Shown here in pieces: positions 1-64,000 of a stretch of DNA of 64,000 nt. Under the pieces are notes generated by a model. It made no database searches, was not told the origin of the DNA, and worked only from the letters and a program-made list of their open reading frames with translations. Numbering within the stretch: position 1 is the first letter of the stretch; each line of letters starts with the position of its first letter. A program made the position numbers and the translations under genes. The stretch is from Leuconostoc holzapfelii (GTDB lineage: Bacteria > Bacillota > Bacilli > Lactobacillales > Lactobacillaceae), in NCBI RefSeq assembly GCF_012396485.1, contig NZ_JAAXPO010000006.1:88285-152284 (forward strand). The letters run 5' to 3'.

Positions 1-1840
1 TATCTTGTAAAACAGTATTGATAGCCCTGAGTTGTGCGCCAATGTCTGAAGCAGATTGACCAATTTGGGTCAATTGCATGCCCGCACCATTATTTTGTGT
101 ATTGCCAACTGTGTGCACGCGTGCGTTGAGTTCGGCAATCGCTTGATTCAGCGCTGGCAAGGCCATGACAAGTTGGTTAACGGCGGCAGCTTGATTCGCG
201 CCAGCACCTAATTGTTGATGCAACTGATTGACATTAGCAGTTATCTGGCTGATACCCTTTTGTAAAGTCGCCGCACCGGCTGCAACCTGTTGTGAACCGG
301 CACCCAAAGCATTAACCGATGCCACACTATCCCCCATATTGGCTTGGTCAACTTTTGACTTCGCTGCATTTAGCCCGGATTGGATAGTTGTTAAACCTTG
401 ACTAGTGTCACCAAGACCGGTCGTCACATCAGCTAATTGATTTTTGACGTACAATGCCTTCAGCGGCGAACCGGTTGGTTGGGTCACTGACATCACCTGA
501 TCGACACGAGCTATCGTTTTTAAATTTTGCGTGACTTGATCAATCACCTGTAGACTATTAGAATTATCCAACGATTGATGCGCTTTGATATAAATCGTCG
601 TGGGAGATGCGATGCCTTTTGAAAAGTGCTGCTGAATGGTAAGATAGCCCCGCTTTGCTGGAATCTGATCACTCACTTCGACTGCACTATCATAATTCAA
701 GTCACCATGCTGTTGAATGGCCACTGGCACGACCAAAAGCAACAACGTGCCGACGGCAATGAGTGGTCTAGCAATCGCCGTTTTGGCAAAAAACTGCCAC
801 AGGCGGCTTTCACGCTCGCCAGAAAACTTTTTCACAGGCCAAAACATAGCATATCCAAACGTTGTCATCAACCACGGATTTAACGTCAATAGCACCAAAA
901 GCAGTACTGCGATACCAATGGCAATCCCGAAGGCAGATTTATAAAGGTAAAAATCAGCAAAGTAAAGGGTTCCCATACCAATTAGGACAGATACACCAGC
1001 AAAAATGATGGTCCGACCACCTACTCGAAGTGCCGACCGTGAAGCCTGCCATTTATCAAGTCCTTGTGTTAAGCCTTGTCTGAATTCATTAAATAATAAG
1101 ATATTATAATCTGTTCCAATACCAAAAAGCACAATAATGATAAAAGGTTCCGTCAAATCAGAATAAGATAACCCCAAATATTTCACCATATTATAGACCA
1201 GGCTAATCCCAATCACTGCTGAAATGCCAACGGTCGCAAGCGACAGAATGGGTGTAATTGGTGACTTAAAGACAAAAATTAAGACCACGAAAATGAAAAT
1301 AACCGCTATCACTTCTGTTTTTGCCACGCCCGTCGCTGTGGCATCAGTGAAAGCTTGATCCAAAATATCACTCCCTGTCACCGCAGATGACACCCCTTTG
1401 GTTTGTGCTAGACGAGACAAATCCCGAGTCATTTTTTGAATCTGAGTTGATTTCACCGTTAATTGAACCAGCCGCGTTGTCTGGTCTTTTGACACCAATT
1501 GCGCTTTTTCATCCGAGCCGTCAGCAGCATCGATCACGCGGACAATGTGGTGTTGACTTGCCTGTTGCTTGATGTGGCGCACTGTCTGATCAATGGCTTG
1601 ATTTTGCTGTGTTGTCAAAGGCTTTTTGCCATTGCTATACACAATAACCACTGTTTTAGCCCCTTTTTCATTGGCATGGAATTGACTGGCTATTTGCTTG
1701 GCCTGCGCACTTTGGTAGGTAGCCGGGACTTGATCATTTTGTTTCAGTTGGTCATCACTTGGTATCAAAAAAACAGCAAGTGCTGTAATAACGAACCAAA
1801 AAAAGAACCAGAGATGATATTTATTTTTTACAAATGACAT
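1..1840 (-). CDS. MMPL-family exporter, 3' part outside window
   Basis: This is an RND-like membrane transporter of the MMPL family (YdgH/YdfJ type), probably exporting a lipophilic or toxic compound across the cytoplasmic membrane. Reading the minus strand from an ATG preceded by AGGAAG seven bases upstream, the frame is open to the window edge, giving about 613 codons. It shows an N-terminal membrane segment (about residues 8-26), an extracytoplasmic loop of about 150 residues, a block of five membrane segments (about 175-355), one more segment near 395, and the start of the second large loop, which is rich in Ala/Gln/Asn. The family has two such halves, so the second half lies outside the window. 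A TetR regulator is divergent and probably controls it. The substrate cannot be told from sequence. Confidence 0.85.
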   Translation of the reverse strand, partial: MSFVKNKYHLWFFFWFVITALAVFLIPSDDQLKQNDQVPATYQSAQAKQIASQFHANEKGAKTVVIVYSNGKKPLTTQQNQAIDQTVRHIKQQASQHHIVRVIDAADGSDEKAQLVSKDQTTRLVQLTVKSTQIQKMTRDLSRLAQTKGVSSAVTGSDILDQAFTDATATGVAKTEVIAVIFIFVVLIFVFKSPITPILSLATVGISAVIGISLVYNMVKYLGLSYSDLTEPFIIIVLFGIGTDYNILLFNEFRQGLTQGLDKWQASRSALRVGGRTIIFAGVSVLIGMGTLYFADFYLYKSAFGIAIGIAVLLLVLLTLNPWLMTTFGYAMFWPVKKFSGERESRLWQFFAKTAIARPLIAVGTLLLLVVPVAIQQHGDLNYDSAVEVSDQIPAKRGYLTIQQHFSKGIASPTTIYIKAHQSLDNSNSLQVIDQVTQNLKTIARVDQVMSVTQPTGSPLKALYVKNQLADVTTGLGDTSQGLTTIQSGLNAAKSKVDQANMGDSVASVNALGAGSQQVAAGAATLQKGISQITANVNQLHQQLGAGANQAAAVNQLVMALPALNQAIAELNARVHTVGNTQNNGAGMQLTQIGQSASDIGAQLRAINTVLQD

Positions 1841-1979
1841 TTATTTACTTCCTGTTTTAAACTAATTCATGTGATGACAGTAAATTTTATAACCGGTCGG
1901 CCAATCATCTGCTACCTTAAGCCATCTGTGACGAAGATCTTGAAACCAACATTGCATTATTTTCATGAATACTTGCCCC

Positions 1980-2008
1980 TTTACATCTTGGTTTTCATGT
2001 ATTATAAA
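1980..2008 (+). promoter_or_regulatory. Promoter of the TetR regulator gene
   Basis: TTTACA (1980-1985) and TATAAA (2003-2008) are separated by 17 bases, a good sigma-A promoter. The predicted start near 2015 lies just upstream of two palindromes, consistent with autorepression by the TetR protein. Confidence 0.6.
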
Positions 2009-2043
2009 TAATTCAGCACTTCAAATGAAGTATAAAACCACAG

Positions 2044-2067
2044 AAAGTGTCCATTAATGAACACTTT
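2044..2067. promoter_or_regulatory. Probable TetR operator palindrome
   Basis: A 24-bp near-perfect inverted repeat: arms AAAGTGT and ACACTTT flank the self-complementary core CATTAATG, with one mismatched pair. It lies between the divergent MMPL and TetR genes and inside the predicted tetR leader. A shorter palindrome, ACTTCA-AA-TGAAGT, sits at 2018-2031. TetR dimers bind such sites, so repression of both genes is inferred. Confidence 0.6.
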
Positions 2068-2097
2068 GTTGCAAACTGCCTACTAACGGAGTACCTC

Positions 2098-2637
2098 ATG
2101 CCAACTGATCGCCGGACCACTCGCACACAAAACACTTTGAAATCTGCCCTTTACCAACTACTCCAGACCCATGATCTTGGCGCAATCACCGTCAAATCCC
2201 TCGTCGCGGTGGCGAATACCTCGCGAAGTACGTTTTATTTACATTTTGATGATATCCAAGACCTTTATCACCACTGTGTTGCTGATATCGTCGATGGGTT
2301 ATTTGAACGCTTTGAAACCACCTATCCAAACAATGGGAAGGCCTCTTTTACAATCCTCACAACACAACTCACGGATTATATCGACACGCAGCGACATGCA
2401 ATGAAAACACTGGAACACGTTAATGGCACTAATTTTATCGCGCAAATTAAACCACGATTTATTCAAAAAGTACTCACATTTGAGCAACGTGACGCAGCAA
2501 ATGTCACAGATTATTACACCGTGGTTTTTTCAGTCACCGGTATTATCGGAGTTCTAGTGGATTGGCTAAACGCGCCAGAACCAGCACCAAAAGCAACGAT
2601 TGCACATCTCTTGATGACTTATATTGACGCAATCTAA
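2098..2637 (+). CDS. TetR/AcrR family transcriptional regulator
   Basis: A 179-residue TetR-type repressor. The N-terminal helix-turn-helix is visible around ITVKSLVAVANTSRSTFYLH (about residues 29-48), with the STFYLHF signature typical of the recognition helix. The rest is a helical ligand-binding domain with a C-terminal segment resembling the TetR_C_7 class often linked to MMPL and ABC exporters. A GTG start at 2047 is in frame, but it lies inside the operator palindrome. The ATG at 2098 has a good ribosome site (CGGAG, seven bases before) and starts where TetR proteins normally begin. It is divergent from the MMPL exporter, which is its likely target. The ligand is unknown. Confidence 0.88.
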   Translation: MPTDRRTTRTQNTLKSALYQLLQTHDLGAITVKSLVAVANTSRSTFYLHFDDIQDLYHHCVADIVDGLFERFETTYPNNGKASFTILTTQLTDYIDTQRHAMKTLEHVNGTNFIAQIKPRFIQKVLTFEQRDAANVTDYYTVVFSVTGIIGVLVDWLNAPEPAPKATIAHLLMTYIDAI

Positions 2638-2654
2638 TGTGATGAGTTCAACAC

Positions 2655-2689
2655 AAAAAGCCGATTCGCTGCTTGCGAATCGGCTTTTT
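2655..2689. terminator. Bidirectional terminator between tetR and MFS gene
   Basis: A 15-bp perfect stem (arms 2655-2669 and 2675-2689) with a 5-base loop and A/T runs on both sides, so it can end transcripts from both convergent genes. Confidence 0.9.
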
Positions 2690-2698
2690 ATCATCAAT

Positions 2699-3928
2699 TT
2701 ACGACGCATATTTTATAAAAATCACACCACCAATAACAAAAAAGATGACCAGTGCGCCAGCGCCGAATTGCACATGCCCAGTTATCGCGGCCACCCCACC
2801 GAAAACAATCGGCCCAAGCACGGCGGAAAAACGGCCAAAAATATTATAGAACCCAAAGAATTCCCCGGCAAATGCCTTTGGAATGATTTGCCCAAAGTAA
2901 GCACGGCTAATGGCTTGAATGCCACCTTGAGCACTACCAATCAACAAAGCCATCAGCCAAAATCCCCATGAGGTCGTAATCAACACGGCCATGATTGAAA
3001 TGCCACTATAAATTAAAATACCGACTCGAATCATCTGACTGGCGCCAAACCGGCGCGTTAACCGACCAAAGATAATAGCCGATGGAAAAGCCACCAACTG
3101 AACAAAAAGTAAAATCGTCAGCAATTCAGTCATCTTGATCCCCAAAGCCGTCGCAAACAACGAAGCTTCAGTAATGATGGTGTTGACCCCATCAATATAA
3201 AAAAAATACGCCAGTAAAAAACCAACGACTTTTGGATATTGTTTGATATGACCAAAAGTCGTCTGTAATCTTTTAAAAGCCTGCCGAATGGGATGTTTTG
3301 GAATCTGTAAATAGTATTTTTGCGCCACGTGACGCCACATTGGTATGGAAAAAATGCCCCACCAAACGGCCGCCAAAATAAAAGCAAATACCACACTTGC
3401 TTGGCCAGAAAAAAATACACGGCCGCTATAAAAAAGGATGAACGGGATGACGCCACCGACATACCCTAAGCCAAAGCCCCAACTCGACACGCTAGCCATT
3501 CGTTCAGCCGGTGCCACATCTGTGAGAAAGGCGTCATAATAAATGTTGGCCACACTGTAATTAATATTAGCCAAAACAAACAAGCCCAGTAATCCCCAAA
3601 ATGATGTGTTCGGTACAGCGGCTAACAACGCTGTGCCCAGCACCCCCAGAGCTGTTGACACCAACCAAGCTCGTTTTTTCCAGCCACGAAAATCAGCTAA
3701 CGCGCCCAGTAATGGGGCCAAAAGGGCAACAATCATTGTGGCAAACGCATTCGCATAGGACCAATACGCCGTGGTTTCTGCCGTTGTGATGCCTACCCGC
3801 TGTCCCACATTAGCTAGCCAAAGTGGCAACACAGCAGTAACCACAATCAAGCTAAAACTCGAATTCGCCCAATCATAGCTTATCCACCCCCACTCTGCAG
3901 CGGAGAACTGTCTTTTTAGTTTTAACAT
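2699..3928 (-). CDS. MFS transporter of the UMF1 / Atg22-like group
   Basis: A 409-residue, roughly 12-span membrane transporter. The opening SAAEWGWISYDWANSSFSLIV is typical of the UMF1 family (related to yeast vacuolar effluxer Atg22), whose members have YDWANS near the N-terminus. A charged cytoplasmic loop near residue 200 separates two six-span halves. The later IFGRLTRRFG and GSAQGGIQAISRAYFGQIIP motifs are also family-like. The substrate is not known for bacterial members. The start ATG follows GAGGTGAGGT. Upstream bases complementary to that ribosome site could fold over it. The gene is monocistronic, bounded by terminators on both sides. Confidence 0.85.
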   Translation of the reverse strand: MLKLKRQFSAAEWGWISYDWANSSFSLIVVTAVLPLWLANVGQRVGITTAETTAYWSYANAFATMIVALLAPLLGALADFRGWKKRAWLVSTALGVLGTALLAAVPNTSFWGLLGLFVLANINYSVANIYYDAFLTDVAPAERMASVSSWGFGLGYVGGVIPFILFYSGRVFFSGQASVVFAFILAAVWWGIFSIPMWRHVAQKYYLQIPKHPIRQAFKRLQTTFGHIKQYPKVVGFLLAYFFYIDGVNTIITEASLFATALGIKMTELLTILLFVQLVAFPSAIIFGRLTRRFGASQMIRVGILIYSGISIMAVLITTSWGFWLMALLIGSAQGGIQAISRAYFGQIIPKAFAGEFFGFYNIFGRFSAVLGPIVFGGVAAITGHVQFGAGALVIFFVIGGVIFIKYAS

Positions 3929-3971
3929 ACCTCACCTCAGTTTCCACCATAACAAAATGATGTGGTGAGGT
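3929..3971 (-). promoter_or_regulatory. Inverted repeat covering the MFS ribosome-binding site
   Basis: In the mRNA, ACCTCACC (from 3971-3964) is followed 27 bases later by GGTGAGGT (3936-3929), which contains the Shine-Dalgarno sequence and abuts the ATG. The eight base pairs would hide the ribosome site. Confidence 0.4.
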
Positions 3972-4008
3972 TGTTTAGATTGTGTCAAAATCGCGTAAAC
4001 AGACATCT

Positions 4009-4044
4009 AAAAACCAGCAGGCTGCTTCATGCCTGCTGGTTTTT
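4009..4044. terminator. Terminator after the PTS operon
   Basis: A 14-bp stem (4009-4022 with 4031-4044), an 8-base loop and an A run on the left that gives a U-tail to minus-strand transcripts. It ends the PTS/membrane-protein operon, which stops at 4050. Confidence 0.9.
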
Positions 4045-4049
4045 AATCG

Positions 4050-4346
4050 CTATTTGACACCTGTCGGCTGTGTCTCTCGTTCATAACGTAGCACAACGCG
4101 CTGCAAATTCTTTTTACCATGGTAAATGCCATAACCAATGACCAAAATCATCAGAACACCTATCATGGTCAATGCAATCCCAGCACCAAATAACCAAATG
4201 CTTTGTTGGCGGAAGAAATACAACATCAGCACACCAATGCCAACTACCATGGAAAACATGGATTGCCAACGTTGCAGATTATACAACATGTGGCGTTGAA
4301 AACTGATTTCATTTTGATATCCTGCGATCAGCGTTTGTTGTGTCAT
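4050..4346 (-). CDS. Small two-span membrane protein, unknown function
   Basis: I do not recognise this 98-residue protein with certainty. A polar N-terminal helix (QNEISFQRHMLYNLQRWQSM) is followed by two membrane segments (about 31-49 and 55-76) and a basic tail. The layout recalls DUF202-like proteins, but the diagnostic residues are not clear. An upstream in-frame ATG exists 12 bases earlier. I chose the later one because GGAGG lies six bases before it. It sits 22 bases after the PTS IID gene with no terminator between, so it is the last gene of the PTS operon. That suggests an accessory role, which is only an inference. Confidence 0.65.
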   Translation of the reverse strand: MTQQTLIAGYQNEISFQRHMLYNLQRWQSMFSMVVGIGVLMLYFFRQQSIWLFGAGIALTMIGVLMILVIGYGIYHGKKNLQRVVLRYERETQPTGVK

Positions 4347-4368
4347 ACGTCCCTCCATCTCGCTTCTT

Positions 4369-5211
4369 TTAATAGGTCAAACCTGGGTTAAAGAAGCCAA
4401 CCAAAACACCAGCTAAGGCGACAACCACCAAAATCAGCATCACGCGGATTGGTGAAATATTCTTTTTGGCCATCAACGACCAGCATAAGACGATAAATGC
4501 CGCCGTCAAAAGCCCAGGATAAACGGCATCCAGCTTATCTTGCAAGACAAGATAGGCTTTCCCAGATGAGTTCGTCAGCTTAAATGAGGTTTTTACCGTG
4601 ACCCAAGTCGCCGCCACGCCACCAACCACCATGCCACCAACTGTACCGATCGCCTTACGAATGGCTTTACCTTGGGCACCAACGAGAATTCCTACCGCTT
4701 TGTCCCCTAGTTCATAGCCTTTAAAGTAGGCAAAGCGCATCCCGAAGTATCCGAGTAGGTTCCAAACAATGATATAAAAGATTGCCCCTAACGGTGAACC
4801 ACCATCAGACATCCCCAGCGCAATACCCAAAATAACAGGGATCAGTGTCCCCACGACTAGGGAATCTCCAATACCAGCGATGGGTCCCATCAATCCTGCA
4901 CGCAAGCCATTAATTGTGGAATCATCCACGCCACCATCATTGGCTCGCGCCTCTTCTAAACTCGCCGTAATACCGACAATAATTGAACCGAGTTGTGGTT
5001 CAGTATTAAAGAAGGCGGTATAGGTTTTCATCGCCTTTTCTTGGTCTGCTTTATTATCATAAAGTTCTTCCACAATAGGTAACATGGAGGTCAAGTAACC
5101 AAAGGTCTGCATGTGTTCCTGCGAGAAAGCAGTCAAATGACCATAAAACCAGTGATGGAAGGACTTGTTTAATGTCTTGCGAGAAATGGTCTTCTTTGTT
5201 GTATTCTCCAT
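4369..5211 (-). CDS. PTS mannose-family transporter subunit IID
   Basis: A membrane component of a phosphotransferase system for a hexose or related sugar. It is 280 residues long, as usual for IID. It shows the family N-terminus (SFHHWFYGHLTAFSQEHMQTFG), the GLMGPIAGIGDSLVVGTLIPV motif about 125 residues in, and C-terminal hydrophobic spans. IID works with IIC as the sugar channel. The in-frame ATG at 5238 lies inside the IIC gene. The start MENTTKK follows the IIC stop codon by one base and has GAGGAT upstream, so it is preferred. IIC and IID are therefore translationally close. The substrate cannot be read from sequence. Confidence 0.92.
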   Translation of the reverse strand: MENTTKKTISRKTLNKSFHHWFYGHLTAFSQEHMQTFGYLTSMLPIVEELYDNKADQEKAMKTYTAFFNTEPQLGSIIVGITASLEEARANDGGVDDSTINGLRAGLMGPIAGIGDSLVVGTLIPVILGIALGMSDGGSPLGAIFYIIVWNLLGYFGMRFAYFKGYELGDKAVGILVGAQGKAIRKAIGTVGGMVVGGVAATWVTVKTSFKLTNSSGKAYLVLQDKLDAVYPGLLTAAFIVLCWSLMAKKNISPIRVMLILVVVALAGVLVGFFNPGLTY

Positions 5212-5212
5212 T

Positions 5213-6076
5213 TTAAATATCCTCATCTTCCTCATCATCAGTTACGCTGCCACCACCCGAACTCGCCGGTGCTGGTTGGCGATTAGCACTAATGGCCATA
5301 TCCAACTTGTATGAAATCATCGCAAAGATTAGCGAAACAACCGTCACAGAAACAAGGTTCAACTTCAATGATGCCGCGAATGTGAAGCCGACAAAGAACG
5401 GAATAAAATCAACGGGTGAATCAACAATTTGCTTGAGCAAAATCGCAATTCCGACACAGGGTAGCAAAGCACCGACTGTGAACAACGTCTTCATTGGAAT
5501 GCCATCCATTGGCAAAGCTGTCTTCAAAGCTTGCACAGCATTCGCCCCAAAATGTGTCATCAAAACCGTTGGCAAAAATGAGAAAATTAAATGTGAAATC
5601 CAAGGATAGCCCCAATCCACGGCATATAACTTGTGGAAGTCACCCTTTTCAACAGCGCGCCAACCCATGTGCTGCCAGACAAGGTTCATGGTTGCGGTAC
5701 CGTAGAAGAGCACCGTGCCCACAGTCCCAACCAAAGTTCCCATTGACTTAGCTAAATCAGCAGCGTTAGCTGATGTGGCTGCCAAGCCTTGTGAATGAAT
5801 AGCCACCATGGCCAGCGGAATACCGATATATGATACAGCACGCACGTCCGCGGAAACCGTACCACCCGGTGTGACCAGCGCGATGTAAACCAACTGCATG
5901 GCAACACCGGCGGCGATACCCATCTTCAAATCACCCAAAACTAAACCACAGACCAAACCACCAACCAGCGGCCGACCCAGTGTGTAATTACCAATTGTTG
6001 ACCCTGCCATACCTGGCATCGATGACAAACTGGCAAAAACCCCTAAAATGCATGCTTGTATCCAACTAATTGTCAT
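5213..6076 (-). CDS. PTS mannose/sorbose-family transporter subunit IIC
   Basis: A 287-residue polytopic membrane subunit that carries the sugar path with IID. The motifs GNYTLGRPLVGGLVCGLVLG and AAGVAMQLVYIALVTPGGTV are characteristic of the mannose-class IIC (EII-Sor) family. The tail is short and acidic (DDEEDEDI), and its coding bases also provide the ribosome site for the IID gene. It lies third in the IIA-IIB-IIC-IID order, with separate IIA and IIB. That resembles fructose/sorbose/N-acetylgalactosamine-type systems more than the fused ManL type, so the substrate is uncertain. Confidence 0.93.
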   Translation of the reverse strand: MTISWIQACILGVFASLSSMPGMAGSTIGNYTLGRPLVGGLVCGLVLGDLKMGIAAGVAMQLVYIALVTPGGTVSADVRAVSYIGIPLAMVAIHSQGLAATSANAADLAKSMGTLVGTVGTVLFYGTATMNLVWQHMGWRAVEKGDFHKLYAVDWGYPWISHLIFSFLPTVLMTHFGANAVQALKTALPMDGIPMKTLFTVGALLPCVGIAILLKQIVDSPVDFIPFFVGFTFAASLKLNLVSVTVVSLIFAMISYKLDMAISANRQPAPASSGGGSVTDDEEDEDI

Positions 6077-6103
6077 ATTCTCAATCCCCTTAAGATAGAT
6101 GGC

Positions 6104-6598
6104 TTACAGATTAAACTTTCCCTTGAAATCATCCCAATAGCCAATTGAAACATCTGGCAACAATTGGAACTTCACGCGATAGCCTTGCTTTTGAATCGCT
6201 TCAAAGGCTTGTGCTTCATCTGGTGTGATTGATTGGTTATTGCCTAATTTCACAGCCTCAGGTCGATCATTGGCGGGGCCAATAATAACTTGCTTAATGT
6301 CACTTGGCACAAACCCGTCATCCACCAGAATCGTTTTCATATCTTGTGGTGTTTTAGTGATAAGAAAGTATTGGCGTTCGGATTCAAGCACCTGTTGCGC
6401 CTTTTCCTTGAAGTGTGCCAATGTCCAGACAAAAGTTTTCTTTTCTGAAGCGCTCTTGAACGCGTCTTTTAGAATTGGGTTGTTCGCCGCAGCATCATTA
6501 ACTGCAATCAAGCCGTCACATGGATACTCTTTTGCCCAGCGTGTCACGGTTTGCCCATGAATAATACGATCATCTACACGTACAAATGAAATTGTCAT
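6104..6598 (-). CDS. PTS mannose/fructose-family subunit IIB
   Basis: A cytoplasmic 164-residue phosphocarrier that passes phosphate from IIA to the incoming sugar. The N-terminus FVRVDDRIIHGQ contains the phosphorylated histidine (His14). The later VIIGPANDRPEAVKL and SITPDEAQAFEAI are typical of the IIB-Sor fold. It is separated by short gaps from IIA upstream and IIC downstream, in one transcription unit. Length and motifs are complete. Confidence 0.94.
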   Translation of the reverse strand: MTISFVRVDDRIIHGQTVTRWAKEYPCDGLIAVNDAAANNPILKDAFKSASEKKTFVWTLAHFKEKAQQVLESERQYFLITKTPQDMKTILVDDGFVPSDIKQVIIGPANDRPEAVKLGNNQSITPDEAQAFEAIQKQGYRVKFQLLPDVSIGYWDDFKGKFNL

Positions 6599-6613
6599 AA
6601 TATCTTGTTCCTT

Positions 6614-7048
6614 TCAAATTTCGTCATCATCATCGGCCGAATCAACCGTTAATTCAAAGGGTTTAACTGCCGAGGCGGCTTCACTCAACACCGCTGGTAC
6701 AAACTCATCTGGCGATAAACTATCCTTTAGAATTGCCGCGTTGAGTGCCATAGGGAAATTCATCCCACCCAAAACAATTGTTTGTGACAGTCGGCCTTGC
6801 GCATGCAAGACATCAATGATGGTAGTTAACGGACTGCCGCCGATGATATCACCCAAAACCACCAACTTAGCATCCGGTTCAAGTGAGGCCAAAAGCGTTT
6901 CAAAACGTGCGCCGAGTTGTGCTGTGTCTTCGTCTGCCTGTAACCCAATCGCTCGGACAGTGGTGATGTTGTCCCCAACAAACATGCCTAAAGCATCCTT
7001 TAGCCCGTCAGCAAATTGGCCGTGGCTTACCAAAATGAGATAGTTCAT
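6614..7048 (-). CDS. PTS mannose/fructose-family subunit IIA
   Basis: A 144-residue soluble component that takes phosphate from HPr. The phosphorylation site is His9 in LILVSHGQFADGL, and the GGSPLTTI motif of the EIIA-Man fold follows. An upstream in-frame ATG (7069) is less likely: the ATG at 7048 has GAGGAGAAC directly before it. The C-terminus ends in an acidic run (DSADDDDEI). It is the first gene of the operon and lies behind a promoter with a cre site, so carbon catabolite repression is expected. Confidence 0.92.
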   Translation of the reverse strand: MNYLILVSHGQFADGLKDALGMFVGDNITTVRAIGLQADEDTAQLGARFETLLASLEPDAKLVVLGDIIGGSPLTTIIDVLHAQGRLSQTIVLGGMNFPMALNAAILKDSLSPDEFVPAVLSEAASAVKPFELTVDSADDDDEI

Positions 7049-7098
7049 CTGTTCTCCTCTTACTTTCATACACCAAAATGTAATCTTTCACAGTTTTA

Positions 7099-7113
7099 AT
7101 GTAAGCGCTTCCA
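7099..7113. promoter_or_regulatory. cre site (CcpA operator) of the PTS operon
   Basis: ATGTAAGCGCTTCCA matches the Firmicutes cre consensus WTGNAANCGNWNNCW. It lies about 7-21 bases downstream of the start predicted from the adjacent promoter, a position that usually gives roadblock repression by CcpA. Confidence 0.8.
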
Positions 7114-7126
7114 AAACCTATCTCAT

Positions 7127-7155
7127 ATTCTACCCCTATGTTTCATAAAATTCAA
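7127..7155 (-). promoter_or_regulatory. Promoter of the mannose-family PTS operon
   Basis: On the minus strand TTGAAT (7155-7150) and TAGAAT (7132-7127) are spaced 17 bases apart. I saw no sigma-54 type -24/-12 element, although many mannose-class PTS operons use one. Confidence 0.6.
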
Positions 7156-7202
7156 CAGTATTATAAAAGAAATTTTATGCGGTGCTCATTTTTTAAAGCA
7201 TA

Positions 7203-7234
7203 CAAAAACACACCCGTGAATTCACAGGTGTGTT
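7203..7234 (-). terminator. Terminator after topA
   Basis: Stem of about 11 bp (arms ACACACC.GTG with CAC.GGTGTGT, one G-U pair) and a U-rich tail on the minus strand, 14 bases after the topA stop. Confidence 0.8.
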
Positions 7235-7247
7235 GCGCCGTTTTTTA

Positions 7248-9335
7248 TTATTTCTCTGCGGTTTGAACCGTTTCTTTTGGTGTCGTCCCGTCAGGTAATG
7301 TTTTTTCTGTTGGCTTATCCCAAGTGACGAAATCACAGTCCGGGTAGCGTGAACAACCATAAAACGTCCGTTGCTTTTTTGTTTTGCGCTCGACAACTTG
7401 TCCCTTGTGACATTTCGGACATGGTAAGCCGATTTCTTTAATAATTGTTTGCGTATTGCGGCAATCTGGGAAGCGTGCACAGGCGTAAAATTTCCCATAG
7501 CGGCCCATTTTAACAATCATCGGTGCACCACACATCTCGCAGTCCATGCCCGCGAGTTCGTCATGCATAATAACCTTTTCAAGCGTTGCTTCCGCATTTT
7601 CAACTTCCTTTGAAAATGGTTTGAAAAAGGAATCAATCACTGGCACCCAGTTTTTATCCCCCGTTTCGACCTCGTCTAACTCATGCTCAACACGCGCAGT
7701 GAATTGGGTATCTGTCACATCTGGGAAATTCTCAACGACAATTTTTTGCACGATGTCACCCAGTTCAGTCGGCACAAATTTTCGTGCATCGATCCGAACA
7801 TAATTCCGGCGTTGAATCGTCTCTAATGTGGGCGCATAGGTTGACGGCCGCCCGACACCGTTTTCTTCGAGCGCTTTAATTAACGCAGCTTCCGTGTATC
7901 TGGCTGGTGGTAAAGTAAAATGCTGTTCGGGATTGATATTGGCGAGTTGTACCTGGTCTCCCACCGACAAAGCAGGTAAGGCATTATCTTTCTCTTTCGC
8001 CGCAGGATACGCTTTAGTAAACCCTTGAAATTTTGTTTTTGACCCATTAGCTCTGAAAATCACGCCATTTTGCGTCAATGTCACCGCCATTGTATCCAAT
8101 ACTTCAGGTGTCATCTGACTTGCCACAAAGCGCGACCAAATTAAACGATATAATTTCAGTTGATCTGGTGAGAGTTTATCCTTAATGCTTTCTGGCGTCC
8201 GTAAAACATCGGTTGGTCGAATGGCCTCATGCGCATCTTGGGCGCCTTCTGGCAGATCGCTTTTTAGTGGCTGATGACGGGAATATTCCGGACCCCAAGT
8301 ATCTTGAATATATTGTGCAGTAGCATTTTTGGCCACATTTGAAATTCGCGTGGAATCTGTTCGCATATAGGTGATTAACCCGACTTGCCCAATCCCGCGA
8401 CCTAAATTAATGCCTTCATACAACTGCTGCGCCGTCATCATTGTTTTTCGCGTACGAAAGTTCAACTGCGTATTGGCGGTTTGTTGCATGGTTGATGTGG
8501 TAAATGGCAGTTGTGGGTTACGCTTTCGTTCCTTGGCATCTACCGTAACCACTTCGAAGTCTGCGGTGCGATCCAAGCGTTGCATGACAGCTTGAACGCT
8601 CGCCTGATCGGGTAACTTTTGTTTTTGATCATCAAAGCCGTAGAAATTGGCTTTGAATTTTGACCGAATTTTTTTAAATTCTGAATCGAGTGTCCAGTAT
8701 TCTTCTGGTTCAAACGCTTGAATTTCTTGCTCACGGGCAATAATTAAGCCCAACGCCACGGACTGGACTCGCCCAGCTGACAGACCGCGCTTCACCGTTT
8801 TCCACAAAATTGGTGAAATTGAATACCCCACCAAGCGGTCCAAAATACGCCGTGCTTGCTGTGCATCAACCAAATCCTGATTAATTATACGGGGTGTTTT
8901 AAACGCATTTTTAATGGTGTCTTTGGTAATTTCATTAAACACCACGCGGTTTGGTTGTGTGTCATCTAAGTCTAAAATATGTTGCAAATGCCAGGCAATG
9001 GCTTCACCTTCGCGATCCGGATCGCTTGCCAAATAGACTTTTTTGGCAGCCTTGGCTTCTTTCCGAAGCCCTTTAATGACATCACCCTTACCCCGAATAT
9101 TAATATATTTTGGTGCGTAGTCATTTGACACATCGACACCAAGGGTTGACTTTGGTAAGTCTCTGACATGACCAAGGCTGGCAATGACTTTATAGGTACT
9201 CCCCAAGTATTTTTCGATGGTTTTGGCCTTAGATGGACTTTCAACAATCACCAAGTTTTTCTTCGTCTTGGTCGTCTTGCGCTTTGCTGGCTTTTTTGTT
9301 GTTTTTGTTACTGCTTTTTTTGCTGTTTCTACCAT
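7248..9335 (-). CDS. topA: DNA topoisomerase I (type IA)
   Basis: This enzyme relaxes negatively supercoiled DNA through a 5'-phosphotyrosine intermediate. It is 695 residues long, usual for Firmicutes. A Lys-rich extension (about 25 residues) precedes the TOPRIM domain ([17 protein letters not shown]; acidic DPDREGE at about 105-111). The catalytic tyrosine is Tyr323 in [12 protein letters not shown]. The C-terminus holds two four-cysteine zinc ribbons (CEMCGAPM...CARFPDC and CPKCHKGQ...CSRYPDC). It is followed upstream by dprA in the same direction, a common pairing. Confidence 0.97.
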
Positions 9336-9373
9336 ATGATATGCCTACCAATCACTTCTTAATATATAGCATA

Positions 9374-10240
9374 TCAGATTGTGTCAAGAATTTGGACACT
9401 TTCCAGGATATCGGTAGGATTCATCACTAATTTTGCCCCAAGTTGCAATAATTCATTCGTTCCTTGCGCAGTCGCGGAAAAAAGATTGCCTGGGATGGCT
9501 AAAACTTCGCGATTATTTTGTAACGCTAAATTCGCCGTAATTAAACTGCCTGATTGCATCTTCGCTTCAACAACCAAGGTTGCTGAAGACAAACCCGCAA
9601 TGATTCGGTTCCGTGCAGGGAAATGAGATTTATGGGGCGTTGTGCCAGCAGGATACTCACTCAACACTAATCCGCGTTGCGCGATTTGTTGTTGCAGTCC
9701 GCGGTGTGCACTAGGATAAGCCATATCTAGGCCTGTGCCAATCACCGCAATTGGTACGCCAAGATTGGCTAACGTCATTTGATGCGCCATCACATCAATC
9801 CCTTTGGCCAGCCCTGACACAATCGCAACATCTTGTTGCAAGACTGCGGGTAATAGTGTTCGTAACACGCTGAGACCATATGGCGTTGCCGCACGCGTCC
9901 CAACAATCGATAAACTGGGTAATTTCAAAGCTTCCAGATGACCAGCATAGAATAAAATCAACGGAGGTTCAAAAATTTCACGCAGCCTTAAAGGGTATGC
10001 TGAATCAAAGTAAGTGAGATAACTTTCACGTGTTTGTTGCGCATTTTGCACGGCACTCGTGTATGTTCGTCGTATCAAAGGCGCAAAACGAACATCTGCA
10101 AAACCTAAGACAACATCTATTGGCCAGGGGTAGCTGGTGGGCACCCGATGATCTTTAACAGCAGCAATAATTGCCGTCTCTGTTTTGATCCCAATACCTC
10201 GCGTTAAATGCACTGCTAAAAGTTGTTGTTTTAAATTCAT
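9374..10240 (-). CDS. dprA: DNA-processing protein DprA
   Basis: DprA binds incoming single-stranded DNA during natural transformation and loads RecA. The 288-residue protein has the full Rossmann-like core: SIVGTRAATPYG, SGLAKGIDVMAHQ, GTGLDMAYPSAHR, SEYPAGTTPHKSHFPARNRIIAGLS and GSLITANLALQNNREVLAIPGN. An N-terminal helical region of about 80 residues precedes it. It lies 38 bases upstream of topA on the same strand, probably co-transcribed. Its presence alone does not prove competence, because dprA is kept widely. Confidence 0.95.
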   Translation of the reverse strand: MNLKQQLLAVHLTRGIGIKTETAIIAAVKDHRVPTSYPWPIDVVLGFADVRFAPLIRRTYTSAVQNAQQTRESYLTYFDSAYPLRLREIFEPPLILFYAGHLEALKLPSLSIVGTRAATPYGLSVLRTLLPAVLQQDVAIVSGLAKGIDVMAHQMTLANLGVPIAVIGTGLDMAYPSAHRGLQQQIAQRGLVLSEYPAGTTPHKSHFPARNRIIAGLSSATLVVEAKMQSGSLITANLALQNNREVLAIPGNLFSATAQGTNELLQLGAKLVMNPTDILESVQILDTI

Positions 10241-10284
10241 CGTTCAATCCTCAGCACATCATACGTCCAAATGACCGATAGCTC

Positions 10285-10313
10285 AAAAAAGACGGCCGTT
10301 TCAGACCGTCTTT
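10285..10313 (-). terminator. Terminator after the ABC-F gene
   Basis: AAAGACGG pairs with CCGTCTTT across a 10-base loop. Six A on the left give a U-tail for minus-strand transcription. Confidence 0.85.
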
Positions 10314-10321
10314 CCTAAATT

Positions 10322-12202
10322 TTAACCCGCAACAATGTCACTCAAATACTCCCAGCGTAACATTTTTTTCTCAAGTGTGGCTTCGAGTTGGTCTTGTTCT
10401 TTTTGTAACTCACCTAATTTGATATAATCTGTGCCGAATTGAGCCATTTCATCAGGAATGGCTTGTAGGCGCGTCTCTAATACTGTAATCTCGTCTTCAA
10501 TTGTTTCCCATTCTTTTTTCTCATGATAGGTCAACTTCTTTTTAACTGGCGCAGCCGGCTTAGGCTTGTCAAGTGCTATTTTAGGGGTTGCGATTGCTTT
10601 CTCATCGGCATGTTGGGCCAAATATTCGCTAAACAACCCATCATAACGTTCAACGACACCGCTACCTTGAAACATATAAAGCTGATTGGCCACTTTATCC
10701 AAGAAATAACGATCATGAGAAACAGTAATCACTGTGCCAGCAAAACCAGATAAGAAATCTTCCAAGACAGTTAACGTACTGATATCCAAGTCATTGGTTG
10801 GCTCATCAAGCAGCAACACGTTAGGCTGTTCTAGTAAAAGCTTCAGCAAGTACAAGCGACGCTTTTCACCACCCGACAATTTCCGAATTAATGTGCCGTG
10901 CATGAAGGGTGGGAACAGGAATTGTTCCAGTAATTCAGAAACACTGACCTGATTGCCATCTTTATCAGTCACTGAACTGGCAACGTCTGACAAATAGGCA
11001 ATGACACGCTTATCTTCGGGAATCGGTTCAGTCACTTGCGTATAGTAAGCCATTTTCACGGTCTCGCCCAATTCGATTGCCCCGCTTGTTAGCGGAAGTT
11101 GACCAGCAATGGCATTCAAAAAGGTTGATTTACCCGCACCGTTTTCACCCGTAATGCCAATACGATCCCCCGCAGCAATCCGCAAACTAAAATCATCTAA
11201 AATTTTCTGATCAGCAAATTGAATCGTTGCGTGATCAATAACGATGACTTTTTTCCCCAACCTTTGCTGGCCAAGTGTTACCGCCACGTCTTCGTCTAGT
11301 TTCAATGTGCCCATCTGAGATTCTAGCTCTGCAAAAGCATTTTCGCGTGCCGTTTGTTTGGTCGTCCGTGCACGTGCTGATTTACGCATCCAAGCTAGTT
11401 CTTGTTTATAGAGCTGTTGTTGCTTGTGTTCAGCGACTTTTGATTGGGCAACGCGCTCGGCCTTGCCCGCCATATAATCTTGATAATTCCCCTTATACTC
11501 GTACAACTCACCAAATGATAACTCGAAAATTCGCGTCGTCACAGCATCTAAGAAATAGCGATCGTGGGTCACGACCAACACGGCGCCTTTATAATTAGAC
11601 AAGAATTTTTCTAACCAAGCAATTGAATCAAAATCCAAATGGTTCGTTGGTTCATCTAAAATCAGCAAATCAGGGGCTTCAATGAGGACTTGTGCCAAGC
11701 CAACCCGCTTACGCTGTCCCCCAGACAATTCACTGATTTGACGGTGTAACTCTGGCATATGCAACTGGGTCAAGATGGCTTTAATGTGGGCTTCAGTCGT
11801 CCACGCATCGTCGCGATCCATCGCGTTTTGGGCCGCTTCAAATTGCTGCGCGGCTTTTTGATCTGTTGGGTTCTCACCAAAAATTTGCAAAGCATGTTCA
11901 TACTGTCTAATGGTGCGAAAAATCGGTTGATCGCCCGACAAAATCGCATCCATCACGCGTGCATTATCGTCCAAGGCAGGACTCTGTGTTAAATAGCCAA
12001 TGGTGTAATCATTTTGGGTAATGATTTGTCCCGAATCAGCGGGATTAACCCCGGCAATGGCATTTAATAGTGATGTTTTACCCGAGCCGTTCACACCAAT
12101 TAAGCCAATGCGATCGCCTGCGGTGATTAAAAAAGAGATATCGTTAAATAACACTTTTTCGCCATAAATACTTTTTAAGTTTTTTACTCTAAATTGTTTC
12201 AT
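10322..12202 (-). CDS. ABC-F family ATPase, Uup-type
   Basis: A 626-residue soluble protein with two ABC ATPase domains and no membrane segments, so it is an ABC-F protein acting on ribosomes or (Uup) in genome maintenance. Both domains show Walker A (GVNGSGKTS and GENGAGKST), LSGGQRKR/LSGGEKRR signatures and Walker B LLLDEPTNDLD-type motifs. The inter-domain linker is charged. The C-terminus is a coiled coil (about residues 555-626, KKLTYHEKKEWETIEDEI...), the hallmark of Uup. A longer frame begins 40 codons upstream but has no convincing start. MKQFRVKNLKS is the normal family N-terminus. A -10 box lies only seven bases upstream of this ATG. Confidence 0.92.
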   Translation of the reverse strand: MKQFRVKNLKSIYGEKVLFNDISFLITAGDRIGLIGVNGSGKTSLLNAIAGVNPADSGQIITQNDYTIGYLTQSPALDDNARVMDAILSGDQPIFRTIRQYEHALQIFGENPTDQKAAQQFEAAQNAMDRDDAWTTEAHIKAILTQLHMPELHRQISELSGGQRKRVGLAQVLIEAPDLLILDEPTNHLDFDSIAWLEKFLSNYKGAVLVVTHDRYFLDAVTTRIFELSFGELYEYKGNYQDYMAGKAERVAQSKVAEHKQQQLYKQELAWMRKSARARTTKQTARENAFAELESQMGTLKLDEDVAVTLGQQRLGKKVIVIDHATIQFADQKILDDFSLRIAAGDRIGITGENGAGKSTFLNAIAGQLPLTSGAIELGETVKMAYYTQVTEPIPEDKRVIAYLSDVASSVTDKDGNQVSVSELLEQFLFPPFMHGTLIRKLSGGEKRRLYLLKLLLEQPNVLLLDEPTNDLDISTLTVLEDFLSGFAGTVITVSHDRYFLDKVANQLYMFQGSGVVERYDGLFSEYLAQHADEKAIATPKIALDKPKPAAPVKKKLTYHEKKEWETIEDEITVLETRLQAIPDEMAQFGTDYIKLGELQKEQDQLEATLEKKMLRWEYLSDIVAG

Positions 12203-12208
12203 AATTCC

Positions 12209-12220
12209 ATTATACCCAAC
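12209..12220 (-). promoter_or_regulatory. -10 element of the ABC-F gene, very close to the ATG
   Basis: TATAAT on the minus strand (12214-12209), preceded by TTGGG; no clear -35. Transcription from it would start at or within a few bases of the ATG at 12202, implying a leaderless or nearly leaderless mRNA. Confidence 0.4.
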
Positions 12221-12302
12221 CTTTGACCTTTTTTTCGGCTTATTTTTTTGATATACTTGAAATAATATTTTGTGAACTTTCACCAACCTTAGGAGACGAA
12301 AC

Positions 12303-13241
12303 ATGGAATTAACTGCCGCCATTCAAAATTTTAATTTTGATCACATTTTACTCAACGCTGCTGGGGTAATGTGCCAGACAAAAGAAGAACTCGACACAGT
12401 TTTAGCTTCAAATTACACTGGTGCTGTTGTCACAAAGTCAGCAACACCAGCTTTGCGTGAAGGTAACCCAACGCCTCGTTATTATGAAATGGCGCAAAAC
12501 CTGGGCACAATTAATTCTATGGGTCTCCCCAATGCTGGGTTTGATTATTACATGGACTACGTCTCACAAAAGCAAACCAATAAGCCAATTTTCTTCTCTA
12601 TTGCTGGTCTCTCAAAACAAGACAATCTCGACATGCTTCGTCAATTGGAAGCTTCAGATTTTGAAGGCTTGATTGAATTGAATTTATCATGCCCAAACGT
12701 CCCTGGTAAGCCACAAACTGCTTACGACTTTGAAGCGACAGAAGCTATTTTAACGGAAGCTTTTGCCTTCTTTACGAAGCCTTTAGGGGTTAAATTACCG
12801 CCTTACTTTGATATTGTGCACTTTGATATGATTGCCGCCGTATTGAACAAGTTCCCGCTCGCATTTGTCAACACGATCAACTCGATTGGTAATGGCTTGG
12901 TTGTTGATCCACAAACGGATACCGTTGTGATTAAGCCAAAGGCTGGTTTTGGCGGCTTGGGTGGCACAATCGTTAAGGCAACTGCTTTAGCCAATGTACG
13001 CGCTTTGCGTGACCGTTTACGTGACGACATCAAAATTATTGGTACGGGTGGCGTCACAACTGGCCGTGATGTCTATGACCATGTGTTATGTGGTGCTGAT
13101 CTCGTAGAAGTTGGTTCACAATTGGCTGTTGAAGGCATCGGCGTTTTTGAACGACTTGAAAATGAATTAGCCGACATTTTGACAGCAAAGGGTTACACGT
13201 CACTTGACCAAGTGCGTGGCCAATTAAAAACAATCGCTTAA
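12303..13241 (+). CDS. pyrD: Dihydroorotate dehydrogenase, class 1A
   Basis: This cytoplasmic flavoenzyme oxidises dihydroorotate to orotate in pyrimidine synthesis. Class 1A enzymes use fumarate as acceptor. The 312-residue length and close likeness to lactococcal PyrDA support 1A: catalytic Cys130 in NLSCPNVPGKPQ, KLPPYFD, NTINSIGNGLV and the FMN-phosphate motifs GGLGG and GTGGVTTGRD. The start follows AGGAGAC. It stands alone here, separated from any other pyr genes, and diverges from the ABC-F gene. A strong terminator overlaps the end. Confidence 0.95.
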   Translation: MELTAAIQNFNFDHILLNAAGVMCQTKEELDTVLASNYTGAVVTKSATPALREGNPTPRYYEMAQNLGTINSMGLPNAGFDYYMDYVSQKQTNKPIFFSIAGLSKQDNLDMLRQLEASDFEGLIELNLSCPNVPGKPQTAYDFEATEAILTEAFAFFTKPLGVKLPPYFDIVHFDMIAAVLNKFPLAFVNTINSIGNGLVVDPQTDTVVIKPKAGFGGLGGTIVKATALANVRALRDRLRDDIKIIGTGGVTTGRDVYDHVLCGADLVEVGSQLAVEGIGVFERLENELADILTAKGYTSLDQVRGQLKTIA

Positions 13242-13242
13242 T

Positions 13243-13270
13243 AAAAAGCAATCCAATTGGATTGCTTTTT
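13243..13270. terminator. Bidirectional terminator after pyrD and the heme ABC operon
   Basis: A perfect 12-bp stem with an AATT loop and A5/T5 flanks (AAAAAGCAATCC pairs with GGATTGCTTTTT). It serves pyrD on the plus strand and the heme transport operon on the minus strand. Confidence 0.92.
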
Positions 13271-13905
13271 TATACGTCAAAATATCGCATTCCTTCTGTC
13301 GTGATATGTTGTCTAATCGGTGTGTTGAACACTTCAGACAAGAAATTTTCTTGCAACATATCGCCCGGCGTACCTGCCATCAATTGCTGGTCATGGACGA
13401 CCCAGACCCAATCCGCTTCGCATTGCGCATAATTCAAATCATGCACCACCATCACAACACTGACATTGAGGCTGCGCAATAACCCAGCCAAGCGGCTTTG
13501 ATACCGTAAATCCAACCCCGTGAGTGGTTCATCTAATAACACCACGGGCGTTTGTTGGCACAACACAAACGCCAGCCACACACGCTGCTGTTGCCCACCA
13601 GAAAGGGTTGCCATGCGTTGAGATAACAATGGTTCAATTGCTAAGGCAGCAAGGATGTCCACCGTTGGGGCATTTTTTGCGCGTTGTTGCCCTAAAGCTA
13701 ATAATTCCTTCACGCGCATATCATCATAGATTTGATTTTTTTGAGGCAAGTACGCTGCTTCAGGCAAACGCCTGGCCAACGCGTTTAAAAGCGTTGATTT
13801 ACCCGCCCCATTTTGACCTATCACAACCGTCAGCTTTTTTTCTGGCAGGTTAAATGTGAGTGGCTGATTGAACACGCGTGGCATTGCTAGTGCATTAATC
13901 TGCAT
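13270..13905 (-). CDS. Heme/iron-complex ABC transporter ATP-binding protein
   Basis: A 211-residue FecE/BtuD-type ATPase that powers the permease encoded just upstream. Walker A is GQNGAGKST, the signature LSGGQQQR and Walker B VVLLDEPLTGLD. A VVMVVHDLNYA switch follows. It is shorter than the usual 250 residues but has all motifs. It overlaps the permease gene by 11 bases, the last gene of the four-gene operon NEAT protein - binding protein - permease - ATPase. The neighbouring NEAT domains point to heme as the substrate. Confidence 0.9.
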   Translation of the reverse strand: MQINALAMPRVFNQPLTFNLPEKKLTVVIGQNGAGKSTLLNALARRLPEAAYLPQKNQIYDDMRVKELLALGQQRAKNAPTVDILAALAIEPLLSQRMATLSGGQQQRVWLAFVLCQQTPVVLLDEPLTGLDLRYQSRLAGLLRSLNVSVVMVVHDLNYAQCEADWVWVVHDQQLMAGTPGDMLQENFLSEVFNTPIRQHITTEGMRYFDV

Positions 13906-14800
13906 GATACCCCCACAAAATAAACATTAAAAATGGCGCGGTCATTAACATGAGCATGGCACCCGTTGGTAATTCAACAGGATAGCGTAAACTATGCGCG
14001 AAGAAATCACTGACACTCAGCATCAAAGCACCAATCAGCGCTGTGGGCAACAAACGGGCTTGCGCGTTGCCGCCCCACCAGCGAACAACGACTTGGGCTA
14101 GCACCAGCCCAACAAAAAATATCGTCCCCAATACCGCCGTCACGGCACCAAGATAACCTGCCGCGACAACCTGCCAAAACCAACTCAACCGTTGCTCATT
14201 CACACCTAATTGTGCGACATGCCATTGTGGTAATGCAAAAAAAGTCAGCTGCGCCTGATCCGTTTGAATCATCAATACACCAATTAAGGCCACAATTCCC
14301 AACGACCACGCATCAGTGATGGTCACATTGGCTAAGGATTGTCCTAACAAGCCCTGCTGATTGGTTAACAAACTCGTCCCAGCATTTAAAAACATGGCCA
14401 ATCCGAGGCCGGCAAGTGGTAAAACAGATGACATCGCCATGGTTTTTAAAATACGCTGGCGGAGTAGCCATAACAACAAGATGGCCAATCCAGCCCCTAA
14501 AAAGACACGATAAGTGTGCGCTTTCGGCCAACAAAGTGTCCATAGCGCAATGCCGAGTTCACTCCCACTGGCTAGTCCCAGCATACTACCATCAAGATAG
14601 CGTTGCCGTAATGTGGTTTGAAAAATTACCGCACTCACAGCAATCATGGCGCCGCCAAGTAAGGCAAATAACAAACGCGGCAAACGCAACTGCCAAAAAA
14701 TCAAACGTGTTGGCCATTGGCCACCCAATGGCACGCCCAAAGTCAAAGCTGCCACCACAATCAATCCCAACCAAATCACACCATAGCTTATCTTTCTCAT
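13895..14800 (-). CDS. FecCD-family permease, IsdF-like
   Basis: A 301-residue inner-membrane permease of the iron-siderophore/heme/B12 ABC class, with about nine hydrophobic spans. Family motifs LRLPRLLFALLGGAMIAVSAVIFQ (residues about 36-60) and GLVLAQVVVRWWGGNAQARLLP near the C-terminus (coupling region) are present. The start codon overlaps the stop of the binding-protein gene as ATGA, so the two are translationally coupled. An in-frame start six codons earlier is possible but lies within the upstream gene. Confidence 0.9.
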   Translation of the reverse strand: MRKISYGVIWLGLIVVAALTLGVPLGGQWPTRLIFWQLRLPRLLFALLGGAMIAVSAVIFQTTLRQRYLDGSMLGLASGSELGIALWTLCWPKAHTYRVFLGAGLAILLLWLLRQRILKTMAMSSVLPLAGLGLAMFLNAGTSLLTNQQGLLGQSLANVTITDAWSLGIVALIGVLMIQTDQAQLTFFALPQWHVAQLGVNEQRLSWFWQVVAAGYLGAVTAVLGTIFFVGLVLAQVVVRWWGGNAQARLLPTALIGALMLSVSDFFAHSLRYPVELPTGAMLMLMTAPFLMFILWGYHAD

Positions 14801-15651
14801 TCTGCTGCCTTTAACCATGCTTGAATTTGTTCATAAGCACTCACAACTTGTAAGTTAGCCGTCATGGCAAATACTGGTGATGTCACATCATGCACTTGCC
14901 CATTTTTCGTGGCTGCTAACGTTTGATACGGTACTTGTTGGAAAGTTTGGTCAAAACTTTGTTTGACTTGCTGCGGCATGGCATGCGCCAAACGTATGAC
15001 AACATCTGGATTTTCTTGCGCAATGGTTTGTGGATTGGGGGTGCTCAACTGACTCGTCGGATCACCACCAACAATTTGACCGCCAGCCCGCTTGACCAAG
15101 TCACCAATATAGGTTTTATCGTTGGCAACCAGAAAACTCCCACCAGGCATCCCCATTAAAAGCAGCACTTTAACCGGCCGCATCGCAACTTTTTCGGGCA
15201 ATTTCAGCGCTGAAAGCAGCTCTTGTGCGGCCGCCGTTTTATGATACGTGATGCCTAGTTGCAAAATACTTTTTTGCATGGCTTGGTAAGTCGAAAAATC
15301 GAGCGCTTGCATCTTGATGTGACTGGTATTTAGTTTAGTGGCGTAATCAGAAGTTAAGGTCTGGTCGACGTAAACAACGCTTGGATTGACGCGCATGATG
15401 GCTTCAAAATTAATGCTGACGTGATTGCCGACTTGCGGTAAACCAGCATAACGTTCTGGTAACGATTCATCACTTGAGGGCACTGCGGCTAAGGGCACCC
15501 CTAATCGGTCAAAAATACCCACTTGCGCCATCGTCGTCGCAACAGGTAATTTTTTTTCGGTCAGTTGGGGACGCGTACTAAAATATAACCCGCCACCAAT
15601 CAACACTAGCAGCAATAACCACCAATAGATTCGCCATTTTTTCTGAAACAT
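14797..15651 (-). CDS. Heme ABC transporter substrate-binding protein, IsdE-like
   Basis: A 284-residue periplasmic-binding-protein fold (class III, BtuF/FhuD/IsdE group) anchored to the membrane. After FQKKWR there is a hydrophobic segment (about 8-24) with no lipobox cysteine, so it is probably an uncleaved anchor rather than a lipoprotein, unlike classical IsdE. The body has the two-lobe pattern joined by a long helix: QVGIFDRLGVPLAAVP, NPSVVYVDQTLT, then VLLLMGMPGGSFLVANDKTYIGDLVKRAGGQIVG and NPDVVIRLAHAMP. Met and Tyr/His ligands for heme cannot be assigned safely. The start lies one base after the stop of the NEAT gene, with AAGGGG as ribosome site. Confidence 0.88.
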   Translation of the reverse strand: MFQKKWRIYWWLLLLVLIGGGLYFSTRPQLTEKKLPVATTMAQVGIFDRLGVPLAAVPSSDESLPERYAGLPQVGNHVSINFEAIMRVNPSVVYVDQTLTSDYATKLNTSHIKMQALDFSTYQAMQKSILQLGITYHKTAAAQELLSALKLPEKVAMRPVKVLLLMGMPGGSFLVANDKTYIGDLVKRAGGQIVGGDPTSQLSTPNPQTIAQENPDVVIRLAHAMPQQVKQSFDQTFQQVPYQTLAATKNGQVHDVTSPVFAMTANLQVVSAYEQIQAWLKAAE

Positions 15652-15652
15652 A

Positions 15653-16432
15653 TTAGGCCCCTTTTCCCCGTTTTTTTGACCAAAGTAAGTGGCACACAAT
15701 CAACGCACTACCTAGTAATAGCCCAGCAATGCCATAACGCCAAAGCGACCAGTCTGGCCCGGTGGCGTGTGGTTTGGTTTTGTGAACTTGAGGTGACGTG
15801 GTGTGTTGCGATGATGTTTGCGGTTGGTTTGATTGTTGTTGCGAGTCATCTGGTTTGGGAGAAGTCCCAACTTTGTCCGTGACTACTGATTGTTGTGTCG
15901 CTGATTGTGCGCCCGCCTGCTGTGGTTCACGCATTGTATTGGTTGATGATGTTGCTGCTGTATGTATCGATGCTTGCGCGGTTGATTGCGTAACTGGTGA
16001 TAATGGCGGCACGTCTTGTGCTGCTAGCCTGAGATTAAAGTCATAAGTATGATGATAATTTAAACTGGTAACATCGACTTGCATCGTACCAGTCAAGCGT
16101 TGCTTTGGGTCTGTGACCGCAAAACTTACCGTATCGTAATCTGTGTCACCTTGAGTTGTTTGACTGACGGCCGGTTTTTGATTATTGATAGTAAGAATTG
16201 TTACCGGAAATCGGCCTAAGTCGTGTTGCGTTGCAATCACCAACGTGACTTGATAATGATCCCCAGCTGGGGTGATCTCGCCTGGATTGACAAAATAGGC
16301 GCTGGCATAAGACAGGTCATTCGTCCCGTATTTAAGCACTTGATAAGATATAGCTTGGGCATCAGCAGTTGGCAGCATTACTAGACTCCCCAATAGACCG
16401 ATCGTCGACCCCAAAATTACACGTTTAAACAC
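15653..16432 (-). CDS. Membrane-anchored NEAT-domain heme-binding protein
   Basis: A 259-residue surface protein likely to bind heme and pass it to the ABC transporter. It has a signal peptide (MFKRVILG to about ADAQA, residue 27). One NEAT domain follows (about 28-140), with the final strand motif LNYHHTYDFNLRL giving Y126-x3-Y130, the usual heme-iron tyrosine pair. A long S/T/Q/P-rich wall-spanning stalk comes next, then a C-terminal membrane helix and KKRGKGA. There is no LPxTG motif, so it should stay membrane-anchored. The start is GTG: GGAGG lies six bases upstream. An in-frame TTG 12 bases earlier overlaps that ribosome site. It is first in the heme operon. Confidence 0.87.
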   Translation of the reverse strand: MFKRVILGSTIGLLGSLVMLPTADAQAISYQVLKYGTNDLSYASAYFVNPGEITPAGDHYQVTLVIATQHDLGRFPVTILTINNQKPAVSQTTQGDTDYDTVSFAVTDPKQRLTGTMQVDVTSLNYHHTYDFNLRLAAQDVPPLSPVTQSTAQASIHTAATSSTNTMREPQQAGAQSATQQSVVTDKVGTSPKPDDSQQQSNQPQTSSQHTTSPQVHKTKPHATGPDWSLWRYGIAGLLLGSALIVCHLLWSKKRGKGA

Positions 16433-16823
16433 ACAAACCTCCAAATATTGTATGGCATTACTGGTGATTAGTCACCAAAGACAAAACCTTTAAAAAGGCA
16501 ATAAAAGTATTATACCGTGTTGACAAGTCAAAAAGTTTTATAATGTGATAAATTTATCAAACGATAAATCGAATAGAACCTTGACATATCAATACTTTGA
16601 CCTAATTTCGACACCTGCTATCATCGCCCTAAGCACAACACTGCGCTAGCGCCTCATGACACGTCACACTGTATAGAAACCTTGATACGACAACCTTGAC
16701 ACGGATTGTGCGTGCTTGTCATCGCTTGAAACATGCAGCTTGTGAAACTCAAAGCAATGAGATAAAATGTTTTTTATGACTGCATGCCACAAGATGCATG
16801 CAAGGGAAAGATAGGATAGAGAT
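16433..16823. promoter_or_regulatory. Divergent control region of the heme locus
   Basis: 391 bases with no gene, between the divergent NEAT operon and LRR-NEAT gene. It holds several palindromes: TGGTGA-TTAG-TCACCA (16462-16477), CCTTTAAAAAGG (16487-16498), TTGAC-AA-GTCAA (16520-16531) and TGATAAATTTATCA (16546-16559). The last resembles Fur/PerR-type boxes but lacks the central base of the 7-1-7 form. A minus-strand TATAAT (16514-16509) may serve the operon. ACCTTGAYA occurs three times (16578, 16679, 16693). Iron or heme control is inferred. Confidence 0.5.
16740..16768 (+). promoter_or_regulatory. Probable promoter of the LRR-NEAT gene
   Basis: TTGTGA (16740-16745) and TAAAAT (16763-16768) with 17-base spacing. 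A small hairpin with GCATGC arms lies between the predicted start and the ribosome site. Confidence 0.45.
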
Positions 16824-19046
16824 ATGAACCGACCATCTGTGACGGCTTTTTTAGCCACCGCTGTGTTGTCAACAACCATGACCGTAACGCCACTCACCAT
16901 CGTCCACGCTGATGATACGCCGACAGCTAGCCCCACTGCGCAAACCGAACCATCTGTCGATAGTTGGATGCCCGATAAGAATCTGCAAACCAGTGTACAA
17001 ACCTTACTTGGGGCTGATGTCCCCCTCACACAGGCAAATTTAGCCAAGCTCACCGTTATTGATTTAACTTACAGTGACGTGACGAATTTAAAGGGGTTGG
17101 AATTTGCTAAAAATTTGCAACAATTGGATCTCACCGGCAATGCGATTAGTGATATTTCACCGCTCAGCCAGTTAACCCAACTCACCAACTTAAGCCTTCG
17201 TCTCAATAAAGCCACGCAATTACCTGACTTACAGCAGCTGCAAAACGTCCCCATTCAGCAGCTCAATCTTGTTGGCGATGCCTACGGGAGTGCCCCAGCG
17301 CAACTCGCCGGCCTCGCCAACCTGACGCAATTGCAATCCCTCAAGCTTGTCAATTCAAAGCTCACAACATTCCCCCCCATTGCGCCAACTGCGCCACTCA
17401 CCGCACTTGACTTATCAGGCAATAAGTTAACCGACATGACTGGGCTTGCAAATTTCAAAGGGTTGACGACGTTAAGCTTGGGTAGCAACTTGATTGCTGA
17501 TTGGCGGCCTGTTGCCGGACTCACCCAACTGACCAACTTGACAGCTGGCAATAACCCCCAAACCAATATAGGTGTCCTCAAAACGCTCACGCAGTTGCAA
17601 AAGTTGAACCTCTCACAACTGGGGATGACGAATCAAGACTTAAAACTTATCAGTGGGATGGGTCATTTGCAGAATTTAGCCATTGATTTTAATGGGAACA
17701 TCAGCGATTTAACCCCAATCTCACAGCTTACCCAATTGACTAATCTGGACTTTAGTAAGGATGCTGTCAGTGACCTCACACCGTTACAACCACTCTCGCA
17801 ACTCGCCAATCTCACCCTTTCTAACAATTTAGTGACTGACTTGACACCGTTGCGCCACTTGTCACAACTCGCTAGTTTAACCATTTTGAGAAATCAAGTT
17901 CGTGATCTCAGCCCATTAAAAGATTTGCGTCAATTGACTGCCTTAAACGCGAAGTACCAGTTTATCACGCTGCCAAGCCTAGCACTGCCTCTTAATCAGC
18001 CATATCATGTCGCGCTAAATGCAACCGACATCGACGGCTCAACGATCCCACTAACCTACCAAAATGGGATCAACGCCACTGTTTCTGGCAATCAAGTGAC
18101 GTATCCAGGCATTAGTGCTGCTGGGCAAACCAACTTTGCCTGGGACAATGCAACCAGCACACACAAACTCAGCACCCGATTTAGTGGCTCATTGGTCCAA
18201 CCGGTAACTGTCATGCAAAACGTCCCCCAACCAGCACCAACTCAGACAAACACGGCTGATGAAACAGTAAAATTGTCTGTCATGAAGGGCGACAATCCAA
18301 ATCTCACTTCAGTGGCCAGTAACTATATTTTGCAAAAGGCCACGCTGACAAAACATGCTGATGATTCTGGCATGTTGACTTTCACAGCAAACGTGCCCAA
18401 AGCATACGGTAAAGATAGTATTCTGTTTAAAGATGCGACGCGCGTGTCTGCAGATGAAGTCGGTGATGCTGTCATTCTGACCTACCAGTTGCCGCTTTCG
18501 GCTACACAGTTAGCACAAGATGCGATTTTAGAAGACATGCAAGTCGCGATTAACTTACCTGGCTTTGATTACAATCATGCTTACCAAGTCTATTTCAAGA
18601 TTACACACACCACTGATTTCGTTGCTAATCAGCCGACACCACCCCTGACTATCCCAACGGCACCAACCATCCTCAGCCACACCACAGCCACACCTGCACC
18701 GATTGCAGCGGTTGTTGCATCGACTGGGACACCCTTGGTCACACCTGCTGCATCTACGGCTACCGCATTGTCTACGACTTCTGAATCTGGTCAACAGGCA
18801 GCGCCAAATCGACCAACTGCCACAACGGTGCCAGCAACACTTGCTCCCCCAGTAAACAATACAAAAATACCTGCCCAGCCTCATCAGGCAGCCTCAAAAC
18901 CGACACAAGAACCCGCGTCATCGAAGTCCCAAAAATTACCCAATACGCCACATGCTGCGACACGTCAGACGACAAAAATTGCCGTTTTCGCAACATCATT
19001 GCTAGGTATTCTTGGTCTTTACGCCCTTCGATTCTTAAAAAAATAA
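16824..19046 (+). CDS. LPxTG-anchored surface protein with LRR and NEAT domains
   Basis: A 740-residue cell-wall protein. Order: signal peptide (1 to about 29, ending IVHA); internalin-type leucine-rich repeats (about 70-380, about 22-residue units such as LQQLDLTGNAISDISPLSQL); an immunoglobulin-like LRR-adjacent region (about 380-460); a NEAT domain (about 480-598) with the heme-ligand pair Y583-NHA-Y587; a Pro/Thr/Ala-rich stalk (600-700); sortase motif LPNTP (705-709), membrane helix and basic tail. NEAT plus LRR recalls Bacillus cereus IlsA, which captures heme from hemoproteins, but there the NEAT domain precedes the LRR and SLH domains anchor it. Here the order and anchor differ. Divergent from the heme import operon, so capture of heme or a hemoprotein for that system is the likely role. 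Confidence 0.88.
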   Translation: MNRPSVTAFLATAVLSTTMTVTPLTIVHADDTPTASPTAQTEPSVDSWMPDKNLQTSVQTLLGADVPLTQANLAKLTVIDLTYSDVTNLKGLEFAKNLQQLDLTGNAISDISPLSQLTQLTNLSLRLNKATQLPDLQQLQNVPIQQLNLVGDAYGSAPAQLAGLANLTQLQSLKLVNSKLTTFPPIAPTAPLTALDLSGNKLTDMTGLANFKGLTTLSLGSNLIADWRPVAGLTQLTNLTAGNNPQTNIGVLKTLTQLQKLNLSQLGMTNQDLKLISGMGHLQNLAIDFNGNISDLTPISQLTQLTNLDFSKDAVSDLTPLQPLSQLANLTLSNNLVTDLTPLRHLSQLASLTILRNQVRDLSPLKDLRQLTALNAKYQFITLPSLALPLNQPYHVALNATDIDGSTIPLTYQNGINATVSGNQVTYPGISAAGQTNFAWDNATSTHKLSTRFSGSLVQPVTVMQNVPQPAPTQTNTADETVKLSVMKGDNPNLTSVASNYILQKATLTKHADDSGMLTFTANVPKAYGKDSILFKDATRVSADEVGDAVILTYQLPLSATQLAQDAILEDMQVAINLPGFDYNHAYQVYFKITHTTDFVANQPTPPLTIPTAPTILSHTTATPAPIAAVVASTGTPLVTPAASTATALSTTSESGQQAAPNRPTATTVPATLAPPVNNTKIPAQPHQAASKPTQEPASSKSQKLPNTPHAATRQTTKIAVFATSLLGILGLYALRFLKK

Positions 19047-19050
19047 CTCG

Positions 19051-19087
19051 AAAAACCCCAATGTGATTGATTCACATTGGGGTTTTT
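19051..19087. terminator. Terminator after the LRR-NEAT gene
   Basis: A 16-bp perfect stem (19051-19066 with 19072-19087), 5-base loop and T5 tail on the plus strand, four bases after the stop codon. Confidence 0.93.
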
Positions 19088-19093
19088 AACTAA

Positions 19094-19124
19094 AAACACG
19101 ACACTGGATGTCAGTGTCGTGTTT
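19094..19124. terminator. Terminator after ackA
   Basis: A 13-bp stem (AAACACGACACTG with CAGTGTCGTGTTT), and on the minus strand a U-run follows. It lies just beyond the ackA stop, back-to-back with the terminator of the convergent LRR-NEAT gene. Confidence 0.9.
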
Positions 19125-19132
19125 GAATACAA

Positions 19133-20380
19133 TTAACGGAGTGCTTCGACGTCGCGTGCAATCATCAATTCTTCGTTGGTTGGAATCAACAAACCAGTCA
19201 CTGATGAATCGGCTGTTGTCAAAACAGCTTCTTTGCCACGCACGTTATTTGCTTCGGCATCTAATTTGACACCAGCGAATGCCAAAGCCTCTAACACCTT
19301 GGCACGCGTTACGGCATCGTTTTCACCGATTCCGGCAGTAAAGATCACCGCATCAACACGGCCAAGTTCAGCAAAGTATTGCCCTGCGTAACGAATGACA
19401 CGATCATAGAACATATTAAGCGCCAACTTCGCGTGTGTGTTCGTTTCTTGGACTTCTTCTAAATCACGCATGTCATTTGAAATCGTTGAAATGCCGAGCA
19501 AACCAGACTTCTTGTTCAAGATCTCTAGCATTTCTTCGTTAGACAAGCCTTCGCGTTCTTGGATGTAGTAAATCAATGATGGATCAACATCACCTGAACG
19601 TGTGGCCATTGTCAAACCAGCCAATGGTGTGAAGCCCATTGATGTATCATATGACTTACCGTTCTTCACCGCAGTGATTGAGGCGCCGGCACCCAAATGG
19701 AATGAGATGGCATTGAATTGATCCAAAGGAATGCCCATCTTTTCGGCTGCACGCTCTGTTACGTAGCGATGTGATGTCCCGTGGGCACCATACTTACGCG
19801 CACCATAGCGGGCATAATATTCGTACGGAATGCTGTAAAGATAGTTCTGTTCAGGCATTGTTTGGTGGAATGATGTGTCAAATACGGCAACTGACAAGGC
19901 ATCAGGCAACAACTTTTGGAAGGCGCGAATACCCATGGCGTTGGCTGGGTTGTGCAATGGGGCGTAATCAGCCAAACGATCAATCTTAGACAAAACTTCA
20001 TCGTCAACCACAACTGAATGGTTAAACCATTCACCACCAGCAACCACACGATGCCCAACACCTGTGATTTCATTAAAGTCTTTCACGATGCCAAGATCAG
20101 TCAACTTTTGCAATAGGACATCGATTGCTTGATCGTGATCCTTAATAGCTAATTCGTGTTCAAACTTCTTGCCGCCATTTTTAGTGAGGGTGATGTGCCC
20201 TTCTTCGGCACCAATCAAACGCTTTGGTTCAATATCTTGACCATATTTGATTGACATTTCAGCATTATCTGAACCAATACGTTCGATAATACCTTGCATC
20301 AATACCTTTTCTTCAGGCATTTCTAACAATTGGAATTTGAGTGATGAGCTACCGGCGTTAACCGCCATTACTTTTGACAT
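19133..20380 (-). CDS. ackA: Acetate kinase
   Basis: Converts acetyl phosphate and ADP to acetate and ATP, an extra ATP source in heterofermentation when electrons can be disposed of elsewhere. It is 415 residues, slightly longer than the usual 395-400. Family motifs: MAVNAGSSSLKFQL at the N-terminus, GVGHRVVAGGEWF, VAVFDTSFHQTMP, YGAHGTSHRYV, SFHLGAGASITAVKNGKSYDTSMGFTPLAGL and FTAGIGENDAVTR. It is monocistronic, with its own terminator. An 8-3-8 inverted repeat lies 31 bases upstream of the ATG. Confidence 0.97.
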   Translation of the reverse strand: MSKVMAVNAGSSSLKFQLLEMPEEKVLMQGIIERIGSDNAEMSIKYGQDIEPKRLIGAEEGHITLTKNGGKKFEHELAIKDHDQAIDVLLQKLTDLGIVKDFNEITGVGHRVVAGGEWFNHSVVVDDEVLSKIDRLADYAPLHNPANAMGIRAFQKLLPDALSVAVFDTSFHQTMPEQNYLYSIPYEYYARYGARKYGAHGTSHRYVTERAAEKMGIPLDQFNAISFHLGAGASITAVKNGKSYDTSMGFTPLAGLTMATRSGDVDPSLIYYIQEREGLSNEEMLEILNKKSGLLGISTISNDMRDLEEVQETNTHAKLALNMFYDRVIRYAGQYFAELGRVDAVIFTAGIGENDAVTRAKVLEALAFAGVKLDAEANNVRGKEAVLTTADSSVTGLLIPTNEELMIARDVEALR

Positions 20381-20410
20381 CGTGTCTACCTTTTAACCTT
20401 TAAATGTATT

Positions 20411-20429
20411 CATAACAAACGTTGTTATG
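20411..20429. promoter_or_regulatory. Perfect 8-3-8 inverted repeat upstream of ackA
   Basis: CATAACAA-ACG-TTGTTATG. It overlaps a possible minus-strand promoter (TTGAAT, 17 bases, TGTTAT) for ackA. It does not match the cre, Rex or Fnr consensus. It may be an operator for an unidentified regulator or a leader hairpin. Confidence 0.4.
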
Positions 20430-20470
20430 TCATAATTCAATTGTAACATTTTTTGTAGGTAAAGGGCACG

Positions 20471-20497
20471 TTGATATGGCGCGAAATATGTTACAAT
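20471..20497 (+). promoter_or_regulatory. Possible promoter of the amidase gene
   Basis: TTGATA and TACAAT separated by 15 bases, which is short. The gene has AGGT before its ATG at 20535. Confidence 0.35.
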
Positions 20498-20534
20498 ATT
20501 TATACATGAGAACAATCACTTGAGTAGGTAAATT

Positions 20535-21437
20535 ATGATAAAAAAATGGTTATTAAGCAATCTTATCGGCGTTATTATCACCGTCTTTGTCTTAATCACA
20601 ACATTTGGCTTAGTTTACTCACTTGCTAATAAAAATCAAATCTCAACAGGTCCTGACAATGTTCAATTTCGTTCGGGCCCAGGCCTAGAATATCATTCAC
20701 TGGCGACCTTGAAGCGTGGTACGGATTTAATCATTATGAAAGACGATCATGGCTGGTATCAAGTGCGTCGCGGTGATAATGAGAAAGTTGGCTGGGTGGC
20801 GAGTTGGGTGGCTGAATCACGTACCCTACGCCATGCAACCATCATGAGTGAAGCCACGATTGTCCTAGATCCTGGACATGGTGGTGATCCAGATAAACGC
20901 TACAATGGTCTGGCTGGTGATAATGGCTCATCGTCAGCCGATGGGAAGTATCATGAAAAAACCTACACCTTACGCACCGCGCGCCAAGTGCGTGCCACAC
21001 TTGCACCAACAGGGGCACGCATTCTAATGACTCGTGATGCCGATGTCTTGGTGCCGTTGCTTGATATTCCAAAATTAGCCACCAAGTACCAAGCCCATGC
21101 CCAGATTTCATTCCATTTTGATCATGATGGCGATTCTGATAGTGCCACATCGGCATCAGGTATCACACAGTATTATTATCACGACAGTGGCCATGGCCTA
21201 GCAAGTGCGATGCACAATGCCCTGAACAGCTTACCTTTAACTAACCGCGGCATGGATACTGCGCAATATGTCGTGTTAGACCACGCAACGCAACCTGCAA
21301 CGTTGCTTGAATTGGGTTACATTAACAACCCATCCGACTTCAAATACATTCGATCCACGCAGTATCAAAAACAAATTGCCACTGCCATTACGAAAGGTCT
21401 GACAACCTATTTCACCGATGAAGCAGGAAAAAAATAA
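20535..21437 (+). CDS. N-acetylmuramoyl-L-alanine amidase with SH3 domain
   Basis: A cell-wall hydrolase that cuts the bond between muramic acid and the stem peptide. The 300 residues contain an N-terminal membrane anchor or signal (8-30), a bacterial SH3 domain (about 38-95, VQFRSGPGLEYHSLATLKRG) and an Amidase_3 catalytic domain (about 108-295). Zinc ligands are His115 (DPGHGG), Glu141 and His194 (ISFHFDHD), with catalytic Glu259 in LLELGYINN. This set is complete. It resembles the B. subtilis YrvJ/LytC group and probably acts in growth or daughter-cell separation. A terminator follows. Confidence 0.93.
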   Translation: MIKKWLLSNLIGVIITVFVLITTFGLVYSLANKNQISTGPDNVQFRSGPGLEYHSLATLKRGTDLIIMKDDHGWYQVRRGDNEKVGWVASWVAESRTLRHATIMSEATIVLDPGHGGDPDKRYNGLAGDNGSSSADGKYHEKTYTLRTARQVRATLAPTGARILMTRDADVLVPLLDIPKLATKYQAHAQISFHFDHDGDSDSATSASGITQYYYHDSGHGLASAMHNALNSLPLTNRGMDTAQYVVLDHATQPATLLELGYINNPSDFKYIRSTQYQKQIATAITKGLTTYFTDEAGKK

Positions 21438-21480
21438 CAAAAATGCTATTGTCAATATTTTGCGACTTGTCGTTTAAAAC

Positions 21481-21506
21481 AGTGCATCGTTAGATGCGCT
21501 TTTTTA
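21481..21506 (+). terminator. Terminator after the amidase gene
   Basis: AGTGCATC pairs with GATGCGCT (one G-U) around GTTA, followed by T6. Confidence 0.8.
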
Positions 21507-21546
21507 CTACCAAATGTGCTTTTTTGAACGCTTTTTCGGTTATTTT

Positions 21547-21556
21547 TTGGTACAAT
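21547..21556 (+). promoter_or_regulatory. Extended -10 promoter of the CPBP gene
   Basis: TTGGTACAAT contains the extended -10 form TGnTACAAT. No good -35 is visible, as is common with extended -10 promoters. Confidence 0.45.
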
Positions 21557-21600
21557 AGCCACTATTGTTTTGACATTTAAAATTGGGAGAAACCGCAATA

Positions 21601-22299
21601 ATGAACAAAATATTCACTTACATCAAAGATGTCGGCATTTACTTCATTGGTACTTTGGCCGTCCTTACCCTTGCTCAAGCTGTCGCTCAACAACAGGCTT
21701 ATATTTATTTTGCCATCATGGCCCTTTGGTTTTTTGTACTCCTCTATCTCGGATTACGTCAAAACCGCCTACTTTTACGTCATGACTGGCAAGTCTTGAA
21801 ACGTAAAAAATTAAAAAATAGTTTGCTAATCATCGGATTTTTTATATTATTAGAAGTGCTGATTAATCTTTTGAATCCATTTTTTAACCAATTTGTTTCA
21901 GCAAAACCGAAATACCCAACCTACGATTTCCCTATTAATACCTGGCTGGGTATTATCATGTCGTTAGTTACCGGACTCATGAACATTGGCATTGCCGTTT
22001 TTGAAGAATTATCTTATCGTCACGACTTGTTTTATCGTTACAAGTCAGAACCTCGAATGATTGTCCTGTCACTATTAGTTTTGTCAAGTTTACTCTTTGG
22101 TTTCAGCCATTTTTATAATTTCAACGGCAGTCTATTAGGCACCTTATTATACGCGGTAGCCGGCCTTTTCTTTGGTTGCATCTATCTTGTCACAGAAAAC
22201 ATTTGGATCCCAATTTTAGTCCACGTACTCTTCAACAGTGTGTCGTTGATTTCAGCTATTTTTCTCTTATTGTTTAAAATCATTGGTATCGATTCATAA
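21601..22299 (+). CDS. CPBP family intramembrane glutamic endopeptidase
   Basis: A 232-residue multi-span membrane protein of the CPBP (CaaX protease / bacteriocin-processing) family. It keeps the three active-site motifs: EELSYR (Glu135-Glu136, Arg140), FGFSH (His170) and HVLFN (His208, Asn212). Such proteins in lactic acid bacteria are sometimes linked to bacteriocin immunity, but no bacteriocin gene is nearby, so its role here is unknown. A TTG start 18 bases upstream is in frame. I chose the ATG at 21601, which has GGGAG upstream at a slightly long spacing. Confidence 0.88.
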   Translation: MNKIFTYIKDVGIYFIGTLAVLTLAQAVAQQQAYIYFAIMALWFFVLLYLGLRQNRLLLRHDWQVLKRKKLKNSLLIIGFFILLEVLINLLNPFFNQFVSAKPKYPTYDFPINTWLGIIMSLVTGLMNIGIAVFEELSYRHDLFYRYKSEPRMIVLSLLVLSSLLFGFSHFYNFNGSLLGTLLYAVAGLFFGCIYLVTENIWIPILVHVLFNSVSLISAIFLLLFKIIGIDS

Positions 22300-22332
22300 A
22301 AAAGCCTTGCTTGGATCCAAGCAAGGCTTTTT
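22299..22332. terminator. Bidirectional terminator between CPBP and folate genes
   Basis: A perfect 34-bp palindrome centred on GGATCC, with A5/T5 ends, placed between two convergent genes. Confidence 0.93.
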
Positions 22333-22864
22333 AAAAACCAGTCAATACTTGTTCGACCAATTGATCATGGGGTTCAATCGGCAATGTTGCCAACAGCTGC
22401 GGCTGCAATGCTAACGCCACAGTGTGTCCTTGATAATTTGACAAGAAGCGGTCATAATAACCAGCGCCAAAGCCCAGTCGCCGCCCTGACAGCGTATAGG
22501 CTAACCCCGGTACGATCACTAAATCAATCTGTTTGGGTGGAAATGCCTCATCATGCAGCGGCTCTTGAATATTTAACGCACCCGTAGCAAATTCCGTCTG
22601 CGGCGAAATAGCAACAAAACGCATTTGTTTCGCCACAATTTTGGGCACCACAACTTGCTTCCCGCTCGCCCAAGCAGCTGCAATGATTGGTGTCGTGTTC
22701 AGTTCCATCGGCGTACTGAGAACGACGGCAACCACCTCAGCATCAGCCCATTGCGTCGTCGCAAATAAATGCTGTCTTAGTGCTAACTCGTCCGCTTCTC
22801 GATCTGGACCAACATAAGCTTGCAATCGCTGTTTTTGTATTTGTCTTAATTCCGTTTTTTTCAT
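22331..22864 (-). CDS. 5-formyltetrahydrofolate cyclo-ligase
   Basis: Converts 5-formyl-THF to 5,10-methenyl-THF with ATP, returning a storage folate to the one-carbon pool. The 177-residue protein has the family motifs: basic RQIQKQRL at the N-terminus, WASGKQVVVPKI, LVIVPGLAYTLSGRRLGFGAGYYDRFL near the C-terminus. It lies directly after glyA on the same strand, which fits: SHMT forms 5-formyl-THF as a side product. A terminator-like hairpin lies between them. The in-frame TTG 12 bases upstream is rejected because GGGGA serves the ATG at 22864. Confidence 0.92.
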   Translation of the reverse strand: MKKTELRQIQKQRLQAYVGPDREADELALRQHLFATTQWADAEVVAVVLSTPMELNTTPIIAAAWASGKQVVVPKIVAKQMRFVAISPQTEFATGALNIQEPLHDEAFPPKQIDLVIVPGLAYTLSGRRLGFGAGYYDRFLSNYQGHTVALALQPQLLATLPIEPHDQLVEQVLTGF

Positions 22865-22878
22865 GCGTTTCCCCAAAT

Positions 22879-22902
22879 AAAAAAGCCGGCCGTAGCCGAC
22901 TT
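22879..22902 (-). terminator. Terminator after glyA
   Basis: AAGCCGGC pairs with GCCGACTT (one G-U) around CGTA, with U6 on the minus strand. It may allow partial readthrough into the folate gene, whose ribosome site follows directly. Confidence 0.75.
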
Positions 22903-22906
22903 GCCA

Positions 22907-24139
22907 TTATTCAAATAAGTGTGTCATGGCCAATATTTCGGCTTCTTTTTTCACTTCTTTTAGGACCTTTGGATCGTCAAAATTGTGAATTGCTGTCACA
23001 ATTAATTCAGCAACACGACGGGCGTCATCTTCCTTGAAGCCGCGAGTTGTCATCGCTGGTGTCCCGATACGAATACCAGATGTAATGAATGGGCTCAGCG
23101 TTTCGTTAGGCAAAGCTTCCTTGTTCGTTGTGATTGACACAGTATCCAACAATTCTTGAGTTTGCTTACCGTTCAACCCAGTCTTTGTCAAATCAAGGTT
23201 GAACAAGTGGTTATCTGTCCCACCGGCAACCACGCGGATGTCTTCTGTATTTGAGAACACTTCAGCCATCGCTTGGGCATTTTTAATAATTTGGGCAGCA
23301 TATGTCTTAAATTCAGGTTGCAATGCTTCACCAAATGCAATCGCCTTACCCGCAATCACGTGTTCCAATGGGCCACCTTGTGAGCCAGGGAAAATCGCAG
23401 AATTCAATTGCTTGGCATACTTTTCTTGTGACAAGATCACCCCACCACGTGGGCCACGCAAAGTCTTGTGCGTTGTTGATGTGACCACATCTGCAATGCC
23501 AACTGGGTTTGGATGTAAGCCAGCAGCGACAAGACCTGCGATGTGCGCCATGTCAACCATCAAGTAGGCACCAACTTCATCCGCAATGGCACGGAACTTG
23601 TCAAAATCAATCGTGCGTGAATAAGCTGAGGCACCGGCAACAATTAATTGTGGTTGCACTTCACGTGCTTGTTGCGCAATGGCTTCATAATCTAATTGTT
23701 CTGTCTCAGGATTCAAACCATAAGTAAATGATTCATACATCTTACCTGAAAATGACACTTTGGCACCGTGTGTCAAATGACCACCAGCATCTAAGTCCAT
23801 CCCAAGAATCTTGTCCCCTGGCTTCAAGAAAGCCATGTATGCGGCAGCATTGGCTTGTGAACCAGAGTGTGGTTGGACGTTTGCATATTCGGCACCAAAG
23901 AGCGCCTTCAAGCGATCAATCGCGAGTTGTTCAACAACATCGACATATTCTGTACCACCGTAATAACGCTTGTAGGGATAACCCTCAGCATACTTGTTGG
24001 TTAACACAGAACCTTGAGCTGCTCGGACACCTTTTGAGGCAAAGTTTTCCGAAGCAATCAATTCGATCGTACGATTTTGGCGGGCACCTTCTTGTTGAAT
24101 AGCACTCCACACTTCAGGGTCGCGTTCTTTAAATGACAT
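22907..24139 (-). CDS. glyA: Serine hydroxymethyltransferase
   Basis: A PLP enzyme that interconverts serine and glycine and charges THF with a one-carbon unit. The 410-residue length is normal. Seen: [34 protein letters not shown] region near residues 30-62, [13 protein letters not shown], the PLP-lysine motif [12 protein letters not shown], and [27 protein letters not shown] on the minus strand (24175-24170) lies about 30 bases upstream of the start. Confidence 0.97.
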
Positions 24140-24252
24140 GATGTTCTCCTAATACGTTGATGACTTAATTATACCGTATTTAAACATTTTTTTCTTTCTA
24201 ATTATCCGTATAGTAACGAATTATTTTTACATTTATATCAAATTGTTCGGTT

Positions 24253-25716
24253 TTATAATATTTCCTGACGGAAAGTTTGGGCCATCATTTGTGGCGCAAT
24301 CACTTGTTTATGCCGCAAGGGTTGTTCAAATAATGTTGCTACGGACTTTGGAATGGCTGTCCCACTATACTGGGACAATGCTGCCAGACCCACTTGTCCA
24401 GCCAGTGCTTCCCCTTGCAAAGCCGCCAGAACAGTTTCCGTAAATTTATATGGACTCGCCGTGGCTGCAATCAGTGTTGGCCCCGTCGGCGCCTGTTGCG
24501 TTAACACAGCGCGTCCAACAGCTGTGTGTGGATCAATCAAATACTGCGTCTCAGCAAAAACGGCTCGAATCGTTTGGGTCACCTGCGCTTGTGTCGCAAA
24601 CCCCGATACAAATTGCTGCAATGCTTGTCGCGTTTGTGCGGTCAGGTCATAATACCCGCGTTCGGCCAATGCTTGCATATAACCTTTCACTTCCGTTGTG
24701 TTCCGGCCACTGGCAAAATATAACAGACGTTCAAGATTGCTGGAAACTAAAATATCCATGGCTGGTGCATTTGTCACTTTAAAGTCACGCCGGCGATCGT
24801 AGCGGCCGTTATTAAAAAAGTCACAGAGCACATTATTTTCGTTGGCTGCTACAATAAATTGCCGAACCGGTAAGCCAATTTGGCTCGCGTAAAAAGCGGC
24901 CAGCACATTCCCAAAATTACCAGTTGGTACCGCGATGTTAACCGGCTCACCAGCTGCAATGCGGCCTTGTTGAACCAACTTTGCATAGGCATGGATGTAG
25001 TAAACAATCTGTGGCACAAGACGGCCGATGTTAATTGAATTTGCCGAAGAAAAGCGCTTATTTTTTTCATGTAACTCAGCAACTAGGTTTCTTTGCGCCA
25101 ACAGTGATTTGACTGCTTGTTGGGCATCATCAAAATTGCCTGTAATCGCAATCACATGCGCATTACTCGCAGGTTCTGATTGCATTTGTTGGCGTTGCAG
25201 CGCACTGACCCCGACTTCGGGATAGAAAACAACGATTTCTGTTTGTGGGACATCCCCAAATCCCCGCATCGCAGCGGTCCCAGTATCTCCCGATGTTGCG
25301 GTTAAAATCACCATCGTATCGGTCATCGCTTGAATTTTTGCAGCTGTGGTCATCAAATGCGGCAATGCTTGTAACGCGACATCTTTAAATGCCAAGGTTG
25401 GCCCATGAAATAATTCCATATAAGTAAGATTGGCTTCTTGATGATACGTCACAATTGACGTATCATCCCATTGCTGACCGTAGGCCTTGGTCACAATATG
25501 ATCAATTTCAGACACGCTAAAATCATCAAAAAAGCCATCAAAAATTTGCGTCGCAATTTCTTGATAAGTTTGATTTTTTAATTTTTCCCAATCCAACGCC
25601 AAATTGGGCCATTCCGCTGGGACATAAAGACCACCATCTGGCGCAATACCATTTAAAATTGCCTCACTGGCCGTCACTGCGGGTGCTTCACCACGCGTTG
25701 AAACATATTTTAGCAT
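24253..25716 (-). CDS. thrC: Threonine synthase
   Basis: A PLP enzyme that makes threonine from O-phosphohomoserine. It is 487 residues, like other fungal/bacterial-type long ThrC proteins. Motifs: YVSTRGEAPAV at the N-terminus; PLP Lys111 in GPTLAFKDVALQ; LTATSGDTGTAAM; SANSINIGRLVPQIVYY; AVPTGNFGNVLAAFYA. It is divergent from hom-thrB-aspartokinase, which supply its substrate, across a 107-bp intergenic region. Confidence 0.96.
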   Translation of the reverse strand: MLKYVSTRGEAPAVTASEAILNGIAPDGGLYVPAEWPNLALDWEKLKNQTYQEIATQIFDGFFDDFSVSEIDHIVTKAYGQQWDDTSIVTYHQEANLTYMELFHGPTLAFKDVALQALPHLMTTAAKIQAMTDTMVILTATSGDTGTAAMRGFGDVPQTEIVVFYPEVGVSALQRQQMQSEPASNAHVIAITGNFDDAQQAVKSLLAQRNLVAELHEKNKRFSSANSINIGRLVPQIVYYIHAYAKLVQQGRIAAGEPVNIAVPTGNFGNVLAAFYASQIGLPVRQFIVAANENNVLCDFFNNGRYDRRRDFKVTNAPAMDILVSSNLERLLYFASGRNTTEVKGYMQALAERGYYDLTAQTRQALQQFVSGFATQAQVTQTIRAVFAETQYLIDPHTAVGRAVLTQQAPTGPTLIAATASPYKFTETVLAALQGEALAGQVGLAALSQYSGTAIPKSVATLFEQPLRHKQVIAPQMMAQTFRQEIL

Positions 25717-25750
25717 GCAATCTTTCCTTTAATTTGAATAATTTAGTTTG

Positions 25751-25778
25751 ATTATAACAAAAAACTACTAATTTCCAA
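25751..25778 (-). promoter_or_regulatory. Promoter of thrC
   Basis: On the minus strand TTGGAA (25778-25773), 16 bases, TATAAT (25756-25751). The ribosome site AAAGGA precedes thrC. The hom-side promoter is not clear. I saw no T-box or leader peptide in this short region. Confidence 0.6.
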
Positions 25779-25823
25779 ATAAAAATGATAAACTTGTCAT
25801 AATAATGAACAAAGGATGACTTT

Positions 25824-27110
25824 ATGGAAATTGGAATTGGCCTTTTTGGTCTTGGTACCGTCGGCAGCGGTGTTGTCAAAATATTGCAAGAAAACGCGAC
25901 GCAAATCACAAAACGAACTGGCGCCCATCTCGTTGTCAAACAAGCTGTCGTTCATGATCTCACTAAACCACGCAGTGGCTTTGTCAATGATTTTCCAATC
26001 ACAGATGATCCGCAAGCCATTCTTGCAAATCCAGCGATTCAAATTGTTGTCGAGGTCATGGGTTCCATTGATCAAGCTTACAATATCATTAAACAAGCAT
26101 TGAATGCCAAAAAACATGTCGTGACGGCAAATAAGGATCTCATTGCCAGTCGCGGTCAAGAACTCGTCGCCATTGCCGAAGAAAATGGCGTGGACTTATT
26201 CTTTGAAGCGGCCGTTGCGGGCGGCATACCAATCTTGCGCACGCTATCAACCAGCTTTACGGCTGATGAAATTTCTCGTGTCGCCGGTATTATTAATGGG
26301 ACAAGTAACTTCATTTTAACGCAGATGGCCACCAACCACTTATCTTACAATCAAGCCTTATCACTCGCACAAGATAAGGGGTTTGCTGAAGCTGACCCAA
26401 CAAACGATGTTGAAGGTTTCGACGCGGCCTATAAACTCATTATCTTAGCGAACTTTGCTTTTGGTGTCCAACCCGTCATGTCTGATTTGACGATCAATGG
26501 GATAACCACGCTAACCGATGCAGATATTGCCGACGCCAATAGTTTTGGCTATGCCGTCAAATTACTTGGTGTTGCGCAGCGGGTCGGTGAAACGAAGTCC
26601 GCCATTAGTATCGAAGTTGCCCCTCAACTCGTTCCCTTTGCGCATCCCTTAGCGACTGTTCACAATGAAAATAATGCCGTGTTAGTTAACGGCGAGTCCG
26701 TTGGTGAAGTGATGCTCTATGGTCCCGGTGCTGGCGAGATGCCAACCGCGAATTCGGTGTTGAGTGATTTAACCAATGTCGCAACTGATTTAGCTTTAAA
26801 TACGCCTGGTCGTCCGTTCAATTCCTTTAATCAAGCCATTGACTTGGCTAAACCATCACAGCGGATTGCCCGACGCTTCATTGTTGTTGAAGTCGATGAT
26901 ACCCCTGGTGCCATGTATTCAGTGACTGGTATGTTTGCAGCGGCAAAAATTAGTTTCACAGATTTGAAGCAGACCCCAGCGGCTAACGGTACGGCTCGTC
27001 TGGTTGCTTTAACCCATCCAGCCAGTGATGCACAAATTAATCTTATTCGCACTACCATTCGCAATGCCGATGGGATCAATCTTGCTGCGGAGTATAAAAT
27101 TTTCTCATGA
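25824..27110 (+). CDS. hom: Homoserine dehydrogenase
   Basis: Reduces aspartate semialdehyde to homoserine with NAD(P)H. The 428 residues show the Rossmann motif FGLGTVGSGVV at the N-terminus, TANKDLIA, FEAAVAGGIPILRTL, GIINGTSNFIL (catalytic region) and EADPTNDVEGFDAAYK, then a C-terminal ACT domain (about 350-428) for threonine feedback. First gene of hom-thrB-aspartokinase; its stop codon overlaps the thrB start (ATGA). Confidence 0.97.
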   Translation: MEIGIGLFGLGTVGSGVVKILQENATQITKRTGAHLVVKQAVVHDLTKPRSGFVNDFPITDDPQAILANPAIQIVVEVMGSIDQAYNIIKQALNAKKHVVTANKDLIASRGQELVAIAEENGVDLFFEAAVAGGIPILRTLSTSFTADEISRVAGIINGTSNFILTQMATNHLSYNQALSLAQDKGFAEADPTNDVEGFDAAYKLIILANFAFGVQPVMSDLTINGITTLTDADIADANSFGYAVKLLGVAQRVGETKSAISIEVAPQLVPFAHPLATVHNENNAVLVNGESVGEVMLYGPGAGEMPTANSVLSDLTNVATDLALNTPGRPFNSFNQAIDLAKPSQRIARRFIVVEVDDTPGAMYSVTGMFAAAKISFTDLKQTPAANGTARLVALTHPASDAQINLIRTTIRNADGINLAAEYKIFS

Positions 27111-28003
27111 TTACGATTAAAGTACCAGCCACAAGTGCCAATTTAGGCCCAGGCTTTGATTCAATGGGGGTCGCACTCCAATTATATCTCACCCTTGAAA
27201 TCCACGAAAAAACTGCCACTTGGGTTGTTGACCATGATTCAGGCGCGGCCATTCCTCATGATGACACCCATTTTATTGTACAGGCAGCCTTACAACTCGC
27301 ACCCGATCTGTCGCCCCATCGCCTGGTTGTGCGTTCGGATATTCCGTTAGCACGCGGCTTAGGATCATCCTCATCAGCACTACTTGCTGGCTATGCAATG
27401 GCCAACGAATTGGCCAATTTGGCCCTGTCACGCGATGAACTGCTGGCATTGGCAACGCGTATTGAAGGTCATCCAGATAATGTCGCACCCGCACTATTTG
27501 GTGGGGCTGTCGTGGCATATTACGATGGCAAGCACGTCTTTCATGCGCCACTGCGCTTACCGAAAACCCATCATTTTATCACCTATATACCAAATACCCA
27601 ACTCCTCACAGCAGCAGCACGCGCCGCTTTACCAGAGCAGCTCCCTTTTAAAACAAGCGTTGCCGCCAGTGCAATCAGCAATACACTGATTGCCGCACTT
27701 CAAGCAGATGATTTTGAGACGGCTAAATATTTAATTGAGGCTGATCAATTCCATGAAACAGCTCGGCAACACTTAGTGCCTCACCTCAAACAAGTGCGCA
27801 CCATTGCCCATGAACTTGGGCTTATTGGTACTTATTTGTCTGGCGCTGGTCCAACCATTATCTCCGTGGTGCCAAAACAAGCTGCACATCACTTACAACA
27901 AGCACTTGCCACGGCAAAACTCCCCGGAAAAATACTAGACCTTGTGCCAGACAACACTGGCTTAATGATAGAGAAGGAAGATCGCATTTATGAAAGTTTC
28001 TAA
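27107..28003 (+). CDS. thrB: Homoserine kinase
   Basis: A GHMP-fold kinase that phosphorylates homoserine to O-phosphohomoserine, the ThrC substrate. The 298 residues show VPATSANLGPGFDSMGVAL at the N-terminus and the ATP-binding loop PLARGLGSSSSALLAGYAMANE (about 86-107), plus GAGPTIISV near the end. The start is coupled to hom by a 4-base overlap, and the end overlaps the aspartokinase gene by 14 bases. Confidence 0.96.
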   Translation: MITIKVPATSANLGPGFDSMGVALQLYLTLEIHEKTATWVVDHDSGAAIPHDDTHFIVQAALQLAPDLSPHRLVVRSDIPLARGLGSSSSALLAGYAMANELANLALSRDELLALATRIEGHPDNVAPALFGGAVVAYYDGKHVFHAPLRLPKTHHFITYIPNTQLLTAAARAALPEQLPFKTSVAASAISNTLIAALQADDFETAKYLIEADQFHETARQHLVPHLKQVRTIAHELGLIGTYLSGAGPTIISVVPKQAAHHLQQALATAKLPGKILDLVPDNTGLMIEKEDRIYESF

Positions 28004-29348
28004 GTTTGGTGGGTCATCACTGGCTGATGGTCGCCAATTGCAACGTGTTTTTGAGATTATTCAATCAGACCCACAACGTAAAGTTGTCGTGGTTTCTGCT
28101 CCAGGTAAACGTTTCAAAGACGATACGAAAGTCACGGATTTACTCTTAGCATATGCTAAAGGTACGGTTGAAGATACCGATACACTAGCCATCGTACACA
28201 CGATAAAAGCCCGATATCATGCTATCGGTGAGCATTTTGATCTGCCGGCTTATGAACTAGATGACATCGATGAACAAATCGATCATCTGGCACAAAAACA
28301 CTACCGGTCTTTTGATTATTTATATGCCGCATTTGCCGCACATGGTGAGTTCTTAAATGCCCAACTCGTTGCGAAAGTCTTTACACATCTCGGACTCCCT
28401 GCACGTTTTGTTGACCCACAAGAGATTGGGCTGCTAGTTGATGATCAAGCACGCGCGGCAACTTTCAATCCAAAGTCATACGATACGATTGCCCAACTTG
28501 ATTTGACCACCAGTGAACGTCTCATTATCCCAGGATTTTTTGGCTACACACAACGTGGGGATATGGCCACTTTTTCTCGTGGTGGGTCAGACATTACTGG
28601 GGCAATCATGGCACGCGCTTTACGCGCCGATTTGTATGAGAATTTTACTGACGTCAGCGCCATTTATGCAGTGAACCCAAACATTATCGACCACCCCGCA
28701 GCAATTAAGCAAATGACCTATGATGAAATGCGTGAACTCTCGTATGCGGGTTTTGCCGTTTTTCACGATGAAGCCATTATTCCGGCCATCCAAGGTGGCA
28801 TTCGTATCAATATTAAAAACACCAATGATCCCGATGCACCAGGGACATTTATTGTCCCACCAACTGAAGTGCAACAAACAACACCAGTAACCGGCATTGC
28901 GAATTCTAACCGATTTGCGGCCCTTTATTTGCACCGTTACTTGCTGAACAAGGAAGTCGGCTTTACTTTACGCATCTTAGAGATTCTCAAGCGACACAAC
29001 ATTTCCTATGAGCATATGCCGTCAGGAATTGATGACTTAACGATTATTTTTGACAAGACACAACTGTCGCAAGATCAGATCGACAATATGTTGGCTGATA
29101 TTGCTGCTGATATCAAACCAGATACACTTAAGTGGTTGCCCAGCTATGGCATCATCATGATTGTCGGCGAAGGCATGCGGAACCGCATCGGCGCATTAAC
29201 CGAAATCGTTTCACCACTCAAAGACCATGGTATTAGCCTGCAAATGGTCAACCAGGGTGCTAGTGAAATATCAATTATGTTAGGTATTCAACCTGATCTC
29301 GCTGACCAAGCCGTCAAAGCCATTTACGACAACATTTTTAAAGCATAA
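27990..29348 (+). CDS. Aspartate kinase
   Basis: Phosphorylates aspartate, the first step toward threonine, methionine and lysine. The 452-residue single-function enzyme has VSKFGGSSLADG at the N-terminus, the kinase motif FSRGGSDITGAIMARAL, FTDVSAIYAVNP, and C-terminal paired ACT domains (about 310-452, GEGMRNRIGALTEIVSPLKDHGISLQMVNQGASEISIM) for allosteric control. It lies in the threonine operon, so threonine-sensitive control is likely, but the effector is not readable from the sequence. Confidence 0.95.
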   Translation: MKVSKFGGSSLADGRQLQRVFEIIQSDPQRKVVVVSAPGKRFKDDTKVTDLLLAYAKGTVEDTDTLAIVHTIKARYHAIGEHFDLPAYELDDIDEQIDHLAQKHYRSFDYLYAAFAAHGEFLNAQLVAKVFTHLGLPARFVDPQEIGLLVDDQARAATFNPKSYDTIAQLDLTTSERLIIPGFFGYTQRGDMATFSRGGSDITGAIMARALRADLYENFTDVSAIYAVNPNIIDHPAAIKQMTYDEMRELSYAGFAVFHDEAIIPAIQGGIRINIKNTNDPDAPGTFIVPPTEVQQTTPVTGIANSNRFAALYLHRYLLNKEVGFTLRILEILKRHNISYEHMPSGIDDLTIIFDKTQLSQDQIDNMLADIAADIKPDTLKWLPSYGIIMIVGEGMRNRIGALTEIVSPLKDHGISLQMVNQGASEISIMLGIQPDLADQAVKAIYDNIFKA

Positions 29349-29377
29349 AAGACCGATAGCTGAGCGATCGGTCTTTT
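29347..29377. terminator. Terminator between aspartokinase and M20 peptidase genes
   Basis: AAAAGACCGAT pairs with ATCGGTCTTTT across a 9-base loop. It serves both convergent genes. Confidence 0.9.
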
Positions 29378-29391
29378 ATTATTTGTCGTTG

Positions 29392-30585
29392 TTAATTTTC
29401 AGTTGGGTTAAAGTAATCCAGAATTAACTTTTTGATGAAATTAATGTAGTTCAAAAAGGCTTCTTCCATCACATATTCATTTGCCATATGACTGGTATCA
29501 TTACCTGGTCCAATCATCACAATGCTCATATCAGAATTTTCTTTGACAAAGGTTGCCGCATCGCTCGTGCCGGCAACACTACGTAATGTCACCGGTTGGT
29601 TGAAGTAGAACCGACCGTTCTTTTTAACCAAGTTAACAATTTTTGACCGATTATCAGTGACAACTGGTGCGAGCTTACGGATTAAATGAAACTCTAAGTC
29701 CATATTTTCCTCGGCATTTAAACGGGTAATAATGTGTTGCAGTTCTTTGATAATCTGCTCGGCAGGATATGCCGTGGTTGTGCGAATTTTAGTGGTGAGT
29801 TTGGCAAATGCAGGCACTGAATTAATCTGTTCACCACCGGTAATTAGCGTATCCACCGGAATAATCTTCCCCAGCACATCATCTTCTACTTGCGTGGCTT
29901 TGGCAAAATATTTCTTTTGCTCACTGAGATAGACATCCAAATTATCAATCGCATTAACCCCCATCTCAGGCATTGAACTATGTGCGGACTTCCCGTGCGA
30001 AATGACTTCATAATCTAAAGTGCCGTTTTGTGCCGTGATGGCAAATTGCTGTTCCGGCCGACCGTCTTTATTGGATAAACGGGCTGGCTCACCGACAATT
30101 AAGGCTTCGATGTCGCTAATCACGCCCTTCCCCAATAATGCCGCTGAGCCAAGTTGGCCTTTTTCTTCCCCACCGGTCACAATCAGCCGCACTTCACCCG
30201 GAATCGCGACTTTTTCTTGTGCCAATTCAATTAAGGCAATCACAAAAGCAATTAGCCCGCCTTTCATATCCGACGTGCCTCGGCCATACAATTTGCCATC
30301 AATCGCTGTCAGTTGCAATGGGTCAGTATCCCATAAATCACGTGGGCCAACACTCACCGTATCCATGTGCCCCGTCAAAGCCAAGACCTTGTTCCCCGAC
30401 CCAAGCGAAGCAATTAAGTTCGTTCGATTTTCGCCGAATGGTAAAGTTCTCACAGCAATTTGATGACTTTTGAACAGCTCAAATAAATAATTGGCTAATA
30501 CTGCTTCATTACCGTTTTGCGTATCAAAATTGATCGCCTTTTTTAATATTGCTAATCGTTGTTGCGTATCCATGCCCGATGTCAT
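29392..30585 (-). CDS. M20 family metallohydrolase (ArgE/DapE-like)
   Basis: A zinc-dependent amidohydrolase of the ArgE/DapE/ACY1 group, about 397 residues. It shows the metal-site motifs LTGHMDTVSVG, YGRGTSDMKGG, VTGGEEKGQLGSAAL (bridging Glu-Glu), an internal dimerisation lid (about 180-290), and GPGNDTSHMANEYV with the last ligand His. Substrate could be succinyl-diaminopimelate, an acylated amino acid or a dipeptide; this cannot be resolved by sequence alone. Two close ATGs are possible (30585 and 30573). The first has AGGA four bases upstream, the second AAGGA eleven bases upstream. A much longer frame upstream lacks a start signal. Confidence 0.88.
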   Translation of the reverse strand: MTSGMDTQQRLAILKKAINFDTQNGNEAVLANYLFELFKSHQIAVRTLPFGENRTNLIASLGSGNKVLALTGHMDTVSVGPRDLWDTDPLQLTAIDGKLYGRGTSDMKGGLIAFVIALIELAQEKVAIPGEVRLIVTGGEEKGQLGSAALLGKGVISDIEALIVGEPARLSNKDGRPEQQFAITAQNGTLDYEVISHGKSAHSSMPEMGVNAIDNLDVYLSEQKKYFAKATQVEDDVLGKIIPVDTLITGGEQINSVPAFAKLTTKIRTTTAYPAEQIIKELQHIITRLNAEENMDLEFHLIRKLAPVVTDNRSKIVNLVKKNGRFYFNQPVTLRSVAGTSDAATFVKENSDMSIVMIGPGNDTSHMANEYVMEEAFLNYINFIKKLILDYFNPTEN

Positions 30586-30611
30586 CCTTTCCTGCGCCAC
30601 ATGTTGAACGG

Positions 30612-30655
30612 ATACAAAAATAACCGCTATCCTCTTGAGTATAGAGAATAGCGGT
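30612..30655 (-). terminator. Terminator after pepN
   Basis: ACCGCTAT.CTCT pairs with AGAG.ATAGCGGT (13 positions, one mismatch seen as G-U in minus RNA). A U-rich tail (TATTTTTG) follows on the minus strand. Confidence 0.75.
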
Positions 30656-30710
30656 ATATCAGACAATGGCCATTCACGCCATTTATAACACATTCGGGTC
30701 CAAATCGGCC

Positions 30711-33251
30711 CTAATACAAGGCCGCTTCAAGTGCCTGACCTAGCAGATTGTGTTGTGCTTTGATCAGTGCGATTTGATTTTCAATGACCACCTGACCCAT
30801 AATAATTTCACGGGTGAGGTTGGCCTGGTTTAATTTTGGTCCAAAGAACGCCTTAAACTCAGCTAAGCGCTGCGGTGTTTGGAAGTAATTGGCTGGTATT
30901 TTCGCCAAATTAGTATAATTCATGCTACCATTCAACTTATCATCTAGCCAATCCCAATGCGCTCGTGCCCAATCCCATGCCGCCTGCTGGGCTGCTGGGT
31001 TGTGCAACAAGCCGCCATACCAGATCCCAAAATCTTGTGGTTTCACAACGTCTATATTGTTTAGATGAGCCACTATGAGCTGAAGTGCTGCTTGATTGGT
31101 TGTCCCAGGTAATGTAGCCATTAAATCTTGTCGCAAACCAGTGTCGCTAGTCTGTTGATAGCGTATAAAAAGCTGCTTAAACCAAGCAATATTTGACGTG
31201 CGAGCGATTTGATCTCGTAAGACAGCTCGGCGCAAATAGGCTGGCATTTGGGTCAAATCTGCCTGATATTGGCCATATAGGGCATCTGATTTCGCACAGG
31301 CTTCAGGCAGTTGGACCGTCAATGCAGCGCCGATAATTAAAGGTCTAACACGTGTATCATCATTGGCCTCATTCGGACGTGCTTCCCAACCTAATCGTTG
31401 CAACTGTGGCTGGACCAACTGCCTTACAAAGAGTTGTAATGTTGCCGTACCCGTTGCATCGTCTTGCATGACACGTTGCATATCATTAAGCAATTCATGA
31501 CTAGCTTGTTGTACCAAAATCGTCGGATTGGCGGCCACTTTATGTAACACTGGCAAAATTTGGGCATAACTGACGATTTGGGCTTGCACTAATAACCGGA
31601 GATCGTGTAGAATTTGGAGCTGACTCACTGCATTGAACTGATCAAGATGTACCAAAATGTCCGCTAACAATGCGTCATCATAGTGAATAATCGCATGTGT
31701 TTGTTGCCCAATATTCAATAGAATTGGCCCACCAACTTGCTTTCGTAAGCTGGCATAGTCCCCGATGATCTCTGCCTTTGTTTTAAGGAGCAATGTTTGA
31801 TCAGAAAAATTACTCGTCAATGGCACTTGCCAGAGGCGCTCTTGGTCATCGTGTGGGCCGATGAAAAACTGTTGCTGACTGATTATCAGTTGCCCTTCAG
31901 GATTCACAGTCACACTAATCACCGGGTAGCCAGGCTGCGTCAAATACGTTGCCATTACCCCCGTGACGTCTTGTCCCGATGCGTTTGACAAGGCGCGCCA
32001 TAAATCAGCACCTGTCGCATTGCCGTATTGATGTGCATCAAAATAGTGTTTCAAGCCTTTCTGAAACGCAGCATCACCAATCATTGCGCGGGTCATTACC
32101 AGCATGCGGGCCCCTTTGGCATAAACAATCGCGCTATCAAAAAAAGTATTCACTTCATCTGGATGATTAATCGCGACATGGACCGGTTGGACGCCATCAA
32201 TCGCATCACGCTGAAGCGCTAATGGGACGTCGTTCATTTGAAAAGACTCCCAAATGTGCCATTCTGGCATTAGCGCATCAATCGCGACATATTCCATCAT
32301 ATTGGCAAAACTTTCATTTAACCACAAATCATCCCACCAGGCCATTGTAACTAAATCGCCAAACCATTGGTGGGCTAGTTCATGCGCAATGATTGTTGCA
32401 ACACGATGCTTTTGCGTCAATGCCGCATTTTCAGGGTCAATCAATAAGGCTGATTCACGATAGGTAACCAACCCCCAGTTTTCCATCGCCCCAAAGGATA
32501 AATCCGGGACAGCAAGTTGTTTTGATTCTGGTAACGGATATGGCGTTTGAAAGTAGGCTTCATAAAACGCAATACTGCGCTTGGCCATATCCAAGGCAAA
32601 CCGCAAGGTAGGCTTTGTATGAGCATCTGTTGCGAAAACTTGAATTTTAACGCCAGATGACGTCGTCGTTTCTTCACTAATCAATGATCCAAAAGCAAAG
32701 GCCACTAAATAAGTTGACATCCGCAGTGTCGTGGCAAAATAATGCACTTGGTCAACAACTTGAGTTTCCGGCATGTTGGCTAAAATGGTTTCGTTAGGCT
32801 GTTCATCATACTTAATGGCCAGATCAAAAGTGGCTTTGGCAGCTGGCTCATCGATGCTAGGGAAAGCTTCTCGGGCACCACTAGATTCAAATTGCGTCAA
32901 TACCAGTTGCTTTTTAACACCATTCACTTCGTAATCCGAGGGATAAATGCCCATCAAAGTGGCTGTTAACACAGTTTCATAACAGATCACGATTTCAACC
33001 TGTCCCAATGGGACGTTGGCTAAACCTAAGGCCTCATGTGTATTTTGAGTGGTGAAGGCCACCTCGTTCTGATTAACCGTTACCGATTTAATTTTCAAAC
33101 CACGTTGATGCAAAAAAATGTGATCGGACAGCGCCTCCCCAAAAATCGTCACCTCTCCGACGATTGTTTGGGCTTGACGATTAATGTCTAAATACACATC
33201 ATAGTGTTTTGGAACAAAAGTTGTTAAAAAATGTTGTAGGGGTTCTGTCAT
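30711..33251 (-). CDS. pepN: Aminopeptidase N (M1 family)
   Basis: A broad-specificity cytoplasmic zinc aminopeptidase central to peptide use in lactic acid bacteria. The 846-residue length matches lactobacillal PepN. The exopeptidase motif GAMENWG is at 254-260, the zinc motif H290-ELA-H294 with Glu313 (LNESFA) as third ligand, and a long helical C-terminal domain follows. The start follows GGAGACCCC. It has its own terminator. Confidence 0.97.
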   Translation of the reverse strand: MTEPLQHFLTTFVPKHYDVYLDINRQAQTIVGEVTIFGEALSDHIFLHQRGLKIKSVTVNQNEVAFTTQNTHEALGLANVPLGQVEIVICYETVLTATLMGIYPSDYEVNGVKKQLVLTQFESSGAREAFPSIDEPAAKATFDLAIKYDEQPNETILANMPETQVVDQVHYFATTLRMSTYLVAFAFGSLISEETTTSSGVKIQVFATDAHTKPTLRFALDMAKRSIAFYEAYFQTPYPLPESKQLAVPDLSFGAMENWGLVTYRESALLIDPENAALTQKHRVATIIAHELAHQWFGDLVTMAWWDDLWLNESFANMMEYVAIDALMPEWHIWESFQMNDVPLALQRDAIDGVQPVHVAINHPDEVNTFFDSAIVYAKGARMLVMTRAMIGDAAFQKGLKHYFDAHQYGNATGADLWRALSNASGQDVTGVMATYLTQPGYPVISVTVNPEGQLIISQQQFFIGPHDDQERLWQVPLTSNFSDQTLLLKTKAEIIGDYASLRKQVGGPILLNIGQQTHAIIHYDDALLADILVHLDQFNAVSQLQILHDLRLLVQAQIVSYAQILPVLHKVAANPTILVQQASHELLNDMQRVMQDDATGTATLQLFVRQLVQPQLQRLGWEARPNEANDDTRVRPLIIGAALTVQLPEACAKSDALYGQYQADLTQMPAYLRRAVLRDQIARTSNIAWFKQLFIRYQQTSDTGLRQDLMATLPGTTNQAALQLIVAHLNNIDVVKPQDFGIWYGGLLHNPAAQQAAWDWARAHWDWLDDKLNGSMNYTNLAKIPANYFQTPQRLAEFKAFFGPKLNQANLTREIIMGQVVIENQIALIKAQHNLLGQALEAALY

Positions 33252-33310
33252 GGGGTCTCCTTCACCACCAAATGGGTGTCCAATTAAAGTAGGACCAAGC
33301 CACGCCCGTC

Positions 33311-33862
33311 TTACTTTGTACCAATGTGTTCAAAACTGGTCAGGACCTGATGATCATATGTCGCTAAATAACAATCTGGCATGACCATCTTTTGCCAGTC
33401 TTCAAAGGTAAACTGGCCATCGGTGATCGCATGAAATAAAACCGCCAACGCCGTACCATGCCCGGCAATAATCAGATTGTCAGGGATATCACGTAAAATC
33501 TTTTCATAAGCAGGCACGACACGCGCCTGAACTTCAGCCAGGGATTCTTCGCCTTGCGCCTGTAAAGAAAAGTCTAACCATAAATTTTCGAGATGAGCGA
33601 TCCAATCAGGCCGTGCAATAGTTTGCCGTTCACGAAATGCTGGCACCGGAAATATCGGTAGCGCCAAACTTGCCGCTAATGGCGCAACGGTTTGCATGGC
33701 CCGCAAATACGGCGACGAATAAATGGCAGTTACTGGGCAGTCCGCGAATTGGTCAACCAGCCCTTGTTCGAGCAGCTGGCCTTGCTTTGTCAGTGGTGCA
33801 GATTGGTCATCTGTCACCGTTTGATCACGAATACTATGACGAATAAAATAAATTTTGCGCAT
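33311..33862 (-). CDS. Histidine phosphatase family protein
   Basis: A 183-residue phosphoglycerate-mutase-fold phosphatase. The catalytic motif is RH at residues 8-9 in IYFIRHSIRDQ (RHS instead of the common RHG), with TAIYSSPYLRAMQTVAPLA and the second histidine in IIAGHGTALAVLFH. Substrate unknown; members act on sugar phosphates, nucleotides or other small molecules. In-frame upstream starts overlap the asparaginase gene; MRKIYF is the usual family N-terminus, although its ribosome site is weak. It probably forms an operon with asparaginase and recO. Confidence 0.85.
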   Translation of the reverse strand: MRKIYFIRHSIRDQTVTDDQSAPLTKQGQLLEQGLVDQFADCPVTAIYSSPYLRAMQTVAPLAASLALPIFPVPAFRERQTIARPDWIAHLENLWLDFSLQAQGEESLAEVQARVVPAYEKILRDIPDNLIIAGHGTALAVLFHAITDGQFTFEDWQKMVMPDCYLATYDHQVLTSFEHIGTK

Positions 33863-33881
33863 CAGATCGCCCATTCGTTCA

Positions 33882-34850
33882 TTAGAATTGATGTAAATAC
33901 GTTTTAAGCGTTGCTTCATCCAGTTGATTATCCAACCCAATGAGCAACTTCAATCGGGCTTTTTGGCCATTAATGCTCGTTGCAAAAATTGCCCCCGCTT
34001 TTTCCAGTTGAACACCACCGCCCAAATAATCATAGACTGGTTCGGCGACACCATTGAAGCTCCGTGACACAATGACGACCGGAATGTCACGCGATAAGAG
34101 GTAAAGCACACCGTTAGCGGCTTCTTTAGACAAATTTCCAGCGCCCAAGGCTTCAATAATGATGCCATCAATATTGGCAGCTGCCAATAATTCTAATAAT
34201 TGGCCGTCCATACCAGCATATGCCTTCAGAACTGGAATATTTTGTTTCACATTGGCGATTGGCAAGGCATGCCGTTTTGGCAAGGCATAGAAAAAGATGA
34301 TTTGCCGTTTGGTTAACAAGCCCATCGTGCCACTGATTGGTGAACCAAACGTGGCCACGTTGGTCGTGTGTGTTTTGGTCACAAAGCGGGCGGCATGAAT
34401 CTCATCATTCATCACGACTAACACACCACGATTGCGTGATGCCTCGTCTGCGGCAACGCGCAAAGCGGAGTGATAATTATACAAGCCGTCTGATCCGAGT
34501 TCATTAGAAGAACGCATCGCACCAGTCATCACGATTGGAAAATCAACAGCTAATGTGCTGTCTAAAAAGAATGACGTTTCTTCAAGCGTGTCTGTCCCAT
34601 GCGTAATCACCACACCGTCAAAATCAGTGCCTGCTGCCAAAATGCGTTGTTGCAAGGCTAACATGTGCGCTGGCCCAATGTGCTCACTGGGTAAATTAAA
34701 GATATTTTCAACCGTCAAATCAACATCGGGCAGCGTCAATTTAGCACCAGTCAATGGGTTTTCAACGCCTGTTTCAACCCCACCATTCTCACTTTCATGC
34801 ATTGAAATCGTGCCACCAGTATGTAAAACTAAAATTTTTTTTGCTGTCAT
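33882..34850 (-). CDS. L-asparaginase (type I-like)
   Basis: Hydrolyses asparagine to aspartate and ammonia. The 322-residue protein has both threonine motifs of the family: VLHTGGTIS (Thr11 nucleophile) and VITHGTDTLEET (second Thr and Asp). No signal peptide is visible, so it is cytoplasmic. Its ATG overlaps the recO stop (ATGA), so it is co-translated with recO. Aspartate from it could feed the threonine genes elsewhere in the window. Confidence 0.93.
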   Translation of the reverse strand: MTAKKILVLHTGGTISMHESENGGVETGVENPLTGAKLTLPDVDLTVENIFNLPSEHIGPAHMLALQQRILAAGTDFDGVVITHGTDTLEETSFFLDSTLAVDFPIVMTGAMRSSNELGSDGLYNYHSALRVAADEASRNRGVLVVMNDEIHAARFVTKTHTTNVATFGSPISGTMGLLTKRQIIFFYALPKRHALPIANVKQNIPVLKAYAGMDGQLLELLAAANIDGIIIEALGAGNLSKEAANGVLYLLSRDIPVVIVSRSFNGVAEPVYDYLGGGVQLEKAGAIFATSINGQKARLKLLIGLDNQLDEATLKTYLHQF

Positions 34851-35638
34851 GATGTGCTTTCCTTATTCTTCCTGAAATTAACTAGGGTATTTTGCCAAGC
34901 ATGCATTTGCTCGATAAACGTTTTGGCGCGCGGCTTTAAGCCGACTTGTTTTTCATAAATATGATCAATTACGAGTTGTAACCCGCGTTTTGTCGCTGGT
35001 GACAGATTAATCCGATTGATTTGCCTTAAATCAATCACGCTAAATTGCCGCAAATAAAAAATGGTTTTTTGATCCAACATTAACCGATGATCATCCAAAT
35101 CATAATGTGCTTCTGAAATAATTCCATTATATTTCTCTGAATAATCAAAGCGGCCGGCCGTTTGACCACTAATCGGATCAGCACGCCAATTCGGTGCGAC
35201 GCCCAACGGCACCAAAAGTTGTATTTCAAAAATATTCGCAATAATTTGCGGCTCCAAGCCCGACTCCAACTTTTCCAAGGCCAATAAAAATTGGTTATAC
35301 CAACGGGTAAGGGGTTCGCCCTCTTCAAATGTTTGATCAATCAAACTGGCAATCAACGCAGCATACGCATTCGCCTCAATATCTTCGACCAGTCTGGGAT
35401 ATAAAACGACACGCTGCGCGTCATTAATATAACCTAATCCAGTGTCACGTTTAGGTAAAGCGCCTTCAAAAGACAAAATGGTAAATGGCTGGACGGCTGC
35501 ACTTAACGACGATTTTGGCTTTTTAGCACCACGTGCCAAAAAAGTTCGCAACCCATCGCTTTCGGTGAGCATACGAACTAATAAATCATGATCTTTGTAT
35601 TGTCTTGTATATAGCACAATGCCGTTAATGACTGCCAT
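34847..35638 (-). CDS. recO: DNA repair protein RecO
   Basis: Loads RecA on SSB-coated DNA in the RecFOR pathway. 263 residues: an OB-fold N-terminus (VLYTRQYKDHDLLVRMLTESDGLRTFLARGAKKPKS), then a helical domain. The zinc-binding cysteines found in some RecO proteins are absent, as in many lactobacillal versions. It sits just after era in the conserved Firmicutes order era-recO. Confidence 0.93.
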   Translation of the reverse strand: MAVINGIVLYTRQYKDHDLLVRMLTESDGLRTFLARGAKKPKSSLSAAVQPFTILSFEGALPKRDTGLGYINDAQRVVLYPRLVEDIEANAYAALIASLIDQTFEEGEPLTRWYNQFLLALEKLESGLEPQIIANIFEIQLLVPLGVAPNWRADPISGQTAGRFDYSEKYNGIISEAHYDLDDHRLMLDQKTIFYLRQFSVIDLRQINRINLSPATKRGLQLVIDHIYEKQVGLKPRAKTFIEQMHAWQNTLVNFRKNKESTS

Positions 35639-35679
35639 TTATCACTCTACTAAATTACATTGACCAACGGCCAGATGAC

Positions 35680-36591
35680 TTAATAATCTTCTTGACGATA
35701 ACCTAACGTTTGTAAAGCTTGTGGTCGATCACGCCAGCGTGGTTCCACCTTCACCCAGGTTTCCAAGAAGACCTTGTCGCCCATTAACCGTTCAATATCT
35801 TTACGTGCGCGTGTGCCGATGTTTTTGATCATCGTCCCCTGCTTACCAATAATGATATTTTTTTGCGTTGGTCGTTCCACAATAATTGATGCTTGGATAT
35901 GAATCTTATCTTCACTTTCACGTGCGATTTTATCAATCACAACTGCAACAGAGTGAGGAACTTCTTGTCGCGTCAATTGTAAGACTTTTTCACGAATTAA
36001 CTCTCCGATGACAAAACGTTCTGGGTGATCTGTGAGTTGATCAGCATCAAAATACTGCGGGCCTTCATCAAGATTTGCCACGATATTATCGAGCAATTCT
36101 GGCACGTTATCCCCTTCACGCGCAGAAATTGGGAAAACTTCAGTCCAAGCGGGGGCGTCTTCTTGATAACTCGCAATCACTTGCAGTAATTCCGGTGGCG
36201 CAATCAAGTCGACCTTGTTAATCAACAAATAGATTGGCGTCTCCTTCACTTCTTTCAAACGATTAATAATAAAGTCATCACCTCGGCCACGCGGCATCGA
36301 TGCATCTACCACGAACCAGATCGCGTCGGCCTCATGTAGCGCTGAAAAAGCAGATTTTACCATGAAGTCGCCAAGCGAGTTTTGCGGCTTATGCACACCA
36401 GGTGTGTCGATAAAAACGACTTGCGCCGCATCTGTTGTGTAAATGCCTTGAATCTTATTTCTCGTCGTTTGTGCCTTGTCTGACATGATGGCAATTTTTT
36501 CACCAACAATACGATTGAGCAAGGTTGATTTTCCCACATTTGGGCGGCCAATAATGGCTACAAAACCAGATTTGAAAGGTGTTTCTGTCAT
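35680..36591 (-). CDS. era: GTPase Era
   Basis: An essential GTPase for 16S rRNA 3'-end maturation and 30S assembly. 303 residues: GTPase motifs [12 protein letters not shown] (G1), DTPGVHKPQ (G3), NKVDL (G4) and SAREG (G5), then a C-terminal KH domain (about 210-300) with [24 protein letters not shown]. It belongs to the block phoH-ybeY-dgkA-era-recO. Confidence 0.97.
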
Positions 36592-36683
36592 TTTTTTTGC
36601 GACGCCTAGGTCGACTTTCTCCTATTTACAGCCTACTGGCAAGATGCCAATAGACAACTATTTTGCCCTAAATCGAGCCAACG

Positions 36684-37160
36684 TTATTTTTGAAAATGGT
36701 GCAACAAATCAGAAAAATTGGTGACAATTCCAAATTGGCGCCAAACATACGGCTGAAAAATCAATAACAAAATGATGATTTCAACGCCGACCGCTACCAA
36801 TACCGCACCGGCAGCCACATCTTTGGCCAGTTTTGCCAAAGGATGATATTTTTTCTCCACAACCAAATCAACCACGGCTTCAATAATCGTATTCAAGAAT
36901 TCACTGAAGATCACGATAAAGACTGCCATCGTCACCCAAAGCCAATCTGAACGATACAATCCATAATGCAAACCCGCCACTAAAATGAGAAACGCCAACA
37001 AAATGTGGATGCGCATGTTACGCTCGCGCACTAAAATCAGCCATATCCCGTTTAATGAGTTACGCATCGCTCGAAAAAAATTCCGATTTCGCGTTGTTTG
37101 CTGCTTGATTGCTTCCGGTTCACCGACTAATTTTGTCTGTTCGTTATCTCTTGAGGCCAT
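36684..37160 (-). CDS. dgkA: Diacylglycerol/undecaprenol kinase family protein
   Basis: A small membrane kinase. Gram-positive members phosphorylate undecaprenol for cell-wall lipid carrier recycling. Of 158 residues, a polar N-terminal stretch of about 35 precedes the family core: FFRAMRNSLNGIWLILVRERNMRIH, the active-site FSEFLNTIIEAVVDLV and KDVAAGAVLV motifs, and three membrane helices. The start lies within the last bases of ybeY (17-base overlap). MIMASRD two codons earlier is equally possible. The cdd gene that often follows dgkA is absent. Confidence 0.92.
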   Translation of the reverse strand: MASRDNEQTKLVGEPEAIKQQTTRNRNFFRAMRNSLNGIWLILVRERNMRIHILLAFLILVAGLHYGLYRSDWLWVTMAVFIVIFSEFLNTIIEAVVDLVVEKKYHPLAKLAKDVAAGAVLVAVGVEIIILLLIFQPYVWRQFGIVTNFSDLLHHFQK

Positions 37161-37617
37161 AATCATCCAAAATCTTTCGCTGCAAATCAAACATTTCCTT
37201 CTCTTCAGCATCACCTAACATGTGATCATACCCGTTGAGATGAAGAAAGCCATGGACCACCAAGAAGCCAAGTTCTCGTTCGTAACTATGACCCAGATAT
37301 GCTGCTTGCGACGCAATCACGTCAACTGAGACAATAATATCACCAATATTTTTGGCGAGCCCTTCAACCGCTTCCAATTGGTCAAAAACATCATCGCCTT
37401 CCTCAATAGCAAAGCTAATCACATCTGTGGGCTTGTCCACGCCACGATATTCACGATTATAGCGTTGAATTTCATCATTATTGACAAAAGTAATCGACAT
37501 TTCAGTGTCATCAGGCAAATCTAATGCTTGGCCGGCAAAATCAATGACGGCAGTCACGAGATCACGATGGTACTGACTCACGCCAGCTTGCGCTTGGTCA
37601 ATTATGGCTAAATCCAT
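37144..37617 (-). CDS. ybeY: rRNA maturation RNase YbeY
   Basis: A metal-dependent endoribonuclease for 16S rRNA processing and ribosome quality control. 157 residues with the zinc motif HGFLHLNGYDH (H-x3-H-x5-H) and the conserved PTDVISFAIEE. The in-frame ATG further upstream lies inside phoH. I chose MDLAII, preceded by AAGGAG. It overlaps phoH by 20 bases. Confidence 0.94.
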   Translation of the reverse strand: MDLAIIDQAQAGVSQYHRDLVTAVIDFAGQALDLPDDTEMSITFVNNDEIQRYNREYRGVDKPTDVISFAIEEGDDVFDQLEAVEGLAKNIGDIIVSVDVIASQAAYLGHSYERELGFLVVHGFLHLNGYDHMLGDAEEKEMFDLQRKILDDYGLKR

Positions 37618-38608
37618 GGGCTGTCTGCTCCTTTTTATTGGCAAGTTGTGCTGTTTCAGCGGCATCATAAGCATTAACAATCAATCCAACCACCGGATGG
37701 CGAACCACGTCGGCACTGCTGAAGTTAATAAATGCGATCCGATTGACCGCTTGTAAAATATTTTGGGCGGCAATTAATCCTGACTTGGCACCACGTGGCA
37801 AATCAATTTGTGAAATATCGCCATTAACAATCATTTTTGAACCAAATCCCAGACGTGTCAAAAACATTTTCATCTGTTGGTTGGTGGTATTCTGTGCCTC
37901 ATCCAAAATAATAAAGGCATCATCCAATGTCCGGCCACGCATATAGGCCAATGGCGCAATTTCAATTACCCCACGATCCATCAATCGTTGCGTCTGTTCA
38001 GCCCCTATAATGGCATGCATCGCATCATAAATGGGCCGCAAATAAGGATCGACCTTCTCTTTTAAATCCCCTGGCAAAAAGCCAAGTGACTCGCCAGCCT
38101 CAACAGCTGGGCGGGTGATAATGATGCGTTCCACATCACCACGTTTCAGCGCAGAAATTGCCATGACGACGGCTAGATAAGTCTTCCCCGTCCCTGCAGG
38201 GCCAATGCCAAAGGTGATGTCATGCTTCCGAATAGCTTGGATGTATTGCCTTTGACCAAAATTTTTGACCCGCACAGCGCGGCCTTTATTATCTCGAATC
38301 AAAGTTTCCGAGTATAAATCACCAAAATATTCCAACGTGCCGCGTTGCGCCATCGTAACGGCACTCACAACGTCTGTCGGTGAAACGGTAATCTGATGTT
38401 TAATGAGCTGGGTTAATTCATGTAAGACAGCCTGTGCAAGGGCCACCTGCTCTGCTTCCCCTGCAATCGTCATCTGGTCGCCTCGAGCATGCAAGGCAAC
38501 ATCTAAACCTTCTTCAATCAGACGGATTAAATTATCGTTAACCCCAATTAACTTAGTCTGCTGTTCGGCATTCTCAAATGTAAAAATTTGCTGTATTTGT
38601 GCTGACAA
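37598..38608 (-). CDS. phoH: PhoH family protein
   Basis: A cytoplasmic ATPase of the PhoH family with an N-terminal KH-like region, linked to RNA metabolism by its constant place beside ybeY. 336 residues: Walker A FGIGPAGTGKTYLA, ITRPAVEAGESLGFLPGDL, Walker B AFIILDEAQNTT and LPRGAKSGL. The start is a TTG (LSAQIQQIF) with AAGGGGA upstream. The nearest in-frame ATG, 69 bases earlier, would lie in the amt terminator region. Confidence 0.93.
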   Translation of the reverse strand: MSAQIQQIFTFENAEQQTKLIGVNDNLIRLIEEGLDVALHARGDQMTIAGEAEQVALAQAVLHELTQLIKHQITVSPTDVVSAVTMAQRGTLEYFGDLYSETLIRDNKGRAVRVKNFGQRQYIQAIRKHDITFGIGPAGTGKTYLAVVMAISALKRGDVERIIITRPAVEAGESLGFLPGDLKEKVDPYLRPIYDAMHAIIGAEQTQRLMDRGVIEIAPLAYMRGRTLDDAFIILDEAQNTTNQQMKMFLTRLGFGSKMIVNGDISQIDLPRGAKSGLIAAQNILQAVNRIAFINFSSADVVRHPVVGLIVNAYDAAETAQLANKKEQTAHGFSHN

Positions 38609-38647
38609 ATTGCAAATCCCCTTTGTGTTGTTTCTTTTAATTTTAAC

Positions 38648-38670
38648 ACAAAAAACGGGCTGTTGCCCGT
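38648..38670 (-). terminator. Terminator after amt
   Basis: ACGGGC-TGTT-GCCCGT with U6 on the minus strand; the stem reaches the amt stop codon. Confidence 0.8.
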
Positions 38671-39866
38671 CATTCAACCGTTAAATCATGCATAATGTTG
38701 TCATAACCTTGAGCTTCTTCTTCCGCAGTCAGGCGTAATGGTGCAGCAATCAACGCCGTGAGTTTTGCTAAGATGAAGGTCCCAATCGCAGCAAACGCGA
38801 TCGTAAACAAGATAGCGACGACTTGCTTCCAGACAAGAGAGAAGTCGCCATTCACAGCGCCCGCAACACCACCAACACTTTTATCAGCGAACACCCCTGT
38901 CAAGATGGCCCCAACGGCGCCACCGATCCCATGAATTCCAAAGGCATCAAGCGTGTCATCATAGCCAAAGCTGTTCTTAACAAATGTAATCCCAGCAAAA
39001 CCAACCACACCGGCTAACAACCCCATAATGACCGCAGCCCATGGCGCCACGAAGCCTGCAGCTGGCGTAATCGCCACCAACCCCGCAACGCCACCACTGG
39101 TAATGCCTGATAGTGTTGCGCGGCCGTGCATTTTATACTCGGCAATCCCCCACGTCAAGACACCGGCTGATGATGCCAACCACGTGTTGACCAAGGCCAA
39201 AACCGCAATGCTGTTGGCAGCCAAAGCGGAACCTGAGTTAAAGCCAAACCAACCGACCCAGAGCAAGGCCCCACCGATGAGCACGTATGATGGGCGAACT
39301 GGCACATGCTTATCATTGTGGCGATGCCCAATCATCAAGGCCAAAACCAAGCCGGTCACACCACTTGAGATATGAACCACTGTCCCACCGGCAAAATCGA
39401 TTGCGCCCAGCTTTGCCAGTAAGCCACCGCCCCACACCATGTGGGCCAATGGCGAATAAATAAAGATTAGCCATAATGTAATGAAGACAATCATTGCCTT
39501 GATGCGTACACGGCCAATCACTGAGCCCGTGATGATGGCAGCTGTGATGATTGGGAACATGCCCTGGAATAAGGCAAACGCACCATCTGGAATCGTCAAG
39601 GACTTTGTTGAGTGGGTAAAGGATACCCCTGTGAGAAATAGATGCTTAAAATTGCCAATGATATCTCCGGCACCACCAAAAGCTAACGAATAACCAACGG
39701 CAAACCAGACCATTGTGGCAATGCCAATAATTAAGATTGGGACAAACATTGTATGCAACAAATTGCGACGTTCCCCCAAGCCGCCATAGAATAATGCCAA
39801 ACCTGGTGTCATTAACCAGACCAGCGCTGCCGAAATCAATACCCAAGCCAAATCACCTGTGTTCAT
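38670..39866 (-). CDS. amt: Ammonium transporter
   Basis: An Amt/Rh channel for ammonium uptake, 398 residues and about 11 spans. Motifs: WLMTPGLALFYGGLGERRN, DFAGGTVVHISSGVTGLVLALM, and DDTLDAFGIHGIGGAVGAILTG with the pore histidines. No glnK gene lies beside it, although amt usually pairs with glnK. An extended -10 promoter (TGATATGAT, minus strand) lies in a small palindrome TGATAT-AATC-ATATCA (39898-39913 region). Confidence 0.95.
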   Translation of the reverse strand: MNTGDLAWVLISAALVWLMTPGLALFYGGLGERRNLLHTMFVPILIIGIATMVWFAVGYSLAFGGAGDIIGNFKHLFLTGVSFTHSTKSLTIPDGAFALFQGMFPIITAAIITGSVIGRVRIKAMIVFITLWLIFIYSPLAHMVWGGGLLAKLGAIDFAGGTVVHISSGVTGLVLALMIGHRHNDKHVPVRPSYVLIGGALLWVGWFGFNSGSALAANSIAVLALVNTWLASSAGVLTWGIAEYKMHGRATLSGITSGGVAGLVAITPAAGFVAPWAAVIMGLLAGVVGFAGITFVKNSFGYDDTLDAFGIHGIGGAVGAILTGVFADKSVGGVAGAVNGDFSLVWKQVVAILFTIAFAAIGTFILAKLTALIAAPLRLTAEEEAQGYDNIMHDLTVE

Positions 39867-39976
39867 AAATCATACTCCTCTTTTAACGTTGATATAATCA
39901 TATCAGCTAGACCAATTGAGCGATTTAATTATGGTAGGTTTCATGACATCGACTATTTTTATCCAAAGCCATAAAA

Positions 39977-40000
39977 AAAATAGCCATATGTGGCTATTTT
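39977..40000 (-). terminator. Terminator after pyk
   Basis: AAAATAGCCA-TATG-TGGCTATTTT with an A8 run on the left that gives the minus-strand U-tail. Confidence 0.88.
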
Positions 40001-40019
40001 CCTGACAGACATTATATCA

Positions 40020-41441
40020 TTAAACTGATTGTACAGTAATCATGTTTGTTGTACCAGATTGTGACATTGGTACACCAGCTGCGATGACGATTGTGTCACC
40101 TGAGTTAGCCAAACCTTGTTCCTTAACAGCTGTCTTAGCCAATGCAATCATTTCATCAATCGTTGCAGGGGCATCGTAAACAACTGGCAAGACACCGTAG
40201 TTCAAAGTCAAACCACGTTGTACACGTTCAGTATAAGTCACAGCCAAAATGTTAACATCTGGGCGGTGCTTTGATACCATACGTGCTGTGTAACCTGAGT
40301 TTGTTGACACAACAATTGCCTTGGCGTTCACGCTGCGGGCAATACGTGAAACTGCTGAAGCAACAGCTTCAGTTGAATCAGTTTCATCAAAGAAGATGTC
40401 TTGGTGACGACCGTTGTCACGCAATGATGTTTCAGCCTTTTCGTTGATTGCAGCCATTGTCGCAACAGCTTCAACTGGGTAATCACCGTTAGCTGATTCA
40501 CCTGACAACATTGTGGCATCTGTACCATCAAATACGGCGTTGGCAACGTCGGAAGCTTCGGCACGTGTAGGACGTGGGTTTTCTTCCATTGAGTCAAGCA
40601 TTTGTGTGGCAGTAATGACTGGCAAACCAGCCTTGTTCATCTTGCGGATCATGTCCTTTTGAACCAAAGGCACATTTTCGGCTGGAATTTCAACACCCAT
40701 GTCACCACGTGGGACCATCAAGGCATCAGAAACTTCAAGAATGGCATCAAGGTTGTCAATACCTTCTTGTGATTCAATTTTTGGAACAATTTGGACGTGT
40801 TCCATGTTCTTTTCCTTCAACAATGCGCGAATTTCAAGCACATCTTCAGGCTTACGAACGAATGAAGCAGCGATATAGTTGATTTCGTGATCCAAACCAA
40901 AACGAATATCATCTGCATCTTTTTCAGTGATACCAGGCAAGTTGATTGAAACACCTGGTGCGTTAACACCCTTACGTGATCCCAAGATACCATCGTTATC
41001 AATGCGAACAACAAGTTCACGGTTGGCAGCATCCTTTTCAAGAACAGTTGTGCCAAGCAAACCATCATCAAACAAGACTTGTCCGCCCACTTCAACGTCA
41101 TCAAACAAACCGGCGTATGTGACAGCAATCTTTTCCTTTGTACCTTCAATGTTTTCGTCCATTGAAATACGCAAAGTGTCGCCAGTGTGGAATTCAATCT
41201 TACCATCGACTTGCTTTGTTGTACGGATTTCAGCACCCTTTGTGTCCAACAAGATACCAACAGTCTTACCAGTAATCTTTTCAGCTTCATGAACTGCGTT
41301 CATACGGCTCAAATGTTCTTCGTGATCACCGTGTGAGAAGTTGAAACGGAATACGTTGGCACCCGCTTGGATCAACTTGACGATTGTTTCGACATCAGAT
41401 GATGACGGACCAAGTGTTGAGACGATTTTCGTCTTTTTCAT
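40020..41441 (-). CDS. pyk: Pyruvate kinase
   Basis: Final ATP-forming step of glycolysis: phosphoenolpyruvate to pyruvate. 473 residues, the short form without the extra C-terminal PEP-binding domain of some Bacilli. Motifs: KIVSTLGPSSSDVE, FRFNFSHGDHEEH, the active-site MVPRGDMGVEIP, ITATQMLDSMEENPRPTRAEASDVANAVFDGTDA and VVSTNSGYTARMVSKHRP. In most Lactobacillales pfkA precedes pyk; here dnaE is directly upstream. Confidence 0.97.
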   Translation of the reverse strand: MKKTKIVSTLGPSSSDVETIVKLIQAGANVFRFNFSHGDHEEHLSRMNAVHEAEKITGKTVGILLDTKGAEIRTTKQVDGKIEFHTGDTLRISMDENIEGTKEKIAVTYAGLFDDVEVGGQVLFDDGLLGTTVLEKDAANRELVVRIDNDGILGSRKGVNAPGVSINLPGITEKDADDIRFGLDHEINYIAASFVRKPEDVLEIRALLKEKNMEHVQIVPKIESQEGIDNLDAILEVSDALMVPRGDMGVEIPAENVPLVQKDMIRKMNKAGLPVITATQMLDSMEENPRPTRAEASDVANAVFDGTDATMLSGESANGDYPVEAVATMAAINEKAETSLRDNGRHQDIFFDETDSTEAVASAVSRIARSVNAKAIVVSTNSGYTARMVSKHRPDVNILAVTYTERVQRGLTLNYGVLPVVYDAPATIDEMIALAKTAVKEQGLANSGDTIVIAAGVPMSQSGTTNMITVQSV

Positions 41442-41499
41442 GGTTAAATATGCTCCTTAGTTATCTTGGTTGTTGCTTGTGCAACATTACCCAAGCTCT

Positions 41500-41528
41500 A
41501 TTTTATACATTATTAAGCGTTTATACAA
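41500..41528 (-). promoter_or_regulatory. Promoter of pyk
   Basis: On the minus strand TTGTAT (41528-41523), 17 bases, TAAAAT (41505-41500). A small GTTGC-ACAA-GCAAC hairpin lies in the leader. The promoter sits in the 96 bases after dnaE. Confidence 0.6.
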
Positions 41529-41537
41529 GCCATAATA

Positions 41538-44500
41538 TCAATGACTTCGTCTAAAAATGACGTTGTCATTTCCCAGTAATGGCGCCAATTCACGGATGAT
41601 AGCGGTTTCATCACTCAACCAAAATGCCGGCGCTAATTGCTGGTTTTTTGCTTCATTTTGCCAATGAATCACGACTGGATTCACTCCATGAAACTTTTTC
41701 AAAACTGCAATCACTGCGTGGCGATTTTCAGCGTTATCATGTGCCGCATCAAACTGTAAAAACCACGTCCCTTTTGGTGGTTGCGCCAAGTCCGGTGCCA
41801 AGCTGATATGATTTGCCACGAGGGATAATTTACCATTATAACTATCCACCCGTCCGGATACCTGAATGATGGCCCCTGCCTTTAAAATAGCTTGCACCTT
41901 TTCAAAGAGTTGGTGAAATACCGTCACACTCATCGTGCCAGTGGCATCCGATACAGTGACAAACCCCATCTCTTCGCCTTTTTTGGTACGTGTTGTCCGC
42001 AGTTGATCAATCAAGACAATGCTCGATACACGTTGTGAATTTTCAGTGATCGCCACGATTTGTTGGTAGTTTTGTTCAGCGATGATCCCAGCATAATCAT
42101 CCAATGGATAGCCGGAAAGATTCACCCCAATGGCTTCTTTTTCATGAGTTAACTTCTCAGTTAATGACCAATCCGACATTTTCTTGATTTTGGTTTCATT
42201 TAGTATTAATTCACCAAAACTCGCAGCTTCAATCAAATCATCTAACGCGGTGACCAATTCTTGACGATTATAACCAAACGTATCTAAAGCGCCCGCATAG
42301 ACAAGTTGGTTGAGCGTGTCATGCTTCCTAAATTTTTCAGGCAAGCGTCGCACAAAGGACTGAATTGTCTGGAAAGGGCCGTTTGCCTGGCGTTCTGCCA
42401 AAACTGTCGCAACAAAATCTGACCGCAAACCACGAATATTATTGAGCCCCATTTGTAGCGTGTCTTGGGCAACCGTCCAAAATCGTTGTGAATAATTAAT
42501 ATGGGGTGCTGCCACTTTGATGCCACGGGCCTTGGCCTCTGTTACATAGAGACGCACCTTTTCGGGCGATCCCAAATTAGCATTTAACACGGCGGTAAAA
42601 AACGCAGCAGGATAATGCGCTTTCATGTAGGCTAATTGAAAGGATAACTTACTATAAGCCACTGCATGCGAGCGATTAAAACCATAATTAGCAAACTCAT
42701 CAATGTAGGCAAAAATTTGGGTCGCCTCATCACGATCATGGCCGCGCGCTACCGCGCCAGCAATAAACTTTTCTTGCATGGCTGCCATTTGTGTCAATTT
42801 CTTTTTGGACATGGCGCTTCGCAAAAGATCCGCCTCACCCAATGTCAAGCCAGCATAAGCCTCTGCGACAAGCATGACCTGCTCTTGATAGACAATGATC
42901 CCAAACGTTGGCGCTAAAATTGTCTTGAGGCTGGGATCAGGCATGGTGATCGTTTCTTGACCATGCCGTCGTTTAATAAAGGTTTCAATGTTGCGACTTG
43001 GGCCTGGGCGGTAAAGGGCGTTCACCGCGACAATATGTTCAAATGTGGCTGGTTGTAGTTGCCGTAAGACATGCTTGATACCCGCTGATTCAAACTGGAA
43101 AATGCCGTTGGTGTCGCCTTTTGCGTATAACTCAAGCGTTTTGGGATCATCGAGTGGCACGCGACTGATGTTAAAATGCTCTGGTAGTTGCTGCCGCGCT
43201 TCATACAACGTTTGCGCTAGAATTGATAAATTAGACAACCCTAAGACATCAATTTTCAGCAACCCTAACGCTTCAACGGTATCTTTTTCAAATTGTGTCA
43301 ATAACCGATCATCACTGCCTGCTTGCACTGGCAACGTCTGCACCAAGGCTTCTGCACTCAAAACCACGCCGGCTGCATGTGTCGAGTAATTTCGCGGCAG
43401 ACCTTCGATTTGTTGCGCCACTTTCAATAGCAATTGCCCATTCTCAATTTCGGCTAACACATTTTTAAGGCCTGGTCCTGCTTGTAAGGCATCTTGCAAA
43501 GAGACTTTGCGCCCTTGTTTCCCTTGTGGCACGGCATTACTTAATCGGCTCATCATTTGTTGCGACAGGCCAAACACGCGGCCTGTGTCACGCAGCGCCT
43601 GCTTTGCCGCCAAAGTGCCAAACGTTAAAATCTGGGCAAAGTTCCGTTGACCATACTTATCGTGTAAATAGTTTAACACCGCTTCGCGCTTATTATCTGG
43701 CCAATCAATATCAATATCTGGCATTTGCACTCGTTCTGGGTTCAAAAAACGTTCAAACAGCAAGCCAAATTGCAGGGGATCCACATCTGTAATTCGCAAG
43801 GCGTAAGCAACGAGTGATCCGGCTGCAGAGCCACGCCCAGCGCCCATTTGAATATGGCTTTGATAAGCAAAATTGACAATATCCCAAACGATCAAAAAAT
43901 AATCATTAAACCCGAGTTCATCAATGATTGTCAGTTCGTGATTTAAACGCGTGAGATATGGGGACTGATCCCCATGATACCCCTTTAGTCGCGCAGCCAA
44001 CCCTTTTTCCGCCAGCGCTTTGAGATAAGCACCTGCATCCGCCATCCCATCTGGCAGTTGAAATGCTGGCAAAGCTGCTGTCTTTTTAAACGTCAGCGTG
44101 ACTTGACTGCGAGAAACTAATCGCTCATTGACCAAAAAAGCAGCTTTTAGAATTTCACTACTTTGGTAAGCGGCTTGAATTTGCTCAAAATCTTGCAGTA
44201 CCTGTGTGCCAGACTGCTGGGCTAATGCCTTGATACCTTCTAATTTCACGTTTGCATCAATTGACTTTAAAACTTGTGTGGTGAAGCTATCGTCCGCATT
44301 CAAATAAGCCACATCATCTAAGGCAATCAGTTGGGCTTGCGTTGCTACTTGAAATGCAGCAAGCCGTGCTTGAATCTGCGTGGCCATTTGTGGGTTGATA
44401 CCAACATACAAATGTTCTGGGGCAATCACATTGGTGAGTTGCTGCCAATAGGTATCCAGATCATCATAGGCAGCCGCGATAAACTGCGTTAATTCACTTT

Positions 44501-44879
44501 CTGCTGGCAAAATAACATTCAATCCGGCCAAATGTTCAGTCATCGCACTCAGAGGCATGTCATCTGTTTTAGCAGTCATTTTAGCAGATGACAGCCACAT
44601 TAAGTTTTGATAGCCAACCTGCGTTTCCGCCATAAAAATCATTGGGAATGTGGTAGCAGTATTGACGAGCCCGCTAACCGACAATGTGACCCCAAATAAC
44701 GGCTTGATGCCATGCTGCAAAGCCGTTTGATAAAAGGCAACGGCACCATACATCACATTTTGATCGGTAAGTGCAATCGCATCGTAATGGCGTGCCTTGG
44801 CTGTTTGGATGATTTGTGAAATTGTATTGGGATTTTTTAATAAGCTATAAGCGCTTAAAATTTGTAACGGTGCGTACAT
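41538..44879 (-). CDS. dnaE: DNA polymerase III subunit alpha, DnaE
   Basis: The second replicative polymerase of Firmicutes, which extends primers for PolC. 1113 residues. The N-terminal PHP domain is degenerate: the usual first His motif is LQILSAYSLL here, so metal binding there is doubtful. The polymerase active site is in PDIDIDWPDNKRE. Other motifs: GAGRGSAAGSLVAYALRITDVDP, FGTLAAKQALRDTGRV, YNRSHAVAYSKLSFQLAYMKAHYP. A C-terminal OB fold (about 960-1040) is present. Confidence 0.96.
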   Translation of the reverse strand: MYAPLQILSAYSLLKNPNTISQIIQTAKARHYDAIALTDQNVMYGAVAFYQTALQHGIKPLFGVTLSVSGLVNTATTFPMIFMAETQVGYQNLMWLSSAKMTAKTDDMPLSAMTEHLAGLNVILPAESELTQFIAAAYDDLDTYWQQLTNVIAPEHLYVGINPQMATQIQARLAAFQVATQAQLIALDDVAYLNADDSFTTQVLKSIDANVKLEGIKALAQQSGTQVLQDFEQIQAAYQSSEILKAAFLVNERLVSRSQVTLTFKKTAALPAFQLPDGMADAGAYLKALAEKGLAARLKGYHGDQSPYLTRLNHELTIIDELGFNDYFLIVWDIVNFAYQSHIQMGAGRGSAAGSLVAYALRITDVDPLQFGLLFERFLNPERVQMPDIDIDWPDNKREAVLNYLHDKYGQRNFAQILTFGTLAAKQALRDTGRVFGLSQQMMSRLSNAVPQGKQGRKVSLQDALQAGPGLKNVLAEIENGQLLLKVAQQIEGLPRNYSTHAAGVVLSAEALVQTLPVQAGSDDRLLTQFEKDTVEALGLLKIDVLGLSNLSILAQTLYEARQQLPEHFNISRVPLDDPKTLELYAKGDTNGIFQFESAGIKHVLRQLQPATFEHIVAVNALYRPGPSRNIETFIKRRHGQETITMPDPSLKTILAPTFGIIVYQEQVMLVAEAYAGLTLGEADLLRSAMSKKKLTQMAAMQEKFIAGAVARGHDRDEATQIFAYIDEFANYGFNRSHAVAYSKLSFQLAYMKAHYPAAFFTAVLNANLGSPEKVRLYVTEAKARGIKVAAPHINYSQRFWTVAQDTLQMGLNNIRGLRSDFVATVLAERQANGPFQTIQSFVRRLPEKFRKHDTLNQLVYAGALDTFGYNRQELVTALDDLIEAASFGELILNETKIKKMSDWSLTEKLTHEKEAIGVNLSGYPLDDYAGIIAEQNYQQIVAITENSQRVSSIVLIDQLRTTRTKKGEEMGFVTVSDATGTMSVTVFHQLFEKVQAILKAGAIIQVSGRVDSYNGKLSLVANHISLAPDLAQPPKGTWFLQFDAAHDNAENRHAVIAVLKKFHGVNPVVIHWQNEAKNQQLAPAFWLSDETAIIRELAPLLGNDNVIFRRSH

Positions 44880-44954
44880 TAGCCCTCCGCAGTTTGTGAC
44901 GCATGACGCGAAACTTTGTTCCCTTTAATTATACACGAAACGCGTTGAAAAAGG

Positions 44955-44982
44955 TTGCGCTTTTTAAGAATAAGCGTATGAT
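44955..44982 (+). promoter_or_regulatory. Possible promoter of the DUF2929 gene
   Basis: TTGCGC, 16 bases, TATGAT, followed 13 bases later by the ribosome site AGAGGTGAAAGG. Confidence 0.4.
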
Positions 44983-45005
44983 AGTTCTGTAAAGAGGTGA
45001 AAGGT

Positions 45006-45203
45006 ATGAAATATATTACTGTTGCTTTTTGGTCTGCTGTGTTCGGTGAAATTTTGGGCTACATTGTTTCACAATTGAGTGTGGGTACTTATTCATTCAC
45101 AACGGTAGCAATTATTGCCATCGTTGTGGGTGAAATTGCAGTGATTGCTGTACCTGCAATCTCCGGCTCAGCTGCCACCAAAGAAGTCATTCATCATCAA
45201 TAA
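45006..45203 (+). CDS. DUF2929 family small membrane protein (YjzD-like)
   Basis: A 65-residue protein with two membrane segments (about 3-22 and 32-52). MKYITVAFWSAVFGEILGYI and GTYSFTTVAIIAIV resemble YjzD/DUF2929 proteins, common beside dnaE in Firmicutes. Function unknown. The ATG at 45006 has a strong GAGGTGAAAGG site; an in-frame start three codons earlier overlaps it. Confidence 0.85.
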   Translation: MKYITVAFWSAVFGEILGYIVSQLSVGTYSFTTVAIIAIVVGEIAVIAVPAISGSAATKEVIHHQ

Positions 45204-45233
45204 AAAACGCGCAATGTCGATTGCGCGTTTTTT
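45202..45233. terminator. Terminator of the aro operon and DUF2929 gene
   Basis: A 14-bp perfect stem (45202-45215 with 45220-45233), GTCG loop and A6/T6 flanks; works in both directions. Confidence 0.92.
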
Positions 45234-46119
45234 ATTTGCTCTGCCAAGCTTGCTGTAACTCTGACAACGTCAGTTGGCCGGGCGCACTCTCTGGCATCCC
45301 ACCCAATACTGCAAAGGTCATCTCAGCGCCATATTGATACCCCACAATGCGTGAGCGTTGCCCTAATATGCCCATACTGATGGTAATTAAGGGCTGTGAG
45401 ATATTGGCCGCTTGTGTCGCAGCCAGCAAACGATCAACATCACCCTCATCATGAGGTGTCACCGCTAATTTAATGATATCAGCCCCTGTTTGAGACATAT
45501 CTGCTAAGAAAGCAGGGACATTTGGTGTCTCATTTAAGTCATGATATGACATGATCACAGGCACACCGACGGCACGTGCGGCTGTCATAATTTTTTCACG
45601 AAGTTCTACTGCTAACGTATATTCGACATCAACGGCAGCGAAATGATACCCAGATTGTAACGCATTGACCACAAAAGTGGTATAAGCAAGTGGTGACATT
45701 TCCCCTTTACCACCTTGTGCTTGGGTCCGATAGGTCAAAATAATGGGAAAACTGCCGATTGTGTTAAAAACTGACCCAGTCAATTCCTTAATGATTTGTT
45801 GATTCATGATTGGCCAGTTCGCATTAAATTCTTGTTGCGCCTGATCCATCTCAGCCAGAAGCTTCGCTTCTGTCATCGCCGACACATCTTTTTGGGCAAT
45901 CTCTGCTTGAGCACCTGCTTTGACTTGTTGCCACATCACCGCCTGACTAAAATCATCGGCAATATAGTCCGCACGCCATTCGACAACATCTGGGTTTTGC
46001 GCCTGCAATTTATTGGCAAATGGCGTCAATTTGTCAGTTGGGCCAAGCATCAACGACACAGCAGTGATTGGCTTGCCATTGATGCTTTTAGGTAATTGTA
46101 ATAATTCACGTAAGGTCAT
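45232..46119 (-). CDS. aroD: 3-dehydroquinate dehydratase, type I
   Basis: Third shikimate-pathway step, forming 3-dehydroshikimate through a Schiff base. At 295 residues it is about 40 longer than usual type I enzymes. The extra length is a Gln/Ala-rich insert at about residues 65-115, between VVEWRADYIADDF and PIILTYRTQAQGGKG. The catalytic His lies in VIMSYHDLNETP and the Schiff-base Lys in ADIIKLAVTPHD. C-terminal MGILGQRSRIVGYQYGAEMTFAVLGGMPESAPGQ completes the fold. Last gene of the aro operon; it starts 4 bases inside the previous gene (ATGA overlap). Confidence 0.94.
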   Translation of the reverse strand: MTLRELLQLPKSINGKPITAVSLMLGPTDKLTPFANKLQAQNPDVVEWRADYIADDFSQAVMWQQVKAGAQAEIAQKDVSAMTEAKLLAEMDQAQQEFNANWPIMNQQIIKELTGSVFNTIGSFPIILTYRTQAQGGKGEMSPLAYTTFVVNALQSGYHFAAVDVEYTLAVELREKIMTAARAVGVPVIMSYHDLNETPNVPAFLADMSQTGADIIKLAVTPHDEGDVDRLLAATQAANISQPLITISMGILGQRSRIVGYQYGAEMTFAVLGGMPESAPGQLTLSELQQAWQSK

Positions 46120-46670
46120 TTAATTTGGTATACAACCCAAACCATTTGTGGACTTAATCGCTGTCGCACTTGGTACTTCGGGTCTTCACTTTCTGGTAAT
46201 TTTAAGAATTGCGCTTCTGATATAATTGTAAACCGATTTTGCGCTTTTATAAAGTCCGACATGGCCACGGGCTTGCTTGGTGCAAAAACAACTGAAGGTC
46301 CCCAAGCATTGTCTAAACCATTTGCTCGCAAGTATTGGGCCAGTAGCCCCTCAGTTGCCGCGTGGATAACCGCCACATTACGGGCATAAGCGACATTTTC
46401 CACAACAATCAATGTCATTAAAGGCAACGTAAACGTATCAACGATAGTCGCCTTTTCCCAAGATAAATAGTTAAAATTCGCCCAGTTCAAATCCGGTAAT
46501 CGGTTCGATTTAAATGCTGCTGGTACCAAGATTTGATCACCAGAAAAATGTGCCAAATTGGTTAAAATTTCTTCAAAGTCCTGGTGTAAGACCAAAGTTT
46601 GCGTTGTTTTGTAATCATTGGCTGCCTGTTCGGAATCCGTACCAACAGGCCCTAAGGTGTGTAGTTTCAT
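46116..46670 (-). CDS. Prephenate dehydratase-like protein (BacA-like), no ACT domain
   Basis: A 184-residue protein whose N-terminus LGPVGTDSEQAAN resembles the LGPEGTFSEEAA of prephenate dehydratase. It is shorter than PheA (about 280), has no C-terminal ACT domain, and I do not find the catalytic Thr-Arg-Phe motif; the matching region is NRFTIISEAQF. Short proteins of this fold include BacA, a prephenate decarboxylase of bacilysin synthesis. Its place between the chorismate-mutase fusion and aroD makes prephenate the likely substrate. Whether it makes phenylpyruvate (giving Phe) or something else is open. Coupled to both neighbours by 4-base overlaps. Confidence 0.75.
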   Translation of the reverse strand: MKLHTLGPVGTDSEQAANDYKTTQTLVLHQDFEEILTNLAHFSGDQILVPAAFKSNRLPDLNWANFNYLSWEKATIVDTFTLPLMTLIVVENVAYARNVAVIHAATEGLLAQYLRANGLDNAWGPSVVFAPSKPVAMSDFIKAQNRFTIISEAQFLKLPESEDPKYQVRQRLSPQMVWVVYQIK

Positions 46671-47467
46671 CGTTTTAACTGCTTATTTTCCTTGTTAATG
46701 GCCGAAGTTGTCAGAATCGTCATAATTTGGTCAATCAACTCATCGGTAATATCTAACGACTGTGCAAAATCATATTTCAATAAAGCACGCATGTTTTGCA
46801 TCCGGCCGACTTGAACAGTTGCCATGCCAAATTTTTCTTTGTATTGCGCTACGGCACCAACAACCTGCATCCGTTTTTCAATCGTCTGAAAAATTTGCCG
46901 GTCAAAAGCATCAATTTCCGAGCGTAATTGTAATAAGGCCAATTCGTCTTCGTGAGAACTAAACAACGCAATAATTTCTGCGGCAAGCCGTTCGGGCGTC
47001 TTGCCGACTGTTTCTACCGTAAAATCCGCTACACTTTGATATAACGGGTCTCGTAGTTGCCACAATTGAAAAAATTCAGCGGTTGACTTTTCTTGTAACA
47101 ACGGCCGTTGGCCTTCGCTGAGCAAGCGATTAATCGTGCTTTCCAAGTTCCCATGCAAATAGATAACGGTTGCTGGGGACGCCTTTAGAATCGCCCGATT
47201 TTCCGGTCGCTCAATCACGCCACCACCGGTTGCTACGATGCCATTAAACGTCTGTAAGTCGTCTAACACCTGTGTTTCCAGCGCACGAAAGGCGGCCTCG
47301 CCTTGCGTCGCAAAAATTTCTGGAATTGTTTGTCCAGCGCGGCGTTCAATTTCTGAATCGATGTCGATAAAACGCGCTTGATGTTGTCGGGCAATTTCCT
47401 GACCAACCGTCGTTTTCCCTGCGCCCATAAAACCAACTAATAGCAATGTTTCTGGTGTTGTTAACAT
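46667..47467 (-). CDS. aroK: Fusion of shikimate kinase and chorismate mutase
   Basis: A 266-residue two-domain enzyme. Residues 1 to about 165 are shikimate kinase: Walker A LVGFMGAGKTTVGQ, DIDSEIERRAGQTIPEIF, GGGVIERPENR and the lid GQRPLL. Residues about 175-260 are an AroQ-type chorismate mutase: LLQLRSEIDAFDRQIFQTIEKRMQVVGAVAQYKEKFG, with the conserved Arg, Asp and Lys of the helical fold. It thus acts twice in the pathway, on shikimate and on chorismate (to prephenate). No separate chorismate mutase is in the operon. It overlaps the next gene by 4 bases. Confidence 0.92.
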   Translation of the reverse strand: MLTTPETLLLVGFMGAGKTTVGQEIARQHQARFIDIDSEIERRAGQTIPEIFATQGEAAFRALETQVLDDLQTFNGIVATGGGVIERPENRAILKASPATVIYLHGNLESTINRLLSEGQRPLLQEKSTAEFFQLWQLRDPLYQSVADFTVETVGKTPERLAAEIIALFSSHEDELALLQLRSEIDAFDRQIFQTIEKRMQVVGAVAQYKEKFGMATVQVGRMQNMRALLKYDFAQSLDITDELIDQIMTILTTSAINKENKQLKR

Positions 47468-47480
47468 AATGATCGCTACC

Positions 47481-48320
47481 TCATAAATTTTGTCGTGCCT
47501 TTTGCGCAGATTGAATCAATCGCAACAATTGGTCAGTGTTTTGTGTGGCCAATGCCTGATTAAATGCGGTCAGTTCAGCAATTAATTGTTGATTACTGGC
47601 GATGACCGCAGCTTGATTACTCATTAAAACGTCCGTCCAAAGTTTGGGATCACTAGCAGCAATGCGCGTTGTATCTTTAAACCCGCCGGCCACGTATTGC
47701 CCAAATTCACTGGCATCACCCAACTGCTTAACTGCGGCATTCATCAGTGCAAAAGCCGCAATGTGCGGCACATCACTAATCATCGCCATTAAACGGTCAT
47801 GTGTGGTCACGTCAATTGTGGTAAAATTCGCCGCCAACGGGGCAAATAAGGCTTGCAATTTAGGTAAAACGGCCCGCCCTTTTTCATTGGGGATGAGGAA
47901 ATAAGGTGCTTGCTGATATAACTGGGAGTTGGCGGCAGTCACGCCGCTTAAATGCGTCCCGGCCATGGCATGGCCGCCAATAAAGGCGACATACCCCAGA
48001 TGCCTATCCACCTCAGTCAGAATGTCACGTTTAGTCGAGCCGGTATCCGTGATGATCACATCAGGCTTCAGCGGCGCTGCAGCCAATGTGTGAATGGCTT
48101 GGATAATCCCTGACACCGGTGTGGCTAGAATAATCACATCAGCTTGCGGTGCAACTGCGGTTAATTGCCCAGCAGTTTCAGCAACAATCCCCTGATCTAA
48201 GGCGCGTTTTAACGTCTCTGGGTCTTGATCAACGCCAATCACGTGATGTTCAGGTTGCGCATTTAAACACTGCGCCAATGACGCCCCCATTTCACCTAAC
48301 CCTTGGATGACAATTTTCAT
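47481..48320 (-). CDS. tyrA: Prephenate dehydrogenase
   Basis: Oxidises prephenate to 4-hydroxyphenylpyruvate for tyrosine. 279 residues: NAD-binding IQGLGEMGASLAQ at the N-terminus, VDQDPETL, ILATPVSGI, TDTGSTKRDI, GGHAMAGTHLSGVTAA and the helical C-domain with DVPHIAAFALMNAAVKQL and GGFKDTTRIAASDPKLW. No ACT domain, unlike some Firmicutes TyrA proteins. Its start overlaps the aroA stop by 4 bases. Confidence 0.95.
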   Translation of the reverse strand: MKIVIQGLGEMGASLAQCLNAQPEHHVIGVDQDPETLKRALDQGIVAETAGQLTAVAPQADVIILATPVSGIIQAIHTLAAAPLKPDVIITDTGSTKRDILTEVDRHLGYVAFIGGHAMAGTHLSGVTAANSQLYQQAPYFLIPNEKGRAVLPKLQALFAPLAANFTTIDVTTHDRLMAMISDVPHIAAFALMNAAVKQLGDASEFGQYVAGGFKDTTRIAASDPKLWTDVLMSNQAAVIASNQQLIAELTAFNQALATQNTDQLLRLIQSAQKARQNL

Positions 48321-49612
48321 CGCATCACCTGCATCAAATCAGCCAAAAATCCTGGATAAGAGACACTCATCGCATCTTCGCCAGTCATCACCACTTCCTG
48401 ATTAGCAATCAAAGCAGCCACCGCATTCATCATGCCAATCCGATGATCGCCATGCGTCTCTAATAGCGTTGAATCCGTACTGCCATGAAGTGGTGTGCCA
48501 CCGTGAATGATCATCCCATCTGGCAAGGCCTCAATATCAGCCCCCAGCTTCGTTAATTCCGCCACCACCGTGGCAATCCGGTCAGTTTCTTTCACGCGTA
48601 ACTCCGCTGCCCCTGAAATCACCGTATCGCCTTGCGCTTGCGTGGCAGCAAGCGCCAAAATTGGCATTTCGTCCACAGCGCTTGGAATATCAGCAGCCGT
48701 GATGTGAATCCCATGTAACGGTTGGGCCCTAACCGTAATATCTGCAGTTGGCTCATTGGTGTCGTCAATATTTGACAGCTGCAAATCAGCCCCCATACGC
48801 CGTAACAACCGTAAAACGCCATCGCGGGTCGGGTTAATACCCACCTGCTTCAACGTTAGATCAGAATTTGGCGTAATTAAAGCGGCCACCATGAAAAAGG
48901 CAGCACTCGAAATATCTGCAGGGACGACGACGTGTTGGCCAACCAGCGCTGGTTGGCGTGACACGGTAATCACCCCATTTTCAGATTGAATGTCACCACC
49001 AAATTGGCGCAGCATCCGTTCCGTATGGTCACGTGACGGCAAATTTTCAATAATTTTGGTTTGTCCAGTGGCTTGCATCCCCGCCAAAATCAGCGCACTT
49101 TTAACTTGCGCTGACGCCACTGGCATCTCATAGGTAATCCCAGTCAGCGCGTGATTGGCATGGATCACACCCGGTAATTTATCACCATCAGTTAAGGTAA
49201 TATTGGCCCCCATTTGCGCCAATGGCGTTAATACCCGTTGCATCGGCCGCTGACTTAAAGACGCATCGCCAAAAATAGCCAGCTCAAATGGTTGTTGACT
49301 CAACAACCCCATCAATAAACGGGTTGAAGTACCAGAATTGCCCATATCTAACGGTGCTTTGGGTGCCTGAAAATGCTCAAGCCCTTGGCCTTGAATGCGG
49401 ACACGAGTCCCAGTTTGTTCAATTTGGACCCCCAACTCGCGAAACACACCCATCGTGTGTAAGACATCATCAGAATCCAAAAAATTCTCAATGTCTGTGT
49501 GTCCTTGAGCTATCGCGCCAAACATCAAGGCGCGGTGTGAAATGGATTTATCCCCAGGCACTGTTAATTGCCCGTGCAGCCCCCTTTTTGGGGCAGGCGT
49601 CAATCGAATCAT
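48317..49612 (-). CDS. aroA: 3-phosphoshikimate 1-carboxyvinyltransferase (EPSP synthase)
   Basis: Joins shikimate-3-phosphate and PEP. 431 residues. N-terminal PGDKSISHRALMFGAIAQG, LDMGNSGTSTRLLMGLL (the TGNSGTS region), LPSRDHTERML and VKETDRIATVV are visible, and the C-terminal GDHRIGMMNAVAAL. The active-site glycine region reads LDMGNSGTSTR. A longer frame exists upstream, but AGGAGAGGCT directly before the ATG at 49612 decides the start. Confidence 0.96.
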   Translation of the reverse strand: MIRLTPAPKRGLHGQLTVPGDKSISHRALMFGAIAQGHTDIENFLDSDDVLHTMGVFRELGVQIEQTGTRVRIQGQGLEHFQAPKAPLDMGNSGTSTRLLMGLLSQQPFELAIFGDASLSQRPMQRVLTPLAQMGANITLTDGDKLPGVIHANHALTGITYEMPVASAQVKSALILAGMQATGQTKIIENLPSRDHTERMLRQFGGDIQSENGVITVSRQPALVGQHVVVPADISSAAFFMVAALITPNSDLTLKQVGINPTRDGVLRLLRRMGADLQLSNIDDTNEPTADITVRAQPLHGIHITAADIPSAVDEMPILALAATQAQGDTVISGAAELRVKETDRIATVVAELTKLGADIEALPDGMIIHGGTPLHGSTDSTLLETHGDHRIGMMNAVAALIANQEVVMTGEDAMSVSYPGFLADLMQVMR

Positions 49613-49657
49613 AGCCTCTCCTTTTCCTTTTGTTTGCGTACGATTTGACAATACTGA

Positions 49658-50836
49658 TTAAAAACGGCGAACTTCCTCACGATAAGCCGCGACTTGTTCC
49701 TTCATCCGGTCAATATTATCAGCATCAAACTTGTCCAAAACCGCCTTGGCTAACTCAATGGCCACCATGGCTTCGGCAATCACCGCCGCAGCCGTCACCG
49801 CCGTCGTATCGGAACGTTCAATGGACGCTTTGTGATCCTGATGCGTGTCAATATCAACCGATTGCATGGGACGATAGAGTGTGGGAATCGGCTTGACCAC
49901 ACCGCGCACGACAATGGCTTCACCAGTCGTCATGCCACCTTCAAAGCCACCCAAATTATCAGACCCACGATAAAAGCCTTTTTCCGCATCCCAGAAGATT
50001 TCATCCATCACTTGGTCGCCGTATTTTTCAGCATTGTCAAAGCCGCCACCAAATTGGACCCCTTTAAATGCGTTAATCCCGACAATAGCCCGCGCAATTT
50101 TGCCGTCCAATTTTTCATCAGCGGAAACGTAAGACCCTAAGCCAACCGGCATGCCAGTTGCAATCACTTGGACTTGACCACCCACCGTGTTGGCATCGCG
50201 TTTGGTTTTATCAATCACGTCACGAATAGCCGCATCAGCTGCAGCATCCAGGGCGCGCGTTTCAAAACTTTCCGTCACTTCACGCAGCGCCTGCAAATCA
50301 TGATACTGAGTGAGTTGGTTCAAATCCGATTTGGCTGGGCCCACATTGACCACAAACCCATGCACATCAACCCCGATTTCTGCCAAAAGTTTCTTCGCCA
50401 CAGCGCCAACCGCTACACGCATCGTGGTTTCGCGCGCAGAGGAGCGTTCTAATACATTTCGTAAATCATCATGATGGCGATACTTGATGCCCCCCACAAG
50501 ATCAGCGTGCCCTGGTCGTGGGCGTAACACTTTTCGGAGCGTATTTTCCGGTGTAGCCGGCGTGTTGGGCGCCATAATTTTAGACCAGTTATTATGATCA
50601 TCGTTGTGAACATTGAGGGTGATGGGTGAACCAAGCGTGTATTGATGCCGCACGCCCGTTAAAAATGTCACCGTGTCTGTTTCAATTTTTTGACGTTCGC
50701 CACGGCCGTAGCCCCGTTGACGGCGGGCGAGTTGTTCGTTAATATCTTCTTGGGTAATATGTAAGCCGGCAGGAATCCCTTCAATCACCGCAATTTCTTC
50801 TGGGCCATGGCTTTCGCCAGCAGTTGTATATCTCAT
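49658..50836 (-). CDS. aroC: Chorismate synthase
   Basis: Removes phosphate from EPSP to give chorismate, using reduced FMN. 392 residues: MRYTTAGESHGPEEIAVIEGIPAG, RRQRGYGRGERQKIETD, RPGHADLVGGIKY, ERSSARETTMRVAVGAVAKKLL, GSYVSADEKLDGKIARAI and DNLGGFEGGMTTGEAIVVRG. All family signatures are present. It lies 45 bases before aroA with no terminator. Confidence 0.97.
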   Translation of the reverse strand: MRYTTAGESHGPEEIAVIEGIPAGLHITQEDINEQLARRQRGYGRGERQKIETDTVTFLTGVRHQYTLGSPITLNVHNDDHNNWSKIMAPNTPATPENTLRKVLRPRPGHADLVGGIKYRHHDDLRNVLERSSARETTMRVAVGAVAKKLLAEIGVDVHGFVVNVGPAKSDLNQLTQYHDLQALREVTESFETRALDAAADAAIRDVIDKTKRDANTVGGQVQVIATGMPVGLGSYVSADEKLDGKIARAIVGINAFKGVQFGGGFDNAEKYGDQVMDEIFWDAEKGFYRGSDNLGGFEGGMTTGEAIVVRGVVKPIPTLYRPMQSVDIDTHQDHKASIERSDTTAVTAAAVIAEAMVAIELAKAVLDKFDADNIDRMKEQVAAYREEVRRF

Positions 50837-50879
50837 CGTCTTATTTTATCTTGTACGCATCGGCACAAGTCCTTTCAAA

Positions 50880-51947
50880 TCAAATTGAGGCCATGAATTC
50901 TGGCATGGCTGATAACGCTTTGGGGACAATAATGGGTTGGCCAACCTCAGCGAGAGCAACTAGGTTCAACGTTCCACCGTGATTTTTCTTATCATTGACC
51001 AAGCGGTCAAAAAAGGCCGGCGTACCAAGCAAATCAGAAGTGATTGGCAGCCCAACTGCCGTTAACCGAGATTGTAATGCTGGGACTAGGTCAGCTGGCG
51101 AAACACCGGCACGTACCATGCGTTCAGTCAACGCCATCATCCCAATCGCCACGGCTTCGCCATGCCGCAGATCCCCATGTGCCAGTAATTCAATCGCATG
51201 ACCTAACGTGTGACCAAAGTTGAGGAACTGCCGTTGACCGGCTTCTTTTTCATCCGCCATGACTACCGCTGCTTTGTAAGTAATAGCGCGCGCCGATAGT
51301 TCTTGGGCATGCGTGCGAATGTCAGTTATACTTTGAATTTTCCCCGTCAGGTCAAAGAATTCAGGGCCAGCTAACGCCGATGTCTTCACGACTTCAGCAT
51401 ACCCTTCCACCAAATCACGATCCGTTAACGTCTCTAAGTAAGTTTGGTCAACTAAGACCAAGTTTGGTTGATAAAAAGTCCCCGCAATATTTTTGGTTGC
51501 GCCTAGGTTAATGGCCGTTTTGCCGCCAACTGATGAATCTACTTGTGCCGTCAGGGAGGTTGCAATTTGAATATAGCCAATGCCACGCATATAAAGCGAA
51601 GCCACCACGCCAGCCAAATCACCAATCACACCACCGCCCAACGCCACCACCCCATCGCCACGGGTAAAACCGTGCTCAGCTAGTGCGCTAATTAAATCAC
51701 CAGCCACTTGGAGGGATTTTGACTGTTCCCCGGCTGGGACTTCAAGCGGTAACACTTGGAAACCAGCCGCTTCAAGTTGACGTGTCGTGTCGGCTAAATA
51801 AAGGGGGCCAACATGGCTATCGGTGATTAAGGCAATTTGACGTGGTGTCCAAACGGCCGCGATTTCTGCCCCAATTCGGGTATGCAGCGTGTCATTAATT
51901 TTCACGTCATATGCTTGTTGACCGACACTGACAGTTACAGTCGTCAT
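50880..51947 (-). CDS. aroB: 3-dehydroquinate synthase
   Basis: Closes DAHP to 3-dehydroquinate, with NAD and zinc. 355 residues: ALITDSHVGPLYL, EVPAGEQSKSLQVAGDL, GVVALGGGVIGDLAGVVASLYMRGI, IQIATSLTAQVDSSVGGKTAINLG, NFGHTLGHAIELLAHGDLRHGEAVAIGM. The ATG at 51947 has AAGGACAAACC upstream; an in-frame start eight codons earlier is less likely. Confidence 0.96.
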   Translation of the reverse strand: MTTVTVSVGQQAYDVKINDTLHTRIGAEIAAVWTPRQIALITDSHVGPLYLADTTRQLEAAGFQVLPLEVPAGEQSKSLQVAGDLISALAEHGFTRGDGVVALGGGVIGDLAGVVASLYMRGIGYIQIATSLTAQVDSSVGGKTAINLGATKNIAGTFYQPNLVLVDQTYLETLTDRDLVEGYAEVVKTSALAGPEFFDLTGKIQSITDIRTHAQELSARAITYKAAVVMADEKEAGQRQFLNFGHTLGHAIELLAHGDLRHGEAVAIGMMALTERMVRAGVSPADLVPALQSRLTAVGLPITSDLLGTPAFFDRLVNDKKNHGGTLNLVALAEVGQPIIVPKALSAMPEFMASI

Positions 51948-51972
51948 GGTTTGTCCTTTCTTATCTCTCACT

Positions 51973-52983
51973 TTATTGTGCGACTAAATCTGATTGCACG
52001 ACCTCACGCACCCGCCGTGCCTTGGCCGCCAACGTACTAAATTCAGCCGGCGTTAGGGCTTGTGCCCCGTCCACAAAGGCATGTGCCGGGTCGTTATGAA
52101 TTTCTGTCATCAACCCTTGGGCGCCTGCCGCAATGGCGGCCAAGGCTAGCGGTGCCACAAATTGTGCCACCCCAGCAGCATGTGAGGCATCGGCAATCAC
52201 TGGAAAATGAGTCAAACTCTGTAGAACCGGAATAGCAGAGACATCAATGGTGTTGCGTGTGTACTTATTATCATAGGTCCGAATACCACGCTCCATTAAA
52301 ATAATTTGCGTGTTCCCACCAGACACAATGTATTCGGCGGCGTTTAATAAATCATCGATTGTGGCAGACATGCCGCGCTTGAGCACCACTGGCTTGCGCT
52401 TTTGCCCCAGCGCTTTGAGCAAGGCAAAGTTTTGCATGTTGCGGGTGCCAACTTGGAAAATATCCGTATATTGGTCGACAAGGTCAACATCACGCGTATC
52501 CAAGATTTCGGTGACCATATCCATCCCTAACGCATCCGCCGCCGCGCGATGCGCCTTTAGCCCGGCCTCGCCGTTACCTTGGTAAGAGTATGGGGACGTG
52601 CGTGGCTTAAACGCGCCACCCCGTAAGATAGTTGCCCCGGCCTTTTTAACTGCTTCACCCATGGCCATCACGTGCGCTGGACTTTCAATGGCATCTGGCC
52701 CAGCCATAAAGACGAAATGTTCGCCACCAATGATTGAATGTTTGGTTGTAATCACCGTATCTTCTGGATGAAAATCACGTGATGAGGCAATAGCGGTATG
52801 GTGTTTGGTGATAATGTCAACGATATCCGCTTTAAATGGCGCGAGTGTTTCATCAGATAGGGTTTTAACGCCCGCTAAGGCCACACGGTTATTGTGGACA
52901 AAGACTGGTTTGAGCGGATCACCCGTCGTCAAGTTTTCAGCGAGTTGTTGTGCAGTTGTCTTGTTTGTTGTGACGATAATCAT
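51973..52983 (-). CDS. aroF: 3-deoxy-7-phosphoheptulonate (DAHP) synthase, type I beta
   Basis: Commits PEP and erythrose-4-phosphate to aromatic synthesis. 336 residues: an N-terminal ferredoxin-like regulatory region (about 1-70) as in Thermotoga-type enzymes, then the barrel with FMAGPDAIESPAHVMAMGEAVKKAGATILRGGAFKPRTSPYSYQG, VTEILDTRDVDLV, QVGTRNMQNFALLKALG, VVLKRGMSATIDDLL and DASHAAGVAQFV. No chorismate mutase domain is fused to it. Feedback through the N-terminal domain is likely from the family; the effector is unknown here. Confidence 0.94.
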   Translation of the reverse strand: MIIVTTNKTTAQQLAENLTTGDPLKPVFVHNNRVALAGVKTLSDETLAPFKADIVDIITKHHTAIASSRDFHPEDTVITTKHSIIGGEHFVFMAGPDAIESPAHVMAMGEAVKKAGATILRGGAFKPRTSPYSYQGNGEAGLKAHRAAADALGMDMVTEILDTRDVDLVDQYTDIFQVGTRNMQNFALLKALGQKRKPVVLKRGMSATIDDLLNAAEYIVSGGNTQIILMERGIRTYDNKYTRNTIDVSAIPVLQSLTHFPVIADASHAAGVAQFVAPLALAAIAAGAQGLMTEIHNDPAHAFVDGAQALTPAEFSTLAAKARRVREVVQSDLVAQ

Positions 52984-53813
52984 TTTATTTTTCCTCGAAT
53001 TGTTTCTGCCATCAATTGGCGATCAGCTGGTTGGTTAAACCAGTATTCAAAACTTAACGCACCTTGGTTCACCAACATCGCCAACCCATTTTGCGTGGGC
53101 AATTGACGACTGGCAGCGGCACGTAATAAGCCTGTTTGTTGGTTACGATAAATCATATCTACCACTAGCGTATGTTGTGGTAAAAGACCAATTTGGTAAT
53201 CCGTTAATAAGGTGCGGGCATCATTCATCCCCACGGTTGTCGCGTTAATCAGCAAATCAGCTTGTTGTAGTGCGGCAGAAAGGGTTTGATTGTCGGCCAA
53301 ATCAGCCAGTTGCCCAATGCCTTGGCTCAGATAAGCCACGGTCGTTTCCCGCTGGGACCAATCCAGATGCGCCCGGTTAAACACGGTTAACTGCCGCACC
53401 CCATAGTGTTGTGCAGTGGCCATCACGGCACGCGCAGCCCCACCGGTGCCGAGCAACACCACCCGTTCATGCGGTTGGTTGCGTGGGATACTTTGCCAAA
53501 AACCATCCCCGTCTGTGCTGGTCCCGATCAAGTGACCGCCCACATTTTTCACGGTATTCACGGCTTGTAAACGTTGCGCTAGTGGTGTGAGTTCATCTAA
53601 ATACGGGATAATGGCTGATTTATGCGGGGTCGACACATTGAACCCACCAACTGATAACACCCGCATACCTGCCACGGCCGCATCAAGTTGTGCGGGGGCG
53701 ACATCAAATGCTTGGTAATACGCATCAATTTGCCGTGCGGCCATCATCTTATTTTGCATCACTGGTGATAGCGAATGCGTCGCCGGTTGGGCAATCAAAC
53801 CATAAATTGTCAT
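52980..53813 (-). CDS. aroE: Shikimate dehydrogenase
   Basis: Reduces 3-dehydroshikimate to shikimate with NADPH. 277 residues: GLIAQPATHSLSPVMQNKMM at the N-terminus (substrate Ser), NVSTPHKSAIIPYLDEL (catalytic Lys), GTSTDGDGFW, LLGTGGAARAVMATAQ (NADP loop), NATTVGMND and NQGALSFEYW. Its start lies one base before the tkt stop region and its end overlaps aroF by 4 bases, so it is tightly packed in the operon. Confidence 0.95.
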   Translation of the reverse strand: MTIYGLIAQPATHSLSPVMQNKMMAARQIDAYYQAFDVAPAQLDAAVAGMRVLSVGGFNVSTPHKSAIIPYLDELTPLAQRLQAVNTVKNVGGHLIGTSTDGDGFWQSIPRNQPHERVVLLGTGGAARAVMATAQHYGVRQLTVFNRAHLDWSQRETTVAYLSQGIGQLADLADNQTLSAALQQADLLINATTVGMNDARTLLTDYQIGLLPQHTLVVDMIYRNQQTGLLRAAASRQLPTQNGLAMLVNQGALSFEYWFNQPADRQLMAETIRGKIK

Positions 53814-53814
53814 A

Positions 53815-55755
53815 TTAACTCCCTAAATCTTGCATAATTTTTTCAGTCAACACTTCTGCAACTAACCCGACATCTGCCAGAACGGCTTGCGGTGCTGCAC
53901 TAATACCGAAATGATCTAGCCCAAATATCAAGCCATCATCGCCGGCAACAGCCTGCCAGCCAAGTGTTGTGCCTGCTTCTATTATCACATTTTTAGCCGA
54001 ATCTTTGGGGATGATTACGGCTTTTTTTGACTGATCAAGTGATAGAAAGCGTTGCAAATTTGGCATTGAAATCACACGACTTGGTTGTGGGAGTTGTTGA
54101 CTCACAGCAAGGGCTAATTGCACTTCTGACCCAGTAGCAATCAAATTAATGGTAGCGTCTGGTGCTGCGACAATTTGCGCCGCCCCAGCTGTCATAGCCT
54201 GCTGCGCTTGTGCTGGCGTGCCTTGCATACCTAGACTGCCACGACCTAAGATCAATACCGTCGGGGTATCGGTTGACGAAAGTGCTTGGTGCCAAGCTGC
54301 TGCCACCTCTTCAGCTGTCCCTGGTCGCAACACGTTGACCCCAGGAATCAGGCGTAAGCCCATTAACTGCTCGACAGGTTGATGCGTTGGGCCATCTTCA
54401 CCGACTGTGACACTATCATGGGTAAAGACATAAATCACCGGTACCTGCTGCAAAGCGCTCAAGCGAATCGCCGCCTTCATATAATCCGAAAACGCCAAGA
54501 ACGTACTGCCAAACACTTTTGTCCCGCCGTGGAGTGCAATCCCATTCATCACTGCCCCCATACCAAATTCACGGACACCAAAGGCAATGTTGCGACCCGT
54601 GCGATTGCCTGGTGCAAATAACGGTGAGTCGACAAGGGTCGTTTGCGTGGAACTGGCTAGATCTGCTGCCCCACCCCACAATTGTGGCCAAGTTTGCGCC
54701 ACTGCTTGTAATGTGATTTTCCCAATTGTGCGCGCTGCTTGGTGCTGCGCGTTGTCTTGCAGTTTTGGTGGTTGTGCAGTTTGTGCTTGCGTCCAGGCAA
54801 GATAAGTCTGTAACTCAGCCGTGCTGGGCGTTGGTTGTTCAGCCAGACGTTGCGCAATATGATCTCGCATTTGATCCATCAACGCCGCATCTAGACTGAA
54901 TTCAGGTTGCATTGTGACAGCTAAGTCATCAGCCAATGCCTGCAGTTGCGCCGGTGTCAGCGGTGTCCCATGAGCTTGATGTGTCCCAGCATAAGGTCCT
55001 GAATCACCAATGGTTGTCCGCACCGCAATCAACGTGGGTTCCGGTGACAACTTGGCATTTTCAATGGCATCATGAATGGCAGCCAGATCATTGCCATCGG
55101 TAATGCGTCGTACATCCCAACCATAACTGGCAAAACGGGCCACGTTGTCTGCTGTATCGGCGCGCGCCCGCTGCCCATCTAAACTCACCTGATTGTCATC
55201 GTATAACACAATCAGCTTTGCCAACCCTTGTTGTCCAGCTAGCGTTGCAACTTCATGACTGATGCCTTCCATCAAGTCGCCATCCCCCACTAGTGCATAA
55301 GTGAAGTGATCAATCACCGTTGGAAATTGCGCATGGAGTTTGGCTTCTGCCATCGCCATGCCCACCGCCATACCAAGTCCTTGGCCCAGTGGGCCAGTCG
55401 TCGCATCCACGCCGGGCGTTACCCCCACTTCGGGATGACCGGGCGTTTTTGAATGCGGTTGGCGAAACGCAGCTAAATCAGCCGCCGACAACGCAAAACC
55501 TGCGGCATGCAACGTCGCATATAACAAGGCTGATCCATGTCCTGCAGATAATACAAACCGATCACGATTGCTGGCGTTAGGTTGCGTCGGATCTATAACC
55601 AATTGGTTGGCATACAATTCATAAAGCATTGGTGCTGCACCCAACGCAATCCCTGGATGTCCTGACCCCGCTTTGGTTATCATTTGGTTGGCGAGGCGTC
55701 GTAATTGATTAATTGTCTGTGTGGCAATATCAGGTTTTATTAATGTTTCACTCAT
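53815..55755 (-). CDS. tkt: Transketolase
   Basis: A thiamine-diphosphate enzyme interconverting sugar phosphates and supplying erythrose-4-phosphate. 646 residues: ITKAGSGHPGIALGAAPMLYELY, PGHPEVGVTPGVDATTGPLGQGLGMAVGMAMAEA, the ThDP motif LVGDGDLMEGISHEVA...DDNQVSLDG, and FGVREFGMGAVMNGIALHGG, THDSVTVGEDGPTHQPVEQL. It is the first structural gene of the aro operon, directly behind the attenuator, so it is probably dedicated to aromatic synthesis. Whether another tkt copy serves pentose metabolism cannot be told from this window. Confidence 0.96.
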   Translation of the reverse strand: MSETLIKPDIATQTINQLRRLANQMITKAGSGHPGIALGAAPMLYELYANQLVIDPTQPNASNRDRFVLSAGHGSALLYATLHAAGFALSAADLAAFRQPHSKTPGHPEVGVTPGVDATTGPLGQGLGMAVGMAMAEAKLHAQFPTVIDHFTYALVGDGDLMEGISHEVATLAGQQGLAKLIVLYDDNQVSLDGQRARADTADNVARFASYGWDVRRITDGNDLAAIHDAIENAKLSPEPTLIAVRTTIGDSGPYAGTHQAHGTPLTPAQLQALADDLAVTMQPEFSLDAALMDQMRDHIAQRLAEQPTPSTAELQTYLAWTQAQTAQPPKLQDNAQHQAARTIGKITLQAVAQTWPQLWGGAADLASSTQTTLVDSPLFAPGNRTGRNIAFGVREFGMGAVMNGIALHGGTKVFGSTFLAFSDYMKAAIRLSALQQVPVIYVFTHDSVTVGEDGPTHQPVEQLMGLRLIPGVNVLRPGTAEEVAAAWHQALSSTDTPTVLILGRGSLGMQGTPAQAQQAMTAGAAQIVAAPDATINLIATGSEVQLALAVSQQLPQPSRVISMPNLQRFLSLDQSKKAVIIPKDSAKNVIIEAGTTLGWQAVAGDDGLIFGLDHFGISAAPQAVLADVGLVAEVLTEKIMQDLGS

Positions 55756-55768
55756 TATTTTCCCTCAT

Positions 55769-55807
55769 AAAAAAATCGTGCTCGGGGTGTAACACCCGGC
55801 ACGATTT
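55769..55807 (-). terminator. Second leader terminator, directly before tkt
   Basis: AAATCGTGC pairs with GCACGATTT, extended inside by CGGGGTG/CACCCG around a TAA loop, and followed by U7. The U-run ends only a few bases before the tkt ribosome site (GAGGG). Confidence 0.88.
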
Positions 55808-55829
55808 ACCACAACAGTTTGACTGTTAA

Positions 55830-55867
55830 AATAAAAAGCCACTAAGTGTTACATTCCACTTAGTGAC
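55830..55867 (-). terminator. Attenuator terminator of the aro operon
   Basis: mRNA arms GUCACUAAGUG and CACUUAGUGGC pair over 11 bp (one G-U), loop of 8 bases, then UUUUUAUUUU. The 5' arm CUAAGUG is also complementary to CACUUAG in the 3' arm of the preceding hairpin, so the two folds exclude each other. Confidence 0.85.
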
Positions 55868-55869
55868 CC

Positions 55870-55975
55870 AACCTTGAAAAACTTCTGGCCGCTAAGTGCG
55901 TCGATGACCGACGCACTTAACATGCGACGGTGCTACATAAACCAGAAGTAGTAATAACTATTGTTTTTCAAGATT
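55870..55975 (-). promoter_or_regulatory. Attenuation folding region of the aro leader
   Basis: Three elements. An 11-bp hairpin TAAGTGCGTCG/CGACGCACTTA (55893-55919). A long helix in which the peptide-coding segment AATCTTGAAAAAC (55975-55963) pairs with GTTTTTCAAGGTT just before the terminator, extended by TTCTGG with CCAGAA. In that helix the Tyr codons are bulged out. A 7-bp alternative pairing with the terminator arm. A ribosome on the Tyr-Phe-Trp codons would block the long helix. Confidence 0.7.
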
Positions 55976-55986
55976 GTTTTGTTCAT
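55933..55986 (-). CDS. Aromatic leader peptide MNKTILKNNSYYYFWFM
   Basis: A 17-codon ORF that starts about 23 bases after the predicted transcription start of the aro operon. Codons 11-16 read TAT TAC TAC TTC TGG TTT (Tyr-Tyr-Tyr-Phe-Trp-Phe), then ATG and TAG. All three end products of the operon are sensed in six neighbouring codons, as expected for a leader peptide in ribosome-mediated attenuation. The ribosome site is modest (ACGAG, about eight bases before the ATG). The run of rare aromatic residues at exactly this place is very unlikely by chance. The role is inferred from layout. Confidence 0.85.
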   Translation of the reverse strand: MNKTILKNNSYYYFWFM

Positions 55987-56015
55987 GATTTTTCTCGTTC
56001 TTATTTGATAATCTT

Positions 56016-56044
56016 ACTATAACGTTGAAAATGAAAATTGTCAA
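56016..56044 (-). promoter_or_regulatory. Promoter of the aro operon
   Basis: On the minus strand a perfect TTGACA (56044-56039), 17 bases and TATAGT (56021-56016). Start predicted near 56009, giving a leader of about 250 bases before tkt. Confidence 0.8.
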
Positions 56045-56068
56045 CACTAAATTAAAAATGTGTGATAA

Positions 56069-56614
56069 TTATTTAATGTATTTACGAATTGTCTGGTACA
56101 CGACAGCGACCACATAAACGCCGATAACGCGATCAAGGTAATCTGTCCCGACCTGAACCAACAAGACTGCCCCCACTTCATTCATGCCAAAACCATGAAG
56201 GACTTGTACCAACATGCTTGAGCCAGAAGATGTAATACCGTGGAATAAAATAACCGTAATCATTGTGCTCACAACTGTAGCAGGTAATGAAATGACGAAT
56301 GCCAGCCACCAAATATTCTTGACATCGGTGGCTTTAAACCTTTTATACACCAAACCTGCGACAATGGCTGTGGTAATTTGACTCGGCATATAATAAATCG
56401 AGAATAAATCCCCGGTGGTGCCATTAATTAAGGCTGTCAACACCCCCGTGATAACCCCGCCAATTGGCCCAAAGAACGCACTGCCTAACAATGTCCCAAT
56501 CGTATCAAGATAAATTGGCAGACGTGTATAAAGGGCCAAATGGCCACCCACAATGTTAATCACAATAAAAAGCGCAATTAGTGCAATTTTTTGTGCGGAA
56601 AACTGTTTTGTCAT
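56069..56614 (-). CDS. ECF transporter S component, substrate unassigned
   Basis: A 181-residue membrane protein with five to six spans, the size of substrate-binding S components of energy-coupling-factor vitamin/nucleoside importers. The motif LPIYLDTIGTLLGSAFFGPIGGVITGVLTALINGTTGD is typical of one S-component group, and the first helix has a small-residue pattern. It needs the shared EcfA/A'/T module, not in this window. It overlaps the nucleoside hydrolase gene by 4 bases, so the two act together: uptake of a nucleoside-like compound and release of its base. It ends about 25 bases before the aro promoter. Confidence 0.85.
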   Translation of the reverse strand: MTKQFSAQKIALIALFIVINIVGGHLALYTRLPIYLDTIGTLLGSAFFGPIGGVITGVLTALINGTTGDLFSIYYMPSQITTAIVAGLVYKRFKATDVKNIWWLAFVISLPATVVSTMITVILFHGITSSGSSMLVQVLHGFGMNEVGAVLLVQVGTDYLDRVIGVYVVAVVYQTIRKYIK

Positions 56615-57606
56615 GATAATCGCTCCAAGTCTGTCGCGATGTTATCAAGTTCTTTTTCAATTGTTGTCACATCGCGTGTTAATAAACCACCCACAATATA
56701 GGCCATGGCCCGTTTTGCGTCAATTTGCTGTAAAATTTTGGCATTGGCTGGACGTTGCCAAAAATCAGCCCCGTCCACAATACTTTGACCCAAGGCAATC
56801 CCTGACGTGACCACCGTCACATATTTTTCGATGGTGCTTGCCAATTCGGGATACAAGGCGTAGACAATGACCAACGGATCATTGATCACGGCCCCCAAGA
56901 CATGTTCTTGGGCCCAATGGAAATCAAAGTAAAACGGCAAAATCTGTTCAATTAAGGCTGACTTATCGGCAGCCAAATAATGCATCATTTGCAAAATATT
57001 GGGCGTCATGACAATTTTACGCGTCACGTCCAGTGGTACCAATTCAATCAGCAATGGACTGTTTTGGAACACATAATCGGCCGCATCGGGATCGACCCAA
57101 AAGTTGTATTCAGCCACCGGTGACGTGTTGCCATTTGTCTGATAGGCGCCGCCCATCACAATTAAACGCGACACGTGTGACCAAAGTTCTGGTTGCGTTT
57201 TGAGCGATTGGGCAACATTGGTTAATGGCCCTAACGCCATAAACCAAACATCCTGATGCGCTGATAATAAGGCTTCATACCCTGCTTGTGCATCTAATGG
57301 CGACGCACTGGCTTCGGTCACGGGTGGCAAATGGCTTTCACCCATACCATCCATCCCATGGGTATCTTGGGCGCTGACATAGTCATGCACCCATGGCTTC
57401 GTCGCCCCAGCAAAGACTGGGATATCTAACCGATCGACTTCACGCAAGACTTTTAACGCATTGGCGACGCCAATCTCTGTGGGGACGTTACCGGCAACAA
57501 TTGAAATCCCAATGACCTCAATCATTGGTGATTGCAACGCGACCAGTAATGCGAGGCTATCATCAATACCGGGATCGGCATCGATAATCACTTGATGTTT
57601 TTGCAT
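56611..57606 (-). CDS. Nucleoside hydrolase
   Basis: Cleaves the N-glycosidic bond of ribonucleosides. 331 residues with the calcium-site motif DADPGIDDSLALL at the N-terminus, DTHGMDGMGE, WFMALGPLTNVA, VMGGAYQTNGNTSPVAEYNFWVDPDAA and NDPLVIVYAL. Specificity (uridine, inosine or modified nucleosides such as queuosine) cannot be set from sequence. Pairing with an S component fits salvage of an external nucleoside. The start has GTAGGAGAGATA before the ATG. Confidence 0.93.
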   Translation of the reverse strand: MQKHQVIIDADPGIDDSLALLVALQSPMIEVIGISIVAGNVPTEIGVANALKVLREVDRLDIPVFAGATKPWVHDYVSAQDTHGMDGMGESHLPPVTEASASPLDAQAGYEALLSAHQDVWFMALGPLTNVAQSLKTQPELWSHVSRLIVMGGAYQTNGNTSPVAEYNFWVDPDAADYVFQNSPLLIELVPLDVTRKIVMTPNILQMMHYLAADKSALIEQILPFYFDFHWAQEHVLGAVINDPLVIVYALYPELASTIEKYVTVVTSGIALGQSIVDGADFWQRPANAKILQQIDAKRAMAYIVGGLLTRDVTTIEKELDNIATDLERLS

Positions 57607-57630
57607 TATCTCTCCTACCTTTCAAGGGTT

Positions 57631-57666
57631 CTTGGTTTTTTATCCTGGGCAAGTTTTCTGCCGAGG
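57631..57666 (-). promoter_or_regulatory. Possible small pseudoknot in the nucleoside hydrolase leader
   Basis: mRNA arms CCTCGG (57666-57661) and CCCAGG (57649-57644) can pair with one mismatch. CTTG at the end of the loop can pair with CAAG after the A-rich linker ATAAAAAAC. This is the H-type layout of preQ1-I aptamers, but the conserved UUC-type loop is not clear. Tentative. Confidence 0.25.
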
Positions 57667-57710
57667 TTTTCACTATTTTTGTATATCGCTCATAATAAGC
57701 AACGAATACT

Positions 57711-57739
57711 ATTATATCAGTGTTTTCATGGTTTTCAAA
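57711..57739 (-). promoter_or_regulatory. Promoter of the nucleoside hydrolase operon
   Basis: On the minus strand TTTGAA (57739-57734), 17 bases, TATAAT (57716-57711). The implied leader is about 97 bases, long enough for an RNA switch. Confidence 0.6.
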
Positions 57740-57782
57740 CAACAAACAAAATCACGATGTTTAATAATGTTTCACAACAAAG

Positions 57783-57803
57783 GGCTACAAAAAGGCTACA
57801 AAT
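57783..57803 (+). repeat. Tandem direct repeat GGCTACAAA
   Basis: GGCTACAAA occurs twice, 12 bases apart start to start. It lies at the boundary between host genes and the prophage side. Such spaced repeats can be integrase arm-binding sites, but this is only suggestive. Confidence 0.35.
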
Positions 57804-57813
57804 TAAGGCAATA

Positions 57814-57855
57814 AAAAACACCCAACCAGGTATTCCAGTTAGGCGGGTTTTAAAT
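57814..57855 (-). terminator. Terminator after the csbD gene
   Basis: An imperfect stem with AACCC / GGGTG bases and several G-U pairs, followed by U6 on the minus strand. Confidence 0.6.
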
Positions 57856-58073
57856 TACTTATCAATTTCTTTCTTGCTGTCTTCTTTGTAGTCGTCCAGA
57901 GTATCTTTGACGGCTTCCTTTACATCAGAGAATGTTTCCTTTACTTTTCCAAGAACACCTTGAGCCTTACCTTCTGCCTCACGTGTCTGGTCCCCAGTAA
58001 CTTTGCCTTCTACTTCTTTTGCCTTACCAGCAACTTGGTCTTTGGCGCTATCAAACTTTTCTTCGACTGACAT
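57855..58073 (-). CDS. CsbD family stress-related protein
   Basis: A 72-residue, highly charged, all-helical hydrophilic protein of the CsbD family: VEEKFDSAKDQVAGKAKEVE followed by GKVTGDQTREAEGKAQG and a long acidic helix. Family members are abundant stress proteins of unknown action. The start has AAGGAGATC upstream, with an extended -10 (TGGTATCAT) further up. It lies between host genes and the prophage lysis genes, and could be host DNA or prophage cargo. Confidence 0.88.
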   Translation of the reverse strand: MSVEEKFDSAKDQVAGKAKEVEGKVTGDQTREAEGKAQGVLGKVKETFSDVKEAVKDTLDDYKEDSKKEIDK

Positions 58074-58156
58074 AATAATGATCTCCTTAGATTTTTATTT
58101 GATGTTACAAGCTTATGATACCACTGTTTGTTAAATAGCGCAGAGTATAAACACAC

Positions 58157-58198
58157 AAAAAAGACCCAACCAGAAATTAATTTAGTCGGGTCTTTTAG
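58157..58198. terminator. Terminator at the prophage lysis end
   Basis: AAAAGACCC pairs with GGGTCTTTT around a 20-base partly paired loop, with an A run giving a U-tail to the minus-strand lysis transcript. Confidence 0.8.
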
Positions 58199-58207
58199 TC
58201 TATTCAG

Positions 58208-59158
58208 TTATAACTTAATGAAAGCATCAGCATTAAACCAAATCATGCCGTATTGTCCAAACTTGATTCCGACCGCGTTGCTTGCATTGTCGTATTCATC
58301 AATCGCGCCTTGATTGTTTGCACTGTTGAAACGAACCAAATCGCCAACTTGAGTATTTGCATAATTGCCTCGCGTGACGTTATCGACAATATCCAAAGGG
58401 ATACCATTGTTCGTCCATGAGAAGTCGCGTCCACCTGCCAAGTTGTAATTAATCATTTGCCAGATACCGTTGATTTGCTGAATTTCATCGACGCGGAATG
58501 TACTAAATAATATGAACTTATTACCAGCATTCTTAAACACTTGGATTGCTGACGTATCTGCCTCGGGTTGCACCTGTGGCGTTGCTGTCGGTACCACAAT
58601 AGGCGTGCTATCGTCTCCAATACCGTTAACGATGTCCGCATTCAACTTTTCACTCGATACACCCCACTTCGCTAAGAATGCAATCGGGTCTGTATGGTCC
58701 GAACCATGGCCAGTTGCACTCGCATAGTTGTGAGTTTTTGTGCCTGACGTGTTCTGGTCATCAATCGTACTACCAGCGCCCGCCTCTTTTGCAAGTTGAC
58801 GGGCCAACCAAATATAAGCCGGATAAGCCTTGTTGAAGTCGTCTTGTGATTGAATAGACCCCTCGGCAAACTCAATAGATGAATGGCCGTCCCAGTTCCA
58901 ATCGCCTCCTACGTCCCAAGCACCACCATTCGTGTTCATGACTTGTCGAATATCCACTTCACCATTTGTGATACCAACTAAGTGTGTGTAGTTGGCTTCG
59001 TTATAATGGCCCGCTAAATAGTCGCGTTCGTTTTGTACACTTGCACGAGGGTTACCTGTTGAATGCAAATGTACCTGTGAGAACGGCGGTACTAGACCGC
59101 TATTGCTCTTCACATAATTAAATGGGACAACAATATCTTGTTTAATTGTATATGCCAT
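58208..59158 (-). CDS. Phage endolysin, N-acetylmuramoyl-L-alanine amidase
   Basis: The lysis enzyme of the prophage, 316 residues. The N-terminal half (about 1-165) fits an Amidase_2 domain: VHLHSTGNP (His32) is the first zinc ligand, and TGHGSDHTDP (His155/Asp157 region) gives the later ones. A Pro/Thr linker (185-200) leads to a C-terminal cell-wall-binding module (about 205-316) with an SH3-like pattern (IQVFKNAGNKFILFSTFRVDEI...). No signal peptide, so it needs the adjacent holins for release. Confidence 0.87.
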   Translation of the reverse strand: MAYTIKQDIVVPFNYVKSNSGLVPPFSQVHLHSTGNPRASVQNERDYLAGHYNEANYTHLVGITNGEVDIRQVMNTNGGAWDVGGDWNWDGHSSIEFAEGSIQSQDDFNKAYPAYIWLARQLAKEAGAGSTIDDQNTSGTKTHNYASATGHGSDHTDPIAFLAKWGVSSEKLNADIVNGIGDDSTPIVVPTATPQVQPEADTSAIQVFKNAGNKFILFSTFRVDEIQQINGIWQMINYNLAGGRDFSWTNNGIPLDIVDNVTRGNYANTQVGDLVRFNSANNQGAIDEYDNASNAVGIKFGQYGMIWFNADAFIKL

Positions 59159-59171
59159 AATAGCCTCCTAA

Positions 59172-59591
59172 TTAAGCCGTAGGCGCTTGTGCTGTTTCAG
59201 GTGCGTTAGACACCACCGCCTCTGCTTTCGCGAGTTCTTCAGCACTCACAAGTGGCTTCACTGCACCTAATGCGCCGTTAGCCTTTTCATGTGCATAAGC
59301 CGTTTTGATATACGACAAAATCTGCGCTTCCGTGAAGTTATCGCCGATTTTATTTTCATCAAGTCGTGCCTTTAATTCGGCAGCGGCTGCTTGCTGTTGC
59401 ACTGCTCCATTGCCTAAGAATGCTTGTGCGGTCAAGACGGCTTGGCTTGCAAACTCAAGCGCTTTCTTGATATTCTCATTCTTTTCGGTAGAGGCTTTAA
59501 AATTCAAAAACTTTGACAGTCCGAATCCGCCTCCTGCTGCAACAAAAACTGCTACTGCTGTGTTCGCTAACTTTAAAATTTCATTCAACAT
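59172..59591 (-). CDS. Phage holin, LLH-type
   Basis: A 139-residue protein with one N-terminal membrane segment (about 8-27, AVAVFVAAGGGFGLSKFL), then a soluble helical domain and an Ala-rich tail. This matches the phage_holin LLH class. It lies 13 bases before the endolysin gene and directly after a second holin-type gene. Holins form the membrane lesion for lysis timing. Confidence 0.8.
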   Translation of the reverse strand: MLNEILKLANTAVAVFVAAGGGFGLSKFLNFKASTEKNENIKKALEFASQAVLTAQAFLGNGAVQQQAAAAELKARLDENKIGDNFTEAQILSYIKTAYAHEKANGALGAVKPLVSAEELAKAEAVVSNAPETAQAPTA

Positions 59592-60052
59592 TATTTTTCC
59601 TCTGCTTTCTTTGCTGCATTTGGTTCTGAATCAATCTTTTTAAGCTTCACGTGGTACTCGTCTTCAACCCATTTAACGGCCCAGTTTGGAATATCAATGC
59701 CTGCTAATTGCATGTTGGCATATATTGATTTCAACATGTAGTTCCCAATAATTAAGGTAACTGCAAATGAGATGGCATCAAATATGAATGGTTGAAAAGT
59801 AAAGTCTCTGCCACCTAAATGTGTTGGGACATAAGAAATTAAAATGGTAAAAGCCCAAATGACTATTGGCATGAGCGCTAATGGAATTGAGGTGACTAAT
59901 CCTCCAAGACCACCACCGGAAGTCCTCGCTACACCATTTCTTTTTCGCCACAATGAACCCAGAAAAGTATCAAAAAATACCAAAATAAAAAGGACAGCCG
60001 TTTCGGTTGCCCCGTTTAGGTTTGCAAATAGATAATTCAAAATATCCGTCAT
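59591..60052 (-). CDS. Phage holin family protein (holin_4-like)
   Basis: A 153-residue protein with about three to four membrane segments: FILVFFDTFLGSLWRKRNGVARTSGGGLGGL is characteristic of the phage holin/toxin-secretion holin group, whose core has D-x(2)-L-G followed by a charged S/T-GG. The tail is Lys/Glu-rich. It shares one base with the LLH holin gene. Confidence 0.82.
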   Translation of the reverse strand: MTDILNYLFANLNGATETAVLFILVFFDTFLGSLWRKRNGVARTSGGGLGGLVTSIPLALMPIVIWAFTILISYVPTHLGGRDFTFQPFIFDAISFAVTLIIGNYMLKSIYANMQLAGIDIPNWAVKWVEDEYHVKLKKIDSEPNAAKKAEEK

Positions 60053-60270
60053 GCCGCCACATCCGCAATCAACGCTTGAATTTTCTTCTTAGCCAATGCG
60101 ATCACTTCATCTGGTGTCGAATTAATAGTGACGCCATCATCTGGTGTCACTTGCACATTGCCATTTAATCGGTTTGGGTATGTCCCAGAAGCAAACGAAA
60201 CTGCAAAATATTGAACAGTTAACTTACCATCTACAAATTGTACTTGTGCGTTATCTACGTTAATTGTCAT
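60049..60270 (-). CDS. Small phage protein, unknown function
   Basis: A 73-residue protein: beta-rich VDNAQVQFVDGKLTVQYFAVS, then a C-terminal helix (EVIALAKKKIQALIADV). Similar small genes often lie between tail and lysis genes in phages of lactic acid bacteria. No function can be given. Start has GAGGAG, within the end of the preceding ORF. Confidence 0.65.
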   Translation of the reverse strand: MTINVDNAQVQFVDGKLTVQYFAVSFASGTYPNRLNGNVQVTPDDGVTINSTPDEVIALAKKKIQALIADVAA

Positions 60271-60271
60271 C

Positions 60272-60418
60272 TTATTTCTCCTCTGCCTTTTCGGCTTGTT
60301 CTACTTGCGCTTTTTGTTGGTATTGTTCAATGACGCTTTCTAATTGCGCTTTATCAAACGTAAGTTGTGCGTTCTGTTGCAATAACTTACTGATAATTAC
60401 ATCTTTATTTGGTTGCAT
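60272..60418 (-). CDS. Small phage protein of 48 residues
   Basis: A short ORF, MQPNKDVIISKLLQQ..., helical and rich in Gln/Glu/Lys. GGGAG precedes the ATG; its last codons contain the ribosome site of the next gene, so it is translated in series. It resembles the small XkdX-like proteins found after tail genes, but the match is uncertain. Confidence 0.6.
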   Translation of the reverse strand: MQPNKDVIISKLLQQNAQLTFDKAQLESVIEQYQQKAQVEQAEKAEEK

Positions 60419-60431
60419 AATTTCTCCCTTT

Positions 60432-63400
60432 TTATAATGTTATGTTTCTCCATCCGGCTACTCTCCCATCACTGTTTATTTGTGTTGGTATAGCAACATT
60501 TCCAAGGCCGCTTAACGATGTGAGCAATCTTGTTATGGGGTAGTAGTGGCCATTATTCATATAATCAATCCAATCGTTACCAAAAGTAAAGCCTGAGTTT
60601 CCTCCCTCTGCACCAAAATATGGGTGGAGTGAACCATTATAATTTACTGGCTGATAAACTAATTTTTGCTCAACGCCCTCAACGTTTATTGGTTTATTAA
60701 ACGTCACACGGTCCTCAAATATGAAACCATAATTACCACCTAGGCCTGGTTTCCCTTGACGATACCAAGCCAATTTGTTTATATATGGTCCAGTAGAATC
60801 GCCTTCATTTCTAGCAGACCATGCCATATAAGCCCCGTCACTTTCCAATCGCATAGCCAATCCCGGCTCGCCGTTTGTATATTGCGATATTCCCATCCCA
60901 CCTATTTTTTGGTTGATGTAGCTAAAATCCATACCAAAATCTTGAAAATCAGCTTGAATGTATTGTGTATTAATTTTCATACCAGCACTCGTGATTTTCG
61001 TACTGCCGTACGCGCCATCCCAATTTGTCTCTAAGAACCTAGACACATCACCAGTAAGTGTATTAACGTCCAGATTTATTATTCTAACTTTATCAGCATC
61101 TAAATTACCCACTGTCAATTTACTTGCTGAAATATAGTCAATCATGGCGTCTTTTATGAATGCAGTACCTGTGATGACTGTCTGGTTCGCGTCGATCGTG
61201 ACTGTATTGCCGTTCAACGCCATGCCGTTGATGTCACCGAAGATACCGCTTGCTAATGCGCTTGTGTTGTCAGATATACCAATGCTCCAGTTGTCTTTTA
61301 GCAGGGCTAATTGCGTGGCCGATGACGTGCCACCCAAGCTAACGGATGTATCAGCAACATTTATATCAGGACTTCCAAGCCCTTTGATGTCCTCTAACAA
61401 CACCGTGCGCCATGCTTTTCCATCAGGTGATACCTGTACATTTACGCTTTTATAGGTTCGGGTTGCAAGAATCTTAACCTCTAGCCTCTGTGGTGTGTAT
61501 ACGACACTTCCCAAGTCATACACCATAAAGTTATTTAGGTTAGGTTCTGGGTAAAAATATCCAAATGTATTTATGTTACCGTCTGTTGCACCGTTTGCAT
61601 CTGATTGGCTATTAAAATAAGGGTTATCAGGGCCGCTAAGCGTTGCCGTTTTCCCGGCTAGTAAATCTGTCCCACTCGAGTCAAATAAAGATATTCTTAC
61701 GATATGGGTACCATTATTATTATTATTACCCTGCCCATTAACACGAATGTAACGTATACCAGTTGCTGATACTTGGGCAAAAATAGCATCACTCGTCTGG
61801 GTTAGCTGGCTTTGCATACTCGTGTTGTAACTATTGATGCTGCTCGTGGTAAAGCCCTGCGCCTGTGTGAGGGTGTTTGTGTCACCTGTCTGGCGGTTGC
61901 TAATTTCAGTGGTTAGGCCATCGGCGGTCTGTGTCTGCTTGCTTTGTAAGTCACTCACGTTGCTTTGGACGGTGCTGATATTACCCTCTGCCGTTTGTAC
62001 TCTAGTGGATAGACCCGCAGCTGGGTCTGATACGATGCTGGTGATTGAGTCAACTTTTTGTGACACGGTGCTAATCTTGTCATTATTGACATACTGACCG
62101 GCTACGTAGTCCCCAACGGTAGCACCAATAACCAACATAGGCCTACCAAAACTAATATCACCCCCAACGTTCCAACCAAACACCAAAGATACCCAAATTG
62201 TACCGGAAGGTACGGTTATGTTTTCAACCTTAAAGGTTCTAAATGTACCATCTAGTGAGGTAGTGGGGATATTATACCCATAGTCAAAAACTTTATTTCT
62301 ATTGCCATCATAAGCCATTACAAAGAGGGCTAGAGGCACATCACTTGATGGTGGTGATGGCATAGCAGCCGTAATGGATGCTGATACCGTGATGCCTTGG
62401 GTAACTTGTATTGGATCCGAAAAAATCCAAGTGCCGTTATTGCTGGCGTTATGCCATACATACATAGCCCCACTGCTGTCTGCTGTACCATTGTTGATAA
62501 GTTGGTTGGTAACTGTTGCACCCCAAGGGCTGTCAACGTGCCACCCTGAGTAGTCTATTGCAAGTTGGCTGTTATTAACAAGGTTGACTTGGTTGAGCGC
62601 GTTTACCTGTGTCTGAACATTAGCCACCGTCTGGTTAATCTCACCAGCCGCTTGTTTAACGCTGCTAATTTCACCAGACAGCTCACCGGTTTTCTGATCA
62701 TAATCAGTTTGACTAACTTTAGTAGTGATGTCGTGCGAGTTTTGCTCACTTTTACTTTCAGCAGCACTAACACGCCCGTCGTTTGCCTGTTTATAGTCGC
62801 CAATCGTTGTGACTGCTCTATCTGCCGTCTGCTGCGCGGTAGATACTTTTAAACTTAGATCACCTGTTTTTGCATCATAGTCAGCTTGACTGACTTTTTG
62901 GCTGATTTCTTGCTGAAGTGTTGTTTCGGCATTATTGAGTGCTGTTTGTGCGTCTTGGGCTGTCTTTTGCGCCGTAGCCTGAGTATCGGCCTTAGCATCA
63001 GCAAGTGCTTGATTGGCGTAACCTTGGGCTTTTGTATCTAACTCAGCTTGTTCACTCTCTAGTTGTGCCGTTTTGTCGCTGACTGTTTTAATTTCAGCGT
63101 CAACTTGTTCGCGATTAGTTGCGATCGCTTGGTCACTATAGGTTTTTGCGTCCGTGACGGCTTTGTCAACGTTATCTGAAATTTTTTGTTCAGTTGCTGA
63201 ATCAACCGACTCGACCCAATCGCCATTAACAAAAACCTTAATACCAGATTTGTCACCGTCTACCCAAAACCAAGTGTCACCGTCTTGCGGGTGTGATGGC
63301 TTAACGCTGCCATAATAGTTCGTGTTCTTAGCATTGGCACTAACAGCAGCTTGGTCGGCTTGTTCCTGAACGGAGGTCACCTTATCTTGTAAGTCGGATA

Positions 63401-63887
63401 GCTGAACGTGTGAACTATCCGCGAACGATTGTTTTGCTGTTCCAACTACCAACTTTGTAACCCGTTCTTGAATTGGATCGAAGTGAATTTCGTTAACGAT
63501 TGCCGTCACATTCACGCCATATTCAGGCACGTAAACCGTAACCGTATCAGTCAACGCAACACTTTCAAGATTTTTAAACTTATCTTGATAATCAGCGCTA
63601 TCTTGCAAACTCAAAACGTCAATATCAATCGCAACACTTGGCTTATCGCGTCCGGTATTCGCACTTTCAACAAACCATTTTGCTGCTGCGTTGTTAAGAT
63701 CATCAACCGTTTTAATTGTGTCGTCCGTGAAGTCGACTTTAATCGCGTAGACCTGTTCATAATTGTTAATGTACTGCGAATTAACCGGTGTACCTTCTAG
63801 GTATGTGGTTGTGTTATTTTCCTGAATACTTTTAATCGGGATAATTTGCGTGACGAGTGAACTAATGTCTACCGGCAGATTGTAAAA
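60432..63887 (-). pseudogene. Phage tail/receptor-binding protein, interrupted by an IS
   Basis: A very large tail protein; the frame is open for about 1150 codons and its 5' part is cut off by the insertion sequence near 63,879. Layout: a beta-rich N-part as in tail-associated endopeptidase proteins (YDTVTVYVPEYGVNVTAIV), a long coiled coil (several hundred residues, with repeated KVSQ-x-DYD-x-KTG units), a carbohydrate-binding-like domain (WHVDSPWGATVTNQLINNGT), an F5/8-type discoidin domain (about VRISLFDSSG to VQVSPDGKAW), and a C-terminal tip. This is the layout of a host-adhesion device. Three stop-free codons of IS DNA precede the in-frame stop at 63888-63890. Confidence 0.8.
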
Positions 63888-64000
63888 TTAAACCGAACAC
63901 CTTGCATAAAAAAACTGCAGAGACTTTAATGGTAATTGACTAAAATCAACCATAAAGGATCTGCAGCTTATGTCTTCTAGTTTATCAGCTCACGAACGTT
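63879..64000 (+). mobile_element. Left end of an insertion sequence, probably IS30 family
   Basis: Where the phage frame ends, new sequence begins (ATTGTAAAATTAAACCG), followed by a CTGCAG-bounded imperfect hairpin (63914-63966) with arms CTTTAATGGT and ACCATAAAG, then a transposase start. Such hairpins before transposase genes limit readthrough translation. Only the left end is in the window; the exact edge and family are inferred. Confidence 0.6.
63970..64000 (+). CDS. Transposase, first codons only
   Basis: MSSSLSAHER... at the window edge resembles the start of IS30-family transposases. Only about ten codons are visible, so the family is provisional. No clear ribosome site; the hairpin lies just upstream. 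Confidence 0.5.
   Translation, partial: MSSSLSAHER

What the first reader, a model, noticed from the sequence alone, without database searches (positions are those of the whole stretch)
55830..56044. Ribosome-mediated attenuator with a Tyr-Phe-Trp leader peptide controlling the whole aromatic operon
Seen: a TTGACA-N17-TATAGT promoter, a short ORF MNKTILKNNSYYYFWFM with six consecutive aromatic codons, an 11-bp hairpin, an intrinsic terminator whose 5' arm (CUAAGUG) is complementary to CACUUAG of that hairpin, and a helix between the peptide-coding bases and bases just before the terminator. Known: classical attenuation by stalled ribosomes is described mainly in proteobacteria and actinobacteria, while Firmicutes aromatic genes usually use T-boxes or TRAP. 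Inferred: a ribosome short of charged tRNA-Tyr, -Phe or -Trp stalls on this run, alters folding and lets transcription reach tkt and the aro genes. One leader that samples all three end products of the pathway is unusual.
Basis: partly seen in the sequence, partly recalled or inferred. Interest (0 to 1): 0.93.

Follow-up and report, generated by a model that had tools for sequence, protein, structure and literature searches.

The report
Aromatic amino acid ribosome-sensing RNA relay
In front of genes for the pathway that leads to tyrosine, phenylalanine and tryptophan, Leuconostoc and many of its lactobacillus relatives carry a tiny reading frame packed with codons for those amino acids, followed by a chain of hairpins; a ribosome that stalls there for lack of any one of them would likely flip the chain and let the genes be transcribed.

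Summary
The leader (56044-55769, minus strand) has a near-consensus promoter, a 17-codon ORF with Tyr-Tyr-Tyr-Phe-Trp-Phe, and a fold far beyond chance (z -8.15). A covariance model hits 107 of 397 family genomes at E<=0.3; 109 of 110 hits parsed encode an aromatic-run ORF. They precede tkt, aroE, aroF, aroC, an aminotransferase and transporters. Over 21 representatives of 20 sequence clusters (16 for 2:3), the clamp 1:1' and the antiterminating helices 2:3, 4:5 and 6:7 pair better within a leader than between leaders (p 7.6e-5 to 9.5e-7); two control pairings do not. Computed folding favours the 'on' helices with a ribosome on the aromatic codons and the 'off' hairpin without one. Best reading: a ribosome-mediated attenuator of his/trp logic, extended into a two-register hairpin relay. 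It is predicted, not tested in cells. In the window's own leader the last relay step (6:7) is weak and the Shine-Dalgarno is poor.

The parts
56016..56044 (-). promoter TTGACA-N17-TATAGT
   Evidence: 11 of 12 consensus matches; promoter-like pair upstream of 88 of 109 leaders by a simple pattern
55933..55986 (-). leader peptide ORF MNKTILKNNSYYYFWFM*
   Evidence: third-position bias over the last 12 codons of 17 Leuconostoc leaders, differences by codon position 4/9/24; Shine-Dalgarno pattern in 78 of 109 leaders, 8 of 17 Leuconostoc, not in the window's own
55939..55956 (-). run of six aromatic codons (segment 1, 55949-55940, lies in it)
   Evidence: the run holds Tyr, Phe and Trp in 105 of 109 leaders, Tyr and Phe only in 4
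55924..55931 (-). segment 2, ACCGUCGC, directly after the stop codon; lies inside the footprint of a ribosome at the stop
   Evidence: 2:3 pairing in the window's nascent RNA falls once the P-site reaches Trp15; 2:3 is co-conserved
55907..55921 (-). segment 3, 5' arm of hairpin 3:4; also pairs with segment 2
55887..55903 (-). segment 4, 3' arm of hairpin 3:4; antiterminator strand that can pair with segment 5
55870..55890 (-). segment 1', pairs with the aromatic codons (clamp 1:1')
55836..55869 (-). terminator T1 (segments 5:6) with U-tail
55813..55827 (-). small spacer hairpin between T1 and T2
55769..55807 (-). second terminator-like hairpin T2 (segments 7:8) with seven U
53815..55755 (-). 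tkt, transketolase, first gene behind the leader
   Evidence: best NCBIfam hit transketolase, 653.7 bits against cut-off 682.25
45232..53813 (-). aroE, aroF (DAHP synthase), aroB, aroC, aroA, tyrA, aroK-chorismate mutase, an unassigned 184-aa ORF, aroD
   Evidence: best families; several below the curated cut-off; that they form one operon is inferred from spacing

Best explanation
This leader is most likely a ribosome-mediated transcription attenuator: it encodes a 17-residue peptide with the run Tyr-Tyr-Tyr-Phe-Trp-Phe, and a ribosome stalled there for want of any one of the three charged tRNAs is predicted to move a chain of hairpins from a terminating into an antiterminating register. Off register (no ribosome, or ribosome at the stop codon): hairpin 3:4, terminator 5:6 and terminator 7:8, with the clamp 1:1' added when no ribosome is there. 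On register (ribosome stalled on the run): 2:3, 4:5 and, in many relatives, 6:7, so that neither terminator can close. A ribosome at the stop codon would cover segment 2, so 3 pairs with 4 and transcription ends. Because the run holds all three codons, the leader would act as an OR gate on the common pathway, which one T-box with one specifier codon cannot do. Shown: the sequence features, their conservation, the co-conservation of both registers, and the dependence of computed folding on ribosome position. Inferred: translation, stalling, antitermination, and control of all the genes behind it.
For: Leader in G000 and 17 of 18 other Leuconostoc species; the 18th has its contig cut inside tkt. 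R2 model: 107 of 397 family genomes at E<=0.3; 91 of 149 genomes with aroF against 16 of 248 without. 109 of 110 hits parsed have an aromatic-run ORF (L197 was rejected by eye before). Swap test, own pairing stronger than the mean of swapped pairings: 1:1' 20 of 21, 2:3 15 of 16, 4:5 20 of 21, 6:7 19 of 21; controls 2:5 8 of 16 and 4:7 10 of 21. In L179 the Trp codon is replaced (YYYFYFF) and 1' has the matching sequence: CUUCUAUUUCUU with GAGAAAUAGAAG. Footprint folding (93 leaders, 18 clusters; RNA ending after segment 5), mean pairs without ribosome, stalled on the first three aromatic codons, at stop: 3:4 10.1, 4.5, 11.2; 4:5 0.4, 6.6, 4.8; 2:3 2.0, 5.7, 0 (the zero follows from the footprint). 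Third-position bias in the peptide. The genome uses T-boxes elsewhere (20 matches, 2 over cut-off), one before a tryptophan synthase beta-like gene, but none was found at 44000-58000.
Against: No RNA, ribosome or expression data. The window's ORF has a weak Shine-Dalgarno; only 8 of 17 Leuconostoc leaders match the pattern. At equilibrium the off register wins once segment 6 is made in 8 of 9 leaders examined, so antitermination would have to be kinetic. In the ninth (L191) 6:7 beats 7:8 at every ribosome position and without a ribosome, which is no switch. Of 17 Leuconostoc leaders 8 show almost no shift to 2:3 (0.3 pairs or less). 2:3 rises over the no-ribosome state in only 13 of 18 clusters, and the contrast in 4:5 between stalled and at-stop is modest (12 of 18, p 0.041). 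6:7 is weak in the window's own leader and its two nearest relatives. L075 has a broken clamp, L179 a weak 2:3, L133 a weak 6:7. Of 36 aroF genomes without a model hit whose upstream region I could read, 21 showed no aromatic leader. Segments were picked by rule and representatives by hand; 7 leaders failed the rule and 6 clusters were left out. Clusters share ancestry, so the p-values are optimistic.
Confidence: 0.8

Rival explanations
1. A plain two-state attenuator: only hairpin 3:4, T1 and the antiterminator 4:5 matter; T2 is an independent second terminator and 6:7 is an echo of repeated arm sequences.
For: In the window T1 has its own U-tail and 6:7 is weak, -8.0 against shuffled -6.3. 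Arms of 3:4, T1 and T2 share the same CUAAGUG/CACUUAG core in many Leuconostoc leaders.
Against: 6:7 is co-conserved across lineages with different sequences (19 of 21), also in the 10 representatives whose 5:6 has no U-tail (p 0.005), where T2 is the only terminator that the ribosome signal could reach.
Confidence: 0.3
2. A translation-independent sensor (T-box, protein-bound leader or unknown riboswitch) in which the aromatic codons are incidental.
For: Strong conserved RNA structure. T-boxes are common in this genome. The window's ORF has a weak Shine-Dalgarno.
Against: No Rfam family matches the leader even at E<=1. The run keeps Tyr and Phe, and Trp in 105 of 109 leaders, through changes of sequence, and codon third positions vary most.
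Confidence: 0.07
3. A leader whose nascent peptide itself stalls the ribosome in response to a small molecule, as in drug-induced erm leaders, rather than tRNA shortage.
For: The peptide end NNSYYYFWFM is nearly fixed in Leuconostoc.
Against: Across genera the peptide varies except for aromatic richness (runs such as YYYYWF, FYYYWF, SYYW, YFYFWFF, YYYGYAWF), and the first genes examined are largely aromatic amino acid genes.
Confidence: 0.06
4. Chance or conserved intergenic DNA without regulatory role.
For: Conservation within Leuconostoc alone could reflect short divergence.
Against: 0 of 100 shuffles give such an ORF; z -8.15; matching changes between paired segments over many genera.
Confidence: 0.01

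Closest known systems
his operon attenuator of enteric bacteria (recalled: segments A:B, C:D, E:F against B:C, D:E)
   Same: Leader peptide with codons of the pathway product; alternating pairing registers; no-ribosome state also terminates.
   Different: Here the coding bases clamp onto a segment beyond the 3:4 hairpin, three amino acids are sampled, and one or two terminators follow, linked by 6:7.
phe, pheST and trp leader attenuators of gamma-proteobacteria (recalled)
   Same: Phe or Trp codon-rich leader peptide, antiterminator against terminator.
   Different: As recalled, those sample one amino acid and do not control the common shikimate operon.
uORFC-13-1 motif before aroF of Acholeplasma (PMC8632094, section 26 read)
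   Same: Candidate uORF attenuator before the first shikimate gene, with an adjacent terminator stem.
   Different: Described with at least one Phe residue from a run of U; no Tyr-Trp run mentioned; Acholeplasma and environmental sequences. Its alignment was not compared here.
His leader peptides in Firmicutes (PMC2965389 and PMC9413887, passages read)
   Same: Ordinary leader-peptide attenuation in place of T-boxes in Firmicutes.
   Different: One amino acid; other pathway; other lineages (Bacillus group, Eubacteriales, Erysipelotrichales).
branched-chain leader attenuators of Staphylococcus aureus and Listeria (PMC6123439, passages read)
   Same: Ribosome-mediated attenuation in Firmicutes with experimental support, according to that review; several related amino acids.
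   Different: Branched-chain pathway; no relay in the passages I read.
ermK leader (PMC5418344, passages read; its two terminators recalled)
   Same: Stalled ribosome on a leader ORF prevents transcription termination.
   Different: Stalling by a macrolide, not by uncharged tRNA.

Membership tests
ribosome-mediated transcription attenuator | short ORF with a run of codons for the products of the genes behind it | tested here: met
   translation itself not shown, Shine-Dalgarno of the window's ORF weak
ribosome-mediated transcription attenuator | intrinsic terminator between the ORF and the first gene | tested here: met
   T1 and T2, by sequence
ribosome-mediated transcription attenuator | mutually exclusive antiterminator whose strand is freed by a stalled ribosome | tested here: met
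   by sequence and computed folding only: 2:3 and 4:5 against 3:4 and 5:6; 8 of 17 Leuconostoc leaders do not switch in the equilibrium test
ribosome-mediated transcription attenuator | a ribosome at the stop codon masks the segment needed for antitermination | tested here: met
   assumed footprint P-site +15 covers 55931-55924; the zero for 2:3 at the stop follows from this assumption, but that the stretch after the stop is complementary to segment 3 is a result (15 of 16)
ribosome-mediated transcription attenuator | read-through rises on starvation for the coded amino acids | not testable with these tools
   needs expression data
T-box riboswitch | match to the T-box model (RF00230) | tested here: not met
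   no T-box match in window 44000-58000 at E<=1; the only match listed was isrJ elsewhere, E 0.93
TRAP-bound leader | array of spaced GAG/UAG triplets bound by TRAP | not tested
   no call made for the triplet array or for a TRAP gene
drug-sensing leader (erm type) | conserved arrest peptide sequence independent of charged tRNA | tested here: not met
   peptide varies across genera except for aromatic richness
uORFC-13-1 motif | match to its published alignment | not tested
   alignment not available here; no Rfam match of any kind at the leader

The most novel reading that the evidence does not exclude
The leader is the founding example of an aromatic attenuation regulon of Lactobacillales: one RNA that reads the charging of three tRNAs at once and hands the ribosome's position down a chain of up to four hairpins in two alternating registers, so that one stalled ribosome opens two terminators, or one that lies over 100 nucleotides away. 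It would govern the shikimate operons, an aminotransferase and several transporters, while T-boxes in the same cells guard single-amino-acid genes.
Probability: 0.58. Interest if true: 0.85.

Novelty: new variant of a known kind. Interest (0 to 1): 0.73.

Why it matters
It would give the lactic acid bacteria a missing regulator for their shikimate operons, and a reason why a leader peptide is used there although these cells are rich in T-boxes: only a codon run can sense three end products at once. The natural series, with and without a U-tail on the first hairpin, with or without segment 2, and with Trp replaced by Tyr, makes co-evolution of a codon run with RNA folding testable. The relay would also be a compact example of signal passing over several RNA hairpins.

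Tried and rejected
Considered and set aside: T-box or another known RNA family (no match at the leader at E<=1); chance. Some model hits were rejected on reading: L081 and L083 (no aromatic ORF), L197, L222 (outside the family). Five of the 107 genomes with R2 hits (G026, G131, G293, G301, G414) were never read, and some second hits of read genomes were not fetched either. Dropped before counts: two reverse-strand hits (L151, L122) and L077, which shows the run but in which the script found no start codon; seven leaders whose hairpins the rule could not assign (L146, L158, L170, L171, L178, L183, L198). Of 102 assigned leaders in 26 clusters, 21 representatives of 20 clusters were chosen by hand for the swap test (L054 and L073 come from one cluster); six clusters with doubtful assignment (L172, L176, L180, L182, L193, L196) were left out. 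In the footprint test the clusters of L172, L176 and L196 were still included. The column-wise covariation of the Leuconostoc alignment is thin (7 of 44 pairs with a change on both sides), so I relied on the swap test between genera. I did not model folding kinetics. Literature: ten searches listed no paper that, by title and abstract or by the passages I read, reports an aromatic leader peptide in Lactobacillaceae. Panina et al. 2003 (aromatic regulation in low-GC Gram-positives) was seen only in reference lists, was not read, and may bear on this, so an earlier mention cannot be excluded.

Full report
What is there. The minus strand at 56044-55769 holds a promoter, a 17-codon ORF ending in Ser-Tyr-Tyr-Tyr-Phe-Trp-Phe-Met, and a chain of hairpins before tkt. 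The leader up to T1 folds at -67.4 kcal/mol, 8.15 standard deviations below shuffles, 0 of 200 as good. In that fold the aromatic codons pair with a stretch just before T1 (1:1'), the hairpin 3:4 lies inside, and T1 stands beside it. A second hairpin with seven U (T2) follows before the tkt ribosome-binding site. No Rfam family matches the leader; the only match listed in 44000-58000 at E<=1 was isrJ elsewhere. In the 64 kb window and 100 dinucleotide shuffles of it, a short ATG ORF with six aromatic codons in a row occurs once, here.

The genes behind it. In order: transketolase, shikimate dehydrogenase, DAHP synthase, 3-dehydroquinate synthase, chorismate synthase, 3-phosphoshikimate 1-carboxyvinyltransferase, prephenate dehydrogenase, a shikimate kinase joined to a chorismate mutase domain, an unassigned 184-aa ORF and 3-dehydroquinate dehydratase (some below the curated cut-offs). 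That is the common pathway plus at least the Tyr branch. A gene that reads as tryptophan synthase beta elsewhere in the genome (PALP domain) lies behind a T-box match (L209). Of 20 T-box matches in the genome, 2 are over the family cut-off.

Conservation in Leuconostoc. The DNA search found the leader in G000 and 17 of 18 other species of the genus, and in single genomes of two more genera. A pattern scan of named genomes lists, among its 23 stretches, L. lactis, L. citreum, L. carnosum, L. gelidum, L. pseudomesenteroides and two Convivina species; other stretches in that list are unrelated. In G013 the contig starts inside tkt. The peptide end is nearly fixed, while third codon positions vary most: differences by position 4, 9 and 24 over the last 12 codons of 17 leaders. 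A Shine-Dalgarno pattern precedes 78 of 109 leaders but only 8 of 17 Leuconostoc ORFs, and not the window's own, which has AGAACGAG-like bases only. In one genome (G009) and in Convivina the leader stands directly before aroE (by eye).

Conservation beyond. A covariance model from 19 leaders (R1) gave matches in 39 of 397 family genomes at E<=0.01; a second model (R2) gave 107 of 397 at E<=0.3, in 21 of 40 genera. These E-values alone would allow many false hits, so the DNA was read: 109 of 110 hits parsed have an aromatic-run ORF, with Tyr, Phe and Trp in 105 and only Tyr and Phe in 4. The models include the coding bases, so the ORF is not wholly independent of the search; the genes behind it are. 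First genes among the examples tested are tkt, aroE, aroF, aroC, an aminotransferase, an MFS transporter and a PTS EIIC-like membrane protein (many more by eye). Ten genomes show two such leaders (G031, G112, G235, G299, G302, G326, G347, G350, G376, G385; places, ORFs). R2 hits are found in 91 of 149 genomes with aroF and 16 of 248 without. Of the 58 aroF genomes without a hit I fetched 38; 36 could be read 5 kb upstream (G013 is cut, G034 was fetched at the wrong place). Of those, 15 hold a more divergent aromatic ORF, with ends such as RFYSYW*, RYYWFS* or SWYYYYFEK*, before an aro gene or tkt, judged by eye; 21 do not, 11 of them in one genus (g18). Among 20 of these upstream regions one T-box reached the gathering score, not next to the aro gene. 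Outside the family, of 256 genomes of the order (which include some of the family), three hits lie in other families: one before an aminotransferase (L221) and one before a TrpX-like substrate-binding protein (L223) carry aromatic ORFs, the third (L222) does not.

Both registers are conserved. I cut each leader into segments by rule and compared pairing energies within a leader with those of swapped partners from other leaders. The off clamp 1:1' is stronger within than between in 20 of 21, the on helices 2:3 in 15 of 16, 4:5 in 20 of 21, 6:7 in 19 of 21; controls 2:5 and 4:7 are at chance (8 of 16, 10 of 21). The clearest single case is L179, where the Trp codon is gone (YYYFYFF) and the partner strand matches the new codons over 12 pairs. 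The off hairpins 3:4, 5:6 and 7:8 were used to define the segments and so are not independent evidence. The clusters share ancestry, so the p-values are optimistic.

Ribosome position and folding. I assumed a right edge at P-site +15. A ribosome at the stop then masks 55938-55923, which holds all of segment 2. In the window's nascent RNA that ends after segment 3, 2:3 has 7.9 expected pairs without ribosome, 7.7 with Phe14 in the P-site, 4.9 with Trp15, 3.0 with Phe16. In RNA that ends after segment 5, averaged over 18 clusters (93 leaders), 3:4 has 10.1 pairs without ribosome, 4.5 when stalled on the first aromatic codons, 11.2 at the stop; 4:5 has 0.4, 6.6 and 4.8; 2:3 has 2.0, 5.7 and 0, the last by construction of the footprint. 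So the predicted on state needs a ribosome on the run, and a leader without ribosomes is off. Limits: once segment 6 exists the off state is the equilibrium in 8 of 9 leaders, and in the ninth (L191) 6:7 forms at every ribosome position; 8 of 17 Leuconostoc leaders barely switch, 2:3 rises over the no-ribosome state in 13 of 18 clusters, and the stalled against at-stop contrast in 4:5 is modest (12 of 18).

The relay. In 34 of 102 leaders the 5:6 hairpin lacks a U-tail by my count, while 98 of 102 have one after 7:8. In the 10 representatives without it 6:7 is still co-conserved (p 0.005). This fits a relay in which ribosome position is passed from 2:3 to 4:5 to 6:7 and only the last hairpin terminates. 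In several aminotransferase leaders (such as L169, L174) segments 2 and 3 are absent, the peptide runs several codons past the aromatic run, and the antiterminator strand lies around the stop codon: a shorter version of the same logic, by my reading. In the window's own leader T1 has a U-tail and 6:7 is weak (-8.0 against shuffled -6.3), as in its two nearest relatives, while 14 of the other 18 leaders of the two Leuconostoc-like clusters have a 6:7 that fewer than 5% of shuffles reach.

What it works like, and what it is. It works like the his or trp attenuators (segment scheme recalled), and meets the sequence and structure features that define ribosome-mediated attenuation; the physiological feature is untested. 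It is not a T-box by the model test. Leader-peptide attenuators in Firmicutes are described for His (PMC2965389, PMC9413887, passages) and branched-chain genes (PMC6123439, passages), and a uORF motif before Acholeplasma aroF has been proposed (PMC8632094, section 26). I found no report of this Lactobacillaceae aromatic leader in ten searches of an open-access library, most results of which I saw as listings only; the 2003 survey by Panina and colleagues was not read.

Verdict. The finding is confirmed and extended: a new, widespread variant of a known kind, with strong comparative support for two competing registers and no experimental test yet.

Noticed in passing
window 46667-47467 (-): Shikimate kinase followed by a chorismate mutase-like domain in one protein (residues about 8-174 and 178-263).
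   Followed up: partly
window 46116-46670 (-): 184-aa ORF in a place where a prephenate dehydratase gene might be expected; no NCBIfam or Pfam family at E<=0.001.
   Followed up: partly
window 45232-46119 (-): 3-dehydroquinate dehydratase matches its best family only from residue 113 of 295, so it may have a long N-terminal extension.
   Followed up: no
L170 555-1436 (+), L179 2-946 (-): PTS EIIC-like membrane proteins (PF13303) behind aromatic leaders, which hints at a role with aromatic compounds.
   Followed up: partly
L223: An aromatic-run ORF (RYYYFSFFR) before a TrpX-like tryptophan transporter protein (318 bits, below its cut-off of 390) in another family of the order.
   Followed up: partly
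L072 / L034: G283, placed in genus g18, has a Leuconostoc-like leader, although 11 other g18 genomes read lack one before aroF and two (G189, G428) have one before a PTS EIIC-like gene; transfer or misplacement possible.
   Followed up: no
L209, L203, L210: T-box matches in the window's genome before a tryptophan synthase beta-like gene and, by eye, genes resembling pheS and tyrS.
   Followed up: partly
window 58208-63614 (-): Large ORFs that read like phage tail and lysis genes beyond the aro region (by eye).
   Followed up: no
L247 (G106) and L264 (G136): Aromatic-run ORFs ending TRYYWFS before tkt and, in L247, also before aroE, besides the aminotransferase leaders of the same genomes: up to three leaders per genome.
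   Followed up: no
leaders L054, L076 and others: A C-A mismatch sits at the same place of helix 4:5 in lineages with different sequences (CACUUAG-C-GGCC with GGUC-A-CUAAGUG; CUGUG-C-GACC with GGUC-A-CACAG).
   Followed up: no
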